Source of the DNA: Petrimonas mucosa
Lineage (GTDB): Bacteria; Bacteroidota; Bacteroidia; Bacteroidales; Dysgonomonadaceae
Direction: 5' to 3'
Length of the DNA: 64,000 nucleotides
Assembly: GCF_900095795.1 (NCBI RefSeq)
Contig: NZ_LT608328.1
Location: forward strand, 1,853,001 to 1,917,000
Under the pieces are notes generated by a model. The model did no database searches and had not been told where the DNA came from. It saw only the letters and a list, made by a program, of their open reading frames with translations. The translations under genes were made by a program, and so were the position numbers. Each line of letters begins with the position of its first letter. Positions within the stretch are counted from its first letter, which is position 1. Shown here piece by piece: positions 1 to 64,000 of the stretch.

Positions 1-1
1 G

Positions 2-1072
2 GGAAACAAGGTGGTCTACCGCAGCACGAAGGAGGAGGTGGACGCCCGTTTCTTGGAGTTGGGCAAACTAATGTACCTGTTTATCAACCTCTTCAAGAAG
101 CATGACTATGGACAGTACGGGACCCTTAAAGCGGTCTTCGAGCAGCAATACACCGTCAGCCGGGAAAAGGTCGTCCTCCCGCTCGAGAAGGAAAAGGTGA
201 GCGCCAAGTCCATCCAGTCGCCCCACGACACCGACTGCCACTACCGCGACAAGGACGGCAACAAGGTCAAGGGGTACTCGGTGAACATCACCGAGACATG
301 CGATCAGGCGGGGGATGGGCAAGAGGCGGCGTTGAACCTGGTAACCGACACGCGGGTAAAGGAGGTTTCAGCCCCGGACAACGGTTTCTTTCAGCAAGCC
401 CTGGAACAGACACGGGAAGTAACAACCGGCGAGATCGAGAAGGTGCATGCCGACGGGGCTTACAACAGTGCCGAGAACCGGGAGTACTGCCAAAGCGATG
501 AAAGCGGCATCGACATGGTGATCACCGCCATTCAGGGAGCGATGCCGAGATATGACATCCGCCTGGATGAACATGACGATAGCAACCTGATAGTCAAAGA
601 TAACAAGACGGGGGAACTAGTACAATCGTACCCGGTAAAACCCCGGGGAGACAAGACGAAAAGGAAATGGAGTATCAAGACCGGTGAAAGGAAATACCGC
701 TACTTCGACGAGGAAAACCTCAGGGTTGCCGGGTTGCGACGGAAACTAAAGGATATCCCCCCGGGGGAATCCTGCCTCAGGAACAATGTCGAGGCGACCA
801 TCTTCCAGCTTGGCTACCATTACCCGGATGACAAGAGCCGTTACAGGACACTTGCCAAGCACAAGCTATGGGCTTACTCCCGCTCGTTGTGGATAAACTT
901 CGTCAGGATAGCAAATTACACGACGCGAACATGTCAAAGAGCACTTTCGGGGCAAAAAACGTCCCGATATATGACTAATTTATGTTTCAATATGCATATT
1001 ATTGTAAACAAATTTATTTTCAACAAGAACAATCAAAACTGTCCGGCGAAATCGCTTTTTTCAGCAATTTGA
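2..1072 (+). CDS. IS1182-type transposase, 5' truncated by window edge
   Basis: DDE transposase moving an IS element. The frame is open to the first bases of the window, so only the C-terminal ~355 residues are visible. The IS1182-like catalytic blocks are readable: first Asp in SPHDTDCHYRDKDG, second Asp in VHADGAYNSAENREY, and Glu in the block NNVEATIFQLGYHYPDDKS. The stop codon lies about 40 bp before the start of the M28 peptidase gene, so the right end of the element is squeezed between them; I could not fix the terminal repeat. Family assignment is by motif recall; IS5-like is the alternative. Confidence 0.82.
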   Translation, partial: GNKVVYRSTKEEVDARFLELGKLMYLFINLFKKHDYGQYGTLKAVFEQQYTVSREKVVLPLEKEKVSAKSIQSPHDTDCHYRDKDGNKVKGYSVNITETCDQAGDGQEAALNLVTDTRVKEVSAPDNGFFQQALEQTREVTTGEIEKVHADGAYNSAENREYCQSDESGIDMVITAIQGAMPRYDIRLDEHDDSNLIVKDNKTGELVQSYPVKPRGDKTKRKWSIKTGERKYRYFDEENLRVAGLRRKLKDIPPGESCLRNNVEATIFQLGYHYPDDKSRYRTLAKHKLWAYSRSLWINFVRIANYTTRTCQRALSGQKTSRYMTNLCFNMHIIVNKFIFNKNNQNCPAKSLFSAI

Positions 1073-1113
1073 AAAAAAGAGGTTTTCAGAGCGGACTCAA
1101 AAACAGATTTCGA

Positions 1114-2613
1114 ATGAACAGTATCAGAAAACTCTTTTTCTTCATTCTGCTGGCAGCATCTTTACCGGCAGTTGCTCAAAACAAGGTGAGTAAAAAGATC
1201 ATGGAGATCGGTAAAACAGATAACCAGACCATGCTGCACCTGGATGTTCTAACCAATCGCATCGGTGGACGACCCATTGGCTCGGATGCATACGAGAATG
1301 CCACATATTGGGTGGCCAGCAAGCTGAAGGAGTGGGGGCTGGAGGTTGAGATCCAGGAGGTTGGAGAACTGCCCGTGGGATTTAACCGCGGACCCTGGTT
1401 CGGGAAGATGTACGCTGAAACATCCATGTCGCTCGACTTTGTCACTCCCAGCTATACGACAGGAACCAAGGGCGTTCAGCGCGGACATGTGGTTATCGAA
1501 CCCAAGACCCGGCAAGAGTTTGAACGGATGAAAGGAAAACTGAAAGGTGCCTGGGTGCTGATTGAAGGAAAAAGTACAGGTTTTCCGATCGATCACTCTG
1601 AAAGCGGCGATTCGTTGCGAAGTGTCATCATTGCCCGTAACGAGGCGGCGAAGAGCAGTTCTGAACGGGTTGAGGAGCCGGCTCTCTTCTATAAAGAGAT
1701 GGTAGAGGCAGGAATTCTCGGGATAATCCAGTCAGCCCCGGTTCCACTGGTGGCCATGTACGACCGGAAAAATCTCTATAAGCTGTCGTTTGATAACCTG
1801 CCTGCCGTTCCCGACATCAAACTGAATGAAGACCAGTACGACCTGATCCGCAAGAAAGTTGAGAGAAGAGAATATATCTTGCTGGAGTTTGATATCCGCA
1901 ACCATTTCAGGCCGGGACCGGTGAAGTACCATAATGTGATAGGCAAGATCAGGGGGACGAAATATCCGGATGAATATGTGATGAGCGGTTGTCATCTCGA
2001 CTCCTATGACGTCTCTACCGGTGCGGTAGATTGCGGTACCGGTGTGGCTCCCAACCTGGAGATGGCCCGGATGATCATGGCAGCCGGTGGAAATCGTCCC
2101 GACAGGACGATACTGTTCTGCTTCTGGGCCGGTGAAGAGTTTGGACTGTTGGGTTCAAAATTCTGGGTGGAGAATAACCTTGACAAGTTGCCAAGGATCT
2201 CCAATTACTTTAACCGCGACGGAGGTCCTACTGCGGCATCGGGACTTACCGTGCCAGAAAACATGTATGACGATATTGTGAAATGTACCGAAGGATTGGC
2301 CGATTATTGTCCGCAGATCCCCTTTAAGGTTGTGAAAAGCAAGGAACCTCCCCGTCCTGTACCGGCCAACGCCTACGGAAGCGATCACGCCTATTTTGCC
2401 AGAAACGGTGTTCCAACAATTGCCTTCGACAATACCGATCCGTTGGGTTACAACTTCAACTATAGGGAGATCTGGCATACAAACCGCGATCTCTACAACA
2501 TGAGTATCCCCGAATATATGGAGTACACCTCCGTAACACAAGCAGTTACAGTATACAATGTGGCCAATTTGAAAAGATTGTTGCCCAGGGATGGAATCTA
2601 CATTCAAGAGTGA
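1114..2613 (+). CDS. Secreted M28-family zinc peptidase
   Basis: Metallo-exopeptidase of family M28 (aminopeptidase / glutamate carboxypeptidase-like), 499 aa, probably periplasmic. The chosen ATG gives a clean signal peptide, MNSIRKLFFFILLAASLPAVAQ; the frame stays open upstream to 982 but that part lies in the IS tail. A PA-like insert is expected around residues 130-260. Zinc-site motifs are visible: CHLDSYDVSTGAVDCGTG (His and bridging Asp), AGEEFGLLGS (general-base Glu and metal Glu), a metal-ligand Asp in NRDGG, and C-terminal YGSDHAYF. It stands alone, with an IS upstream and a hairpin terminator overlapping its stop. Substrate unknown. Confidence 0.9.
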   Translation: MNSIRKLFFFILLAASLPAVAQNKVSKKIMEIGKTDNQTMLHLDVLTNRIGGRPIGSDAYENATYWVASKLKEWGLEVEIQEVGELPVGFNRGPWFGKMYAETSMSLDFVTPSYTTGTKGVQRGHVVIEPKTRQEFERMKGKLKGAWVLIEGKSTGFPIDHSESGDSLRSVIIARNEAAKSSSERVEEPALFYKEMVEAGILGIIQSAPVPLVAMYDRKNLYKLSFDNLPAVPDIKLNEDQYDLIRKKVERREYILLEFDIRNHFRPGPVKYHNVIGKIRGTKYPDEYVMSGCHLDSYDVSTGAVDCGTGVAPNLEMARMIMAAGGNRPDRTILFCFWAGEEFGLLGSKFWVENNLDKLPRISNYFNRDGGPTAASGLTVPENMYDDIVKCTEGLADYCPQIPFKVVKSKEPPRPVPANAYGSDHAYFARNGVPTIAFDNTDPLGYNFNYREIWHTNRDLYNMSIPEYMEYTSVTQAVTVYNVANLKRLLPRDGIYIQE

Positions 2614-2635
2614 TCACCATTGGTGATCACTTTTT
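2609..2635 (+). terminator. Hairpin terminator at the M28 gene end
   Basis: Perfect 10-bp stem AGTGATCACC / GGTGATCACT with a 3-nt loop, followed by TTTT. The TGA stop of the M28 peptidase lies in the left arm, and the convergent HU/SPOR gene ends inside the right arm, so it may serve both strands. Confidence 0.7.
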
Positions 2636-3586
2636 CAATATCCACGCGTCCTGGTGATTCGGAAAATTTTGTTTGAGCTGTTTCAGGTGTTGATCTGCCT
2701 CCTCGCGGGTGGAAAATGAGGCGGCATAAACGGTGGTACGATTGGGCCGTTTGAAAAACGAGGCATCTGAATAGCCTTCCGATTTGAGCAGGTTGATCAT
2801 GTTGTCTGCGATCTCGGGAACTTCATAGACCCCCGTTACGATATAGAACCTGGGTCCTTCGGGTACGGATATTCTCTCATCCAGCCGTCTCTCTTCCTGT
2901 TGAGCAGCAACCGCAACACTCTCTCTGCCAACCTCCTCACTTTTGTTGGATGTGGTGACCTCCTTAGACGCCTTTACTTCCTTGGTGAGATGAAGAGAAG
3001 GTGAAGAGATGGCGATGAGCTGGGCTGTCTGGTGCCGAAGCGGACTGTCCTGAACCGGGAAGAGAAGCATGATGGCTGTAACTACAGCTGCAACAGCCGC
3101 GACGATGCCTGTTTTCCTCACCACCGACTTCCTGCTGCCATCCTCACTGTTCCTGCGGTCTGCCGTTTGTAACTGGATAATGGGTTGCAAGGAAGCACGG
3201 GAAAGTCCAAAGTATTCAGGCCGGACAAAAGGATTGGACTGATATACAAATCTGAGATCGTCTACCATCCGGAAACTTCCCAGATCGCCCAGATCGACAA
3301 ACCTTTCCGTTCTCAGCTGATTCATGATTTGCCGGACGGCATCGTTTATCTTCTTCGTGGCGTTCTCGAATGAGATATTGTCGGTTCGCATGTATGACTC
3401 CACCAATAGTCCGTCGTTGTGGGAGAGCTCGCGGTTAAACACCAGTTCGGATTCCGGCGGGGTGAAGGCAGAAATTCCATCTCTGCGGGCTGGTGTTGTA
3501 TTCACGACAAATCCTCCCAATGAAGGAACAATCACGCAATTGTGCGTATGCAGGAGGAATTCTATATGTGAAATCAGCTGTTTCAT
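2627..3586 (-). CDS. HU-like / SPOR domain membrane protein
   Basis: 319 aa Bacteroidota protein: N-terminal HU/CCDC81-like domain (residues ~1-125, beginning MKQLISHIEFLLHTHNCVIV and continuing with PSLGGFVVNTTPARR), basic stretch ~150-158, one transmembrane helix ~160-178 (GIVAAVAAVVTAIMLLF), a linker, and a C-terminal SPOR domain ~245-319 (RFYIVTGVYEVPEIADNM...). SPOR domains bind denuded peptidoglycan at division septa, so a role linking envelope and nucleoid is plausible but inferred. Predicted type II topology puts SPOR in the periplasm. It is followed on the same strand by ruvC, which lies upstream with a short AT-rich gap. Confidence 0.85.
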   Translation of the reverse strand: MKQLISHIEFLLHTHNCVIVPSLGGFVVNTTPARRDGISAFTPPESELVFNRELSHNDGLLVESYMRTDNISFENATKKINDAVRQIMNQLRTERFVDLGDLGSFRMVDDLRFVYQSNPFVRPEYFGLSRASLQPIIQLQTADRRNSEDGSRKSVVRKTGIVAAVAAVVTAIMLLFPVQDSPLRHQTAQLIAISSPSLHLTKEVKASKEVTTSNKSEEVGRESVAVAAQQEERRLDERISVPEGPRFYIVTGVYEVPEIADNMINLLKSEGYSDASFFKRPNRTTVYAASFSTREEADQHLKQLKQNFPNHQDAWILKK

Positions 3587-3663
3587 ATCGCAAAGATAAA
3601 AAAATGATCATGATTTAAAAAAAAAACGATACCGGTTTATTCCCATTTTTATTTACTACTCCA

Positions 3664-4242
3664 TCACTTTCGTATTTTTGTCCTGTTCTGTTCGACATAC
3701 TCTTTCCAGCTCTTGTATCTGGGCCCGTCGGATTGTGTTCCGGAGGATTGATAATAGTGGCACATCGCTGCAGCCAGTCCGTCCGTAGCATCCAGCTGGG
3801 GTAGCATATTCGCGTCAGGAATATGCAGAATCTTCTGTAGCATGTAGGCCACCTGCTCCTTGGCTGCCTGCCCGTTCCCCGTAATGGCCATCTTGATCTT
3901 TAGCGGAGCGTACTCGAAAATGGGAACATCCTTTGCAATGGCGGCAGCCATGGCTACCCCCTGAGCGCGACCGAGCTTGAGCATGCTCTGCACGTTTTTC
4001 CCGAAGAAGGGAGCCTCGATGGCCATCTCGTCGGGCAGGTACTCTTCAAGCAGTCCGGTAATACGTGAATAGATCCGTGCCAGGCGTATGTAGTGGTTCT
4101 CGAACTTGTCAAGCTTGATAACCCCCATTGCTTCGAGTGCCGGCCTGTTTCCTGCGATCCTGATAATCCCGTACCCCATCACCTGTGTTCCCGGGTCGAT
4201 GCCCAGAATGATACGTTCCTTTGTCGGTGCGTTGCTTGTCAT
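3664..4242 (-). CDS. ruvC: Crossover junction endodeoxyribonuclease RuvC
   Basis: Holliday junction resolvase acting with RuvAB, cytoplasmic, 192 aa. RNase H-like fold with catalytic acidic residues visible in [13 protein letters not shown] (N-terminal Asp), [10 protein letters not shown] (Glu) and [17 protein letters not shown] (C-terminal Asp pair). The chosen ATG overlaps the TGA of the upstream DUF4286 gene in the four bases ATGA, suggesting translational coupling; the frame is open further upstream but that extension lies wholly inside DUF4286. The C-terminal basic tail ([15 protein letters not shown]) is normal for Bacteroidota RuvC. Confidence 0.95.
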
Positions 4243-4547
4243 AACTCGACAGTATGTAACAGTGTCGCAAATCCTTGTATCTCTTGTCCGAACTTGCTGG
4301 AGATCAGGAGCCGGAGCTCCTTTCCGGTGGTGCTGTTCCATTGTTCCAGCGCTTCAATTGTGAAAACTTTGAATTCTAGCGCATAGGAGGTGTCGCCATT
4401 CTCATCCATGGAAAAAACGCGGGTGAGCCTGGGCTCGACCAGAAGATTGTTTTGAATGGAGAGGGGAATATATTCGTCGCGGATAAAATCGATAAATGCT
4501 TCCTGCAATTTTTTCGGCACGCTAAAGGTGGTGTTGTAGATGATCAT
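4239..4547 (-). CDS. DUF4286 family small protein
   Basis: Cytoplasmic protein of about 102 aa, matching the short DUF4286 family found next to ruvC in many Bacteroidota. I start it at [20 protein letters not shown], the conserved N-terminus; a methionine 10 codons upstream is possible. It shows a ferredoxin-like alternation of strands and helices, no signal peptide, no cysteines. Function is unknown. The gene overlaps ruvC by 4 nt, so the two are almost certainly co-transcribed. Confidence 0.8.
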
Positions 4548-4583
4548 TTTGCACTTTTCAGTAAATTTACTACTCAAATATCA

Positions 4584-4613
4584 TTGCAAAATTAAATAAA
4601 ATCCCTATCTTTG
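4584..4613 (+). promoter_or_regulatory. Bacteroidota-type promoter of tRNA-Ala
   Basis: A -7 box TATCTTTG (4606-4613, consensus TAnnTTTG) lies 19 nt after a TTG (4584-4586) that fits the -33 element. The tRNA starts 20 nt downstream of the -7 box. Confidence 0.6.
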
Positions 4614-4632
4614 CAAACCAAAACAAAAGTAC

Positions 4633-4706
4633 GGGGGATTAGCTCATCTGGCTAGAGCGTTTGACTGGCAGTCAAAAGGTGACCGGTTCGAGTCCGGTAT
4701 TCTCCA
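4633..4706 (+). tRNA. tRNA-Ala (GGC anticodon)
   Basis: Complete cloverleaf of 74 nt without encoded CCA. Acceptor arms GGGGGAT / ATTCTCC pair with a G3-U70 wobble, the classic alanine identity element. Anticodon stem TTTGA / TCAAA encloses loop CTGGCAG, anticodon GGC. The T arm is ACCGG-TTCGAGT-CCGGT, discriminator A. A strong terminator follows. Confidence 0.96.
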
Positions 4707-4726
4707 CACCTCCGACACAGTTGTAG

Positions 4727-4763
4727 AAAAGGATTTCGGCAATATTCCGAAATCCTTTTTTTT
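4727..4763 (+). terminator. Rho-independent terminator after tRNA-Ala
   Basis: Stem GGATTTCGG / CCGAAATCC (9 bp, extendable by A-T pairs) with loop CAATATT, then eight T. It lies 20 nt after the tRNA. Confidence 0.85.
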
Positions 4764-5337
4764 GGACCCTACCCCAAAAAAGCTCAAATTGTGCAGAAAT
4801 AGTTACTGAAGACTTATCCTTGAATATTGCGACATAACAGTAGTCACATACAAGAAGATCTATTACGAGCCGTCTGATTATTGGGTTTGGGCTTATATCT
4901 CAAAATAGAGGAATATTTGAAGTTTATGACATGGAAAGGCGCTATCAGGGACTGTAATAAAAAGGAGTGGTGTTATCACTGAATATATCACTATCCGGCA
5001 TTTGTTGATCTTCAAGAGGGCCCGCTGCTGCTTTGGCGATGATCTTATCAACCTTAACAGGTTTAGATTGTTTCAAAACTGCAATCAGTAAACAGAAGCA
5101 AGAATCAGAGGAGACAGGAGAAAGTGTCGGTCCCGAACCTGATGTTGAAGATCGTTTAATCATTACAACAGAGAAAGAAAAGGTGGCAGGGTTTTATCAG
5201 TGCATCAACAATATACCGCAGAATTGATGGCTTGAGCCAGGTGGTGATATACTCTTTTGGTGGATTTGCTTCAGTTGTGATGGATGATGGAGAATATGCC
5301 TCGGCCCATATACCTCCAGGTCTACTGTTTCCATTGT
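4764..5337. other. Intergenic stretch, no gene recognised
   Basis: 574 bp between the tRNA terminator and nrdG. Two short overlapping frames exist (minus 4945-5163, plus 5033-5227), but neither has a recognisable domain or convincing start. I see no RNA motif or repeat. It may hold remnants of a decayed gene. Confidence 0.4.
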
Positions 5338-5799
5338 TTATCGCTGCATCTTGAAGGTAATATCCTTAAAACCGTCAGCTGTGAACCTGTATAATCGTTG
5401 GTTGGTCGTTCTTCGGTCTAATCCGCCCAACGCCTCCAGAAAAGGTCCAGTTTTCACATAATCAAAGCACCCGGCTGCTGCAGGATCAATGATATCGTTT
5501 CCCGAATACCAGGCTGTTCTGAGTCTCCCTTCCCATTCTGTACGAACATAGGTTGCCAGCCGGCATACCGCTTCAACTTGGGCGTCACCTCCCATAAAAC
5601 AGACGCAAGTGATGGCGTGCGCGTAGCTTTGCAACAGTCCGGAAAGGACTCTCTCGCTCAACTCTTCCCCGGTCTCTTGCTGTAAATGGGGACTGTGACA
5701 CCCTTTGCAGCGATATGGACAACCCGACAGGTTGATTGCCAGCGACACTTCGTCAGGAACTTCCTGAAAGACGATAGTATAATCTGTGTACTTCAACAT
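5338..5799 (-). CDS. nrdG: Anaerobic ribonucleotide reductase activating protein NrdG
   Basis: Radical SAM activase, 153 aa, that installs the glycyl radical on NrdD using S-adenosylmethionine and a 4Fe-4S cluster. The cluster motif is GCPYRCKGCHSPHL (C-x3-C-x2-C) at residues ~27-40; CFMGGDA is the SAM-binding glycine motif. It lies 23 nt downstream of nrdD on the same strand, the usual nrdDG operon. Cytoplasmic and strictly anaerobic in function. Length is normal for NrdG. Confidence 0.95.
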   Translation of the reverse strand: MLKYTDYTIVFQEVPDEVSLAINLSGCPYRCKGCHSPHLQQETGEELSERVLSGLLQSYAHAITCVCFMGGDAQVEAVCRLATYVRTEWEGRLRTAWYSGNDIIDPAAAGCFDYVKTGPFLEALGGLDRRTTNQRLYRFTADGFKDITFKMQR

Positions 5800-5822
5800 A
5801 GCTGCTTTTCAGATTTAAGTAT

Positions 5823-7931
5823 TTATAATCCAACTCTATCTTTAACCCTCGCATAATATCTCCTGCTTGCCTCCGCCTGTCGGGCTTCAGAAAAGTTGCT
5901 CACCCGTTTCATGTAACCGATAATGCGTGTAAGGTAGTCCACATCTCGAGACCCGCACCGGGGACATTTCTTAAGAAAGCGCTTGTCGATCGTACCGCAG
6001 GCATTGCATACAGTATTGGGAATGTTGAAGGTAAAGTAGTTGCAGCCTTCTTGGGCTGCCACACGCAACAACTGCCGGTATTGGATCTTTGAGAGATGCT
6101 CCTCCAGGTTCAAATGGAGTGCTGATCCCCCGGTCAAATGTTCAATGTAGTCCCGTCCGTGCAGCCGGAATTTGTCGATCACGTTCAATGAGGAATCCTC
6201 TACCCGATAAAAGTAGCTGTTGTAACAATCACGTGGGACGAAATAACCCTCCTCCCGATCCCATCTGGCATGTTTTACCCCCACATTTTCCGCAGGAATC
6301 ATCTCACAATTGAACATCAATTCTTTCGACCGGTATTTTCTGTTATACTGTTCGATAATACCTAGTATCTCCTGAACGAAGGATATGTATTGAGGGTTGT
6401 GGTTGATTTTTATGCCCAGTGATTCGGCTGCTTCCACCAATCCGTTTACGCCAATGGTCAGGTATTGACGGCTCATGTTGATGTATCCCGCATCAAATAA
6501 GGGAAGCATTCCTTTTTGATGGAACATCTTCAGATTCTCGTTGTAGGCAATTTGCGCCTTATGTGCAAGATCCACCACCTCTTCAAGGAAACTGGTGTGA
6601 GATTGTCCAGAACGTTGTGCAAACTGGATGCAACGGTTCAGATTGATGGTGAGTACGCTTTTGGATCCGGTAGATACCCCGCCCGCCCCCAGGGTGTAGC
6701 TGAACCCGTTGTCCTGTATCTCGTTGCGCAGTCGGCAGCAGCTGGAAAGCGAGTCGGCATTGTCACTCATATAGGTAAAGAAAGAGTGTCCTTCTGCATA
6801 CATTTCGGCGGTGAAATCACCATACTCGCTATCGATAGTGTCGCCATCCCTGGTCAGTAACGCCATGGTTTCAACGGGGAATGTGAGCACGACTTTGGTG
6901 CGTTCCTGGTTAAACCATTTCATAAATCTTTTCTGCAGCCAGTTTAGTGATTCCCATACGGGCCGTGATCCGTCGGGAAACCGGAACTCTCCAAACAGGC
7001 TTTCAAAGTAATATCTATCATAATAGGAGATATTCCAGAACACTGCCTGAAAGTTACGTGCTCCCGTAGGTTGATTGATGGAGTAGACGATCTGCTCGAA
7101 ACAGTCGGTTATCACCTTGTCTAACGTACGCCGGCGCTTAGAGAGATCCACCATTTCCTGTATACGTTGCCGATAGTCATCACCATATTCCTGCCGGATA
7201 AAGTAATCCATGTACATCAGGAATTCTGGAGTGGCACAAGCTCCGCTAAGCATGCTAGAGACGATAAACACCATATTGATAAATCCGCCACAGAATGATT
7301 TCAGGTTGGTGGGTGGGGTAGAATTGCCGCCGACAGGAATTGTTCCGTGCAGTAACCATGGATACATGGTGATACTGGCACAGTAGTTGGCCAGGCTGGT
7401 CTCATCATTTTTATAAATGAAATGTTGGTTCAGTAAACTGATATATTTGTCAGCGAACTCTTTACCGTACATCTCCTTCATCCTGTCGGTCATCATTTTC
7501 CGGTTCAGCTCGATAAAACTTTTTTTGGGTAACTCCCCCATGAGGGTAGCGATGTTCTTTCTCTCCACGTTGGCGTTGGCGTCGAACTTGCTTCCTGTAG
7601 CTGGATTGCTAGCGTTGCAATAGTTTATCAGGAAATTCATTCTGTTCTGGATCTCGCGTGTTTCGGTATGTTTCTGTCGATAGAGCATATATGCTTTCGC
7701 AACGGTGAAGTACTTTTCCTTCATTAATGCCGTTTCCACTTGATTTTGAATCTCCTCCACACTAATGCCGTTGAAAACACGCAGGTGGGAAAGAAGGGTG
7801 GTAAAATCCTCATCGGTAGCAAAAGATCCTACAGATAAAAATGCTTTTGCAATGGCACTCCTGATTTTCTCGACTGAGAAGGAGAGATGTTTCCCATCTC
7901 TTTTTACAATAAAAATTTCGTTGTTGTCCAT
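5823..7931 (-). CDS. nrdD: Anaerobic ribonucleoside-triphosphate reductase NrdD
   Basis: Class III reductase, 702 aa, making dNTPs without oxygen or B12. An N-terminal ATP-cone (residues ~5-95, FIVKRDGKHLSFSVEKIRSA) provides allosteric control. The large barrel domain holds the active-site cysteine region SLSSCCRLRNE. A C-terminal zinc site uses C642, C645, C656 and C659 (CNACG, CPRCG). The glycyl radical residue is G672 in TRIIGYMKR. The first gene of nrdDG; a cobalamin riboswitch lies about 240 nt upstream on the same strand, implying repression when B12 is plentiful and a B12-dependent isozyme elsewhere (inference). Confidence 0.96.
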   Translation of the reverse strand: MDNNEIFIVKRDGKHLSFSVEKIRSAIAKAFLSVGSFATDEDFTTLLSHLRVFNGISVEEIQNQVETALMKEKYFTVAKAYMLYRQKHTETREIQNRMNFLINYCNASNPATGSKFDANANVERKNIATLMGELPKKSFIELNRKMMTDRMKEMYGKEFADKYISLLNQHFIYKNDETSLANYCASITMYPWLLHGTIPVGGNSTPPTNLKSFCGGFINMVFIVSSMLSGACATPEFLMYMDYFIRQEYGDDYRQRIQEMVDLSKRRRTLDKVITDCFEQIVYSINQPTGARNFQAVFWNISYYDRYYFESLFGEFRFPDGSRPVWESLNWLQKRFMKWFNQERTKVVLTFPVETMALLTRDGDTIDSEYGDFTAEMYAEGHSFFTYMSDNADSLSSCCRLRNEIQDNGFSYTLGAGGVSTGSKSVLTINLNRCIQFAQRSGQSHTSFLEEVVDLAHKAQIAYNENLKMFHQKGMLPLFDAGYINMSRQYLTIGVNGLVEAAESLGIKINHNPQYISFVQEILGIIEQYNRKYRSKELMFNCEMIPAENVGVKHARWDREEGYFVPRDCYNSYFYRVEDSSLNVIDKFRLHGRDYIEHLTGGSALHLNLEEHLSKIQYRQLLRVAAQEGCNYFTFNIPNTVCNACGTIDKRFLKKCPRCGSRDVDYLTRIIGYMKRVSNFSEARQAEASRRYYARVKDRVGL

Positions 7932-8171
7932 TTTTTTATTATTTCATGTTTGTAAGCTTTCTTCCAACGGGCATAAACATGATAGGTCGAATATCTCCGG
8001 TATAACCTTATAGCACTATACGCTTTCCCCTCCTAATGAGTGATCCGATGACTGTACAAAACAGGACAGCATAACTTGCAGTATTACATGCAACCAGACA
8101 AAATAGGAATAATGCCATTGATATTTTCGACTGTCTTTTTACCCGAAAGACATCAAAAAAAAGTATTAACA

Positions 8172-8325
8172 TTTGGCAGGTCTTCTGACTTACTCTCGTG
8201 CTGAAATGCCTTCCCACTCCGGTTTTTCGGGAGCAGTGGCGATAGGGAGTTGTTCAGCACCTAAGAAAAGAGCTTACAGCAGCGGGAACTGTTGCCGATT
8301 TTCACGGCATTCCCTTTTATTTTAT
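8172..8325 (-). promoter_or_regulatory. Cobalamin (B12) riboswitch upstream of nrdDG
   Basis: Read on the minus strand, the conserved blocks occur in order: GGGAAUGCCGUGAAAAUCGG, then CAGUUCCCGCUGCUGUAAG, then CGCCACUG with GUGGGAAGGC, and finally the B12 box GUAAGUCAGAAGACCUGCC (8175-8193). Arms GUGCUGAA / UUCAGCAC pair in the middle. This is the full aptamer order of the cobalamin family. An oligo-U run and a small hairpin (8132-8152) lie between aptamer and nrdD; whether control is by termination or translation cannot be decided by eye. Confidence 0.92.
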
Positions 8326-8804
8326 TCATTAAGATGACAATGAATAAAAACCAAATGTTTCCACAAAAGTAAATTTTATTTTAGAAAATAGCAATGATAT
8401 TCACCAATAAAGTTGTAAATATTGATGGTTGTTGTTTTTAAAGTATTGATAGATAGTAGTTTTTTTTATGCTCCAGGATTGGTTGTACTTGCTGATATTT
8501 TTATTTTGGACAATTATGATTAAATAAGACCTTCATTGTGTATCCAACTACTACGAAATTCAAATAGACCAAAAAGGTTCATTCGGGATTTTTTCATGTG
8601 ATACGGAATAAAAACCGATTTCTTGTCAACTTGATATAAAATAGTAAAAGGCCAAAAATGGTTTTAATTTAAAAATCAATCATTATCAGGTGATGTGTTG
8701 TAGCGGATCTCCCTTAAGTTATCCTTGCCACAGATCATCCAATTTGTCGGCATTTTCCCGACTCTTATCGGACCTAAAAAGACCAGCCGTTGAACCAGGA
8801 ATGA
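8326..8804. other. AT-rich intergenic stretch
   Basis: Nearly 480 bp between the riboswitch and the GDPD gene, presumably holding the nrdDG promoter near its left side. Between about 8690 and 8804 the minus strand is coding-like in two frames directly after the GDPD stop (one ends SRENADKLDDLWQG), but I recognise no family. Nothing else seen. Confidence 0.4.
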
Positions 8805-9683
8805 TTACTTGATCCTGATCCACGAAGCGTTGGCTGCGACCCATTCCGATACTGCCAATGGAACATCGGTACAGAGGTGATCTCCTCCCAAGGCAACTCC
8901 GAGCAGGAAATCTTCAACAGATGTGCCGGGCCACAGGCAGACCGTGAAACCCTTCTTCTTGGCCTGCCTGACCATTTTTCGGGTGGTTCCGTCGATCATG
9001 CAGGCAACCCGTTTAATTCCCAGTTCATCTGCCTCCTGCAGCAGTTTTGCGTTCAGTTCTTCTGACTTGATCAACATCAGTTCCGCATCCGGATGGTTCT
9101 CTTTAAGGTATTTCAACGGTCTTTTATCGAATGAGGTGAGCACGTATAAGGAGGTAGACGGTTTGGCGGCGTATACCTTGTCGTAAAGCTGGTCGCAATA
9201 CCTGGATAATGTGGCTTCATCATACATCGGGTTATTTGTTTTCATCTCGAACTCGATATAGACCCCCTCCTTGTCCTTGAAAAAAGCAAGGACCTCGTCC
9301 AATGTCGGGATCGGATTTCCCTTTTTCGTCCTGATCTTGCCGAGCTCCTTCAGGGTCAACTCCTCGATGGGCCGATCGATGCCCGTCATGTGGAGTAGCG
9401 AGCCGTCGTGTAAAAGTACCAGGTGGCCATCTTTAGTCAGACGGATATCGGTTTCGTATCCGCGGATACCTCGTTTATAGGTCTCTTTAAATGCCTCAAG
9501 CGTATTCTCCTCATACTCTTTCGCACCTCCGCGATGTGCATGGATTTTAACCTCCATCACCTGGGCCTGGCTGGTGGCAAAAGAGCAAAGGAGCATTGCT
9601 ATTGCCAATCTTTTCCTGAATGAAAAACAGAACTCTTTTACAATGGTAATCATACTCATAAATCTAGATTTCTTATGGTTCAT
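8805..9683 (-). CDS. Glycerophosphodiester phosphodiesterase family protein
   Basis: GDPD TIM-barrel enzyme hydrolysing glycerophosphodiesters to glycerol-3-phosphate and an alcohol, or a related phosphodiester activity. Signal peptide in the first ~40 residues (RLAIAMLLCSFATSQAQ), so periplasmic. Motifs: IHAHRGGAKEYEENTLEAF (catalytic His and substrate Arg, Glu), GYETDIRLTKDGHLVLLHDG (metal Glu/Asp and second catalytic His), YIEFEMK. 292 aa fits the family. Starts at 9659 or 9653 are equally possible. It stands alone between the AT-rich gap and a GH43 gene on the same strand. Confidence 0.9.
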   Translation of the reverse strand: MNHKKSRFMSMITIVKEFCFSFRKRLAIAMLLCSFATSQAQVMEVKIHAHRGGAKEYEENTLEAFKETYKRGIRGYETDIRLTKDGHLVLLHDGSLLHMTGIDRPIEELTLKELGKIRTKKGNPIPTLDEVLAFFKDKEGVYIEFEMKTNNPMYDEATLSRYCDQLYDKVYAAKPSTSLYVLTSFDKRPLKYLKENHPDAELMLIKSEELNAKLLQEADELGIKRVACMIDGTTRKMVRQAKKKGFTVCLWPGTSVEDFLLGVALGGDHLCTDVPLAVSEWVAANASWIRIK

Positions 9684-9725
9684 TTTTTAAAATTAAAATA
9701 TCGTATCTCCTTTTCCGGCTTGAGA

Positions 9726-10733
9726 CTACTTCGTCAACTCCCTTATCAGTTCCAGTGTCTCACCGGTATCACGCAGTTCGAAAAACTTGGCACGTTCCTC
9801 TCCTCCTGGAGAATTTGGGCGGTGAAAAGCGATGCACAAACGGCCATCAAACGTGCGGAATATCATGCCATGCCCCCCGTTCTGGGTGAAGAGTGGCTTT
9901 TCCTGCTGTCTCCACGGACCGGATACTTTTCCGGTAACCGACTCTGCAATGCCGATAGCGTATTCGCCGTTCATGAAACTGGACCAGATCATCAACAGTT
10001 TGCCTGTCATGGTGCGATAGAGGAAACATCCGTCAGTAACATAAGATTTTACGGAGTTGCTCTCATGGGGACTTCCTGTGGACCAGGCAGCGGCCGAGGC
10101 GTTAAACAGGGTCAGGTGCTCCCCTGCAGTTTTGGAAAGGTCGGGCGCCAGCTCAACCAGCACCATGGTTCCATCAATTACCTGCACCCATTCATGGCAA
10201 TAGATCATGTAGGGACGTCCATCCTCAACCCACAGCGTGCCATCGAGTGCCATGCGGTCCATCGGAGTATGGGGCACCTTGCCGAATGGAAGGAAAGGTC
10301 CCTCGGGCCCTTCCGAAACAAAAACCTGTGTGCCCCTGAAGAGATATTCGGGCCATCCTTTTTGCTCCTTCTTCCACTCAATGTCAGAATTCAGTGTGGC
10401 AAAAAGATAATATTTCCCATTGTAGGCGTGCACTTCCGGGGCCCAAACGGCTCCGGTAATCCAGTTGTCTTCCGGTACGGTGAATACCTGTACCGGACCT
10501 TCCCAGTTTATCAGGTCCCTGCTCTTGTAGGCTTCAACACCTCCCAGCAACTTGTCTGCACTGGCGACCGATGCGGACTTGTACATATAATAATATCCAC
10601 TCTGCTGGTCGGGGAGTATATAGGGGTCGCGGATATGGATCTCGTGAAGTCTCTTTGCTTTCTGCCCGCACAATGGGATGGTGCCGATCATCAAAAAAAG
10701 AAAGAGGATTGGTGAAATATTTTTCAGGCCCAT
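9726..10733 (-). CDS. Secreted glycoside hydrolase family 43 protein
   Basis: Five-bladed beta-propeller glycosidase of GH43 type, ~335 aa with signal peptide (MGLKNISPILFLFLMIGTIP then LCGQ). Blade motifs: HIRDPYILPD (general-base Asp), GAVWAPEVHAYNGKYYLFA, ALDGTLWVEDGRPYMIYCHEW (pKa-modulating Asp), DGCFLYRTMTGKLLMIWSS, GGHGMIF. GH43 enzymes typically remove arabinose or xylose; the substrate is not predictable here. The frame extends to a TTG at 10754, but the ATG at 10733 gives the better signal peptide. It is divergent from the toroid gene at 10863; the same enzyme pairing recurs at 56-59 kb. Confidence 0.85.
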   Translation of the reverse strand: MGLKNISPILFLFLMIGTIPLCGQKAKRLHEIHIRDPYILPDQQSGYYYMYKSASVASADKLLGGVEAYKSRDLINWEGPVQVFTVPEDNWITGAVWAPEVHAYNGKYYLFATLNSDIEWKKEQKGWPEYLFRGTQVFVSEGPEGPFLPFGKVPHTPMDRMALDGTLWVEDGRPYMIYCHEWVQVIDGTMVLVELAPDLSKTAGEHLTLFNASAAAWSTGSPHESNSVKSYVTDGCFLYRTMTGKLLMIWSSFMNGEYAIGIAESVTGKVSGPWRQQEKPLFTQNGGHGMIFRTFDGRLCIAFHRPNSPGGEERAKFFELRDTGETLELIRELTK

Positions 10734-10862
10734 AAAGTTGTTATTTTTATTCAAAGATATAAAAAATAGAATTCCGGTTGGGTGAAAGCGGGAGGTATCA
10801 TGGAAAAAAAACGATAATTTTGTCGTTTACATCAATTGAGATGATCTGTTGAAATTATTCAT

Positions 10863-12527
10863 ATGGGTGACAAGATGAGTAAAAGAGTGATCGGGGCGGT
10901 ATTCTGCCTCTTCGTGGGCCTGCAGCTTCATGCACAGTTGAAATTTGAAGAGAAGAGACCACTGTTTCTCCTGGAAAACGGTACTGTCATCACAACTCCG
11001 GAAGAGGGGATGTGGTCGGTAGCTACGGGGTGGAAAAATGACTGGATGACCGGATGGGTACATGCAAACCCCGCCGCGATAGAAGTGTTCAACGAATGGA
11101 CCATCCTGAAGGGGGAGATGCAGTTGCCCGAAGGTATGCTTCTCTTGAGAGACGCCTATCGTGAAGTCAAACCGGGTTTGATCAGGTGTATACGGCGTTT
11201 CGAGTGGAGGGGCGAGAAGGAACTTTCACCGCTGACGCTCTCTCTCCGTTTACGCATGAAAGGAAGAGAGATGTCGCTTTTCATGCCTGGGATCCTCTAT
11301 TACGGAAACAAGAATGGAGCAGGTGTCAATCCCGATATCATCCCAGTTTACACCAGTAAGCCAGGCGAGTTTGCCATCTTCGAAGAGCATCGTTTCCCGA
11401 TGCCGTTTGTGATGCTGGAGAACCGCGAAGAGTGTCATGCGGCGGCACTCCATTTTACGCCCAGCCCTGTGCGGGGCGCCGTATTGGCAGATCAATGGTG
11501 GTCGGCCGGTGTGGAGGCGGGTGAGGGGTATACCGAGAGATATGCCGACACCTATCTGAGCCTGGAACCGGGGCAGATCATTGAAAAGGAGTACTACATC
11601 GAACTCTATCCCATTGAGCGTGAGGGAACCGGTTTCCAGCAGCCGGTGTACACTTCGCTCGATCTGCACCGACCGTACGATGCCGAGAGGTTTACTGACT
11701 TCAAGACGATTCTGGAAAGCAAATATCGTTTTGCCCTGAGCAGGTGGGTAGAGCATGGCGATAGCGCTGCAGGGTTTGGAATGTACGAACTTCAAAAGAG
11801 AAGAGATCTGGTGATGGGCTGGTGCGGCCAGGCCGATTCTCCGGGATATGCCCTGCAGGTTCTTGATCATCTGTTGGACGACAAGGAGGTACCTGAGAGA
11901 GTCCAGTGCTCCCTCGATTTTCTCTCCTCCTTTCCTGTGGAGAGAGCCAACGGGATGTTTCCGGTAGGATTCAATGGAAGAGAGTTCTACGATGGCGATC
12001 ATGTCTCCTGCGGCCAGGCACTCTGCAACTTTGCCAAGGCAATTGAAACCGCCAGAAAGAACAGACGATACAAGACGGAGAAATGGGAAAGGTTCCTGCA
12101 GGCAGCATGCGACGGTCAGACAAAACGGATATTGGATCCGGCATGGAATCCCCATTCAACCGCTGAGGGTTTCTATATGGCTCCACTGGCGATAGCCTCC
12201 GAACTCTTTGCCCGGGACGAGTACCGGTTGGCTGCCGAGAAAATTGCCGCTACCTATGCCAACCGTCACCTCTCCATGGATGGTTGTTACTGGGGTGGGA
12301 CGCTCGACGCCACCTGCGAGGATAAAGAGGGGGCATGGGCAGCGTTTCAGGGCTTTCTGGAACTGTATGAGCGGTTCAAGGAGGCGAAATATCTCGACTG
12401 GGCAAAGCATGCGATGGATGTCTGCCTGAGTTATGTGGTGGTGTGGGATATCCCTCTGCCGGCAGGCCGTCTGGCCGATTATCATTTCAAATCGACCGGA
12501 TGGAGCGTAGTCTCTCCACAGAACTAG
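10863..12527 (+). CDS. Predicted (alpha/alpha) toroid glycosidase-like protein, ended by in-frame TAG
   Basis: Secreted protein of 554 aa up to an amber codon at 12525-12527; signal peptide MSKRVIGAVFCLFVGLQLHAQ (a second ATG at 10875 starts exactly there). The N-terminal half is beta-rich, the C-terminal half helical with GWCGQADSPGYALQVLDHLL and GTLDATCEDKEGAW. It is a paralog of the intact 683-aa protein at 57081: shared blocks include TLDA.CEDKE, WD.P and TGW..V. The TAG falls inside the shared block N-x-N-HIDV, and the frame continues for 98 codons with matching sequence. So it is a nonsense mutant or a readthrough product. The family is unnamed to me; a glycoside hydrolase role is inferred from pairing with GH43. 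Confidence 0.75.
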   Translation: MGDKMSKRVIGAVFCLFVGLQLHAQLKFEEKRPLFLLENGTVITTPEEGMWSVATGWKNDWMTGWVHANPAAIEVFNEWTILKGEMQLPEGMLLLRDAYREVKPGLIRCIRRFEWRGEKELSPLTLSLRLRMKGREMSLFMPGILYYGNKNGAGVNPDIIPVYTSKPGEFAIFEEHRFPMPFVMLENREECHAAALHFTPSPVRGAVLADQWWSAGVEAGEGYTERYADTYLSLEPGQIIEKEYYIELYPIEREGTGFQQPVYTSLDLHRPYDAERFTDFKTILESKYRFALSRWVEHGDSAAGFGMYELQKRRDLVMGWCGQADSPGYALQVLDHLLDDKEVPERVQCSLDFLSSFPVERANGMFPVGFNGREFYDGDHVSCGQALCNFAKAIETARKNRRYKTEKWERFLQAACDGQTKRILDPAWNPHSTAEGFYMAPLAIASELFARDEYRLAAEKIAATYANRHLSMDGCYWGGTLDATCEDKEGAWAAFQGFLELYERFKEAKYLDWAKHAMDVCLSYVVVWDIPLPAGRLADYHFKSTGWSVVSPQN

Positions 12528-12824
12528 CATATCGATGTCTATGGCGTACTCTTCGCGCCGGAGGTTTACAAGATGGGGCGATACCTGGATGACAGGAGGC
12601 TGCAGCAATTGGCAAGAGTGATCTACCACTCCTGTTTCCAGCTTACAGACATCTACGGGTCGCAGGGGGAACAACTCCAGCAGACCAATTTTGCACAACG
12701 GGGAGACATGAGTAATGTGCACAAGTTGCGGGGTGGCTATTCGGAAGGGTGGACCGTCTTCTGGATTACTGCACATTTCCTGAACGCGGCAGCCCGTTTT
12801 CTTGAACTGCAGGTTATTCCTTAA
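12528..12824 (+). pseudogene. In-frame continuation of the toroid protein after TAG
   Basis: 98 sense codons in the same frame as the upstream CDS, starting HIDVYGVLFAPEVYKMGRYL and ending with TAA at 12822. It contains GGYSEGWTVFWITAHFL, matching APGWTVASLWELL at the C-terminus of the paralog at 57081. Without these residues the helical barrel would lack its last helices. The intact gene would span 10863-12824 (653 residues if TAG is read as sense). Confidence 0.8.
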
Positions 12825-12929
12825 TATAGGGAGACTCAACAAGATTGTTCTGCATTGGCTCTCCCGGCATCCATCATCTTCATGATGGCGGAATAGCCTT
12901 TTTTACACCTTAATTTGAAAAGAAAGCCG

Positions 12930-12937
12930 TATATTTG
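12930..12937 (+). promoter_or_regulatory. -7 box before the MBL-fold gene
   Basis: TATATTTG matches TAnnTTTG and lies 43 nt before the ATG at 12980. Its presence argues against the longer upstream start at 12935. No clear -33 TTTG at the usual spacing. Confidence 0.45.
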
Positions 12938-12979
12938 CATCGAATTATGAACGGTCCACAAAAAGATATCTGCCGGTCA

Positions 12980-13642
12980 ATGAAGATTAAAACATTTGAA
13001 TTTAACCCGTTAGGTGTTAACACCTATCTGTTGTATGATGAAACGGGTGAGTCTGTTGTCGTGGATGCGGCCTGTTTCTTTCCTGAGGAATATAATCTGT
13101 TGCTGGATTTCCTGATGGATAATAACCTGGTTGTCAAGCATCTTGTTAATACTCACCTCCACTTCGACCATATCTTCGGTGTGAATGCTTTAGCCTCCCG
13201 TTTTGATCTGAAACTACAGGCTCACCGCGCCGATGTTGTTCTGCTCGAAAACCTGCCGCTGCAACTCCAAATGTTCGGTATTAATACAGAGACCGATTAT
13301 CGGCCTGAGATCGGCTCTTTTCTTGAGGAGGGCGACCTAGTCTCCTTCGGAAATCAACAATTGAAAGTGTTGCACCTGCCCGGCCACTCGCCTGGAAGCA
13401 TTGTCCTCTACAATGAAAAAGCAAAAAAGATACTGGTCGGCGATGTGCTTTTTAACGGGAGTATCGGTCGGACCGACCTGTTAGGCGGAAGTTTTGAACA
13501 ACTGACCGAAGGTATCCGTACCAAACTTTTTATCTTGCCGGATGAGACAGAGGTCTACCCGGGTCACGGCCCAAAAACGACCATCGGGCAGGAGAGAGAG
13601 TTCAACCCTTTTGTAGGAACCAAAGGCTACACCTACAGGTGA
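12980..13642 (+). CDS. MBL-fold metallo-hydrolase (glyoxalase II-like)
   Basis: Cytoplasmic metallo-beta-lactamase fold hydrolase, 220 aa. Metal ligands are in NTHLHFDHIFG (HxHxDH), HLPGHSPGS, LVGDVLF and EVYPGHGPKTT. The set matches the hydroxyacylglutathione hydrolase-like group, usually thioester hydrolases; the true substrate is unknown since Bacteroidota seldom make glutathione. I start at MKIKTFEFNPLGVNTYLL; the frame opens 15 codons earlier, but that part overlaps the -7 box. gcvP follows after 58 nt on the same strand and may be co-transcribed. Confidence 0.9.
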   Translation: MKIKTFEFNPLGVNTYLLYDETGESVVVDAACFFPEEYNLLLDFLMDNNLVVKHLVNTHLHFDHIFGVNALASRFDLKLQAHRADVVLLENLPLQLQMFGINTETDYRPEIGSFLEEGDLVSFGNQQLKVLHLPGHSPGSIVLYNEKAKKILVGDVLFNGSIGRTDLLGGSFEQLTEGIRTKLFILPDETEVYPGHGPKTTIGQEREFNPFVGTKGYTYR

Positions 13643-13700
13643 TAGCTCCCTGGTGTTTTTTTAAACAGTGAATATCAAACGTTAAAACAAGATACAATAT

Positions 13701-16550
13701 ATGGAAATGGAACATTTTAAAACCCGCCATATCGGCATCAGGCCGGAAGACCTGGACGTTATGTTGCAGACCCTGGGTGTCTCATCGGTGGACGAGCTGA
13801 TCGACCAGACAATTCCGGCAGATATCCGCTTGAAGAAGCCGTTATCGCTACCCAAGGCTCAATCGGAAATGGAGTATGCCGAAGAGATTGGAAGAATTGC
13901 ATCAACAAACAAGATTTTCACCTCATACATCGGTATGGGATGGTACGATACGGTTACTCCGGCAGTGATTTACCGAAACGTATTTGAGAACCCGGTCTGG
14001 TACACCTCTTATACACCCTACCAGGCTGAAATTTCGCAGGGAAGACTCGAGGCGCTGCTGAATTTCCAGACGGTAGTGAGCGAACTGACCGGGCTGCCGC
14101 TGGCCAACTGTTCGCTGCTGGACGAAGCAACTGCCGCTGCAGAAGCAGCGTCAATGATGTACGGGCTGCGTAGCCGTGATCAGGTAAAGAACAACATCTC
14201 GACACTCTTTGTCGACCAGCATATCTTCCCTCAAACCCTTGCCGTATTGCGCACACGGATGGGTATGGCGGGAATTGAAATTGAAGTGGGTGATTACAAC
14301 AGTTTCGATGCCGACAAGGCTTACTTTGGTGCCATCGTACAATATCCCAACAGCAACGGTAACGTTGAAGATTACCGGAACTTTGTGGAGAAGGCCCACG
14401 CTTCGGGATGCAAGGTGGCAGTTGCTGCCGACCTGATGTCTCTCGTTCTGCTCGTACCTCCCGGTGAATGGGGAGCAGATATTGCATTTGGCAGCAGCCA
14501 GCGTTTTGGAATCCCGATGTTCTACGGCGGTCCATCCGCGGCATTTTTCGCCACCCGCGACGAGTATAAGCGGAGTATGCCGGGAAGAATCATTGGCATA
14601 TCCAAGGATGCATACGGAAAAGATGCCCTCAGGATGGCTCTCCAGACGCGCGAACAGCATATCAAGCGAGAAAAGGCCACCTCGAACATCTGTACCGCAC
14701 AAGCATTGCTGGCGACCATGGCTTCGTTCTACGCCGTCTATCACGGACCCGAAGGGTTGAAGAAGATCGCAAGACGGATTCACTCAGTCGCCTCGCTGGT
14801 GGCCGACGAATTGAAGGAGCTTGGCTTCAGGCAGCTAAACAGCAGCTTTTTCGACACGTTGAAACTGCAGCTTCCTGAAAATATAACGCAGTCCAGCGTG
14901 AAAGATCTGGCCGAAATGCGTAACATCAATCTTCGTTATTTCGAAACCGGAGAGATCGGAATCAGCATCGACGAGACCACCGATCCTTATCGCGTCCACG
15001 AGCTGTTGGCCGTCTTTGCCATGGCGGCAGGGAGTTCCAAGGTGTTCATGATTGACGAACTGCCGGAGAAGGTCACCTTGAAGGGCGAGCAACTCCGCTC
15101 TTCCGGTTTCCTGACGCATCCCACCTTCAACAGTTACCATTCCGAAACGGAGATGATGCGGTACATCAAACGGCTGGAGAGAAAGGATATCTCACTGGCT
15201 CACTCCATGATCTCGCTCGGATCGTGTACGATGAAACTGAATGCTGCATCCGAACTTTTGCCGTTGGGCCATCCGGGATTTCAGAAAATCCACCCTTTTG
15301 CCCCCGAAGATCAGGTGGCAGGTTATCAGGAGATGATCCATGAACTGGAGTCGATGCTGGCCGAGATTACCGGATTTGCGGCAACAAGCCTGCAACCCAA
15401 TTCGGGTGCGGCCGGGGAGTTTACCGGATTGCTGGTTATTGCCAGTTACCTGAAAAGTATAGGGCAGGGAGATCGCAAGACAGTTCTGATTCCCGCCTCC
15501 GCACATGGAACCAATCCTGCCAGTGCGGTCCAGGCAGGATTCAATCCCGTAACCGTGGCCACCGATATCAAAGGGAATGTCGACATGGACGATTTCCGGA
15601 AAAAGGTAGAGACATACCGCGACGACCTTGCCGCCTTCATGATTACCTATCCTTCCACTCACGGTATCTTTGAGGTGAATATCCGGGAGATGTGCGACAT
15701 GATTCATGAGGCGGGGGGACAGGTTTATATGGATGGCGCAAACATGAACGCCCAGGTAGGAGTGACCAACCCCGGCACCATCGGTGCCGATGTTTGCCAC
15801 CTGAACCTGCATAAGACATTTGCCATCCCCCACGGTGGTGGCGGACCGGGAGTGGGCCCCATCTGCGTGGCCGAACACCTGGTACCTTTCCTGCCCGGAC
15901 ATCCGGTGGTCTTCGAATCGGAGACCAACACCGTCTCGGCAGCCCCCTACGGAAGTGCTGGCGTACTCGCCATCACCTACGGTTATATCCGGATGATGGG
16001 AGCGGAAGGGTTGACGGAAGCGACCAAGATGGCAATCCTCAATGCCAACTACTTGGCCGAGAGGTTGAACGACTCTTACGGGATTGTATACCGTGGTGTA
16101 AACGGAAGGGTAGGACATGAACTGATCCTGGAGTGCAGGGGACTGAAATCGGTATCGGGAATTACGGAAACCGATATTGCAAAACGCCTGATGGACTACG
16201 GTTTTCATGCTCCCACACTCTCGTTCCCCGTTCATGGAACATTAATGATCGAACCTACCGAAAGCGAAAGCCTTGCCGAACTCGACCGGTTTGTGGATGC
16301 CATGCAGCAGATCCACAACGAGATCATCGAGGTGTCTCGTGGTGAGTACAGCGCGGAAGACAACGTCCTGATCAACGCCCCGCACCCCGAATACGAGGCG
16401 GTGGCCGACGAGTGGAAGCATGCCTATCCCCGCAGCAAGGCGGTCTATCCGCTTCCTTATGTTGCGGAAAACAAGTTCTGGGTGAATGTTGCCCGCGTGG
16501 ATAATGCCTTTGGTGATAGAAACCTGGTAGCCTGTCTCTGTCAGATGTAA
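13701..16550 (+). CDS. gcvP: Glycine dehydrogenase (decarboxylating), P-protein
   Basis: Pyridoxal-phosphate enzyme of the glycine cleavage system, 949 aa, fused N- and C-terminal halves as in most bacteria. It decarboxylates glycine and passes aminomethyl to the H-protein lipoyl arm. The Schiff-base lysine is K705 in HLNLHKTFAIPHGGGGPG; PHGTNPASA-like SAHGTNPASAV and GSCTMKLNA are conserved. Starts MEMEHFKTRHIG; the second Met two codons later is possible. Partner genes gcvT and gcvH are not in the window. In an amino-acid fermenter it may run in either direction (inference). Confidence 0.97.
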   Translation: MEMEHFKTRHIGIRPEDLDVMLQTLGVSSVDELIDQTIPADIRLKKPLSLPKAQSEMEYAEEIGRIASTNKIFTSYIGMGWYDTVTPAVIYRNVFENPVWYTSYTPYQAEISQGRLEALLNFQTVVSELTGLPLANCSLLDEATAAAEAASMMYGLRSRDQVKNNISTLFVDQHIFPQTLAVLRTRMGMAGIEIEVGDYNSFDADKAYFGAIVQYPNSNGNVEDYRNFVEKAHASGCKVAVAADLMSLVLLVPPGEWGADIAFGSSQRFGIPMFYGGPSAAFFATRDEYKRSMPGRIIGISKDAYGKDALRMALQTREQHIKREKATSNICTAQALLATMASFYAVYHGPEGLKKIARRIHSVASLVADELKELGFRQLNSSFFDTLKLQLPENITQSSVKDLAEMRNINLRYFETGEIGISIDETTDPYRVHELLAVFAMAAGSSKVFMIDELPEKVTLKGEQLRSSGFLTHPTFNSYHSETEMMRYIKRLERKDISLAHSMISLGSCTMKLNAASELLPLGHPGFQKIHPFAPEDQVAGYQEMIHELESMLAEITGFAATSLQPNSGAAGEFTGLLVIASYLKSIGQGDRKTVLIPASAHGTNPASAVQAGFNPVTVATDIKGNVDMDDFRKKVETYRDDLAAFMITYPSTHGIFEVNIREMCDMIHEAGGQVYMDGANMNAQVGVTNPGTIGADVCHLNLHKTFAIPHGGGGPGVGPICVAEHLVPFLPGHPVVFESETNTVSAAPYGSAGVLAITYGYIRMMGAEGLTEATKMAILNANYLAERLNDSYGIVYRGVNGRVGHELILECRGLKSVSGITETDIAKRLMDYGFHAPTLSFPVHGTLMIEPTESESLAELDRFVDAMQQIHNEIIEVSRGEYSAEDNVLINAPHPEYEAVADEWKHAYPRSKAVYPLPYVAENKFWVNVARVDNAFGDRNLVACLCQM

Positions 16551-16558
16551 TTTTTTCG

Positions 16559-16566
16559 TATCTTTG
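16559..16566 (+). promoter_or_regulatory. -7 box before era
   Basis: TATCTTTG matches TAnnTTTG and lies 27 nt before the GTG start of era, just after the gcvP stop, suggesting era-der has its own promoter. A -33 element is not evident. Confidence 0.45.
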
Positions 16567-16593
16567 TATTTCAATAACTCCAGGGTATAGCTT

Positions 16594-17484
16594 GTGCAAC
16601 AAAATCATCGATCAGGATTTGTAAATATTGTGGGAAATCCCAACGTGGGGAAGTCCACGCTGATGAACCGGCTGGTGGGGGAAAAGTTATCGATCATAAC
16701 ACCCAAATCACAAACCACGCGCCACCGTATCATCGGCATTGTAAACAGGCCAGAATACCAGGTGGTCTATTCAGACACGCCTGGTGTGCTTCAACCCAAC
16801 TACAAGCTTCAGGAGCAGATGCTCAACTTCTCGTTGTCTGCGCTTGATGATGCCGACGTGTTGCTGTATGTGACCGATGTGGTGGAAAAAATCGACAAGA
16901 ACGATGAATTTCTTTCCAGGGTACAGCGGTTGAACCTGCCGGTCTTGTTACTTATCAACAAGATCGACCAGACTTCTCAGGCCGGGCTTGAACAGCTGGT
17001 CGATACTTGGCGAGAGTTGTTGCCGAAGGCGGAGATCTATCCCATATCGGCACTGAACAATTTCTCCATCGACAGGGTGGAGAAGCGTATTCTGGAGCTG
17101 TTGCCCGAGTCGCCGCCCTACTTCGAGAAGGATGCGCTGACCGATAAGCCTGCCAGGTTCTTCGTAAACGAGATCATCCGCGAAAAGGCGTTGATGCTTT
17201 ACCAGAAGGAGGTTCCCTATGCCATTGAGGCAATTGTTGAGGAGTTCAAGGAGGAGGCGGACATCATTCGTATCCGTGCAACCATCCTGGTGGAGCGGGA
17301 GACCCAAAAGGGGATCGTGATCGGCCACAAAGGGGAGTCGCTGAAAAGACTGGGAACCCTGGCACGAAAAGATATCGAACTGTTTTTTGAGAAGAGAGTC
17401 TTTCTGCAACTCTTTGTAAAAGTGGAAAAGGATTGGCGGAACAGGGACAATCTGCTGAAAAGGTTCGGATATAAACTTGATTGA
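16594..17484 (+). CDS. era: GTPase Era
   Basis: Ribosome-assembly GTPase binding the 3' end of 16S rRNA, 296 aa, cytoplasmic or membrane-associated. GTP motifs: GNPNVGKST (G1), DTPGV (G3), NKID (G4), SAL (G5). Type-2 KH domain at the C-terminus (residues ~200-290, including VIGHKGESLKRLGTLARKDI). Starts with GTG (MQQNHRSGFVNIVGNPN). der follows 13 nt downstream, forming a GTPase operon as is common in Bacteroidota. Confidence 0.96.
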   Translation: MQQNHRSGFVNIVGNPNVGKSTLMNRLVGEKLSIITPKSQTTRHRIIGIVNRPEYQVVYSDTPGVLQPNYKLQEQMLNFSLSALDDADVLLYVTDVVEKIDKNDEFLSRVQRLNLPVLLLINKIDQTSQAGLEQLVDTWRELLPKAEIYPISALNNFSIDRVEKRILELLPESPPYFEKDALTDKPARFFVNEIIREKALMLYQKEVPYAIEAIVEEFKEEADIIRIRATILVERETQKGIVIGHKGESLKRLGTLARKDIELFFEKRVFLQLFVKVEKDWRNRDNLLKRFGYKLD

Positions 17485-17497
17485 AATATTGTAAATT

Positions 17498-18811
17498 ATG
17501 CAAAACCTAGTAGCTATCGTTGGACGTCCAAACGTCGGAAAATCGGCATTGTTTAACCGGTTGACCCAAAGTCGTCAGGCTATTGTCACCGATGTGTCGG
17601 GGACTACACGCGACCGTTTGTACGGTAAAGTAAACTGGAGCGGAAAAGATTTTTCGCTGGTCGATACCGGAGGTTGGGTGGTCAACTCCGACGATATCAT
17701 GGAGGATGAGATAAACAAGCAGGTGCAGATTGCCGTGGAGGAGGCCGACGTGATCCTGTTTGTGGTGGATGTGATGAACGGGCTTACCGACCTGGATAAT
17801 GGAGTGGCTCACCTGCTGCGTCGTTCCGGCAAGCCTGTCATCGTTGTCGCCAATAAGGCAGATAACTTTGAACTTGGCCACCAGGCTGCCGAATTTTACG
17901 CACTCGGATTGGGCGATCCCTTCCCAGTCTCAGCCATCAACGGTTCGGGGACAGGCGATCTGCTGGATCACCTGTTGTCGTTGTTCAAGAAAGAGGGGGA
18001 AGAGGATAAGCTGGAGGATATTCCCAAGTTTGCCGTGGTGGGTCGCCCCAACGCCGGAAAATCATCTATTGTAAATGCACTGATAGGTGAGGAGCGTAAT
18101 ATCGTGACCGATATTGCCGGAACCACCCGCGATTCCATCTATACCCGGTACGACAAGTTCGGAATGGACTTTTATCTCATCGATACTGCAGGAATCCGCA
18201 AGAGGGGAAAAGTAACGGAAGACCTGGAATATTTCTCGGTAATCCGTTCCATCCGCTCCATCGAAGAGGCTGACGTCTGCATTCTCATGGTCGATGCCAT
18301 GCGAGGCATTGAGAGCCAGGACCTCAATATCTTCTCACTGATTCAGAAAAACCGGAAGGGACTGGTGGTGTTTGTCAACAAGTGGGATCTGGTAGAGGAT
18401 AAGGACAGTAACCTGATCAGGGATTTTGAAAAGGTGATTCGTGAACGGTTTGCACCATTCACCGATTTTCCCATCATCTTCGGTTCGGCATTGACCAGGC
18501 AGAGGATACTGAAAGTGATGGATTCCGCAAAAGAGGTATATCTGAACAGGAAGCAGAAAGTTCCTACCCACAAACTCAACGAAGTGATGCTGCCGATCAT
18601 CGAAAGGACCCCGCCACCGGCCAACAAGGGGAAATACATCAAGGTGAAGTATATTACGCAGCTGCCCAATACGCAGATACCCACATTTGTCTTTTTCTGC
18701 AATCTTCCTCAATGGATCAAGGAGCCCTACAAGCGATTCATTGAAAACCGGATGCGTGAAAACTGGAATTTCTCCGGAACACCTATAAATATCTTTTTCA
18801 GGGAAAAGTGA
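17498..18811 (+). CDS. der: GTPase Der (EngA)
   Basis: Essential 50S ribosome-assembly GTPase, 437 aa, with two tandem G domains and a C-terminal KH-like domain. First domain: [23 protein letters not shown]; second: [25 protein letters not shown]-like region ~350-437 ([13 protein letters not shown]). Length is normal. It is the second gene of era-der; a hairpin terminator follows. Confidence 0.97.
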
Positions 18812-18818
18812 CGACACT

Positions 18819-18857
18819 CCCCTTCGGCATCAAATATTTCCGAAGGGGATGCTTTTT
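18819..18857 (+). terminator. Hairpin terminator after der
   Basis: Stem CCCCTTCGG / CCGAAGGGG with a 12-nt loop, then GCTTTTT. The right arm overlaps the last codons of the convergent membrane protein gene. Confidence 0.65.
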
Positions 18858-19279
18858 GCTTCGCAGACTTCAATCAGTTTGCTTTTTATCCTTTTCAGAT
18901 CGTTATATTTGAGGTTGCCCAGGTCGATCTTGTAGTTGGTCCCGGTAGTAGTGAGCGTCAGATAGCTTAAGCCGATTCCAAGTTCTGTTACCGTTTCCCA
19001 CAGGACGGAACCGTCGATATGCTGTTTGGGCAACCTGATACGCATTTCATCCTGGTTAATCACCACATTGAAATCGGCTTGCCATATGGTTACGGTTGAA
19101 ACCAGCAAAACGGCAACGGCTACTCCTGCAACCCCTACATAAAAGAGAAAACCGAACCGGTTGTGCAGTGCCTCGGTTATCCCTACTCCCGTTGCCAGCG
19201 CAAACAGAAATCCTCCGGCGAGCAGCGCCATGATCTTCACTTTTGCCGGTAATGTGTATGCAATTTTAAGTTCTTCCAT
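18830..19279 (-). CDS. Small membrane protein with PH-like domain
   Basis: 149 aa, not assigned to a named family. Two transmembrane helices near residues 15-35 (IMALLAGGFLFALATGVGI) and 44-65 (LFYVGVAGVAVAVLLVSTVT). The C-terminal ~80 residues alternate beta strands and end in a helix (KYNDLKRIKSKLIEVCEAKS), resembling bacterial PH-like domains. Convergent with der. Function unknown. Confidence 0.75.
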   Translation of the reverse strand: MEELKIAYTLPAKVKIMALLAGGFLFALATGVGITEALHNRFGFLFYVGVAGVAVAVLLVSTVTIWQADFNVVINQDEMRIRLPKQHIDGSVLWETVTELGIGLSYLTLTTTGTNYKIDLGNLKYNDLKRIKSKLIEVCEAKSIPFGNI

Positions 19280-19535
19280 AGTAATCTAAGTTTTTCCAGT
19301 TTGATCTTTCCGACTGAATTACAAATGATTCAACCTACAAAAATACAATTATTGAGCGGTTTTACTTAAATAAACTCAAAAATTTGATGATATGAGAAAA
19401 AAATTTCGTTAATTTGTATGTAAATTTATTGGATAAGTTAAACAAACTGTACGTAAACTTATTATACCAATAAAGAATGGGGTAGTGATATTTCTCAATC
19501 AAGTTGATTGGGACTAAAATAGGAAGAGCGAATTG

Positions 19536-21542
19536 ATGAATAGCAACAATCTTGAAAATGAAAAACTTCCTGAAAGAATGGAAGGTATGGCTGATGAGAC
19601 TATTGAGCAACTTCCACAGGAAGAGAAAGTATCTGAAACACCGGTAGAGCCCACTCCTGTAGAGCAGGTTGAGGCGGAAGAACATCTCACCGTAGCAGAG
19701 GTGGCCGAGACGGCGCCGGAGGAAGCTGCTGAGATCAACTACGATATGGAGATTCCCGAGGTTGTGGATACGGAAACAGAAGATGCGGAGGAAGACGTAG
19801 ATGAGAACAGCATTTCGGTAGATGATTCCTCGGAATTGTTGACTGTAGAAGAGATTGTGCAAAAACTCCGTGACCTGCTGGCTTCCGACCATCCCCAGCG
19901 GCGAGAGGTGGATGAGGTGAAGAACCAGTTTTACCGTTCTCTGCGCAACGAAACCGAATCACAAAAAGCTGCATATATCGAGGCAGGAGGAGAGTCGATC
20001 GATTTCGTAGTCAAGGAGTCTGAAATCTATACCGAGGGGAAGGAGTTAATTCAGAAGATAAAGGAGAAACGTGCCGCTATTCTTGCCCGTGAAGAGGCCG
20101 AGAAAGAGCAGAACGTTGCCAAGAAGATGGCCATTATCGACCAGATAAGGCATCTTACCGAAAACCAGAGCCAGGAGGACTTCAACAAGGCATACCAGGA
20201 GTTCCGTTCCCTTCAGCAACAGTGGAATGAGATCAAGCTTGTGCCTCAAACCAAGGTGAATGAACTTTGGAAAGAGTATCAGCGCTATGTGGAGAAGTTC
20301 TACGACCTGGTACGAATCAATAACGAGTTCCGCGAATACGATTTCAAGAAGAATCTCGAGCTGAAGACCGAACTTTGTGAAGCGGCCGAAAGACTCAACG
20401 AGGAACCGGATGTGGTCTCCGCATTTCACCAGTTGCAGAACCTCCACCAGGAGTGGCGGGATATCGGTCCCGTCTCCCGCAAGGACCGCGAGGAGATCTG
20501 GAACCGGTTCAAGGCTGCCTCCACTTTGATCAACAAAAAGTATCAGGCCCACTTCGAAAGTCTCAAGGAGAAGGAAGAGGAGAACCTTGCTGCCAAGACA
20601 GCATTGTGCGAGGCTCTTGAAGCCATCGACTATACGAAGTTGAAGACAGTGCGTGATTGGAACAACAAGATCAAGGAGGTGCTCGATATTCAGAAGCAGT
20701 GGCGTGAAATTGGATATGTTCCCAAGAAGTGGAACACGAAAATATATGACCGTTACCGTGCTGCATGCGATTTCTTTTTCCGCAACAAGAATGATTTCTA
20801 TAAATCGATGCACGGCGAAATGGAGGAGAACCTCAAGAAGAAGCTTGCCCTCTGTGAACGTGCCGAAGCGTTGAAAGATAGCCAGGACTGGAAAAAGACA
20901 ACGCGGGAGATGATCGCCATCCAGAAAGAGTGGAAGACGATCGGCATTGTTCCGAGAAAATATGTAGACAGCACTTGGAAACGGTTCATTTCAGCCTGCG
21001 ACTACTTCTTTGAACAGAAAAAACTGCATGCTTCCAGTCAGCACGAGGAGGAGGTCAACAATTACGAGAAGAAAAGAGAGATCGTAGAGAAGATCAACAA
21101 CCTGGATCACTCCTTGACACCGGAAGAGGCGTTGCCGTTGTTAAGACAGCTTATGGATGAGTGGTACGGGATAGGGCATGTGCCGTTCAAGGTAAAGGAC
21201 AAGGCCTACAAGGAGTTTTACGATGCAACGGAAGCTCAGTTCGACAGGCTCAATATCGACAAGACCGAAAGAAAGCTGGATAGCTTCAGGTCGAACATCT
21301 CAGATATGGCGCGGTCGGATAACGCAAAAAGCCAGTTGTTGCGCGAACGCGAACGGTTAATGCGCCAATACGAGCGGATGAAGGTAGAGTTGCAGACCTA
21401 CGAGAACAACATCGGTTTCTTGTCGGTTTCCTCTAAAAAAGGAAATAACCTGCTGGACGACATGAACCAGAAGATGAAAAAAATCAAATCTGAACTGGAA
21501 CTGCTGGTGAAGAAAATTGCAGCCATCGACGAGGAACTGTAA
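19536..21542 (+). CDS. DUF349 repeat coiled-coil protein
   Basis: Cytoplasmic, highly charged protein of 668 aa. Residues ~1-110 are acidic and disordered (many Glu/Pro/Val repeats); ~110-600 contain several DUF349 units, seen as repeats of the type QWREIGYVPKKWNTKIYDRY, EWKTIGIVPRKYVDSTWKRF and EWRDIGPVSRKDREEIWNRF; the last ~90 residues are coiled coil. I start at the ATG (19536) behind AGGAAG, three bases after an in-frame TTG. Function unknown. Its terminator is followed at once by a group II intron. Confidence 0.9.
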   Translation: MNSNNLENEKLPERMEGMADETIEQLPQEEKVSETPVEPTPVEQVEAEEHLTVAEVAETAPEEAAEINYDMEIPEVVDTETEDAEEDVDENSISVDDSSELLTVEEIVQKLRDLLASDHPQRREVDEVKNQFYRSLRNETESQKAAYIEAGGESIDFVVKESEIYTEGKELIQKIKEKRAAILAREEAEKEQNVAKKMAIIDQIRHLTENQSQEDFNKAYQEFRSLQQQWNEIKLVPQTKVNELWKEYQRYVEKFYDLVRINNEFREYDFKKNLELKTELCEAAERLNEEPDVVSAFHQLQNLHQEWRDIGPVSRKDREEIWNRFKAASTLINKKYQAHFESLKEKEEENLAAKTALCEALEAIDYTKLKTVRDWNNKIKEVLDIQKQWREIGYVPKKWNTKIYDRYRAACDFFFRNKNDFYKSMHGEMEENLKKKLALCERAEALKDSQDWKKTTREMIAIQKEWKTIGIVPRKYVDSTWKRFISACDYFFEQKKLHASSQHEEEVNNYEKKREIVEKINNLDHSLTPEEALPLLRQLMDEWYGIGHVPFKVKDKAYKEFYDATEAQFDRLNIDKTERKLDSFRSNISDMARSDNAKSQLLRERERLMRQYERMKVELQTYENNIGFLSVSSKKGNNLLDDMNQKMKKIKSELELLVKKIAAIDEEL

Positions 21543-21570
21543 TTATTTTAATTATTCCGAATTTGAAAAA

Positions 21571-21597
21571 GGTGACCGATTATTGGTCGCCTTTTTT
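21571..21597 (+). terminator. Rho-independent terminator after DUF349 gene
   Basis: GGTGACC / GGTCGCC pair over 7 bp (one G-U) with loop GATTATT, then six T. It marks the insertion point of the first group II intron a few bases later. Confidence 0.85.
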
Positions 21598-21997
21598 GTT
21601 TGCTATGCATGTTCATTATCTATAGGGTTAAAGTCCCGAGCGGGCTTATTTTGGCGAGAACCGTTAGTTGATGGCAAGGGTGTTACCGCGAGGTATAACC
21701 TGAAAGAAGCCTAAAACAAAAGTTGGTACTAACGAACAGAAACTGCATACTAAGGCTTACCCGGGGGGTAATGTGGCAATAAACACAGACGCCCTAAAGC
21801 CGTCCGTAACCCGGGGTAGTAAATGCAGTAGTATTAACAGGAAGATAATGCACTTAACGTAGGAGGTCTCTAACCCGAAAGGGGCAGAGAAGTCAGCAGA
21901 GGCCATAGTACCGCTATAAATATTGAGTAACGTCAATACAGGGAAGGGCTGAATTTTCAATTAAGGAGCAGTTATTTTGTAAATTGTAACGACCATT

Positions 21998-23392
21998 ATG
22001 AACCCAGGTAAACACGGGAACTTACAGATGAGTCTTTTTGACGAATGGGAGCGTGGCCAAAAGGTGAAGGGGACTGACGTATTCAGTTCAGGAAGCGGTT
22101 TGGTACGGGACGAGTGGTTGTCAGGTTGCAAAGAGGAACGAGCCTTAACCCAAGATTTAATGAGTGATATAACGGACTTAAAGAATCTTGATGCCGCATT
22201 GCGGCAAGTAATCAGTAACAGGGGAAGTGCGGGCATTGACGGGATGACCGTTGACGAACTTAGAGATTGGCTTAACAGCCACCACCGAGAACTTCAACGC
22301 CAGTTAATGACAGGCACATACCAAGTTACGGCAGTTAAAGAGGTATTAATCCCGAAGCCTGATGGCGGGAAACGCCAACTGGGTATTCCCACGGTCAAAG
22401 ATCGCTTGGTACAACAAGCGATAAGCCAAGTACTGTCGAAACGTTATGACCCTATATTCTCCGAATACAGCTACGGTTTTCGTCCACGGCGTAACGCTCA
22501 TCAAGCATTACGTAAAGCGGGCGAATACGTGGCCGAAGGAAAGGATTGGGTTATCGACATAGACTTGGCAAAATTCTTTGACGAGGTGAATCACGACCGA
22601 TTGCTTTGGCAGTTAAGTACTCGCGTTGGTGACAAGCGCGTACTTAAGTTGATAGGTAAATTTCTTCGAGCAGGAATGCTAATCGGGGGGATGGCCAATC
22701 AACGGGTGAAAGGGACACCGCAAGGCAGCCCACTATCACCCCTGTTGTCGAATATCGTCTTAGACGAACTGGACAAGGAGTTAGAGCGGAGAGGACACTG
22801 CTTTGTACGCTACGCCGATGATATTATCATAATGGTCGGAAGCGAACCAGCCGCGGAGCGATCGATGCAAAGCCTCTCCAAGTTTATCGAAAATCGGATG
22901 CGATTAAGAATAAACAAGGAAAAGAGCCATATCGTCCGTCCTCATCAACTCAATTATCTCGGTCATACTATCTTAAAAGGCGGGAGTTTAGGATTAAGCC
23001 GAAAGAGCGAACAACGCTTCAAGGCGAAACTAAAATCGCTTACCAAACGCAACAGGGGCATTAGCTTCGATCAGTTAATAAGCGAGCTAAATCCCGTTCT
23101 ACGAGGCTGGCTAAACTACTTCAAGCACGCAAAGATGAAAAGTCGTCTTCGCAACCTTGAAGCTTGGCTTCGTCGTAGATTAAGATGCTATCGTTTAAAA
23201 CAATGCAAACGGGCGTTGGGCATAGCCAGGTTCTTGACCAAGTTGGGCGTTCCTTGGAACCGGAGCTGGACAACGGCGGGAAGTTCTAAGGGATGGTTTA
23301 GACTGTCAATGACCCACGCTGCACACGAGGGAATGAACCTTGAATGGTTCAAGAAAACGGGACTTTACAGTTTAACGGCCAATTACGGTTAA
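21998..23392 (+). CDS. ltrA: Group II intron reverse transcriptase/maturase
   Basis: 464 aa intron-encoded protein that helps the intron fold, splice and retrotranspose. RT domain residues ~60-330 with GIDGMTVDEL, IPKPDGGKRQLGIPT, YGFRPRRNAHQA, GTPQGSPLSPLLSNIVLDEL and the catalytic YADD at Y272-D275. Maturase X domain at ~345-440 (LNPVLRGWLNYFKHAK). No C-terminal HNH endonuclease, as in IIC and several other bacterial classes. Located in domain IV of intron 1. All catalytic motifs look intact. Confidence 0.95.
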   Translation: MNPGKHGNLQMSLFDEWERGQKVKGTDVFSSGSGLVRDEWLSGCKEERALTQDLMSDITDLKNLDAALRQVISNRGSAGIDGMTVDELRDWLNSHHRELQRQLMTGTYQVTAVKEVLIPKPDGGKRQLGIPTVKDRLVQQAISQVLSKRYDPIFSEYSYGFRPRRNAHQALRKAGEYVAEGKDWVIDIDLAKFFDEVNHDRLLWQLSTRVGDKRVLKLIGKFLRAGMLIGGMANQRVKGTPQGSPLSPLLSNIVLDELDKELERRGHCFVRYADDIIIMVGSEPAAERSMQSLSKFIENRMRLRINKEKSHIVRPHQLNYLGHTILKGGSLGLSRKSEQRFKAKLKSLTKRNRGISFDQLISELNPVLRGWLNYFKHAKMKSRLRNLEAWLRRRLRCYRLKQCKRALGIARFLTKLGVPWNRSWTTAGSSKGWFRLSMTHAAHEGMNLEWFKKTGLYSLTANYG

Positions 23393-23403
23393 ACATTGAA
23401 GAA

Positions 23404-23436
23404 ACCGCCTAATACGAGAGACGTACGTTGGGTGGT
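23404..23436 (+). ncRNA. Domain V of group II intron 1
   Basis: Lower stem ACCGCCUAA / UUGGGUGGU (9 bp with G-U pairs), 2-nt bulge CG on the 3' side, upper stem UACG / CGUA, loop AGAGA. Same architecture as intron 2 with different bases in the stems. Confidence 0.75.
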
Positions 23437-23920
23437 GTGAGAGGATAGCAGAGTTAGGAGTAATTACCTATCTTTGCATCCTACTCGATTTTAGTATGTC
23501 GGGCATGGTATTAAGCTAACAGGATGAAAGTTCCTGTATGTGCCGAGTTGATAGGAAACATTAGTGATTGGCAAAGGTGTTGCGGGCGACCGCAAATCTG
23601 AAAGAAGCCATTAGCAAATCTGCAGTTCTGACGAACAGAAACCAGATATAAGGCTCATTTGAGCGGGCAACCGAGCCATAGATTGGGAACGCCCAAAATT
23701 CAACCGTAACTCAACGTGAGTAAATCAGGCAGAACTCAGAGAAAGTTTAGTATCTTATCCCGAGAGGTCTTGCAGAGGCGCACCAACAGTGCACGAACAA
23801 CAGCGATGTTGTTTTCACCTTTCAAGAAGTCAGCAGAAGACATAGTATTCGGTGTGTGTACACCATCGAAGAAGGTCTGAATCTTTTAATTTAAGGAGCA
23901 GTTAGTTCAAAATTTCTTTT

Positions 23921-25071
23921 ATGGCGCAACCGCAAGCGATAACGTACCAATATGACCTGTTTAGTGAGCAGCGTCAGGATGTTATCCGCCCTTTTCCCAC
24001 GAGTGAAACCGTATGTGGAGCTTCGGGAACAAAGGCGTTTCAAGTAAAAGAAGCAGGCGAACAGGAACGAGCCTTAACCCCCGATTTAATGAGCTTGGTG
24101 TTGTCTCACGACAATATCAAGGCAGCCTACAAACAGGTAAAACGCAACAAAGGCGTTGCGGGTATTGACCAAATGCCGACAGGAGATTTTGCTGAATGGT
24201 ATTCTCAAAATGCAGAAACGTTGCAAAGCGAACTTTACAACGGCGCTTACCAACCGCAAGGGGTAAAACAGGTCGAAATCCCGAAACCCAACGGCGGCAA
24301 ACGCAAATTGGGTATCCCGACGGTAACGGACAGGATAATCCAACAAGCGATTTCCCAGGTGCTCAATCCTATTTACGAACGAAAATTTTCCGACCACAGT
24401 TATGGTTTTCGCCCCAACCGCAATGCACACCAAGCATTAAAGAAAGGCAGCGAATACGTATCAGAGGGTAGAGTAATCGTTGTAGATATGGATTTGAAAA
24501 CGTTTTTCGATGTGGTCAACCACGACCGTTTAATGTATCTGCTATCAACCACCATCAGCGATAAAACGCTTTTGTGGCTGATACGCAAATACCTCCAAAG
24601 CGGTATACTGATAGACGGGGTTGTAAGCCAACGTACCGAAGGGATGCCGCAGGGCAGTCCTCTTTCACCCTTGCTGTCCAACATCGTTTTAGACGAACTG
24701 GACAAAGAGTTGGAAAGGCGGGGACACAAATTTGTTCGCTACGCGGACGATTGCAACATCTACGTACGCAGCCAACGGGCAGGCGAGAGATTGTTGGCAT
24801 CGATAAGCGTATTTATCGAAACCAAGTTGAAATTACTAGTAAACAAAGAGAAAAGCCGGGTATGTCCGGTCAATCACACCAAATTCTTGGGCTATACCAT
24901 TCAAAGGGATGGCAGTCTGAGCATAGCCAACGAAAGTGTAAAACGCTTTAAGGAAAAGGGCTTTGGTGTAAATCGGGATGCCCGCAAGCGCATCAAGCCT
25001 TGTCCAACCGGTGGTTCAACGATGTAGGTCTTTACAATCTCTCATTAAATTATGCAAGGTTAAACCATTAA
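23921..25071 (+). pseudogene. Group II intron RT/maturase, X domain deleted and frameshifted
   Basis: The first ~345 residues are a complete RT domain like intron 1 (GIDQMPTGDF, YGFRPNRNAHQALKKG, GMPQGSPLSPLLSNIVLDEL, catalytic YADD at Y274). After residues RFKEK the frame runs into 22 unrelated residues and stops at 25027. The true C-terminus reappears in another frame up to 25071 (SGCPQAHQALSNRWFNDVGL then YNLSLNYARLN). Compared with intron 1 about 100 residues, essentially the maturase X domain, are missing. RT chemistry might survive; splicing help should not. Confidence 0.88.
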
Positions 25072-25076
25072 AAGAA

Positions 25077-25106
25077 ACCGCCGTGTGCGAGAGCATGCAC
25101 GGTGGT
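25077..25106 (+). ncRNA. Domain V of group II intron 2
   Basis: Lower stem ACCGCCGUG / CACGGUGGU (9 bp), 2-nt bulge UG on the 3' side, upper stem UGC / GCA, GAGA tetraloop. Stem changes relative to intron 1 keep pairing. Confidence 0.75.
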
Positions 25107-25388
25107 GTGAGAGGGCGGGGGAGTAATCCCCCTACCTACTCGATTAAAAATGTCATCGTGATAAACTGCTCACATTTTAACCTAAACAACCTAATTAACA
25201 CCTGTTTGATAAATAAATGTTATTTTTTGAGATAAATGTTGTATTCATTCTTACGCTTTAAACCTACTTTCGCAAATAGATAGAATAAAAATCATAATTG
25301 CTGAAAACACTAACCTAAGCAAAACTACCAATTTGGATTGAAATTACTAACTTAGCCGGGACACAGAGTTAAGCATAAAAGCTTATTT

Positions 25389-25698
25389 TTGTGTAATATG
25401 AGAAAACAAAGGACACATTTTGACAAGGCATTCAAAGAGAATGCGGTCAAACTCAGTTTAGAACGCAAGAATATTTCCGAGCTTGCACAGGAATTGGGTA
25501 TTGCCCCTTTTCTTTTTATATCGTTGGCGGAAAGAGTTCCAGCAGAAAGGGGAAGCCAGTTTCCCCGGACACGGAGTCCAGTCATTAAGTGAAGACACCA
25601 AAAGGATTGCTGAACTGGAAAAACGTCTTGGTGAGGCTGAAACGGAGCGGGACATATTAAAAAAAGCTTTGAGCATCATCTCCAAGAGAGATCGTTGA
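25389..25698 (+). pseudogene. IS3 OrfA, frameshifted
   Basis: Helix-turn-helix/leucine-zipper subunit of an IS3 transposase. Frame one gives MRKQRTHFDKAFKENAVKLS and continues to GIAPFL; the +1 frame gives LYRWRKEFQQKGEASFPGHG and the leucine zipper RIAELEKRLGEAETERDILK. The break lies in the run CTTTTCTTTTTA near 25515; one extra T explains it. This is inside OrfA, not the usual OrfA/OrfB programmed slip site, so OrfA is probably dead. Confidence 0.8.
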
Positions 25699-26588
25699 TC
25701 TATCTCTTTATAAAGGAATACAACTCGAAACAATGGACGATCGAGGTGATGTGTAAAGTATTGAAAGTCCCCAGGAGCAGTTATTACCGCTGGCTTAAAG
25801 ATCCGGAGGGCAAACGTAAGCGCAAATATATGGAGTTGGACGAAAAGATCAGAGATGCCTATTTTGCTGCCAAAGGACGCAATGGAAGCCCCCGGCTGGC
25901 GAAGGATTTGCAGGTATCCGGAATTCCTGTTTCGAGAACCACAGTAGCATGCCATATGAAAGAAATGGGCTTGCGCAGCAAACTCTCGAGACGATTCAAA
26001 GTGACGACGGATGCCTCTCACAACTATAAGGTTGCTCCAAATCTGCTGAATCGCAGGTTTAATCAGAATGAGCCTGTAAAAGCGTGTGTCTCTGACCTGA
26101 CCTATATTCCGTGTAAGGATGGATTTCTTTATCTGACCTGTGTGCTGGATCTTTTTGACCGCAAACTGATCGGATGGTCCATAAGCGATCATATGAATGC
26201 ATCCCATACCGTAGTCCCTGCCATAAGGATGGCCAACAGGAACAGACCTTTTGGAGAAGGAATGATATTTCATTCTGACCGGGGCATCCAATATGCCTGC
26301 AAACAAACTGTAAACCTGTTGAAATCCTTGAAGCTGGAGCAAAGTATGAGTGGAAAGGGAAATTGTTGGGATAATGCAGTGGCTGAAAGCTTTTTCAAAA
26401 CTTTCAAATCTGAATTGGTCTATGGTACCAAACTCAAAACAAGAGAGCAAATGCGCTTGCATGTATTTGAATATATTGAATCCTGGTATAATCATAAAAG
26501 GAGATTCTCAGCATTGGGTAACTTAACCATTGATGAATTTTGGGATCAGTATAATCTTAAAAAAGAATCAATTAAAAATGTCGCTTAA
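25695..26588 (+). CDS. IS3-family transposase OrfB
   Basis: 297 aa integrase-core transposase. HTH_21-like N-terminus, then an rve domain with catalytic residues visible in ACVSDLTYIPCKDGFLYL (Asp), FHSDRGIQYAC (Asp) and GNCWDNAVAESFFKTFKSEL (Glu). It overlaps the end of OrfA by 4 nt with a TTG start; in IS3 elements OrfB is normally made as an OrfAB fusion by -1 frameshifting. OrfB itself looks complete. Confidence 0.93.
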   Translation: MIYLFIKEYNSKQWTIEVMCKVLKVPRSSYYRWLKDPEGKRKRKYMELDEKIRDAYFAAKGRNGSPRLAKDLQVSGIPVSRTTVACHMKEMGLRSKLSRRFKVTTDASHNYKVAPNLLNRRFNQNEPVKACVSDLTYIPCKDGFLYLTCVLDLFDRKLIGWSISDHMNASHTVVPAIRMANRNRPFGEGMIFHSDRGIQYACKQTVNLLKSLKLEQSMSGKGNCWDNAVAESFFKTFKSELVYGTKLKTREQMRLHVFEYIESWYNHKRRFSALGNLTIDEFWDQYNLKKESIKNVA

Positions 26589-26612
26589 CTTTTTGTCTCA
26601 ATTAAGTTTGCA

Positions 26613-27141
26613 AGTCCAATACGTCGAGATCAGCAATGATGAGACATGGAACCGTGATAACTGGAAGAGACCTTTTTTTTACAGGAAATACAATTCGGAA
26701 CATTTTCGCGATTTTAACGACTATCATCATCCGACCAACGTAAGGCTGGTTCGTTTTGCCGATGTATTGCTGATGTATGCAGAATGTATTGCACAGTCTG
26801 GAGGAAGCTTATCGGACGCGGTTGCCCATGTCGACAGAGTAAGGTCAAGGGTTGAAATGCCGGCACTGGCCGTCAATCATCCAGATGCAGTATCAAACCG
26901 GAATGCTTTTGTGAAGCGCCTGCAGATGGAAAGAGCGCTTGAGCTGGCAACGGAAGGACATCGTTGGGCAGATATCAAACGATGGAGATTGCTGGATAGC
27001 CAGACCGGTGTGGATCAATTGAAAGAGCGAGATCCCGATTTCAATAATTTCGTTATTGGTCGCCATGACTGCCTGCCTGTTCCTTCTGATGAGGTGAACA
27101 ATAACCCCAATATTTCACAGAGTCCTGATTGTTACTATTAA
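26613..27141 (+). pseudogene. SusD/RagB C-terminal fragment
   Basis: About 175 residues of the C-terminal part of a SusD-type outer-membrane glycan-binding lipoprotein: RLVRFADVLLMYAECIAQSG, then LQMERALELATEGHRWADIKRW and a C-terminal NPNISQSP. The N-terminal two-thirds and any partner susC are missing; the break coincides with the IS3 right end. A frame starting at 26530 runs through IS DNA and is an artefact. Its GC (one counted 60-nt row at 26941 is 52%) is higher than that of the PUL that follows, so it may belong to an older locus. Confidence 0.88.
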
Positions 27142-27185
27142 CTTTAACTTCACCGGCTACTTGTCCGGGGAGGTATTTAAATTAA

Positions 27186-28148
27186 ATGGAGATGAAAAAA
27201 TACTGGTATCTGCTGTTTATAGGTGTAAGCATAATTGTATTGTCGTGTAAAAGTGTTGACAAGACAGAAGAGACAGTTCATCATTATACACATATTTCAT
27301 TGGGTGATCCCTTTATCATGTTGTATGAAGATCAATATTACGCTTATGGTACCCAGGCCGAGGATGGGATCGTAGTTTATACATCTGATGATCTCGAAGT
27401 ATGGGAAAAGGCTCCGGCTCTTGCTCTTCACAAGGATAACTCTTACGGGGAGAAATGGTTCTGGGCTCCGGAAGTATATTACGTTAACGGAAAGTTCTAC
27501 ATGTATTATTCGGCGGAAGAACATATGTGTGTGGCTACTTCAGACTCACCATTGGGTCCTTTTGTTCAGGATGTACAGCAACCCATGTTGCCTGGAGAAA
27601 AAACTATAGATAACACACTGTTTATTGATGATGACGGTACCCCTTACCTGTTCTTTGACAGGTTTAATGATGGTTTAAATATTTGGGTTGCAGAGCTTGA
27701 AGATGATCTTAAGACAATCAGAAAGGAGACGCTCCATCCATGTATACATGTTTCACAAGAATGGGAAGAGGTCTGGCCAAGGGTAAATGAAGGAGCATTC
27801 GTAATAAAGCATAATGGTACTTATTATATGACCTATTCTGCAAACAGCTATGAGAGTCAATTTTATGGAGTTGGTTGCGCAACTGCTACAGACATTATGG
27901 GTGAGTGGACGAAATATCCCCATAATCCATTATTGCAGAAACCGGGTAATCTCTATGGAGTAGGACACAGTTCAATGTTTAAGGATAAAGAAGGGAAGTG
28001 GAGAATTGTATTTCACGCACATCAAAGTGAAACAAAAATACACCCTAGAAATATGTTCATAAGCAATGTTTATTTTAAAAAGATAGGAGGTGAAGAGGTA
28101 CTACAAATTGATCCCGATTTTATCACACCAGTGATAGTTAACGATTAA
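27186..28148 (+). CDS. GH43-type lipoprotein glycosidase
   Basis: 320 aa; lipobox IIVLSCKS near residue 20 predicts a surface or periplasmic lipoprotein. Beta-propeller GH43 motifs: HISLGDPFIMLYEDQYYAYG (general-base Asp), KWFWAPEVYYVNGKFYMYYS, TIDNTLFIDDDGTPYLFFD (Asp), VNEGAFVIKHNGTYYMTYSA (acid Glu), GVGHSSMF. Likely alpha-L-arabinofuranosidase or beta-xylosidase; exact specificity cannot be read. The second ATG (27192) is an equally good start. First gene of the AT-rich PUL, directly upstream of the interrupted susC. Confidence 0.87.
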   Translation: MEMKKYWYLLFIGVSIIVLSCKSVDKTEETVHHYTHISLGDPFIMLYEDQYYAYGTQAEDGIVVYTSDDLEVWEKAPALALHKDNSYGEKWFWAPEVYYVNGKFYMYYSAEEHMCVATSDSPLGPFVQDVQQPMLPGEKTIDNTLFIDDDGTPYLFFDRFNDGLNIWVAELEDDLKTIRKETLHPCIHVSQEWEEVWPRVNEGAFVIKHNGTYYMTYSANSYESQFYGVGCATATDIMGEWTKYPHNPLLQKPGNLYGVGHSSMFKDKEGKWRIVFHAHQSETKIHPRNMFISNVYFKKIGGEEVLQIDPDFITPVIVND

Positions 28149-28204
28149 TTTAATATGATGATATTATAAACTTATAATTTATAAAGACCCGATATTAATG
28201 TTTT

Positions 28205-28212
28205 TAACTTTG
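28205..28212 (+). promoter_or_regulatory. -7 box upstream of susC
   Basis: TAACTTTG matches TAnnTTTG, 41 nt before the susC ATG at 28254. No matching -33 element seen, so moderate support only. Confidence 0.35.
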
Positions 28213-28317
28213 AATATTTTTATTAAGGAAATTTAACAACCTAAACAAATGAAATGAAAATGGAAAGATGTTTAAAATTATGCAAGGGATTATTTCTCGC
28301 ATTTGCGTGGATAATTA

Positions 28318-29963
28318 GGGTCTGCTGAATAATAGATATTTATTCTGAAAATCAGCAAATTAAACGATATAAAATTTGCATAACTGCAAGAAATTGAGTA
28401 TTTTTACTTCATAAACCTTGCATTTTATGATACGATACAAGAGCTCCAGGCAGCTTTCAATTTCAGAGTTCAAGATGCCCTTTGAGGCAAAACTGGATGA
28501 GAATAACCGGTGGGTTATTCTTTCAAAAATAGTTCCCTAGGAAGAGTTCGCCCGGCTTTATTACAAGAACTTCAAAAGCAACCGGGGTGCCCCCACCAAA
28601 GATGCCAGGCTTGTGCTGGGAGTGATCATCATCAAACACATCATGAAGACGGACGATCGCGGGGTGATAGAGATGATCCAGGAGAATCCTTACATGCAGT
28701 ATTTTCTTGGTCTCGAAGCTTTCACCTATGAACAGGTGATGACACCGTCACTGCTGGTCTCTATCAGAAAGCGAATCGATCTGGACGTCTTTGAATCATT
28801 GACAGATGATTTGATAAGAAAGGGATTAAAGCTAAAAGCCGGGGCAAAACAAGAAGAGGCTGACACGGTTACGAAGGATGATGAAGATGAAGATGGAGAT
28901 GATCATGATGACGATCCGCATCCGGGTAACAAGGGTAAGCTTCAAATGGACGCAACGGTCTGTGATGCGGACATTAAGTATCCCACAGACCTGGATTTGT
29001 TGAACGAAAGCCGTCAAAAGGCAGAAGAACTGATTGATGAACTGTGTTTGAAACTGGGAGTTCAGGATAAACCCCGCACATACAGGAGAGCAGCGCGCAA
29101 GGAGTTCCTGAATGTGTCGAAAATGAAGAGAAAACCAGCCAACGTGTTACGAAAAGCGATACGCAAGCAGATCAACTACCTGAAACGGGATGTACGGATT
29201 ATTAACAAGATGCTGGACACCATAAAGGATGAACCGATTCCTTTCGAGAGGCGGCAACTGAAATATTTTTTTGTCATCCAGCATCTGCTGGAACAACAGG
29301 AGACAATGTACAAGAAGAAGAGCCATCAGGTAGAAGATCGCATCGTGAGCATTCATCAGCCGCATGTTCGCCCTATTGTCCGTGGCAAGGCCAAGGCCAA
29401 GACGGAGTTTGGAGCAAAGATCAACATCAGCCTGCTGGATGGCTATGCCAGGGTAGATCATTTCCACTGGGATGCGTTCAATGAGGGGCAGGATCTTCAG
29501 TCACAGGTTGAACGCTTCAGGAAGCTGACAGGGAAGTATCCGGAGCTGGTTCAGGTGGACAAGATATATCTTACCCGGGAGAACAGACGGTTTTTGAAAG
29601 AGAAAGGAATCCGCTACACCGGGGAGCCACTGGGACGAAAACCGGTAAAAGAGATAAAGAGCAGATACCAAAAACGTAAAGAGCGACGAGAGGCGGCGGA
29701 ACGCAATCAGGTTGAAGGAAAGTTTGGTCAGGGCAAGCGTGGATATGGTTTAAATGATATCCGCGCCAGACTCTCCTCGACGTCAAACAGTTGGATAGGG
29801 GCAATCATATTTGTGATGAACCTGATCCGGCACATGAGGGATATTCCCTTACCTTATTTTGTCTCGTTACTACAGAAGTTAATGATAGTGAGAAATATAA
29901 ACATTTATCCACTCAAGCCACAAATGGAATTGTGTGCATGATTGGGATTTAATAAGCAGACCC
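28318..29963 (+). mobile_element. IS5/IS1182-type element in the susC signal sequence
   Basis: 1646 bp, ends GGGTCTGCT...AGCAGACCC (9-bp perfect inverted repeat), flanked by the 6-bp duplication TAATTA (28312-28317 and 29964-29969). One transposase gene. A shorter, decayed relative occupies 38751-40673. Confidence 0.92.
28427..29941 (+). pseudogene. IS5/IS1182-type transposase with in-frame TAG
   Basis: Full frame starts MIRYKSSRQLSISEFKMPFE and would give about 504 aa. Codon 38 is TAG (28538-28540) in the block SKIVP-TAG-EEFARLYY; the related copy at 40.2 kb has TGG (Trp) there. After the stop the frame is open to 29941. N-terminal DUF772-like transposase domain (GVIIIKHIMKTDDRGVIEMI), central DE-rich linker (DDEDEDGDDHDDDP), C-terminal DDE region with VDKIYLTRENRRFLKEKGIR. 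Translation could restart at an internal codon (e.g. 28613) but would lose the N-terminus. Confidence 0.82.
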
Positions 29964-32825
29964 TAATTACCCAAAGCTTGTCTGCTCAAACTATTACAGT
30001 GAGCGGGAGTGTAAGCGATGTTTCCGGTGATCCACTGATAGGTGTTACCATACAGGTTGTTAATACCTCGTTGGGAACAGCAACCGATTTCAATGGTAAC
30101 TATACTTTAAGCGGCGTTTCACCGAATGCTGTTTTAGAAGTCTCATATGTTGGTATGACTACCCAGCGTATTAATGTTAATGGGCGTACAAATATCGACA
30201 TAGTAATGACTGAAGATACAGAAATACTGAGTGAAGTAATTGTAACCGGTTTCGGTCTATCCCAGAGAAAAGAGTCTCTGACTTCAGCTATCTCTGTTAT
30301 CGGAGCAGAAGACATAAGCAGATCTAAGGCTTCAACTTCATCAGGAGCGTTAGTTGGTAAGATTCCCGGTATTAACTCACGTCAGGTGGATGGACGTCCG
30401 GGTGCCACAACTAATATCCAGATCAGAAACATGGGTTCACCATTATATGTTATAGATGGTATACAATCCGATGAGGGTCAGTTTAATAATATTGACTTCA
30501 ATGATATTGAGACAATAACTGTATTGAAAGACGCTTCAGCAGCTATTTATGGTGTACGTGCGGCAAACGGTGTTGTGGTTGTTACAACAAAGAAAGGTTC
30601 AAAAAACTCCAAAAATACTGTAACACTTAATACCTATTATGGATGGCAAAGCCTTTATGCTTTCCCAAAACCTGCAGACGCTGTAACCTATATTACCAAT
30701 TATATTCAGTCCCAAACGGTTCAGGGTGCCACCAACTACACATATACAAAAGAAGATTATGAAAAATGGAAAAAAGGAACTGAAAAAGGTTATGTTCCAT
30801 TTGACTGGTATGATTTTATTTGGGAAGTATCTCCCCAAACATATGTAAATGCAAATGTTTCGGGAGGTTCCGAAAATATAAATTACTACCTGAGTGTTGG
30901 TAATCTTAAGCAGGATGCAATGATTGTTAACTATGGTGGATTCCAGAGAACCAACGTTCAGATGAATGTTACTGCCAATATTTCTGATCGCTTCAAAATT
31001 GGTGGAGGTATGAACGGACGTATCGAGACAAGGAAAAACCCGGGGGTCCCTGAAGTTGACGACTACTGGATGCCTCGTTTCGGTACCTACAGAAACTTAC
31101 CTACAAGAAGGCCATTTGCCAATGATAATCCACTATATCCAACATTGACCTCAACCAACCCTGCTACCAACTTTGGATGGCTTACATACGAACTGTCAGG
31201 TACATACCAGAATACATGGAGAGTAGGTCAGTTGAACTTTGATGCTGAATATGAACTGTTCGATGGATTAAAAGCCAAGGGATTGTTCAGTTATTATTTA
31301 GCTAATCAGAGACTTGATAACCATGAGTATACCTACAAACTTTATGGTTATGACGAAGATACAGATACATATCCTGTGATTTTCGAAAATAATAATCCAT
31401 GGCGTGAGAGAACTCAAGGTTATGTAGAAGAGGTTACAACTAATATACAGCTAAACTATGATAAAAGATTCGGAGATCACAACGTGGCTGCTGTATTGGG
31501 AGCAGAAACAATAAAAAGAGATACTCCAAGTACATGGGTGCACTCTATTCCTACTTCGAATGCACTGTTTCTTATAGACTATGAAACTATGGATACATAC
31601 AATGATACTGGAAATAATACACAGGCACGTCTTGGTTTCCTCGGAAGATTTAACTACGACTACGCCAGAAAATATCTGGTAGAGTTTTCTGGCAGGTATG
31701 ATGGTTCATGGAAGTTTCCACCAAATCACAGATGGGGATTTTTCCCTTCAGCATCAGTGGGATGGAGAATTTCTGAAGAGTCTTTCTGGAGAGACAGCAA
31801 ATTGACAAATGTATTCTATGACCTGAAACTCAGAGCATCTTATGGTTTACTGGGAGATGATAATGTGAGCGGTTACAATGCATTTGATTATATGTCAGGA
31901 TACACATACAAAAATGGAGGATCTGTTATTGACGGAGTATATACTTTAGGTACAGTTCCTCGTGGTCTGCCAGTGACTACGTTGTCATGGATAAAAGCAA
32001 AAATTCTTGATATTGGGTTGGATGCAAGTTTCTATGATGGCAAGCTTACAGGTTCATTCGACTTCTTTAGGCGTATGAGAACCGGTCTGCCAGCATCCAA
32101 ATATGATATCCTATTGCCTTCTGAAGTTGGATTCAGCTTACCTAGAGAGAATTTGAACTCTGACATGCATATGGGGTATGATTTAATGGCTAAATGGACA
32201 GCAAAAGCGGGTGATTTGACCTATTCTATTGGAGGTAACGCAACCTATTCAAGATTTTATGACTGGGAGCAGTATAAACCTCGATTCAGTAACTCATGGA
32301 ATGTCTACAGAAACTCAATTGAAAAACGTTATGGATATCTAAACTGGGGACTTCAGGCAGATGGTCAGTTCCAGAGCTGGGAAGAAATTGCAACCTGGCC
32401 AATTGACAACGACCGTCAGGGTAACAGAACTCTTCGTCCTGGTGATATCAAGTATAAGGATGTAAATGGTGACGGTGTTATCAACTGGCTGGATGAACGT
32501 CCAATTGGATATCGTCAGGATTCAACTCCAATTTTTAACTACGGTATGAATTTCAACTTTATGTGGAAAGGATTCGACCTTGCATTCGACCTAACCGGAG
32601 GTGCTCTTTCAACATGGTACCAGGAGTGGGAACAGAGAAATCCATTCCATGATGGCGGCAATAATCCTCAGTACTACATGGAAAATACATGGAGATTGTC
32701 TGATATTTGGGATGCCGACAGTGAACTAATACCAGGTAAATATCCAATGTTGCTGATTGGTAACAGTAATCACAGTAACTACTGGAACAGTACATTCTGG
32801 AAGAAAAATGTTAGGTATTTAAAAT
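29964..32825 (+). pseudogene. susC middle segment (plug and most of barrel)
   Basis: About 950 residues from TQSLSAQTITVSGSVSDVSG to FWKKNVRYLK. The open frame runs on past 32825 into the IS4 element and stops at 32854 after foreign residues. It lacks both a signal peptide start and the C-terminal barrel strands. Confidence 0.9.
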
Positions 32826-34235
32826 CATTGCCGTCCGATAAAAACCGATTTTGATTCTTCGTTACTTTTAACCGGCTTATTATCAGTCGTTTCTTTTTAT
32901 AATTTTTCTATTTTCAAAAGTAAGCCCCCCTGAAAAGGGTAAGCATCTCTAAATCCTGGTCATCTCGTTGCCAATCTCGTTCCGGGTTTTCTAAAAATTT
33001 TATCAAGTGCAGGTAATTAAACAGGTGTATCCTGCAAAATGACACCAGGTTGGAGAATGCCCAAGGCCGTTTCAACCGCTTCTGTATAACCGTGAGCAAG
33101 AGGTTCACGATCAAAGCGCAATATACCTGTATTTTTATCGCGTTCTCGTTATCCCCGAGGAAGTACTTCAGGGGGAAGTTTGATTTTAACTGCTTGAATA
33201 ACAGCTCTATTTTCCATCTTATTTTATACAAGGCCGCTATCATGTCGGGCCGCATCTCGAACAGGTTGGTGAGGAACTCGAACTTCCTTTTCAACACCCT
33301 GTCGTAGAACACCACCTTGCGCAACTTCAGCTTGCTCCCGCCATCATCTTCCTTCACGGTCACCTCGATGATAGTGTCTTCCAGCACGCCGCTGTGGATG
33401 CATTCATCGATGTAAAGTTCTTGCTCCACCTTGTAAACGGCGTTCTCCTTGATGCGGGTAACGAATCCGGCTCCCTTTTCACAAAACAGCTTGAAGGCTT
33501 TATAATCGTTGTATCCCTTGTCGAAGACGTAAATAGTGTTGTCATCCGGTTCCAGTTTCCTCAACAGCAGGTGATCGTTCGTGGCAGCGGATGAGAACCA
33601 TATCATCTTGGGAACGGGCTCGTCGACATTGATAACGGTGTGCACCTTGATCCCCCCTTTGCGTTTACCGTTCGAGGGTGTTCTGCCGACGCACTTCAAG
33701 ATGTCCTGGAACAAACTGATAACCGTGCTGTCGAAGATCTCGACCTGCTTGTTCAACACATCTTTAAAGCGGGTGTCCGAGATCACGTGTTGGTACTCGC
33801 GAAGCAGGTCGTGGTACACGCCCGAGAAGAAATCAACGCTCCTGCGCTTGTTGGCGTCCGACAAGGTGCTCCGGTAGGGTATGTGGCCGAGCTGGAAATG
33901 CCTGGTCTTGCCTGAAAGACCGAGCATTGCACCCGCCACCTCGCGCAGGGAGGAGCATTTGGCGAAGACGCAAAACAACATGCTTATAAGGTGATCCTTA
34001 GCCGTGAAACGTTTCACGTAATGATCGGCCTTGTACCGTTTGCTGTTTCGGGCGATAATCCTTGTATCTACCATAGATATGAGCTGTCCGAATACCGATT
34101 GTCCAAAAAAATAAGTACTTTTGTTCATTGTAGACTTGTTTTGTGATGAATACAAAGCTACAATTATTAGTACGACGGGCAAAACTCAAATTTGCCCGCG
34201 TACTTTTTCTAAAAAGTTTTTATCGGACAACAGTG
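32826..34235 (-). mobile_element. IS4-family element in susC 3' region
   Basis: 1410 bp. Terminal repeats CATTGCCGTCCGATAAAAAC (left) and, inverted, CACTGTTGTCCGATAAAAAC (right) differ at three bases. Flanked by a perfect 9-bp duplication ATTTAAAAT (32817-32825 and 34236-34244), the size expected for IS4 relatives. Confidence 0.94.
32914..34128 (-). CDS. IS4-family transposase
   Basis: 404 aa from MNKSTYFFGQSVFGQLISMV (the frame extends 18 codons upstream). N-terminal DUF4372-like domain, then DDE core: Asp in QVEIFDSTVISLF, Asp in IYVFDKGYNDYKAF and the IS4 signature Y-2-R-3-E-6-K in YKIRWKIELLFKQLK. All catalytic residues present, so it is probably active. Confidence 0.94.
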   Translation of the reverse strand: MNKSTYFFGQSVFGQLISMVDTRIIARNSKRYKADHYVKRFTAKDHLISMLFCVFAKCSSLREVAGAMLGLSGKTRHFQLGHIPYRSTLSDANKRRSVDFFSGVYHDLLREYQHVISDTRFKDVLNKQVEIFDSTVISLFQDILKCVGRTPSNGKRKGGIKVHTVINVDEPVPKMIWFSSAATNDHLLLRKLEPDDNTIYVFDKGYNDYKAFKLFCEKGAGFVTRIKENAVYKVEQELYIDECIHSGVLEDTIIEVTVKEDDGGSKLKLRKVVFYDRVLKRKFEFLTNLFEMRPDMIAALYKIRWKIELLFKQLKSNFPLKYFLGDNENAIKIQVYCALIVNLLLTVIQKRLKRPWAFSNLVSFCRIHLFNYLHLIKFLENPERDWQRDDQDLEMLTLFRGAYF

Positions 34236-34447
34236 ATTTAAAATTAAGAAACTTAGAGTTTGGATATAATTTCCCAAAATCTATTGTGGAGAAAGCCACA
34301 CTTTCTGGTTTAAGACTATATCTCTCTGGTCAGAATCTTGCTGGTCTATCCAATTTAATTGGAGTCGATCCTGAAATTCAGGAGACTAATGGGTTGGCTT
34401 ATCCTACAACCAGAATCGTGAATATTGGTTTAACTGTAAAATTCTAA
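34236..34447 (+). pseudogene. susC C-terminal segment
   Basis: About 67 residues from LKLRNLEFGYNFPKSIVEKA to the stop, ending RIVNIGLTVKF with the terminal Phe expected for outer-membrane barrels. The upstream part of this open frame (34121-34235) is IS DNA. Confidence 0.9.
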
Positions 34448-34453
34448 AAAGAT

Positions 34454-36280
34454 ATGAAATTAAAAAATATATATATAGCATTTGCTTTAGTGCTTTTTGC
34501 ATTCACAAGCTGCTCCGATTTTTTGGAGAGAGAACCGGATACAATATTATCTGATGATCAGGTTTTCGGTGACGAAGTTATGATCAAGTCAGTTCTTTCT
34601 AACTTCTACGGCAGAATTACATGGGGGCAACATATTGATGATTCATACTCATATACAATTTTGGATGAGGCATCAAGGTCAGATAGCGGCCCCGACACCA
34701 GACAAGGTTTTGAGGATAACAGATGGAGAGTATATGATTACACTTTGATGAGAAACCTCAATCAGTTTTTGAAAGGTGTACGTGAAACGGATGTGTTAGA
34801 TGCTGATACACAGAAAATGTTAGAAGGTGAAGCCCGTTTTATCAGAGCATGGTTATATTTTAATATGGCTCGTGGAATGGGTGGTATGCCTATTATTGGA
34901 GATGAAGTATTTGATTATACGCCTGGTATGGATATTACCACACTTCAGTATCCAAGATCTACAGAAGCTGAAATTTACAACTATATAATTTCAGAATGCG
35001 AAGCAATCAAGAATTTCCTTCCTGAAAACCCAAGTATCAATGGGGCAAGAGCTACCAAATGGGCAGCATTGATGCTTAAGGCAAGAGCAGCTGTTTATGC
35101 AGGATCAATCGCAAACTACAATAACAAAATGCCAAACCCGATTAAAACTCCGGGTGGTGAAGTTGGAATCGATGCCAACCTTGCACAGGGATATTATCAA
35201 ACAGCCCTTTCAGCTGCAGAAGAGGTAATAAACAGCGGTAAATATGAATTACAGCTTAATAAACCGGATGACAGAGGAAGAAACTTTTATGAGGCTTTAT
35301 CTGTAAAGGAAAACAATAAAGAGGTGATTTGGGCACGTGATTATAAATATCCTGGACAGACTAATGGGTTCACACAAATAAATATTCCTGCTTCGCATGC
35401 TGAAGATATTGACCGTGCATATGCTGGTCCGATACTGAATCTTGTTGAAGATTTTGAATACATTGATAATAGAGATGGTGAAATCAAAATCAGAGACAAT
35501 GAAGGAAACTATATCTTTTATGACAGAGCAGAGGATGCATTTGCAAACAAGGATCCAAGATTATGGGGAACAGTAATTTATCCAGGTGCTATCTTTAAGG
35601 GTTCACCTGTAGTACTTCAGGCAGGTCAGAAATATCTTGAAAACGGAGAGTGGAGAGTAAGAACAAGTACACCAGGTGCTACTGACGAAAATGATGTTCT
35701 TATAACATCAATAAATGGTCCAAATCAATCTAATGACCAATATGTAAACAAGTCAGGATTCTTCTTCCGCAAATTTTTAGATGAAACTCCTAGTGCTTCA
35801 ACTCGTGGTAGAAGAAGTGAAATGTGGTTCCCAAGATTCAGGTTTGCAGAAGCTGTAATGATTGCATCAGAAGCAGCATTTGAATTAGGTCAGACCGGCA
35901 AAGCCCTAACATATTTGAATATGATTAGGGAAAGAGCAGGTATTCAGCCACTTGCTTCTATGACATTTGATGATATTGTGCGGGAAAGAAGAGTCGAGTT
36001 TGCATTTGAAGATCACAGATATTGGGATTTAAAACGTTGGAGAATTGCAGATAAAGTATGGAATGGTATACAGGATGATCCAAAAGCTCAGCAATGGGGA
36101 TTATTTCCTTATCTTGTAAATGACCCGGGTAATCCTAATCACGGAAAATGGGTATTTGATAAAGTGAAAATTCATATGTCACCATTTCCAAGAGACTTCC
36201 AAATGAGAAATTATTATAATTTCATTGATCAGGGATGGATAAATAATAATCCTAAGTTGGTTAAGAATCCTTATCAATAA
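34454..36280 (+). CDS. SusD/RagB family glycan-binding lipoprotein
   Basis: 608 aa outer-surface lipoprotein that caps its SusC partner and captures oligosaccharides. Signal peptide with lipobox FAFTSCSDFLE (Cys ~20). TPR-like N-terminal region with GEARFIRAWLYFNMARGMGG and C-terminal RFAEAVMIASEAAFELGQTG, RERRVEFAFEDHRYWDLKRW. It starts 6 nt after the susC stop, a classical susCD arrangement. Intact, but its SusC partner is broken; SusD alone would bind but not import. Confidence 0.95.
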   Translation: MKLKNIYIAFALVLFAFTSCSDFLEREPDTILSDDQVFGDEVMIKSVLSNFYGRITWGQHIDDSYSYTILDEASRSDSGPDTRQGFEDNRWRVYDYTLMRNLNQFLKGVRETDVLDADTQKMLEGEARFIRAWLYFNMARGMGGMPIIGDEVFDYTPGMDITTLQYPRSTEAEIYNYIISECEAIKNFLPENPSINGARATKWAALMLKARAAVYAGSIANYNNKMPNPIKTPGGEVGIDANLAQGYYQTALSAAEEVINSGKYELQLNKPDDRGRNFYEALSVKENNKEVIWARDYKYPGQTNGFTQINIPASHAEDIDRAYAGPILNLVEDFEYIDNRDGEIKIRDNEGNYIFYDRAEDAFANKDPRLWGTVIYPGAIFKGSPVVLQAGQKYLENGEWRVRTSTPGATDENDVLITSINGPNQSNDQYVNKSGFFFRKFLDETPSASTRGRRSEMWFPRFRFAEAVMIASEAAFELGQTGKALTYLNMIRERAGIQPLASMTFDDIVRERRVEFAFEDHRYWDLKRWRIADKVWNGIQDDPKAQQWGLFPYLVNDPGNPNHGKWVFDKVKIHMSPFPRDFQMRNYYNFIDQGWINNNPKLVKNPYQ

Positions 36281-36330
36281 AAATGTCTAATTTCGAAAAA
36301 ATAAACAATTATGATACAATATAAATACCT

Positions 36331-37998
36331 CCTAAAAGTCTCAAATAAAAGTTGCATGTGCCAGATAAAGTATTTATCTTTAAGGTGTTAAATAAAAAAT
36401 AACACTCACCCGACACATGCAATACAAAAATAGTAAAAAAATCTCATTTACTGCCAGTTCAGTAAAGAAAGAGTTCAGTTCAGAACAATTAACGTCATAT
36501 TCAGGGTTAAGCGTAACCTCTGATTTTATCAACCATTGTGGCATTTATCGCCGGCTGGAACATCTTTTCCCAACCATCCGGCACAATGCAAGCCGTTTCA
36601 GCACAGCCCAAATACTCTCAAGTATCCTGTTGGCATCGTTGTGCGGTGTTCACCGTTTGAAGCGGATTGAAAACTTCACCTTTGACGCCTTGGTTGCCCG
36701 CTTGTTGAAGTTACCCAAGAACATTGACGAGGACACCATACGCCGCCATTTGACAGGTTTGGGTGAAAGGGGCGCCCGTTCGCTTCACGAGCTGTTGTTG
36801 GGTTTTACAGGCATGCAAGTTTCCCGTTGCGGTTTAAGCCGCTTGACACTTGATTGCGACTCAAGCACATTTACCGTTTACGGCAACCAACAAGGGGCTG
36901 AGGTGGGTTATAACTCGCATAAGAAGGGTTCGAAAAGCTATCACCCCATCTTATGTTTTGTCACGGAGATGAAACTGCTTGTCAATTCATGGCTCCGCCC
37001 GGGTTCAGCTTACACCTCAAACGGAGTTTGTGAGTTTGTCAAAGAAACCTTGGCCGCTCTTCCCCAAAAGGTGGAGAAGGTGTTTTTCAGGGCCGACAGC
37101 GGTTTTTTCAATGGTGGATTATTTAATTTGTTAGAAGACGGTAAACATGAATATTTGGTGAAAGTAAAGCTGAAAAACCTGAAAGATTTACTTGCCGGGC
37201 AGACTTGGCAGCCGATTGGCCCACGGACGGCGACCTGTCAGTTTACACATCAATGTAGCGGTTGGAGGAATCCCCGCATGTTTTATGCCGTGCGCATCAT
37301 AAAGCAAATGGTTGAAGTCGATTATTTTGGCGAAAAACAATTTGTACCCGAGTATGAGTACTTTTGCTATTGCTCGAACCTGAAAGGATTGGATGCCTTG
37401 CAGCTCCATACCCTTTATGGATCCCGATCAGAGAGTGAGAATTGGATCGAGCAAACCAAAAACTCGCTTTGTGCGGGAAAAACCATCACGCATGATTTTT
37501 GGGTAAACGATATTCTTTGGCAACTTTCGTCATTTGCCTACAGTTTATCGGTGCTCATGCGATACCGGGGCGACTTTTGGGTTTGGCGTCAAGAGCACTC
37601 TACCTTCCGAGAATGGTTTATCCGAGTGCCGGGTAAAGTGGTGAAATCCGGCAGGCAGGTCACGGTAAAAATGCCTAAGGAGTATTACCGAAAAGCGGGG
37701 TGGCGTGATTTTGAGCAGCGAATAACGACAACGATGACCGGATGACGGATTTTCACTTAATCGTCCATCGCCATCTTTCGTGTCGTAAAAGGGTTTATGA
37801 CAAGGAATTGCCATGCCTTGGAAGAGTGGTAATGTTAATATATATAAAAACGCCACCATAAAAAGTAAATCAACACGTTAAACGTGCAAGAAACAGTGAA
37901 GATGAAAAGAAAATAAAACGGTATCTCTCGAAAAAAAAGAGAAATTCCGCTTTGAAAACTATTAACTTGAGTTGGGAATTTTAAATGAGATTTTTAAG
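36331..37998 (+). mobile_element. IS1380-family element, copy 1
   Basis: 1668 bp. Ends CCTAAAAGTCTCA (left) and, inverted, CTTAAAAATCTCA (right), flanked by the 5-bp duplication TACCT (36326-36330 and 37999-38003). Inserted in the signal peptide of the DUF3823 gene. A second, inverted copy begins at 62698. Confidence 0.93.
36417..37745 (+). CDS. IS1380-family transposase
   Basis: 442 aa DDE transposase. Start MQYKNSKKISFTASSVKKEF. Catalytic blocks: LTLDCDSSTFTVYGNQQGAE (Asp), VFFRADSGFFNGGLF (Asp) and SENWIEQTKNSLCAG (Glu). Protein sequence is identical to the visible part of the copy at 62951, indicating recent movement. Confidence 0.94.
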   Translation: MQYKNSKKISFTASSVKKEFSSEQLTSYSGLSVTSDFINHCGIYRRLEHLFPTIRHNASRFSTAQILSSILLASLCGVHRLKRIENFTFDALVARLLKLPKNIDEDTIRRHLTGLGERGARSLHELLLGFTGMQVSRCGLSRLTLDCDSSTFTVYGNQQGAEVGYNSHKKGSKSYHPILCFVTEMKLLVNSWLRPGSAYTSNGVCEFVKETLAALPQKVEKVFFRADSGFFNGGLFNLLEDGKHEYLVKVKLKNLKDLLAGQTWQPIGPRTATCQFTHQCSGWRNPRMFYAVRIIKQMVEVDYFGEKQFVPEYEYFCYCSNLKGLDALQLHTLYGSRSESENWIEQTKNSLCAGKTITHDFWVNDILWQLSSFAYSLSVLMRYRGDFWVWRQEHSTFREWFIRVPGKVVKSGRQVTVKMPKEYYRKAGWRDFEQRITTTMTG

Positions 37999-38658
37999 TA
38001 CCTTGTAATAGCATTACTGTCAGTAATGATGTTTACTGCCTGTGGTCTGGATAACTATGATGCTCCTCAATCTGAGCTGCATGGTAGAATCACATATAAC
38101 GGACAGACTCTTGGTTTACGCGGAACCGGCGAGGCTGTTCAACTGCAACTCTATCAGGATGGCTATGAATTAAGAGATCACATCCCTGTATATGTTGGAC
38201 AGGATGGAACTTTTAGTGCCAAGTTGTTCGATGGAGAATATAAACTGGTGACCAGAAATCAGAACGGACCATGGGTAAATTCACGTGATACAACAGTGAT
38301 TAAAGTGAATGGAACGACTACGGTTGATATTCAGGTAACACCTTACTTTACGATTTCAGATGCAAATATTACACTAAATGGTTCGCAGTTGAATGGAACA
38401 TTTACAGTAAATCAAATTGTAGAAACAGCAAATATCGATTATGTGATGTTGCTTGTTAGTAAAACCCATTTCGTTGATGATGTTTCTTATATTGCTCGTG
38501 AGGATTTCAGGGATGTTGGAACAGGTGCATTAAATTTATCAATGAATCTTTCCGGCAATCAGCAGGTTGCAAGTGCCAAAGCTCTTTTTGGAAGAGTAGG
38601 TGTAAGAACTGTGGGTGCCGACCAGGCTATTTATTCAGATGTAGTAAGATTGAGATAA
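37972..38658 (+). CDS. DUF3823-type SusE/F-position lipoprotein with IS-derived N-terminus
   Basis: 228 aa in the present frame. The original start was ATG at 36311: joining 36311-36330 to 38004 gives MIQYKYLVIALLSVMMFTAC and 224 aa. The IS1380 insertion cut after six codons, but IS DNA is open in frame and supplies a TTG start (37972) and the new residues GILNEIF before KYLVIALLSVMMFTACG, so hydrophobic core and lipobox survive. N-terminal beta-sandwich (HGRITYNGQTLGLRGTGEA), C-terminal Ig-like domain. Family members sit after susCD and bind glycan at the surface. Expression from the new start is possible but unproven. Confidence 0.82.
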   Translation: MGILNEIFKYLVIALLSVMMFTACGLDNYDAPQSELHGRITYNGQTLGLRGTGEAVQLQLYQDGYELRDHIPVYVGQDGTFSAKLFDGEYKLVTRNQNGPWVNSRDTTVIKVNGTTTVDIQVTPYFTISDANITLNGSQLNGTFTVNQIVETANIDYVMLLVSKTHFVDDVSYIAREDFRDVGTGALNLSMNLSGNQQVASAKALFGRVGVRTVGADQAIYSDVVRLR

Positions 38659-38689
38659 CAAATAATCAAAAAACAAAAAGAATGCTATG

Positions 38690-38732
38690 TATGGAGTAGG
38701 GGCTATCTATAGCCCCCTCCATATTTTATTTT
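38690..38732 (+). terminator. Terminator at end of susCD-DUF3823 unit
   Basis: Two stacked stems TATGGAG / CTCCATA and GGGGCTA / TAGCCCC with loop TCTA and a 2-nt bulge, followed by TTTTATTTTT. Confidence 0.85.
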
Positions 38733-38967
38733 TAAAGAACAGTATGATTCGGGTCAACTGAATATTAGATATTTGTACTGAAAATCAATAAATTAATCGA
38801 CATAATATTTGTATAACTGCAAGAAATTGAGTATTTTTACTTTATAAACCTTGCATTTTATGATACGATACAGGAGCTCCGGGCAGTTTTCAATTTCAGA
38901 GTTCAAGATGCCCTTCGAGGCAAAAACTGGATGAGAATAACCGGTGGGTTGTTCTTTCAAAAATAGT

Positions 38968-40237
38968 GGTTCTATATGAAATACTGTGGGTAGTCAAATT
39001 TGAGTTTGCCACAGGTAAAGTAAATCATGTTAATAAAATTCCGGGAGTTTCTATAACCCCTTGCTCTTTTTTTAGCCAATTGAATTTTTGAGTTTATTCC
39101 TTCGAGTATGCCATTTGAGATTTTACTCTTTATATATCTCACAATGCCTCTCCAGTGGGCTTTAATGGTATTTACCAATCGGATAAAAGGTTGTATTTTA
39201 GATTCCATGGCAAAGTCACACCAAAAGGCCAAATAGCTTTCTGCTTCTTCCGTGTCCTTTATCTGCCAAAAGTCCTCAAACATTTCTTTAAGCCAATATC
39301 CCTGCCCTAGCTTTGGATACATCTCGAGTAGTATATCCTTCTCTGTTTGTAGTTTGTCGCTCAATTTCTTTTTCAGAAAAGTATACTTATGTCCTTTCAG
39401 CAGCTCATTTCCTGTTCGTTCTAATTTACGGAGTTCATCCATCGCCTTATTGACCTCTTTTACCACGTGAAACTTATCAAATGTTATTTGACTCTCTGGA
39501 AGATACGCTGTGCAACCCGCGATAAAAGAGGGTGACATATCTATACAAACATCTTCGATTTGAGTGGTATCTACATGTTTGCTTTCTAAATACTTTACGC
39601 TCTCTTCGATACAATCAGAACCTTTGCCCTGACAGGCGTAAAGTACACGCCGTTCGTTCAAATCGACCAAATGTGTGATGTAGTTATGCCCCTTCTTCTG
39701 TGAAGTTTCATCAAAACCGATTTGAGTTAAGTTTTCAGGGATATCTTTTTTATGTGCACGTTCTACCCAATAATTGAAAATTCCCCAGATACGTTGTGCG
39801 TAAACCTTTAACGTGGAAGCAACGCTGCTTACAGGCATTTCTTTCTCTATCAGCAACATAGAGAACGCTTCAAACAATAAAGTGAAACCACTTCCTTTTC
39901 GTGCCCAAGGTACACTTTGAACCTCCGTCTTGCCGTCAGATTGTTTTACCCGGGGTATGCGCGCATGCAAATAGCAGCGATACTGGAAAAAATTCAGATG
40001 TTGCCATGTATGATCGCTACTGTCATAAGCTGTATAATAAGCTCCGTCGGGCATTAAAAACTTTGAGCCTCGCTCAAAGTCTATGTGGATATCCAACTGT
40101 GATATGCTTGGATCAATATCTATTTTGGTAATGATCCACGGTTTTTCCAAACCTAATGCTAAAGTGAAAAGTGCTATTGAATTCATTCCACAAAGTTAAT
40201 TCAATTTTAATTTACCCATACAATATCATATAGAACC
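38968..40237 (-). mobile_element. ISL3-family element nested in an older IS
   Basis: 1270 bp with ends GGTTCTATATG...CATATAGAACC (11-bp perfect inverted repeat) and 8-bp duplication AAAATAGT (38960-38967 and 40238-40245), the size typical for ISL3. Confidence 0.94.
38972..40186 (-). CDS. ISL3-family transposase
   Basis: 404 aa DDE transposase. Catalytic blocks: LTQIGFDETSQKKGHNYITH (Asp), VCIDMSPSFIAGC (Asp) and the C-terminal SNGILEGINSKIQLAKKRAR (Glu). The stop codon lies within the IS end. No frameshifts, so likely functional. Confidence 0.94.
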   Translation of the reverse strand: MNSIALFTLALGLEKPWIITKIDIDPSISQLDIHIDFERGSKFLMPDGAYYTAYDSSDHTWQHLNFFQYRCYLHARIPRVKQSDGKTEVQSVPWARKGSGFTLLFEAFSMLLIEKEMPVSSVASTLKVYAQRIWGIFNYWVERAHKKDIPENLTQIGFDETSQKKGHNYITHLVDLNERRVLYACQGKGSDCIEESVKYLESKHVDTTQIEDVCIDMSPSFIAGCTAYLPESQITFDKFHVVKEVNKAMDELRKLERTGNELLKGHKYTFLKKKLSDKLQTEKDILLEMYPKLGQGYWLKEMFEDFWQIKDTEEAESYLAFWCDFAMESKIQPFIRLVNTIKAHWRGIVRYIKSKISNGILEGINSKIQLAKKRARGYRNSRNFINMIYFTCGKLKFDYPQYFI

Positions 40238-40705
40238 AAAATAGTACACTGGGAAGAGTTCGCCCGGATTTATTTCAGGGACTTCAAAAGCAACCGGGGT
40301 GCACCCACGAAGGATGCCAGGCTTTTGCCTGGAGTGATTATCATCAAGCACATCATGAAGAGTGACGACCGTGGAGTGATCGAGATGATACGGGAGAATC
40401 CCTACATGCAGTATTTTCTTGGTCTTGAAGCCTTCACGTATGAACAGGTGATGACACCGTCACTGCTGATCTCCATCATAAAGCGAATCGATCTCGATCT
40501 CCTTGAATCATTAATAGATGATTTGATAAGAAAGGGATTAAAGCTAAAAGCCGGGGCAAATCAAGAAGAGGTTGACCAAGATACGAAGGATGAAGAAACT
40601 GCTGAAATAAACCTCTATCCACTCGGGCCACAAATGAAATTGTGTGCCTGATTGGGAATTAATAAGCAGACCCTAATTAGAATTTAATTAATCAAATCAA
40701 AAAAA

Positions 40706-43240
40706 ATGAAAAAGAATGGTTTACTCCTTACTTTGATATCGTTTATTGCATTGCTATCCTGCGGCAAGCCTGCTAAAAACAGTATAATTATTGCAACAGA
40801 TCTGACCACAGAACTTCGTGCTCCATCTTATCCATTGGTGACAGTTGACCCATATTTTAATGCATGGTCAAACGTCAACAACTTATATGATGATCAGGTA
40901 AGGCACTGGACTGAAAAAGAGTTTCCTCTTATAGGTGCACTTAGAGTAGACGGAACGATATACAGATTCATGGGTATTGAAAAAACACCCTTAAAAGCAA
41001 TTTTACCTACATCACACGAAGAAAAGTGGGAGGGTAAGTATACATTTCAACAACCTACCGGAGAAGGATGGAAATCATTAGACTATGATGATAGCTCATG
41101 GAAAACCGGACAATCAGCCTTTGGAACAGAAAACGAACCTAATCTATCAACACTTTGGCAAACAAAAGACATCTGGATACGCAGAACTTTTAATCTGGAT
41201 GATGATCTTAAGGACAGAGATATTTTCCTACACTATTCACACGATGATATTTTTGAACTATATGTAAATGGAATAGAGGTCGCAAATACCGGTTATTCAT
41301 GGAAATATGATGTGCAGACTGAACTTGGCGAGGAAGTTAAAGCTACGCTAAAAGAGGGTGAAAATATTATTACCGCACACTGCCACAATAGAACAGGTGG
41401 TGCCTATGTTGATTTTGGTCTTTACGAACTGGAATCAAACAAATCAACCTTGGCTAATACAGCTTTACAAAAATCGGTAAGTGTACTGCCAACGCAAACA
41501 GTATATAAATTTGATTGTGGAGATATAGAATTGGATTTAATTTTTACATCCCCACTACTACTTGATGATCTGGAATTGGTCTCTCGTCCTATAAGTTATA
41601 TTTCCTATCAGCTACGATCAAAAACCAATCAGCCTCATGAAGTTCAGATATATTTTGAAACAACGCCACAGTGGGCTGTTCACAATATCAGTCAGGCTGT
41701 AACTTTCGAAGAGATTGAAAATAATAGACTCAAATTTCTTAAAACGGGTACAGTGGAACAACCAATCTTAGAGAAAAAAGGTGATGATGTAAGAATTGAC
41801 TGGGGATATTTTTACATGGTAGGCCATAATGATAAGTCAACCAACATGAAATTTGGTGACTACTGGAAAGTCAAACAAGAGTTTAGTAGTACAGGAGCCG
41901 TTTCTGGAACTGAAACAGAAAGTTTGTCAGAAAAAATGAATAGTGAAAATATGACAGTATTGGCATATAGTAAAGATTTGGGAAAGGTCACAAATAATAT
42001 GACAACAGGTTATATCATGCTTGGATATGATGATATATTCTCAGTCAGATATTTCGATGAGGACTTAAAAGGTTATTGGACTAAAGATGGTACTGTTGAT
42101 ATATTCACTGTTTTTGATGATGCTGTAGATGAGTATTCTTCAATAATGAAAAGGTGTGATGAGTTTAATCACAATCTGTTCTCAGATGCAGAGAGGGTAG
42201 GTGGTCGCAAATATGCAGAGCTTGTCTCATTAGTATATAGACAAGCAATTGCAGCGCATAAATTGGTAAAGGATAAAGAAGGAAACCTGCTATTCTTTTC
42301 TAAGGAGAACAATAGTAATGGATCCATTGGTACAGTAGATATTACTTATCCATCATCACCCTTATTCCTGATCTATAATCCAGATTTGGTAAAAGCAATG
42401 CTTAATCCAATTTTCTATTACAGTGAAAGTGGAAAATGGACAAAACCATTTGCCGCACATGATGTAGGTACATATCCTATTGCGAATGGGCAGACTTATG
42501 GTGGTGATATGCCTATAGAAGAGTCGGGGAACGTTTTGATATTAACTGCAGCAATTTCTGAGATTGAAGGAAATGCTGATTATGCAGCCCAGCACTGGGA
42601 AACATTGACAACTTGGACTCAATATCTTAAAGAATATGGTCTAGATCCGGAAAATCAACTCTGTACTGATGATTTTGCAGGACATTTAGCGCATAACACA
42701 AACCTATCGATTAAGGCGATAATGGGAATAGCATCTTATGGAAAACTTGCCGGCATGTTAGGAAAGACAGATGTTGCTGAAGAGTATATGCAGATTGCAA
42801 AAGATATGGCAACTCAGTGGGAAACGATGGCAGATGATGGTAATCATTACAGGTTAACCTTTGACAGGCCTGGTACCTGGAGCCAAAAGTATAATATTGT
42901 TTGGGATAAGTTATTGAAGTTCAATATCTTTAATCCTAAGATTATTAAAAAAGAGATGGCTCTGTATAAAACATTACAGAACGAATATGGACTGCCTTTA
43001 GATAATAGGGCGACATACACTAAAACTGACTGGATAATGTGGACAGCTACTCTTTCAGGAGACAGATCTGATTTTGATGCATTAATAGATCCGGTTTATA
43101 AGTATGCGAATGAAACAACATCCCGTGTGCCCATCAGTGACTGGCATGATACGCATACTGCTGTGAGAATGAACTTTAAAGCACGTTCAGTGGTAGGTGG
43201 TTACTATATGAAACTATTAGAGGATTTATTGAAAAGATAA
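40706..43240 (+). CDS. GtaA-like lipoprotein (DUF5127/DUF4965/DUF1793)
   Basis: 844 aa; lipobox IALLSCGKP near residue 18. N-terminal block LRAPSYPLVTVDPYFNAWSN is the family hallmark; residues ~110-245 form an inserted jelly-roll carbohydrate-binding-like domain (WIRRTFNLDDDLKDRDIFLH...). The C-terminal half is an (alpha/alpha) barrel with HDVGTYPIANGQTYGGDMPI, EESGNVLILTAAI and DDFAGHLAHNTNLSIKAIMG. Relatives are annotated as fungal glutaminase A or uncharacterised PUL proteins; a glycosidase role is more likely here but inferred. Preceded by the decayed IS; an IS4 sits on its stop codon without changing the protein. Confidence 0.85.
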   Translation: MKKNGLLLTLISFIALLSCGKPAKNSIIIATDLTTELRAPSYPLVTVDPYFNAWSNVNNLYDDQVRHWTEKEFPLIGALRVDGTIYRFMGIEKTPLKAILPTSHEEKWEGKYTFQQPTGEGWKSLDYDDSSWKTGQSAFGTENEPNLSTLWQTKDIWIRRTFNLDDDLKDRDIFLHYSHDDIFELYVNGIEVANTGYSWKYDVQTELGEEVKATLKEGENIITAHCHNRTGGAYVDFGLYELESNKSTLANTALQKSVSVLPTQTVYKFDCGDIELDLIFTSPLLLDDLELVSRPISYISYQLRSKTNQPHEVQIYFETTPQWAVHNISQAVTFEEIENNRLKFLKTGTVEQPILEKKGDDVRIDWGYFYMVGHNDKSTNMKFGDYWKVKQEFSSTGAVSGTETESLSEKMNSENMTVLAYSKDLGKVTNNMTTGYIMLGYDDIFSVRYFDEDLKGYWTKDGTVDIFTVFDDAVDEYSSIMKRCDEFNHNLFSDAERVGGRKYAELVSLVYRQAIAAHKLVKDKEGNLLFFSKENNSNGSIGTVDITYPSSPLFLIYNPDLVKAMLNPIFYYSESGKWTKPFAAHDVGTYPIANGQTYGGDMPIEESGNVLILTAAISEIEGNADYAAQHWETLTTWTQYLKEYGLDPENQLCTDDFAGHLAHNTNLSIKAIMGIASYGKLAGMLGKTDVAEEYMQIAKDMATQWETMADDGNHYRLTFDRPGTWSQKYNIVWDKLLKFNIFNPKIIKKEMALYKTLQNEYGLPLDNRATYTKTDWIMWTATLSGDRSDFDALIDPVYKYANETTSRVPISDWHDTHTAVRMNFKARSVVGGYYMKLLEDLLKR

Positions 43241-43243
43241 TTT

Positions 43244-44543
43244 CATTAGTGTCCACTAAAAATTAGAAAATGTTCTTTGAAATTATTGATATACTATACT
43301 TTACAGGACTTTTTTCGGCGTGACGATTTGAATTTTTATTTTTGTTCTTTTTATTATGAAGGAACAATGAACAAAGGCAAATTCGTGTATGCTCAGATTG
43401 TAGAATTCTTACCTCAGCGAGTTTTTGACACCATTGTCTTAAAGTATGATGGTAACAGATATGTAAAACATTTTACATGTTGGAATCAACTTCTTGTAAT
43501 GGTGTTCGGGCAACTTACCAACCGTGACAGTTTACGTGATTTGATTGTGGCAATTGAAGCCCACAGCAGAAAAAGTTACCATCTCGGTTTTGGAAAAAGT
43601 GTTACCCGTAGTAATCTTTCAAAAGCAAATGAAAATCGCGATTATAGGATCTTTGAAGAATTTGCTTATTATCTCATCGGAGTTGCCAGACAAAAGCTGG
43701 AAAACAATGATTTTGAGATAAAAGGTAAAGTCTATGCTTTCGATTCCACAACCGTCGATTTATGCTTGTCAGTATTCTGGAGGGCTAAGTTTCGCAAGAA
43801 TAAGGGTGAAGTAAAAATCCACACTCTTCTGGATATAACCACACAAATACCGGTTTTTGTGCATATTACAACTGCTTCGGTTAATGACATGAATGCAATG
43901 GATGTAATTCCATATGAGGTGGGTGCCTATTATATCTTCGACAGAGGATATGTTGATTACACCCGTCTTTATAGGATTACAAAACTGGAATCTTCATTTG
44001 TAGTCAGAGCCAAAAAGAACCTGAAGTTTGAAGTTAAGTCTCATAATCCGGTAGATGAAACTACAGGTGTCATGACCGATCAGACAGGTTTCTTGAAAGG
44101 ATTCTACACATCTAAAGATTATCCTGAAAGCCTCAGGAGAGTTGCATTTTATGACAGGGATAAGAACACGACGCTCATATTCCTTACAAATAATTTTGAA
44201 CTCACAGCCGATCAGGTTGCAATGCTTTATAAGAACCGTTGGCAAATAGAACTGTTCTTCAAATGGATCAAACAGCATCTAAAGATCAAATCTTTTTGGG
44301 GAACTTCCCGGAATGCGGTTAGAATCCAAATATACAGCGCAATTATCGCATATTGTTTGGTTGCGATTGTAGGACACGATTTACAAATCAAGCGAACAAC
44401 TTACGAGATTTTGCAAATTTTAGGAATCTCTCTTTTAGATAGAACTCCTGTAAATGAACTATTTACCAATATAGATATCAATGATGTCAAAGATCGAAAT
44501 GATAATCAACTGACGCTCAATTTATTTTAAGTGGACAGTAGTG
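43244..44543 (+). mobile_element. IS4-family element after the DUF4965 gene
   Basis: 1300 bp. Ends CATTAGTGTCCACT (left) and, inverted, CACTACTGTCCACT (right); perfect 9-bp duplication AGATAATTT (43235-43243 and 44544-44552). The duplication contains the TAA stop of the upstream gene. Confidence 0.93.
43367..44530 (+). CDS. IS4-family transposase
   Basis: 387 aa from MNKGKFVYAQIVEFLPQRVF (the frame extends 30 codons upstream to 43277). DDE core: Asp in KVYAFDSTTVDLCLS, Asp in AYYIFDRGYVDYTRLY, and YKNRWQIELFFKWIKQ with the Y-R-E-K spacing of IS4. Intact. Confidence 0.93.
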   Translation: MNKGKFVYAQIVEFLPQRVFDTIVLKYDGNRYVKHFTCWNQLLVMVFGQLTNRDSLRDLIVAIEAHSRKSYHLGFGKSVTRSNLSKANENRDYRIFEEFAYYLIGVARQKLENNDFEIKGKVYAFDSTTVDLCLSVFWRAKFRKNKGEVKIHTLLDITTQIPVFVHITTASVNDMNAMDVIPYEVGAYYIFDRGYVDYTRLYRITKLESSFVVRAKKNLKFEVKSHNPVDETTGVMTDQTGFLKGFYTSKDYPESLRRVAFYDRDKNTTLIFLTNNFELTADQVAMLYKNRWQIELFFKWIKQHLKIKSFWGTSRNAVRIQIYSAIIAYCLVAIVGHDLQIKRTTYEILQILGISLLDRTPVNELFTNIDINDVKDRNDNQLTLNLF

Positions 44544-44572
44544 AGATAATTTATTAAATAAATAGCGGTAAG

Positions 44573-45733
44573 ATGCGTAATAGAAAAGAGATAAACAGGC
44601 AGTCCCGACGAAAAGCATTAATGACTTTAGGTGCTATTGCCGGAACATCTACTTTAGGAGTAATTGGTAATTCATACTCCAGATATGAGGACCAAATATT
44701 AAATAAAGAGAATTTGCCTCTTTTTTCTATCAGAGATATGAAGTCGGGACAACTCACTACATTTAACAATGAGACCAAACAAAAAGCTTTTCCTATACAA
44801 CCTGGTGAAAAAAAAGTATTGGTACAACATGATTCACCCGGTATAATCACCCGGCTTTGGATGACCACATCCGGGTGGTTTTGGGAAAATTGGGATGTGA
44901 GAGAAGAAAAGTGGCCTGATGCAACTATCCTGAAAAAACTTATTCTGAGAATTTATTGGGATGACAATAAATTTCCATCAGTGGAAGCTCCAATTGGAGA
45001 CTTTTTTGGGGTAGGTCACTGCGAATACAAGCACTTTGTTTCCAAATATTTAGGTATGTCAAGTGGTGGTTTTTATTGCTATTTCCCTATGCCATATAAT
45101 AAAGTAAAGATAGAGGTAGAGAATCTGCATGATAAATCAGTTCCACATGTTTTTCTAAATGCCAACTACACCTCATACAATGTTTTACCTGCAGATGCGG
45201 GTCGTTTTCACTGTATGTATAACTCCGGTACCAATGCAGGTTCTGAACCTCAGTATATAATGAAAACTAATGGTAAAGGTCATTTCGTAGGTTGTTGTGT
45301 ATCAATGCAGAGCTGGCTTCCAAACTACCTGGGATATCTTGAAGCACCTGAATATATTTATATTGATGATGGGTTTGAAGAGAAAAATCCGACAATTGTT
45401 GGTACAGGGTTAGAGGACTATTTTAATGGTGGGTGGTATTTCAGAGATGGAGAGTTCAATGCACCACTTCACGGGGTGCCGTTGAAAGACTCTTTACGAT
45501 CAATGATATCAATGTATCGTTTTCATGAAACTGATGCTATCTTTTTTGATGAATGTTTTACTATGTTGTTTCAATCACCGCGTCCACCGGAACATACAAG
45601 GGAGTTTAAGTATTCTTCTACTGCATACTGGTATCAGCAAACTGCATCTGAATTATTATTTAATTTACCATCTAAAGATAAACTGGTTGATCTTTATCGA
45701 ATCAGAGATACAGATCATCAGTCAATCCCTTAA
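44573..45733 (+). CDS. GH172 (DUF2961) family protein
   Basis: 386 aa. DUF2961, now GH172, is a double beta-jelly-roll family that includes alpha-D-arabinofuranosidases and a difructose-anhydride synthase. Family blocks: HDSPGIITRLWMTTSG, APIGDFFGVGHCEY, PTIVGTGLEDYFNGGWYF (catalytic Glu region) and HGVPLKDSLRSMISMYRFHE. The N-terminus has consecutive arginines before a hydrophobic stretch (SRRKALMTLGAIAGTSTLGV), consistent with Tat export. Spaced 12 nt from the GH127/146 gene. GH172 with GH127/146 points to arabinofuranosides (inference). Confidence 0.88.
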   Translation: MRNRKEINRQSRRKALMTLGAIAGTSTLGVIGNSYSRYEDQILNKENLPLFSIRDMKSGQLTTFNNETKQKAFPIQPGEKKVLVQHDSPGIITRLWMTTSGWFWENWDVREEKWPDATILKKLILRIYWDDNKFPSVEAPIGDFFGVGHCEYKHFVSKYLGMSSGGFYCYFPMPYNKVKIEVENLHDKSVPHVFLNANYTSYNVLPADAGRFHCMYNSGTNAGSEPQYIMKTNGKGHFVGCCVSMQSWLPNYLGYLEAPEYIYIDDGFEEKNPTIVGTGLEDYFNGGWYFRDGEFNAPLHGVPLKDSLRSMISMYRFHETDAIFFDECFTMLFQSPRPPEHTREFKYSSTAYWYQQTASELLFNLPSKDKLVDLYRIRDTDHQSIP

Positions 45734-45744
45734 AAATTCCAAGA

Positions 45745-47805
45745 ATGAAAAAAGTAAATTTACTATTTACCATCTTAACAGTGATGTTTTCACTGCACAC
45801 AACAGCACAGAACAATATGAAAGTTACAATAGTGGACAGGCCTGATAAAAGTAGAGAGAATAACAATTATATCACTAATAGGGCCCCACTGCAGCCGTTA
45901 AGTTTCATCAAGCTTCCTGTTGGTGATATAAAACCGGAGGGTTGGACATTAAAGCTGCTTGAACTCCAAAAAGATGGTTTAAACGGCCACCTTGGTGAAA
46001 TTAGTGCATGGCTTGACAAGGAAAACAATGCATGGCTAGGAACAGGCAGTGATTATGGTTGGGAAGAGGTGCCATATTGGCTTAAGGGGTATGGTAATAT
46101 GGCTTATATTCTCAATGACAAAGAGATGATAGAAGAAACAAAAACTTGGTTGGAAGCAGTTTTCAAGAGTCAGAGAGAAGATGGTTATTTTGGACCTTAC
46201 ATCGAGAAAAATGGTAGACCTGACCTTTGGGGAAATATGATTATGACCTGGTGTCTGCAATCATATTATGAGTTCTCAGGGGACGAAAGAGTAATTGATC
46301 TATTAACCAATTATTTCAAATGGCAGCTTAATCTTCCGGAAGATATGTTTTTGAAAGATTATTGGGAAAATAGTCGCGGGGGCGATAATCTCCTTAGTAT
46401 TTACTGGCTTTATAACATAACAGGTGATGATTTTTTAATTGAACTGGCAGAGAAAACTCACAAAAACACAGCAAACTGGCGTCAGAGATCTACATTGCCT
46501 AATTGGCACAATGTAAATATTGCACAAAGTTTCAGAGAGCCTGCCACTTATTATATGTTATCGGCAGACTCGGCAGATCTAATATCCACCTATAATGTAC
46601 ACCATTTGATACGTAACATATTCGGTCAAGTGCCGGGAGGGATGTTTGGAGCAGATGAAAATGCTAGAATGGGGTATATTGATCCGCGACAGGGAACAGA
46701 AACCTGCGGTTTTGTTGAACAGATGGCATCGGACGAAATATTGTTGAGATTAACAGGCGATCCTTTCTGGGCAGAGCATTGTGAAAATGTAGCATTTAAT
46801 TCTTATCCTGCATCGATGATGCCAGATCTGAAATCATTACGTTACATAACCTCGCCAAATCACACTATAAGTGACTCCAGAAATCATCATCCGGGTATAG
46901 ATAACAGAGGACCATTCCTGGCAATGAACCCATTCAGTAGCAGATGTTGTCAGCATAATCATGGACAGGGCTGGCCATACTATATTGAACATCTTGTATT
47001 AGCATCACCAGATAATGGAATTGCGGTTGCAATGTATGGACCTTGTACAGCAAATGTAAAAGTTGCCGATGGAAAAGAGGTGAAGATCATTGAAGATACA
47101 AATTATCCTTTTGAAGAATCGGTTAAATTTACAATTCAAACCAATGTAAAAGTTGCTTTTCCTCTCTATCTAAGAATTCCTACATGGACTGATAACCCTT
47201 CAATTACTGTGAATGGTGTTAAGTTGGATCTATTACTTGAAAATGGGAAGTATGCACGAATTGAGAAGGAGTGGCAAAATGGAGATGAAGTTGTATTTAA
47301 TATTCCGATGAAATTATCTCAATCGGTATGGCATGTAAACCAGAATAGTAGAAGCATAAATTATGGACCATTGACCTTTTCATTGAAGATCAAGGAAAAC
47401 TATGAGAAAGTAAGCAGCATTGAAACTGCAATTGGTGATTCAAAATGGCAGAAAGATGCTGATCAGGAGAAGTGGCCTAGTTATGAAATATATCCGGGAA
47501 GTGAATGGAATTATGCCCTGGAAATAGATGATTTGTTACCTATTGAAAAGAACTTCAAGGTTGTAAAAACAACATGGCCTGCTGATCATTATCCATTCAC
47601 CACAGAGAGTCCGCCTATTCAGATAATTGCAAAAGGGAAGAGAGTTATAGGCTGGGGAATAGATCAGTATGGACTTACAGCTGAATTGCCCATAAAGGAG
47701 AATATTAAATTTGAAAAGGAGACTGATACTATTACACTAATTCCTATGGGTGCAGCAAGGTTAAGAATATCTGCCTTCCCTGTATACTTAAAAAAGATCG
47801 AATAA
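45745..47805 (+). CDS. GH127/GH146-type beta-L-arabinofuranosidase-like enzyme
   Basis: 686 aa with signal peptide MKKVNLLFTILTVMFSLHTT then AQ. (Alpha/alpha)6 barrel plus beta domains. The zinc-thiolate site of HypBA1-like enzymes is present: E319-x-C321 in GTETCGF and C401-C402 in SSRCCQHNHGQGW; the second of these regions holds the cysteine nucleophile. A likely acid/base is E305 in GADENAR. Early block GHLGEISAWLDKENNAW and CQHNHGQGWPYYIEHL are typical. It releases beta-L-arabinofuranose or a related sugar; exact linkage unknown. Second of a GH172-GH127-GH5 run. Confidence 0.9.
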   Translation: MKKVNLLFTILTVMFSLHTTAQNNMKVTIVDRPDKSRENNNYITNRAPLQPLSFIKLPVGDIKPEGWTLKLLELQKDGLNGHLGEISAWLDKENNAWLGTGSDYGWEEVPYWLKGYGNMAYILNDKEMIEETKTWLEAVFKSQREDGYFGPYIEKNGRPDLWGNMIMTWCLQSYYEFSGDERVIDLLTNYFKWQLNLPEDMFLKDYWENSRGGDNLLSIYWLYNITGDDFLIELAEKTHKNTANWRQRSTLPNWHNVNIAQSFREPATYYMLSADSADLISTYNVHHLIRNIFGQVPGGMFGADENARMGYIDPRQGTETCGFVEQMASDEILLRLTGDPFWAEHCENVAFNSYPASMMPDLKSLRYITSPNHTISDSRNHHPGIDNRGPFLAMNPFSSRCCQHNHGQGWPYYIEHLVLASPDNGIAVAMYGPCTANVKVADGKEVKIIEDTNYPFEESVKFTIQTNVKVAFPLYLRIPTWTDNPSITVNGVKLDLLLENGKYARIEKEWQNGDEVVFNIPMKLSQSVWHVNQNSRSINYGPLTFSLKIKENYEKVSSIETAIGDSKWQKDADQEKWPSYEIYPGSEWNYALEIDDLLPIEKNFKVVKTTWPADHYPFTTESPPIQIIAKGKRVIGWGIDQYGLTAELPIKENIKFEKETDTITLIPMGAARLRISAFPVYLKKIE

Positions 47806-47863
47806 TATAATGGTATATTTGATGAATAGATATTGATTGAAGTAACCCAATAAAAAACAGAGT

Positions 47864-48961
47864 ATGAAAAGAGTCCTTTATGTAGCAATACTTATATTTT
47901 CGATAAACATTATCTACTCCTGCAATCAGGCTAATAATGAAAATACGGAAGATATAACAGTAAGAGAAGTATGGAATGCACAGAAAGCCAATGAATGGTA
48001 TGCGCAACAACAATGGTTGAGAGGTTCAAATTTCATTCCCAGCACTGCAATTAATCAATTAGAGATGTGGCAGGAGGATACATTTGATCCTGAGACAATA
48101 GACAGAGAGTTAGGTTTTGCAGAAAGCATAGGGTTTAATTCTATGCGTGTTTATCTGCATCATTTGGCTTGGCAGATTGATCCGGATGGTTTTAAAAACA
48201 GAATTAATGATTATCTTGAAATTGCAGAGAGTCATGGAATATCTACAATGTTTGTTATTTTTGATGACTGCTGGAATCCTACATATGAAGCAGGGGTGCA
48301 ACCTGGGCCTAAACCAGGTATTCATAATTCAGGATGGTTAAGGGATCCTGGTGATTCAATTTATATCAATCCGGATATGATTACTAATCTAGAGTTATAT
48401 GTCAAAGATATACTGACCACTTTTGGTGATGATGAGCGAATTGTTTTGTGGGACCTATATAATGAACCGGGTAACTCAGGATATGGTAATAAAAGCATGC
48501 CACTATTGGAAAAAGTTTTTACTTGGGGTAGGGAAGTGAATCCTTCACAGCCTTTATCCTCCGGAGTATGGAGCTGGAATTTAGAAGAAATATCTGAGTA
48601 TCAGTTGAATAATTCAGATGTAATAACATATCACAATTATGGGAGTGCTGAAAATCATCAGAGCATGATAGATACATTAAGAACATTAACGGAAAAACCG
48701 TTGATATGTACAGAGTATATGGCTCGTACAAGAAACAGCACATTTCAGAATACGATGCCTATATTGAAATCTGAGAATATCGGTGCATATAACTGGGGTT
48801 TGGTAGCAGGTAAAACCAATACGATATATGCCTGGGATACTCCTATGCCAGACGGATCTGAACCAACTGTTTGGTTTCATGATATTTTTCGTAATGATGG
48901 TACTCCCTATAGTCGGGAGGAGGTTGATTTAATCAAGGAATTGACCGGCAAAAGCAATTAA
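47864..48961 (+). CDS. GH5-like clan A glycoside hydrolase, lipoprotein
   Basis: 365 aa; lipobox INIIYSCNQ near residue 20. TIM-barrel hydrolase of clan GH-A: acid/base E201 in LWDLYNEPGNSG and nucleophile E284 in PLICTEYMARTRNST, with the early block LGFAESIGFNSMRVYLHHLA. Subfamily cannot be assigned by eye; relatives are called cellulase-family or 1,4-beta-xylanase proteins. Encoded between GH127/146 and the HTCS, so part of the same PUL. Confidence 0.85.
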   Translation: MKRVLYVAILIFSINIIYSCNQANNENTEDITVREVWNAQKANEWYAQQQWLRGSNFIPSTAINQLEMWQEDTFDPETIDRELGFAESIGFNSMRVYLHHLAWQIDPDGFKNRINDYLEIAESHGISTMFVIFDDCWNPTYEAGVQPGPKPGIHNSGWLRDPGDSIYINPDMITNLELYVKDILTTFGDDERIVLWDLYNEPGNSGYGNKSMPLLEKVFTWGREVNPSQPLSSGVWSWNLEEISEYQLNNSDVITYHNYGSAENHQSMIDTLRTLTEKPLICTEYMARTRNSTFQNTMPILKSENIGAYNWGLVAGKTNTIYAWDTPMPDGSEPTVWFHDIFRNDGTPYSREEVDLIKELTGKSN

Positions 48962-48991
48962 TATATAATACTATATCGATTTTTTTAAAAA

Positions 48992-51900
48992 ATGATTAGG
49001 TTGGTACATCTGCTTTTTATAGTGTTCTTTTTAGCAGTTTCAAGCAGTAGCCTGGCATCAGTAGCAAATGCCGGCTACTCTTTTAAACATTACAATACTG
49101 ATAACGGGTTGTCGCAAAATACCGTAAGAACCATAATGCAGGACAACATGGGATTTATGTGGTTTGGCACGAAAGATGGACTAAATAGGTTTGACGGTAC
49201 CACATTCAAACTCTTTAAGTTTTCTCCTGATGGAGAGCTATGTGATAATGTTTTCCACAGAATAATTCAGGACAGAAATAACAATATCTGGGTATCAACT
49301 GAAAATGGGGTGTATACATATGATGTTATTAAGGAGGTCTTTCATGTATTTGATAAAAAAACAACCGATAATTTATCTGTAAATGGAGTTGTTACAGATA
49401 TGGTTATTGATGATAGTGGAGATATCTGGATGTCGGTTGAAAGTAAGGGCATCTTCCACTATAACCTTGAAGAAGATGTTCTTAAATTTTATACAATACC
49501 AATTGTAGAAGATGGATTGAAAATGGTAAGCCTTTATCCTTCCAAAAACAAAGGTGTATGGGTATTCAGATACTCATCTATTATTCTGCATATTGATAAA
49601 AATAAAGAGGAGATTACTGAATTCAATCTGGAAGATGACCCTGAGCTATTATTGCAAACAGGTGAAGTGCTTGATGTTTATTCAGATCAAAGCAACATTT
49701 TACTTGTCGCTACTTCGCAAAAAGGGCTGGTTGCTATTAATACGGTTAATAAGACTCACAATGTAATTTTGGATAAAGATGCTAATGGACAACCAATATT
49801 TGTCAGGACAATTGAGAGAGTTGATCCAAATACACTTTGGATTGGAACAGAGTCAGGTATTTTTATTATTAAATCAAACAGTGGTGAAGTAATAAATTTA
49901 CGTCATAATCCCGCTATTCCCAATTCTATTTCTGACAATGCCATCTATTCAATATATAGAGACAAAGATGGGGGTGTTTGGGTCGGTTCTTATTTTGGAG
50001 GTGTAGATTACTACTCAAATGTGAACAGAAATTTTGAATTGTTCTACCCTGTATTAAATGAACAGAGCCTAAAGGGAAAAAGAGTAAGAGAGTTTTGTAA
50101 TGCACCTGATGGAAATATCTGGATAGGTACAGAAGATGGAGGTCTTAATCTGTTTGATCCCAAAAACAACTCCTTTCTTCCTTTACCGCAAACTTTAAGA
50201 TCTTTATACTCCAATATCCATACATTGTTTCAGGATGGTGATTTATTATGGATTTCCACATACTCTAAAGGGTTGAACAAATACAATACTGTAACAGGGG
50301 AATTGGTTACTTACGTTAAGTCGGATGACCCTCACTCAATATCACACAACAGTACATTTGCAATGTGTAAGGACAGACAGGGGCACTTATGGATTGGTAC
50401 TTTATCGGGAGTTGATATTTATGATGAAGAAAAAGATCAATTTAATAGAGTTGAGATACTTAAAGGGATCTCTATCCAGGATATTTTTGAAGATAGTAAG
50501 GGTTATATTTGGATATCTACATTTTTAGATGGTGTATATAGATTTGACCCATCTAATAACGAATGGAAGATATTTCTTCATGATGCTTCGCTAGATGGTT
50601 CATTACCATATAACAAACCGACTTCTATATTTGAAGATAGCAAGAGGAGACTGTGGGTAACAACACAGGGAGGGGGATTTGGACAGTTCGATTATAAAAC
50701 GGAGAAATTTACAACCTATAATACATCAAATGGACTTAATAATGATGTGGTCTATCAAATTCAGGAAGATGTTGAAGGTAAGCTATGGTTATCTACTAAT
50801 CAAGGTCTGGTTAGATTTGATCCGGAAAAAGAATTTTTTGTGAACTATACAGTAGATAATGGTCTTAAATCAAATCAATTTAACTATAAGTCAAGTTTTA
50901 AGGATTCAAGTGATAATATATATTTTGGCTCATTAGATGGATTCATTCGCTTCAATCCTACTGAATTGTTATCTTTTAATATAAAGAGTGAAGCACTCTT
51001 CACAGATCTTTTTATAAACAATCGAAGAATAAGTCCCTCTGTTAACAATTCCATTCTGAAGCAAAGCATAATTTACACTGATGAGATTCAACTACCATAT
51101 AATCAAAATTCAGTTAGTTTCAATTATACCATCTTAGACTATTCAGGTTTAAGTAAAAACAACATATACTATAAACTTGAAGGTTTTGATGAAGATTGGA
51201 TAAAGTCAACCGCCGGACAACAGTTAATATACTCTAACTTGAAGCCAGGTAAATATAAACTGCATCTTGCGTCCGGTGGTTATGACAGTAATGAGCAAAT
51301 AACAGTAAATAGGACTTTATCAATAATAATAAAGCCGCCATATTGGTTAACAGGTTGGGCATATCTTATTTATTCTCTAATAATACTTGGTGGCTTGTTT
51401 CTGTCATATAGATACTTGCACAATCGTGTCAAACTAAAACGTGTAAAAGAGATGAGAGACTTTGAGCAATTGAAGGAGAGAGAGTTGTTTCGCTCAAAGA
51501 TCAACTTCTTTACAAACGTTGCTCATGAAATAAGAACTCCACTCACATTGATAAAGGCTCCTCTTGATCATGTCCTTATGAAAGAGTCAGTTTCTGATAG
51601 TATAAAAGATAATCTGCTGATTATGCAAAAAAATACTGATAGATTGCTATACTTGACAAATCAGCTGCTAGACTTTCGTAAAACGGAATCGGACTCATTT
51701 GTTCTTAGTCTTAAAGCTCATAACGTAACTGAATTGATTAAGGAGTCGCAGCTGCGTTTTACCCCTCTAGCCATACAAAAAGGAGTAGAGTTTGAATTTA
51801 TACTGCCTGACTCAGATATGTACGTTCAAATTGATAAGGATGCTTTTTTAAAAATTGTAAGCAATCTATTAAACAATGGTATTAAGTATTGTGAAAGTTA

Positions 51901-52993
51901 TGTCAGAGTTAAGGCTTTTATAAATAATGACACACAGCAATTTCATCTATTGACTGAGAATGATGGAGAATTGATTCCTCAGGAGTATGAAGAGGAGTTA
52001 TTTAAACCCTTTGTACAATTTGGTGCCAGTGAAGTAGTGAATGGTTCAGGTACAGGTATAGGTTTAGCTCTTGCAAGTTCTCTGGCTCAGCTGCATAATG
52101 GAACTTTGAGACTGGAAAATGATTCTGTAACAAACAGATTTCATTTGACCTTACCAGTTGGTGATATCAGCGTAATGGAAAAGAAGCCCGAAATTGTTGA
52201 AAGCAATGAACTATATGTAAGTTACAATGATGCTGAATCAAATACAAAGAAAACAATTGTGTTGGTTGATGATGACTTGGAGCTATTGAATTTTGAAAGC
52301 AACCTACTTAATGAATATTACAATGTTTTATTGGCAAGAAACGGGAGTGAGGCACTGGATGTGCTGCGTGAAAACAACGTCAATCTGGTGGTTTGCGACA
52401 TCATGATGCCCGGGATGGATGGTTTTGAATTTACAAGGAGGATAAAGTCGGATATCGAATTCAGTCACATTCCGGTAATTCTGCTCACAGCAAAGGTGAA
52501 TGTGGAGTCGAAGGTTCAAGGTTTCGAGATTGGTGCGGATGCCTATATAGAAAAACCCTTTTCGCTGGAGGTGTTGATGGCTCAAATTGCCAACCTGCTG
52601 CAGAACCGGGAGAAATTGCGTGAAACTTTCCTGAAACATCCATATATCGGGGCCAATAGTGTTGCGCTCACCAAATCGGATGAGGAGTTTATCCGGAAAC
52701 TGCATGCAATCGTGGTGGAGAATATAGACAATTCAGGCTTTATCGTGGAGGAGATCGCAGAACATTTTAATATGAGCAGGGCCAGTTTTTACCGGAAAAT
52801 CAAGGGTGTTCTCAATCTTACGCCCAACGAGTATATCAGGGTGGAGCGTTTGAAAAGGGCGGCACAACTGCTAAAAGAGAAGACATATAAGGTAAATGAG
52901 ATCTGTTACATGGTCGGGTTCAACTCACCTTCCTATTTTTCGAAATGCTTTCAACAGCAATTCGGGGTCTTGCCGAAGGATTTTGAGCCATAA
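48992..52993 (+). CDS. Hybrid two-component system sensor/regulator (HTCS)
   Basis: 1333 aa one-protein glycan sensor. Signal peptide (residues 1-27); two seven-bladed Reg_prop propellers ~30-680 with repeats such as MWFGTKDGLNRFD and NIWIGTEDGGLNLFD; Y_Y_Y domain ~700-775; one membrane helix ~785-808; HisKA with phospho-acceptor H845 (NVAHEIRTPLTLIKAPLDH); HATPase with NNGIKYCE and GTGIGLALASSL; receiver with phospho-acceptor D1136 (VVCDIMMPGMDG); AraC DNA-binding domain ~1235-1333. It should bind an oligosaccharide in the periplasm and activate PUL transcription. GC jumps near 52330 (residue ~1113): counted rows give 27% and 32% before, 47% and 47% after, suggesting a recombinant gene. Confidence 0.95.
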   Translation: MIRLVHLLFIVFFLAVSSSSLASVANAGYSFKHYNTDNGLSQNTVRTIMQDNMGFMWFGTKDGLNRFDGTTFKLFKFSPDGELCDNVFHRIIQDRNNNIWVSTENGVYTYDVIKEVFHVFDKKTTDNLSVNGVVTDMVIDDSGDIWMSVESKGIFHYNLEEDVLKFYTIPIVEDGLKMVSLYPSKNKGVWVFRYSSIILHIDKNKEEITEFNLEDDPELLLQTGEVLDVYSDQSNILLVATSQKGLVAINTVNKTHNVILDKDANGQPIFVRTIERVDPNTLWIGTESGIFIIKSNSGEVINLRHNPAIPNSISDNAIYSIYRDKDGGVWVGSYFGGVDYYSNVNRNFELFYPVLNEQSLKGKRVREFCNAPDGNIWIGTEDGGLNLFDPKNNSFLPLPQTLRSLYSNIHTLFQDGDLLWISTYSKGLNKYNTVTGELVTYVKSDDPHSISHNSTFAMCKDRQGHLWIGTLSGVDIYDEEKDQFNRVEILKGISIQDIFEDSKGYIWISTFLDGVYRFDPSNNEWKIFLHDASLDGSLPYNKPTSIFEDSKRRLWVTTQGGGFGQFDYKTEKFTTYNTSNGLNNDVVYQIQEDVEGKLWLSTNQGLVRFDPEKEFFVNYTVDNGLKSNQFNYKSSFKDSSDNIYFGSLDGFIRFNPTELLSFNIKSEALFTDLFINNRRISPSVNNSILKQSIIYTDEIQLPYNQNSVSFNYTILDYSGLSKNNIYYKLEGFDEDWIKSTAGQQLIYSNLKPGKYKLHLASGGYDSNEQITVNRTLSIIIKPPYWLTGWAYLIYSLIILGGLFLSYRYLHNRVKLKRVKEMRDFEQLKERELFRSKINFFTNVAHEIRTPLTLIKAPLDHVLMKESVSDSIKDNLLIMQKNTDRLLYLTNQLLDFRKTESDSFVLSLKAHNVTELIKESQLRFTPLAIQKGVEFEFILPDSDMYVQIDKDAFLKIVSNLLNNGIKYCESYVRVKAFINNDTQQFHLLTENDGELIPQEYEEELFKPFVQFGASEVVNGSGTGIGLALASSLAQLHNGTLRLENDSVTNRFHLTLPVGDISVMEKKPEIVESNELYVSYNDAESNTKKTIVLVDDDLELLNFESNLLNEYYNVLLARNGSEALDVLRENNVNLVVCDIMMPGMDGFEFTRRIKSDIEFSHIPVILLTAKVNVESKVQGFEIGADAYIEKPFSLEVLMAQIANLLQNREKLRETFLKHPYIGANSVALTKSDEEFIRKLHAIVVENIDNSGFIVEEIAEHFNMSRASFYRKIKGVLNLTPNEYIRVERLKRAAQLLKEKTYKVNEICYMVGFNSPSYFSKCFQQQFGVLPKDFEP

Positions 52994-53105
52994 AAGGGTT
53001 TTTGAGATGGTTTTTACACTTTTTGAGCAGTTTCCTCACATTTGTTCCTTTTTAAATGACTATTTTCGTGGTGCCAAACACATAAATTTTTAAATTAGTA
53101 TCAAT

Positions 53106-54917
53106 ATGAAATCAAAATTAGTCCTATTTATTTTGCTTGCAGCAACATTTTCACTGTCCGCCCAGTGGAAACCGGCGGGTGACAGGATAAAGACACGTTG
53201 GGCAGCAGAGATTGATGTGAACAACGTATTGCCTGAATATCCCCGGCCCATCATGGAGCGTTCGCAGTGGCAAAACTTGAACGGGTTATGGAATTATGCC
53301 ATCCTGCCGGTAGGAAAACAGGAACCTACATCGTTCGATGGGAAGATTCTGGTTCCGTTTGCCGTTGAGTCTAGTCTATCGGGAGTGCAGAAACGAGTGG
53401 GGGGTGACAACGAACTGTGGTACCATCGCGAGTTTACCGTTCCATCCAACTGGAAAAACAACAGGATACTGCTCCATTTCGGAGCTGTCGACTGGAAAGC
53501 TGATGTCTGGGTGAACGATATCAAGGTGGGACAACACACCGGAGGCTATACACCGTTTTCTTTCGATATTACACCTGCTTTGAAGAGTGGAGCCAATAAA
53601 CTTGTCGTAAAGGTATGGGATGGAACCGATGATGGATATCAACCGAGAGGTAAACAGGTGAACAACCCGCACGGCATATGGTATACCCCGGTGAGCGGTA
53701 TCTGGCAGACTGTATGGTTGGAACCTGTTCCTGAAAAATATATCGAGAATGTGAAGATTACTCCCGACATCGACAAAAACATCATCAGCGTCAAGGCATG
53801 CGTCAACGGTTCTGCCCCGTCAGACAAGGTTGTGGTGAAGGTGATGGCAGGTTCACAGGTTGTCGCCACCGGTCAATCGATCAATAATCAGCCGGTTGAG
53901 GTCTCCATGCCTGCCAATGCCAGGTTATGGTCGCCCAACGATCCTTTCCTCTATGACCTTGAAGTGACCTTGGTTGAGGGTGCAAAAACGGTGGATAAGG
54001 TAAAGAGCTACACCGCAATGCGTAAATTCTCCACCAAGCGCGATGATAAGGGAATTGTTCGTCTTCAGTTGAACAACAAGGATCTATTCCAGTTTGGCCC
54101 GCTCGATCAGGGATGGTGGCCCGACGGACTCTACACCGCTCCTACCGACGAAGCACTGAGGTATGATGTCGAAAAAACCAAGGATTTTGGCTTCAACATG
54201 ATCCGCAAACATGTGAAGGTGGAGCCTGCCCGTTGGTACATGCATTGCGACCAGCTCGGTATCATCGTGTGGCAAGACATGCCTAACGGCGACAAGAGTC
54301 CCGAGTGGCAGATGCACGAATATTTCACCGGTGTTGAAAGATTGCGTTCGCCCGAGTCGGAAGCCAATTACCGAAAAGAGTGGAAAGAGATCATCGATTA
54401 CCTCTATTCCTATCCTTCAGTTGGTGTTTGGGTTCCGTTCAACGAAGCCTGGGGTCAATTCAAGACAAAGGAGATCGTAGAGTGGACCAAACAGTATGAT
54501 CCCTCACGCCTGGTGAACCCGGCCAGTGGTGGCAACCATTATCATGTTGGGGATATGCTCGACCTGCATAACTATCCGCAACCCAGGATGTACCTCTATG
54601 ACGGCCAGCGGGCAACCGTCCTCGGCGAATATGGTGGCATCGGTTGGGCAAACAAGGAACATCTGTGGGAACCCGACCGTAACTGGGGCTATGTACAGTT
54701 CAACAGCTCGGAGGAGGTGACCAACGAGTATGTTAAATATGCTGAACAGCTGAAACAGCTGATCCGCCAAGGATTCTCCGCAGCAGTATACACCCAGACC
54801 ACCGACGTGGAGGTTGAAGTGAATGGACTGATGACCTATGACAGGGCCGTAGTTAAAATTGACGAAGGTCGGGTTCGGAAAGTTAATCAGGAGATATGCA
54901 ATATATTGAACAACTGA
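53106..54917 (+). CDS. GH2 family glycoside hydrolase
   Basis: 603 aa with signal peptide ending SLSAQ. Jelly-roll (residues ~45-220), Ig-like sandwich and TIM barrel from ~310. Catalytic acid/base E447 in WVPFNEAWGQF and nucleophile E508 in VLGEYGGIGW. GH2 includes beta-galactosidases, glucuronidases, mannosidases and alpha-L-arabinopyranosidases; the short form without extra C-terminal domains and the PLDQGWWPDGLY motif are typical of uncharacterised Bacteroidota GH2. First gene of the compact downstream cluster, 112 nt after the HTCS. Confidence 0.92.
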   Translation: MKSKLVLFILLAATFSLSAQWKPAGDRIKTRWAAEIDVNNVLPEYPRPIMERSQWQNLNGLWNYAILPVGKQEPTSFDGKILVPFAVESSLSGVQKRVGGDNELWYHREFTVPSNWKNNRILLHFGAVDWKADVWVNDIKVGQHTGGYTPFSFDITPALKSGANKLVVKVWDGTDDGYQPRGKQVNNPHGIWYTPVSGIWQTVWLEPVPEKYIENVKITPDIDKNIISVKACVNGSAPSDKVVVKVMAGSQVVATGQSINNQPVEVSMPANARLWSPNDPFLYDLEVTLVEGAKTVDKVKSYTAMRKFSTKRDDKGIVRLQLNNKDLFQFGPLDQGWWPDGLYTAPTDEALRYDVEKTKDFGFNMIRKHVKVEPARWYMHCDQLGIIVWQDMPNGDKSPEWQMHEYFTGVERLRSPESEANYRKEWKEIIDYLYSYPSVGVWVPFNEAWGQFKTKEIVEWTKQYDPSRLVNPASGGNHYHVGDMLDLHNYPQPRMYLYDGQRATVLGEYGGIGWANKEHLWEPDRNWGYVQFNSSEEVTNEYVKYAEQLKQLIRQGFSAAVYTQTTDVEVEVNGLMTYDRAVVKIDEGRVRKVNQEICNILNN

Positions 54918-56050
54918 TCTATATTTTAGTTTTCACTCTCATAATTACTGCCTGCCAGCCAGGACAGGACAATCAAGAAGAGTATTACATAGAGTGGGAT
55001 AAAACCTCCCTCTTCCGCATAGCAGAGGAGGGAGGTTATCCCCGTTTATGCCGTTTAAACGACGGTACGTTATTGGTAGCATATGAGAATAGGCGAGGTG
55101 ATGTGGTTGTAAAGAAGAGCCGTGATGAAGGTGTCACCTGGGATGACCCTGTAACTGCATATGAGAAGTTTGAATATGTGGATCCACACTCTTCCTCCTT
55201 TACAACAGTTAATATTGCCAACCCCGAAATGGTTCAGTTGATCAATGGAGATATTTTGCTGGCATGTAACTTACGACCCGTGAAGGAGGGAATCTACCCC
55301 TTTTCAATTGCGTTGAAAAGAAGTGTCGATATGGGAAGAACATGGTGTCCGGCACAAATACTCTATAGGGCTGCCCCTTTTTTTGGGGATGGTTGTTGGG
55401 AACCCTCTTTTCTGATCTTGCCAGATGGGACGATTCATATCTATTTCGCAAATGAATTACCTTACCGCAACTCGGATGAACAAGAAATCTCCATGATACA
55501 ATCTGTAGATCACGGTCATACATGGAGTGAAAAGCCATCAACCGTCAGTTTCAGGCAGGGTCATCGGGATGGGATGCCTGTAGCCATCCATGACGGCACG
55601 AATATCTATGTGGCTATTGAAGATAACCTGTCGGGACAATTCAAACCATACATCATTCGCAGTTCTGTTTACAATCCATGGGGCAATGCCGTGCCGGGAG
55701 ATTCACCTTACCGCTATGCTGCCTTAAGGTCTGTGCTACCTGATACGGTATATGCCGGAGCTCCCTATCTTATTCGAACCGAGAGTGATGTTTATGTTCT
55801 CTCCTATCAGACTACACACAACAGAGGCTCAGACTGGGAACGATCGACTATGGAGGTGCAGGTGAGCTCTACACCATCGGATTTCCATAATCCGTCCCGA
55901 CCTTTCGTTGTTCCGCTTTCGAGGGAAGCCAAATGGAATTCATTGGCCGATCTAGGAGGTAATACAATTGCAGCACTGACTTCCACAAACTTCGAAGGCG
56001 GAAAAATTGGAATCTGGATGATTAAAGGGAAAATAAAAAAAATTGAATGA
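54896..56050 (+). CDS. BNR-fold exo-glycosidase (GH93- or sialidase-like) lipoprotein
   Basis: 384 aa; lipobox LIITACQPG near residue 20. Six-bladed propeller with Asp-box repeats SRDEGVTWDD, SVDMGRTWCP and SVDHGHTWSE. Blocks ENRRGDVVVKKS, CWEPSFLILPDGTIHIYFAN and GHRDGMPVAIHDG resemble GH93 exo-arabinanases as much as GH33 sialidases; the Arg triad of true sialidases is not clear. Neighbouring GH43 arabinanase-like gene favours an arabinan role (inference). It overlaps the end of the GH2 gene by 22 nt and the next gene by 4 nt (ATGA), so the cluster is translationally coupled. Confidence 0.82.
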   Translation: MQYIEQLIYILVFTLIITACQPGQDNQEEYYIEWDKTSLFRIAEEGGYPRLCRLNDGTLLVAYENRRGDVVVKKSRDEGVTWDDPVTAYEKFEYVDPHSSSFTTVNIANPEMVQLINGDILLACNLRPVKEGIYPFSIALKRSVDMGRTWCPAQILYRAAPFFGDGCWEPSFLILPDGTIHIYFANELPYRNSDEQEISMIQSVDHGHTWSEKPSTVSFRQGHRDGMPVAIHDGTNIYVAIEDNLSGQFKPYIIRSSVYNPWGNAVPGDSPYRYAALRSVLPDTVYAGAPYLIRTESDVYVLSYQTTHNRGSDWERSTMEVQVSSTPSDFHNPSRPFVVPLSREAKWNSLADLGGNTIAALTSTNFEGGKIGIWMIKGKIKKIE

Positions 56051-57084
56051 AAATAAGTTGTCAGATTATTCAACTGCTGTTTTTACTTCTCTTCCTGTCA
56101 GGATGTAAAACTGCTGGAGGACTCAATGAGACTCCTTCACCCCAGGACGAGAACATGGTCTACCGGAATCCGGTGGTCGACCGGAGCCTCCCCGATCCGA
56201 CGGTAATCCGGGCAAAGGATGGTAACTTCTACCTCTATGCCACCGAAGATACCCGAAATACTCCCATTTTCCGCTCTCCGAACCTGGTGGACTGGACCTT
56301 CGTGGGTACCGCCTTTACCGATCAGACCCGCCCCAGCTTTGAGCCCAAGGGGGGAATCTGGGCGCCGGACATCAACTATATCAACGGCACCTACGTACTC
56401 TATTACTCCATGTCGGTCTGGGGTGGTGAGTGGACCTGCGGAATTGGCGTAGCAACTGCCGACAGCCCCGAGGGACCCTTCACCGATCGCGGCAAACTGT
56501 TTCGCAGCAACGAGATTGGCGTACAGAACTCCATCGACCCCTTCTACATTGAAGAGAAGGGAAAGAGGTACCTCTTCTGGGGCAGCTTCCGTGGCATCTA
56601 TGCCATCGAACTTGCTGACGACGGATTGAGCGTGAAGCCGGGTGCCGAGAAGCGACAGATTGCCGGTACGGCTTATGAGGGGGTGTACATCCATAAGCGA
56701 AATGGGTACTACTATCTGTTCGCTTCGGTGGGAAGCTGCTGCGAGGGGCTAAAGAGTACCTACACAACCGTCGTCGGCCGTTCAAAAAACCTGTTTGGTC
56801 CCTATACCGACAAGCAGGGACGTTCTATGATGGAGAACCATCATGAGCTGCTGATCCAGCGGAACAGCCGTTTTGTGGGTACTGGCCATAACTCGGAGAT
56901 CGTACAGGATAGCAAGGGGCAGGACTGGATGTTCTACCACGCCTACTCGGTGGAGAATCCGAAGGGGCGCCGTCTGATACTGGACCAGATCAGGTGGAAA
57001 GAGGGATGGCCCTATGTGGTAGATAACAGCCCATCGTTTATGGCCCCAAGACCAATTTTTAACAATCAAAACAATATCAAATGA
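56047..57084 (+). CDS. GH43 arabinanase-like lipoprotein
   Basis: 345 aa; lipobox LLFLSGCKTAG (Cys20). Five-bladed propeller: general base D50 in RSLPDPTVIRAKDGNFYLYA, KGGIWAPDINYINGTYVLYY, NSIDPFYIEEKGKRYLFWGS (Asp), acid Glu in TAYEGVYIHKRNGYYYLFAS, then VGSCCEGL and GTGHNSEI. The ...YYLF-S-G-CC-G block is characteristic of endo-1,5-alpha-L-arabinanase-type GH43. ATGA overlaps at both ends link it to the BNR and toroid genes. Probably cuts arabinan at the cell surface. Confidence 0.9.
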   Translation: MKISCQIIQLLFLLLFLSGCKTAGGLNETPSPQDENMVYRNPVVDRSLPDPTVIRAKDGNFYLYATEDTRNTPIFRSPNLVDWTFVGTAFTDQTRPSFEPKGGIWAPDINYINGTYVLYYSMSVWGGEWTCGIGVATADSPEGPFTDRGKLFRSNEIGVQNSIDPFYIEEKGKRYLFWGSFRGIYAIELADDGLSVKPGAEKRQIAGTAYEGVYIHKRNGYYYLFASVGSCCEGLKSTYTTVVGRSKNLFGPYTDKQGRSMMENHHELLIQRNSRFVGTGHNSEIVQDSKGQDWMFYHAYSVENPKGRRLILDQIRWKEGWPYVVDNSPSFMAPRPIFNNQNNIK

Positions 57085-59132
57085 AAAGATACCCTAAATT
57101 CCTTTGTGTGCTGTTTGCGCTACTGATCTGGAGTACACTACAGGCAACGGCCCAAGTGGGAGAGAATCAAATCAGCTCATCCATCGCAATAAAAACACCT
57201 GGTAACCCCGCGATACGCTACTCCCTGCAGGGGGTAGAGAGAGGTAAAACCACCCGTCTGAAGGCCGACCGGGAGATTCCAGTGGTGATTACACGAACGG
57301 TCAAGGAGAACCGGGTCTCCTCAACTCTTCAAGGCACCGAACATGTGATAGAGGTGGAGATCAAGGCCAAAGAAGATCTTTACTTCAACTTCAAGCAGTG
57401 GTTCGATACCCGGTATGCCCATGACGACTGCCAGTTCTACATGCCCGGTTTCTGGTATCGCCGTAACCTTCGCTCACCCAAGGAGGCCCCATCGTTCCAT
57501 ACTTCCGACAGCTGGACGGTACGGGAGGATAGGCTGAGTGTGCCGATGACCGCCATTTTTAATGAGAAGTCGGGTGCCTACACGTCGGTTATGCGAAAGG
57601 ACGATTTCAAGCATGATGCACTGACCACCCACAAGGAGGGTGAAGTGATCATTTCGGGCATCACCTCCATCGGCTACACCGGTTTCGAAAACAGGGAGGG
57701 CGATGCCATGCTCTCATTCGGATACCCATACCAGGAGACTCCGAAGAGCTATATCCGCAAACTTACACTGGCTCCTTCAGTCGAGGCATTCCAATTCCTG
57801 GAAAAAGGGAAATCGATCAGGTTGACCTGGATGGTGAAATCGGGTAAAGCAACCGATTTTTCAGAGCTTATCCGCAAGTCGTGGGAGTACTGTTACGACA
57901 CTTGGCGTCCTGAACCGGTCACCATATCTTTCAGCGATGCGTTTGTAAAGGAGATCCTTTCACAATATTTTACCCAGAGCTTTGTGGAGGACTATCCCCT
58001 GAAGTTCACCTCCGGTGAGGGACTTCTCGTGGCAACCAGCGAAAGCGTGCCGCGTGCGGAGATCGGTTTCGTGGGTCGGGTACTGCTCAATGCTTACAAC
58101 GCACTTGAGTATGGGTTACAGCACAACCGGCCGGAACTGGTCACCAACAGCTATACCGTTTTCGAGAGCTACCTGCAACATGGTTTTACCCCCAACGGTT
58201 TTTTCCGTGAACATGTCTACTACGACAAGGAGACCGAGGCAGCGAACTTAAGCATCCGGCGTCAATCGGAGGGGCTCTACGCAATGATGCATTTCCTTCA
58301 GTTCGAGAAGGAGAATGGCCGGAACCATCCGGAATGGGAAGCGAAACTGCAAACCTTGCTCGACCGTGTCCTGCTGTTGCAAAACGAGGATGGCAGTTTC
58401 CCGAGGAAGTTCAACGACCGTCTCGCCGTCAAGGATGCGAGCGGCGGAAGTACCCCGTCGGCCACCCTTCCCCTGGTGATGGCATACGCCTATTTCAAGC
58501 AACCGAAATATCTTGATGCCGCCAAGAAGACAGCCGATTACCTGGAACGTGAGATCATATCGAAAGCAGATTATTTTTCCTCTACCCTCGACGCCAACTG
58601 TGAAGATAAGGAGGCATCGCTCTATGCGGCAACTGCAATGTATTACCTGGCACTGAACTCTACGGGTGAGGAACAACAATGGTATGCCGACCTTTGTCGT
58701 AAAGCCTCCTACTTTGCCCTCTCCTGGTATTACATGTGGGATGTGCCGTTCGCAAAGGGGCAGATGATAGGTGACATCGGACTGAAAACCAGGGGATGGG
58801 GCAACGTTTCGGTTGAAAACAACCATATCGACGTCTTCATCTTCGAATTTGGGTCGGTCCTCAACTGGCTATCGGAGAGATATAGTGAACCCCGCTTCAG
58901 CAATTTCGTGCGGGTAATCTCGTCATCAATGCGCCAGCTGCTGCCGTTTGAGGGACACATGTGCGGAATATCCAAGATCGGCTATTACCCGGAGGTGGTG
59001 CAACATACCAACTGGGATTACGGCAAGAACGGGAAAGGGTTTTATAACGACTACTACGCCCCGGGCTGGACTGTGGCCTCACTCTGGGAGCTGCTCTCTC
59101 CCGGTCGCGCCGAGAAATTTTTTTCAAAATAG
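57081..59132 (+). CDS. Predicted (alpha/alpha) toroid glycosidase-like protein, intact paralog
   Basis: 683 aa with signal peptide ending TLQATAQ. N-terminal ~260 residues beta-rich, C-terminal ~400 helical. Conserved with the protein at 10863: STLDANCEDKEASLYAA, WYYMWDVPFAKGQMIGD, VENNHIDVFIFEFG and APGWTVASLWELLSPG. The paired acidic residues in CEDKE and NNHIDV would suit a glycosidase active site but no family name can be given. It starts on the ATGA of the preceding GH43; its paralog also adjoins a GH43. Periplasmic. Function unknown. Confidence 0.8.
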   Translation: MKRYPKFLCVLFALLIWSTLQATAQVGENQISSSIAIKTPGNPAIRYSLQGVERGKTTRLKADREIPVVITRTVKENRVSSTLQGTEHVIEVEIKAKEDLYFNFKQWFDTRYAHDDCQFYMPGFWYRRNLRSPKEAPSFHTSDSWTVREDRLSVPMTAIFNEKSGAYTSVMRKDDFKHDALTTHKEGEVIISGITSIGYTGFENREGDAMLSFGYPYQETPKSYIRKLTLAPSVEAFQFLEKGKSIRLTWMVKSGKATDFSELIRKSWEYCYDTWRPEPVTISFSDAFVKEILSQYFTQSFVEDYPLKFTSGEGLLVATSESVPRAEIGFVGRVLLNAYNALEYGLQHNRPELVTNSYTVFESYLQHGFTPNGFFREHVYYDKETEAANLSIRRQSEGLYAMMHFLQFEKENGRNHPEWEAKLQTLLDRVLLLQNEDGSFPRKFNDRLAVKDASGGSTPSATLPLVMAYAYFKQPKYLDAAKKTADYLEREIISKADYFSSTLDANCEDKEASLYAATAMYYLALNSTGEEQQWYADLCRKASYFALSWYYMWDVPFAKGQMIGDIGLKTRGWGNVSVENNHIDVFIFEFGSVLNWLSERYSEPRFSNFVRVISSSMRQLLPFEGHMCGISKIGYYPEVVQHTNWDYGKNGKGFYNDYYAPGWTVASLWELLSPGRAEKFFSK

Positions 59133-59213
59133 GGTAGATTGTAGTTGAAATGATCTAATTTTGTCTTACTTGGTTAGACCGGATACTCATTATAATATAA
59201 AAAAGAGAATAAC

Positions 59214-60371
59214 ATGATGAAACTAAATCGTTTAACAGCATGGGTCGTAGGCGTAGCCGCCATGATCGCCTGTACGCCCAATCCAAAAGGAACCCCCGAA
59301 GAGCCCACCACGCTCTCGGGTTTGAAGAGAAGTCATTTCCAGTCGGTCGTAAATGGTGACTCCACCGACCTCTACGTATTGAAAAATGCCAACGGGGTAG
59401 AGGTTACCGTTACCAACTACGGGGGACGTATTGTGTCGGTGATGGTGCCCGACAAAAACGGTACGCTGCAGGATGTTGTCTTGGGTTTCGACTCAATCCA
59501 GGGTTATACCAGCGTTCCCAACAACCTGGGAGCCACCATTGGCCGTTACGGAAACCGTATCGCACATGGTAAGATAACAGTCGCCGGGGTTGAGTACCAG
59601 CTCCCGCTGAACAATTTTGGACATACGTTGCACGGTGGTCCGGAGGGTTATGATACCAAGGTGTTCAAGGGAGTACAGCCCGACAGTCAGACGGTTGTGC
59701 TGACCTACCTCTCGGTAGACGGCGAGGCCGGATTTCCCGGTAACCTGAATGTGCAGATTACGATGAAGCTGACGGACGACAACGCCATCGACATTCAGTA
59801 TGAGGCGGAGACCGACAAGGAGACAGTTGTCAACCTGACCAACCACTCCTATTTCAACCTGAGCGGTGATCCCAACAATACTGTTCTGGATCATCTCCTG
59901 ACCATCTATGCCGATAGTTATACCCCGGTTGACGACACCTTCATGACTACCGGAAAGATTGAACCGGTTAAGGGTACACCCCTGGACTTTACGGTTGAGA
60001 CGGCTATCGGCGACCGGATCAACGACACCACCTTTGTTCAGTTGAAGTACGGCAGGGGATATGACCACAACTGGGTATTGAACGCCAAGGGAGATGTCTC
60101 GCAGCTTGCTGCAACCGTAGTCTCTCCGGTTACCGGAATCCAGCTGGATGTCTACACATCCGAGCCGGGCATGCAGGTTTACACCGGTAATTTCCTCGAC
60201 GGGACCATGACGGGAAAGAGGGGAATTGTCTACAACAAGCGGAGTGCCATCTGTCTGGAGTCGCAGAAATATCCCGATTCGCCCAACAAGCCAGAGTGGC
60301 CTTCACCATACCTGAAGCCGGGTGAGAAATATACCAGCCGTTGCATCTACAAGTTCTCGGTGAGACAGTAA
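59214..60371 (+). CDS. galM: Aldose 1-epimerase (mutarotase), lipoprotein
   Basis: 385 aa enzyme interconverting alpha and beta anomers of galactose, glucose or arabinose. Exported form with lipobox AMIACTPNP near residue 21. Motifs: FGHTLHGGPEGYDTK, NLTNHSYFNLSGD (catalytic His), PLDFTVETAIGDRI and CLESQKYPDSPNKPEWPS (catalytic Glu). Periplasmic mutarotases are common in Bacteroidota glycan loci. It lies 81 nt after the toroid gene, last of the cluster, and ends at a strong terminator. Confidence 0.95.
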   Translation: MMKLNRLTAWVVGVAAMIACTPNPKGTPEEPTTLSGLKRSHFQSVVNGDSTDLYVLKNANGVEVTVTNYGGRIVSVMVPDKNGTLQDVVLGFDSIQGYTSVPNNLGATIGRYGNRIAHGKITVAGVEYQLPLNNFGHTLHGGPEGYDTKVFKGVQPDSQTVVLTYLSVDGEAGFPGNLNVQITMKLTDDNAIDIQYEAETDKETVVNLTNHSYFNLSGDPNNTVLDHLLTIYADSYTPVDDTFMTTGKIEPVKGTPLDFTVETAIGDRINDTTFVQLKYGRGYDHNWVLNAKGDVSQLAATVVSPVTGIQLDVYTSEPGMQVYTGNFLDGTMTGKRGIVYNKRSAICLESQKYPDSPNKPEWPSPYLKPGEKYTSRCIYKFSVRQ

Positions 60372-60390
60372 TTGACAGGCTGAAATAAAT

Positions 60391-60429
60391 GACGGGAGTG
60401 TTGTTCAAAACAGCACTCCCGTCTTCTTT
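60391..60429. terminator. Terminator between galM and nth
   Basis: GACGGGAGTG / CACTCCCGTC, 10-bp perfect stem, 13-nt loop, then TTCTTT. Placed between convergent genes and likely to act on both. Confidence 0.8.
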
Positions 60430-60444
60430 GAAGTTATCTCCGGC

Positions 60445-61104
60445 TTAACCCTGTCCGTGCCGTCCGGCAATCTCCTTCTGATAATATTTGCACCAGTTTT
60501 TCAATCCGCAGATGTCACACTTGGGTTTTCGTGCAATACAGACATATCTGCCGTGCAGGATCAGCCAGTGATGAGCCCGAGACAACAGCTCTTCGGGGAT
60601 ATGTTTGACAAGCTCGCGTTCGGTTTCAAGCGGCGATTTCGAGTTGTCCGTCAATCCAATCCGGTTCGAGACCCTGAATACGTGGGTATCTACCGCCATG
60701 GCAGGGAGATCGAACGCAACGGACAATATCACGTTGGCCGTCTTTCTGCCTACCCCCGGAATGGTGAGCAGTTCGTCGAGGGTTGATGGTATCTCGCTGT
60801 TGAAATTGTCAACGAGCCTTTTTGCCATGCCGACCAGATTTTTGGCCTTGTTGTTGGGATAAGAGCAGGATTTGATATACTCGAAAACCTCATCTGGCGA
60901 TGATGCTGCCAGCACCTCCGGGGTTGGAAATGCCTCGAAGAGTGCCGGTGTGATCTGGTTTACCCGTTTGTCGGTACATTGTGCCGACAGGATAACGGCT
61001 ATAAGCAACTGGAAGTTATTGCCATAATGAAGTTCTGTCTCAGACGACTCGGCATTCTCCTGAAACCAGTTGATCACATGGGTGAAGCGCTCTTTTCTAG
61101 TCAT
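60445..61104 (-). CDS. nth: Endonuclease III
   Basis: DNA glycosylase/AP lyase removing oxidised pyrimidines, 219 aa, cytoplasmic. Helix-hairpin-helix with catalytic Lys in LLTIPGVGRKTANVIL, catalytic Asp in AVDTHVFRVSNR, and a C-terminal 4Fe-4S loop C-x6-C-x2-C-x5-C in VCIARKPKCDICGLKNWC. Follows the M81 gene by 5 nt on the same strand, probably one operon although functions are unrelated. Confidence 0.96.
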   Translation of the reverse strand: MTRKERFTHVINWFQENAESSETELHYGNNFQLLIAVILSAQCTDKRVNQITPALFEAFPTPEVLAASSPDEVFEYIKSCSYPNNKAKNLVGMAKRLVDNFNSEIPSTLDELLTIPGVGRKTANVILSVAFDLPAMAVDTHVFRVSNRIGLTDNSKSPLETERELVKHIPEELLSRAHHWLILHGRYVCIARKPKCDICGLKNWCKYYQKEIAGRHGQG

Positions 61105-61109
61105 CGCAA

Positions 61110-62675
61110 TTATCTCAATATCTCATCCGACAAGGGAATAAATCTTGCACTCAAGTCGGGATCGGCCATATCGGGATCCAGCGGAAAGATGGGGCGATTG
61201 AGTCGCTTGTAGTCCAGACGGAGCAGGTCCTGATCCACACCACCCGGGGTCATCGCCATCAGCCAGTCGGCCCGCATCTCGTAAAGTTCCGGCTCGAGAT
61301 AGCCGATCTTCACCACCACGATGTCGGTTTCCCGCGGATTCAGTCCCAGTTTGGTGAAATCCTTTTCGATATGGTAGGCCATCCGCCGTTCGGTAACGAT
61401 CACCGAGATGTTGCCGGTCTTGACCACCACCTCTGTTTTGGCATTGGGGTGCCCTTCATAAATGGCGGTAATGGTTCCCTTTATCCTGACGGGAGGGGCG
61501 AACCGGTGGTCGACTACGGCACCGGCCGTCGCATCGATCGTGCCGCCTACGCCGATCTCCTTTGCCAGCCTCACAAATTTTGCATCGGGTATGGAGGCAT
61601 AAATCAGCGATTTGGCGTTGGGTCGCTGAAACTCTGGCCTTTTCAGTATCTCATGCAGTGTCCAGGTGACATCGCCTGCACCACCGGCAGTGGGATTGTC
61701 CCCCATATCGCTAATGATAAACGGTTTCTTGTCGCTCGCCACAGCCTTGTCGAGCGCCTCTTCCAGATAGACGGTGGGCGCTACAAATTCAAACTCATTC
61801 CTCACGCTCCAGAAATGGGTTGCCAGCTTCTCGGCCGCTTTTCCCACTGCCTCCTTGTCGTCGCCGTAAGCGACCACCACGCCGTGGTTACGGGGTTCAT
61901 CCGCCCAGGGATAGGACATCCAGATGGCAGCGTCGATCACCTTATCCTTGTCGATCACTGTCGGTATCTGGGCATAGAGACTCTTGCCCGGTTCGATGCG
62001 GGTACTGGTCTTTTCACCCGGGAGCAGGATGGGTACGGGAATCCACGCCTTGTATGCCGGTTTCCCCTTTCCGTTTTCAAGACGATCGAGCAGGTTGGTT
62101 ACCGCCCGTTTTTTCGATTCGATGGCATCCTCGTGCGGAGCCATCCGGTAACAGGTGATCAGGTCGCTATTCTGTATCAGGCGGGGGGAGACACTTCCGT
62201 GCAGGTCCATCGAGGTGGAGATCAGTACGTCGGTGCCCACCAGATCACGGATACGCAGCAGGAAGTCCCCTTCGGGATCATCCAGACCCTGAACGCTCAT
62301 TGCCCCGTGAATATCGAAGAAGATGGCATCCAGCGGCAGTTTCGCCTTTAGACTGTCCAACGTTTTTGAAACCAGCGATTCGTATGCCTCGCGGGTCACG
62401 ATGCCGCCGGGCATGGCATGTCCCCGCAGTGTGGGAAGCCATACGGCACGGTCGATGATACCCGAGTCGGGAGCAAAGAAGGGGTAGTAGGTGAAAACGC
62501 TGTCGCCATATCGTGCCCGGAACGCCTCCTCGTTGGAAACGGCGGGCGAAAAGGTGCTCGACTCGATGGCGAGTCCGGCAATGGCAATCCTCGGGAGCTC
62601 CTTCTTGCCACTCTCACAACCGATGATTGCGAACAGCAGGGCTGCAAGGAGAAATGTTGAAAAAATCTTATTCAT
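61110..62675 (-). CDS. M81-family metallopeptidase (MlrC-like) lipoprotein
   Basis: 521 aa with lipobox FAIIGCESGK near residue 20 from the ATG at 62675; the frame runs on to 62711 only by reading into the IS1380 end. MlrC/M81 zinc peptidase blocks: ESSTFSPAVSNEEAF, FFDIHGAMSVQGLDDPEGDF, TSMDLHGSVSPRLIQNSDL (metal Asp/His), ISDMGDNPTAGGAGDVTWTL. Relatives include the microcystin-linearised peptide hydrolase MlrC; the natural substrate here is unknown. The IS1380 copy lies 22 bp upstream of the start and may have separated the gene from its promoter. Confidence 0.9.
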   Translation of the reverse strand: MNKIFSTFLLAALLFAIIGCESGKKELPRIAIAGLAIESSTFSPAVSNEEAFRARYGDSVFTYYPFFAPDSGIIDRAVWLPTLRGHAMPGGIVTREAYESLVSKTLDSLKAKLPLDAIFFDIHGAMSVQGLDDPEGDFLLRIRDLVGTDVLISTSMDLHGSVSPRLIQNSDLITCYRMAPHEDAIESKKRAVTNLLDRLENGKGKPAYKAWIPVPILLPGEKTSTRIEPGKSLYAQIPTVIDKDKVIDAAIWMSYPWADEPRNHGVVVAYGDDKEAVGKAAEKLATHFWSVRNEFEFVAPTVYLEEALDKAVASDKKPFIISDMGDNPTAGGAGDVTWTLHEILKRPEFQRPNAKSLIYASIPDAKFVRLAKEIGVGGTIDATAGAVVDHRFAPPVRIKGTITAIYEGHPNAKTEVVVKTGNISVIVTERRMAYHIEKDFTKLGLNPRETDIVVVKIGYLEPELYEMRADWLMAMTPGGVDQDLLRLDYKRLNRPIFPLDPDMADPDLSARFIPLSDEILR

Positions 62676-62697
62676 CTCTTTTTGGTTTTTTGTTTGA

Positions 62698-64000
62698 CTT
62701 AAAAATCTCATTTAAAATTCCCAACTCAAGTTAATAGTTTTCAAAGCGGAATTTCTCTTTTTTTTCGAGAGATACCGTTTTATTTTCTTTTCATCTTCAC
62801 TGTTTCTTGCACGTTTAACGTGTTGATTTACTTTTTATGGTGGCGTTTTTATATATATTAACATTACCACTCTTCCAAGGCATGGCAATTCCTTGTCATA
62901 AACCCTTTTACGACACGAAAGATGGCGATGGACGATTAAGTGAAAATCCGTCATCCGGTCATCGTTGTCGTTATTCGCTGCTCAAAATCACGCCACCCCG
63001 CTTTTCGGTAATACTCCTTAGGCATTTTTACCGTGACCTGCCTGCCGGATTTCACCACTTTACCCGGCACTCGGATAAACCATTCTCGGAAGGTAGAGTG
63101 CTCTTGACGCCAAACCCAAAAGTCGCCCCGGTATCGCATGAGCACCGATAAACTGTAGGCAAATGACGAAAGTTGCCAAAGAATATCGTTTACCCAAAAA
63201 TCATGCGTGATGGTTTTTCCCGCACAAAGCGAGTTTTTGGTTTGCTCGATCCAATTCTCACTCTCTGATCGGGATCCATAAAGGGTATGGAGCTGCAAGG
63301 CATCCAATCCTTTCAGGTTCGAGCAATAGCAAAAGTACTCATACTCGGGTACAAATTGTTTTTCGCCAAAATAATCGACTTCAACCATTTGCTTTATGAT
63401 GCGCACGGCATAAAACATGCGGGGATTCCTCCAACCGCTACATTGATGTGTAAACTGACAGGTCGCCGTCCGTGGGCCAATCGGCTGCCAAGTCTGCCCG
63501 GCAAGTAAATCTTTCAGGTTTTTCAGCTTTACTTTCACCAAATATTCATGTTTACCGTCTTCTAACAAATTAAATAATCCACCATTGAAAAAACCGCTGT
63601 CGGCCCTGAAAAACACCTTCTCCACCTTTTGGGGAAGAGCGGCCAAGGTTTCTTTGACAAACTCACAAACTCCGTTTGAGGTGTAAGCTGAACCCGGGCG
63701 GAGCCATGAATTGACAAGCAGTTTCATCTCCGTGACAAAACATAAGATGGGGTGATAGCTTTTCGAACCCTTCTTATGCGAGTTATAACCCACCTCAGCC
63801 CCTTGTTGGTTGCCGTAAACGGTAAATGTGCTTGAGTCGCAATCAAGTGTCAAGCGGCTTAAACCGCAACGGGAAACTTGCATGCCTGTAAAACCCAACA
63901 ACAGCTCGTGAAGCGAACGGGCGCCCCTTTCACCCAAACCTGTCAAATGGCGGCGTATGGTGTCCTCGTCAATGTTCTTGGGTAACTTCAACAAGCGGGC
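62698..64000 (-). mobile_element. IS1380-family element, copy 2 (runs off the window)
   Basis: Begins with CTTAAAAATCTCA, the same end as copy 1 at 37998, in opposite orientation, and continues to the window edge. Copy 1 predicts about 365 further bases outside. The visible part appears identical to copy 1, including the non-coding 3' tail. The target duplication cannot be seen because the other end is missing. Confidence 0.93.
62951..64000 (-). CDS. IS1380-family transposase, N-terminus outside window
   Basis: C-terminal ~350 residues, identical at the protein level to the transposase at 36417-37745 (both Asp blocks and the Glu block SENWIEQTKN present). The frame is open to the window edge; the missing part is about 95 residues. 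Confidence 0.93.
   Translation of the reverse strand, partial: ARLLKLPKNIDEDTIRRHLTGLGERGARSLHELLLGFTGMQVSRCGLSRLTLDCDSSTFTVYGNQQGAEVGYNSHKKGSKSYHPILCFVTEMKLLVNSWLRPGSAYTSNGVCEFVKETLAALPQKVEKVFFRADSGFFNGGLFNLLEDGKHEYLVKVKLKNLKDLLAGQTWQPIGPRTATCQFTHQCSGWRNPRMFYAVRIIKQMVEVDYFGEKQFVPEYEYFCYCSNLKGLDALQLHTLYGSRSESENWIEQTKNSLCAGKTITHDFWVNDILWQLSSFAYSLSVLMRYRGDFWVWRQEHSTFREWFIRVPGKVVKSGRQVTVKMPKEYYRKAGWRDFEQRITTTMTG

Follow-up and report, generated by a model that had tools for sequence, protein, structure and literature searches.

The HTCS gene at positions 48992-52993 of the window (the whole 64,000-nucleotide stretch of the Petrimonas mucosa chromosome analyzed here, from genome G000) is, judging by its sequence, a hybrid: its sensor-kinase part comes from another genus, and its DNA-binding part is native. 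The gene stands at the right end of a foreign tract of about 24.8 kb (27519..52323, forward strand, five insertion-sequence sites included; blastn and gene identities), which takes in part of a GH43 gene, one complete PUL and the sensor-kinase part of the HTCS and has a hybrid gene at either end. We consider it very probable that a double crossover with Fermentimonas-like DNA replaced the resident locus and left the recipient with a donor sensor, native output and native targets. The main genomes of comparison were G002 and G009, which belong to the same genus as G000, and G036, a Fermentimonas-like member of another genus (code g11).

The protein has periplasmic Reg_prop and Y_Y_Y domains, HisKA, HATPase_c, a receiver and an AraC-type HTH in one chain (Pfam, all hits above cut-off), and the phospho-acceptor motifs VAHEIRTPL (H845), CDIMMPG (D1136) and EKPF (K1188) are all present. 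The foreign part (codons 1-1110; 48992..52321, forward strand) covers the signal peptide, Reg_prop propellers, Y_Y_Y, the TM helix, HisKA, HATPase and receiver elements beta1-alpha1, as assigned by Pfam, identities, GC3 and a tree of the N part. The native part (52325..52993, forward strand; identities, GC3 and a tree of the C part) covers the rest of the receiver, with D1136 and K1188, and the AraC-type DNA-binding domain.

An earlier note on this DNA had pointed to a sharp GC break inside the receiver, and the break is real. The six values that it quoted for 60-nt rows, 0.32 (51901), 0.27 (52201), 0.32 (52261), 0.47 (52321), 0.47 (52381) and 0.45 (52621), were all exact on recount. Raw GC is noisy upstream of the junction (0.45 in row 52021, 0.40 in row 52141). 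Third-codon GC (GC3) is 0.30 up to about codon 1107-1110 and 0.56 after it; in 40-codon bins it is mostly 0.17-0.45 up to codon 1120, with one outlier of 0.53, and 0.53-0.57 from there through to the gene end. When the same measure was applied to 96 HTCS genes (mean 0.01, sd 0.047), the step across this junction, +0.25, was the largest and the next was 0.12. The earlier note had named the same step in all orthologs, like congruent phylogenies, as a result that would refute its reading; the step was looked for in the HTCS orthologs and was absent from all of them. GC3 in the G036 ortholog is 0.27 on both sides of the point, and donor-type orthologs are low throughout; in the G002 ortholog it is 0.45 before and 0.52 after (0.55 in the last 200 codons before the junction), and same-genus orthologs are high on both sides.

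The two parts of the gene have different parentage. At the amino acid level, residues 1-1085 are 88% identical to G036 and 56% to G002/G009, whereas residues 1121-1333 are 94% identical to G002/G009, 88% to G006 and 73% to G036. Separate phylogenies of the two halves, a check proposed from the outset, are incongruent at full support: the nucleotide tree of the N part places G000 with G036/L034 (support 100/100), and that of the C part places it with G002, G009 and G006 (100/99). AU tests reject congruence both ways, for the N part forced with G002/G009 (dlnL 694, p 1.8e-9) and for the C part forced with G036 (dlnL 149, p 1.8e-41), and protein alignments give the same outcome as nucleotide ones. 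The named loci that group with G036 are Fermentimonas MAGs (L033, L038). Comparison with genomes lacking the PUL points the same way: the same-genus G002 and G009, which do not have this PUL, have the native C-terminal part. The GC break is thus a recombination junction. G036 shares only about 85% DNA identity with the foreign part of the HTCS, so the real donor species lies outside the sampled genomes.

Two other sources of incongruence were ruled out. A conservation gradient does not account for it, since the N part exceeds the C part in similarity to G036, the opposite of nearly all other pairs; among 276 ortholog pairs, clearly greater likeness in the N part than in the C part is seen in only four, those of G000 with four Fermentimonas-type sequences. 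Nor does gene conversion by a paralogous gene of this genome, in which the best other HTCS reaches only 38% identity across its length and 50% across the C-terminal part. Another HTCS gene on the same chromosome but outside the window (G000:C1:921529-925485), 38% identical, contains one in-frame TAA.

The right crossover was placed by a single-breakpoint likelihood over 1377 informative sites, with its best position at 52322-52324 (codon 1111; LLR 126) and a 2-lnL interval of 52318..52330 (forward strand). Residues 1079-1333 were modelled with AlphaFold (mean pLDDT 83.6); in this model, DSSP assigns alpha1 to residues 1096-1106 and beta2 to 1111-1115, and therefore the joint lies at the alpha1/beta2 border of the receiver, where beta2 starts. 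The kinase specificity of a regulator in two-component pairs is determined mainly by alpha1 and the beta5-alpha5 loop (PMC2991266). Alpha1 of the hybrid receiver is the donor's, as is the kinase, and the loop motif KPFS is common to both parents. This natural joint suggests a place where such sensors can be joined in nature, behind the kinase-docking helix alpha1, so that kinase and alpha1 stay matched, as do the output face and the DNA-binding domain, and it offers engineers a second place to try beside the linker.

The left crossover falls in the GH43 gene 27186-28148 (27509..27532, forward strand, best at 27518-27521; LLR 52.7, identity to G036 and nucleotide profile) and gives a hybrid GH43 with 58% amino acid identity to G036 left of the break and 91% right of it. 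Inside the tract the window is 80-92% identical to G036 by blastn; outside, it is like G002/G009 (72-83% in the main aligned stretches). Both marks of an intragenic recombinant are seen, namely incongruent trees on either side of the HTCS breakpoint and a second crossover in shared sequence, the GH43 gene, at the far end of the tract. The earlier note had supposed that homologous recombination swapped the sensor half of a resident HTCS. This reading holds, and the sensor half is foreign, with breakpoints mapped at both ends of the tract, but the exchanged piece is larger, starting in GH43 and taking in the whole PUL. Donor and recipient proxies among the sampled genomes are only distantly alike near the crossovers and would thus be a poor substrate for RecA-type recombination.

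Some 20 related genomes and MAGs share a constant frame around a variable PUL at this locus. Its left side is a DUF349 gene, in contigs that extend that far, and its right side is HTCS and GH2, in many cases with BNR, GH43 and epimerase. The order is susC_II-susD_II-GH43-HTCS in G002/G009 and GH43-susC_I-susD_I-DUF3823-GtaA-DUF2961-GH127-GH2C-HTCS in G036; the window has the G036 gene set plus remnants of the G002 set on the left (promoter, IS3-family element, susD_II end). Synteny with the PUL-less sisters and with the donor type both fit an exchange. The foreign genes, all on the forward strand, are a type I susC in three pieces (28254..34444; tblastn pieces and junction sequences), an intact type I susD, 97% identical to G036 (34454..36280), a DUF3823 gene with an insertion sequence at its 5' end (37972..38658), a GtaA/DUF4964-DUF5127 enzyme (40706..43240) and DUF2961, GH127 and GH2-C-like genes (44573..48961). 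From the GH127, GH43, DUF2961 and GH2 families, we presume that the substrate is an arabinose-containing plant glycan. What remains of the resident PUL (25255..27141, forward strand) is an IS3-family element directly behind the native promoter, in place of the lost susC_II, followed by the last third (about 170 codons) of susD_II. Between the DUF349 gene and this promoter, at 21998-25027, are two reverse transcriptase ORFs of the group II intron type.

To the right of the HTCS, GC3 and identities mark GH2, BNR, GH43, an unknown gene of 683 aa and aldose epimerase (53106..60371, forward strand) as native. Their GC3 is 0.58-0.66, BNR excepted (0.42), and the GH2 is 91% identical to G002 and 79% to G036. 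The suggestion that the rest of the receiver and the AraC domain match the native downstream region holds, as native GC3 and identity run on through these genes. The 683-aa gene (57081-59132) has no Pfam match; it is present in G002, G009 and G030 and absent from the loci of G036 and G006.

Candidate operators of the HTCS flank the tract. One, TTTGA-N16-TTTGA, lies to its left in the native susC_II promoter (25205..25230, forward strand) and is found in the same place in G002, at 1869265; the other lies to its right, before the native GH2-BNR-GH43 genes (53001..53026, forward strand), and is a 21-bp pair of the kind seen in orthologous gaps. In the HTCS-GH2 gaps, a TTTGA-N16-WTTGA direct repeat at exactly 21 bp is present in 13 of 19 orthologous loci, and none of the other spacings from 15 to 31 bp occurs more than twice. 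HTCS operators predicted in Bacteroides are direct repeats averaging 21 bp (PMC3878776), a form that the candidate sites match in sequence. The repeats at 25205 and 53001 are each followed by a TAnnTTTG-like box, at positions as in G002. Both candidate sites are outside the foreign tract and are native, like the DNA-binding domain. Within the GH127 gene, at 47089, there is a further 21-bp pair, which was rejected as an operator because it is at chance level.

G036 has the same repeat form at its GH2 gene and, by eye, a degenerate copy before its GH43 gene, both in DNA that was left untransferred. The HTH1 helix SRASFYRK is identical in all proteins compared, and HTH2, SPSYF(S/T)K, has a Ser/Thr difference between native and donor. 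Operators and HTH contact residues thus hardly differ between donor and native types, so that the targets were probably not rewired and those of the two types look interchangeable. The idea that a foreign sensor now drives native targets is consistent with the native origin of the candidate operators and the DNA-binding domain; however, a changed choice of targets is not implied, given the shared operator architecture and HTH residues. The arrangement shows how an imported PUL can come at once under native operators.

From the observed tract, crossovers, parentage, intact motifs and positions of the operator-like repeats, a likely course of events can be drawn. DNA from a Fermentimonas-like relative in another genus would have entered by conjugation or a similar route and recombined inside the GH43 gene (27.52 kb) and inside the HTCS receiver (52.32 kb). 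In this way the recipient would have acquired the transporter genes, enzymes, glycan sensor and kinase of the donor while retaining its own DNA-binding domain and the two candidate operators. The hybrid HTCS would bind the donor's glycan ligand via its propeller domains, H845 would autophosphorylate, and the phosphate would pass to D1136 of a receiver that has the donor alpha1 and is native in its remaining part. The phosphorylated hybrid would then activate the native promoters at 25.2 and 53.0 kb.

It is also possible, though rather doubtful, that PUL exchange left the hybrid HTCS as a dead by-product, one that does not signal or controls nothing useful. On the one hand, the foreign susC is cut by two insertion sequences, one at about 28316-29963 in the signal peptide (codon ~21) and the other at about 32825-34235, behind codon ~973, some 67 codons short of the end; the resident susC is deleted; and signalling failed in an engineered chimera whose joint was further downstream (BT1754 1-808 with BT0366 1302-1420; PMC3404733). 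On the other hand, the hybrid ORF is full length (1333 aa) with its catalytic motifs kept, and its rate is not accelerated: dN of the foreign part to three outgroups is 0.110/0.142/0.248, no higher than that of G036 (0.113/0.145/0.250), which argues against relaxed selection. Moreover, a native operator-like repeat and the downstream genes at 53-60 kb are intact. With the imported susC cut and the resident susC gone, uptake by this locus has probably been lost unless another SusC serves, and after such later decay, which includes the IS3 element behind the native promoter, the HTCS may now control little besides the 53-60 kb genes.

It was insertion sequences of the host that split the foreign susC after import. 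The five insertion-sequence sites (28316-44543) represent several transposase families, in or between imported PUL genes, with target-site duplications at some of them; susC is cut twice, and the other PUL genes are nearly intact. About 18 copies of the DUF4372-type element at 32860-34200 occur in the genome. Most fall into two classes, one ~100% and the other ~88% identical, a pattern that suggests a recent burst.

The double crossover is also to be weighed against other histories of the junction. Import of the whole locus long ago, with the C-terminal part later converted back to native or ameliorated in place, has only a slight chance of being correct. Back-conversion would result in the same junction, and the order of events is not readable from one genome; however, native GC3 and identity continue through the downstream genes, so one crossover on this side suffices, and amelioration cannot lift amino acid identity to G002 to 94%. 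That an assembly chimera or contamination joined two genomes is very improbable: a tract so similar to another genus would be expected from it, but the contig is a single finished one, both junctions are in frame inside genes, and the tested insertion sequences within the tract have up to six further copies, ~100% identical, elsewhere in the chromosome, which marks the tract as part of this genome. Finally, although most pairs show higher conservation in the C-terminal part than in the sensor, a difference in composition between sensor and receiver plus AraC common to every HTCS gene is ruled out as the cause of the GC step by the 95 control genes without it, and the step is carried by third codon positions.

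In Bacteroides ovatus/xylanisolvens, PULs are exchanged between core "node" genes by homologous recombination, with transfer by ICE-driven chromosomal conjugation (PMC8845570). In both cases a PUL enters a conserved place via recombination in flanking shared genes with no mobile-element carrier; here, however, the exchange is between genera, and the PUL's own regulator holds one of the crossovers, which divides it into a donor sensor-kinase part and a native DNA-binding part. As at a node, an accessory PUL lies between conserved flanking genes, and its ends are donor-like. In the agr and com quorum-sensing loci, sensor parts are exchanged along with signal genes. There too the variable recognition part travels with cognate genes while the output part stays, but those loci have separate kinase and regulator genes and peptide signals, and ours encodes one glycan-sensing fusion protein.

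The closest engineered counterpart is the BT1754/BT0366 chimeric HTCS, which works with its joint in the cytoplasmic linker, directly behind the TM helix (PMC3404733). In both, one HTCS supplies the sensor and a second the output, so as to drive the targets of the second; unlike the engineered joint, the natural one is inside the receiver. Evolution did as engineers building chimeric sensors do and left a precisely mapped inter-genus chimera. PUL exchange between flanking genes is already known, and an HTCS hybrid of natural origin with its joint within the receiver is a new variation on it; no report of a natural HTCS recombinant or of such a joint was found in the open-licence literature, where absence is not proof.

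Orthologous HTCS genes contain further breaks near the TM-linker-HisKA border, which are candidate sensor swaps only. In G002/G009 (loci L008, L009), the sequence is G030-like before and G006-like after codons 812-827 (G000 numbering; LLR 68), just past the TM helix, where the working engineered chimera was joined (PMC3404733), and in G019/L039 a candidate break lies at codons ~822-876 (G000 numbering; LLR up to 58). We tentatively propose, at somewhat less than even chances, that the HTCS is the standing right-hand border of a swappable PUL slot, in which cassettes bring their own sensor, the DNA-binding domain and operators stay, and breaks at the linker or in the receiver provide a repeated natural route of PUL replacement. 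Across loci, sensor type is not strictly tied to susCD type.
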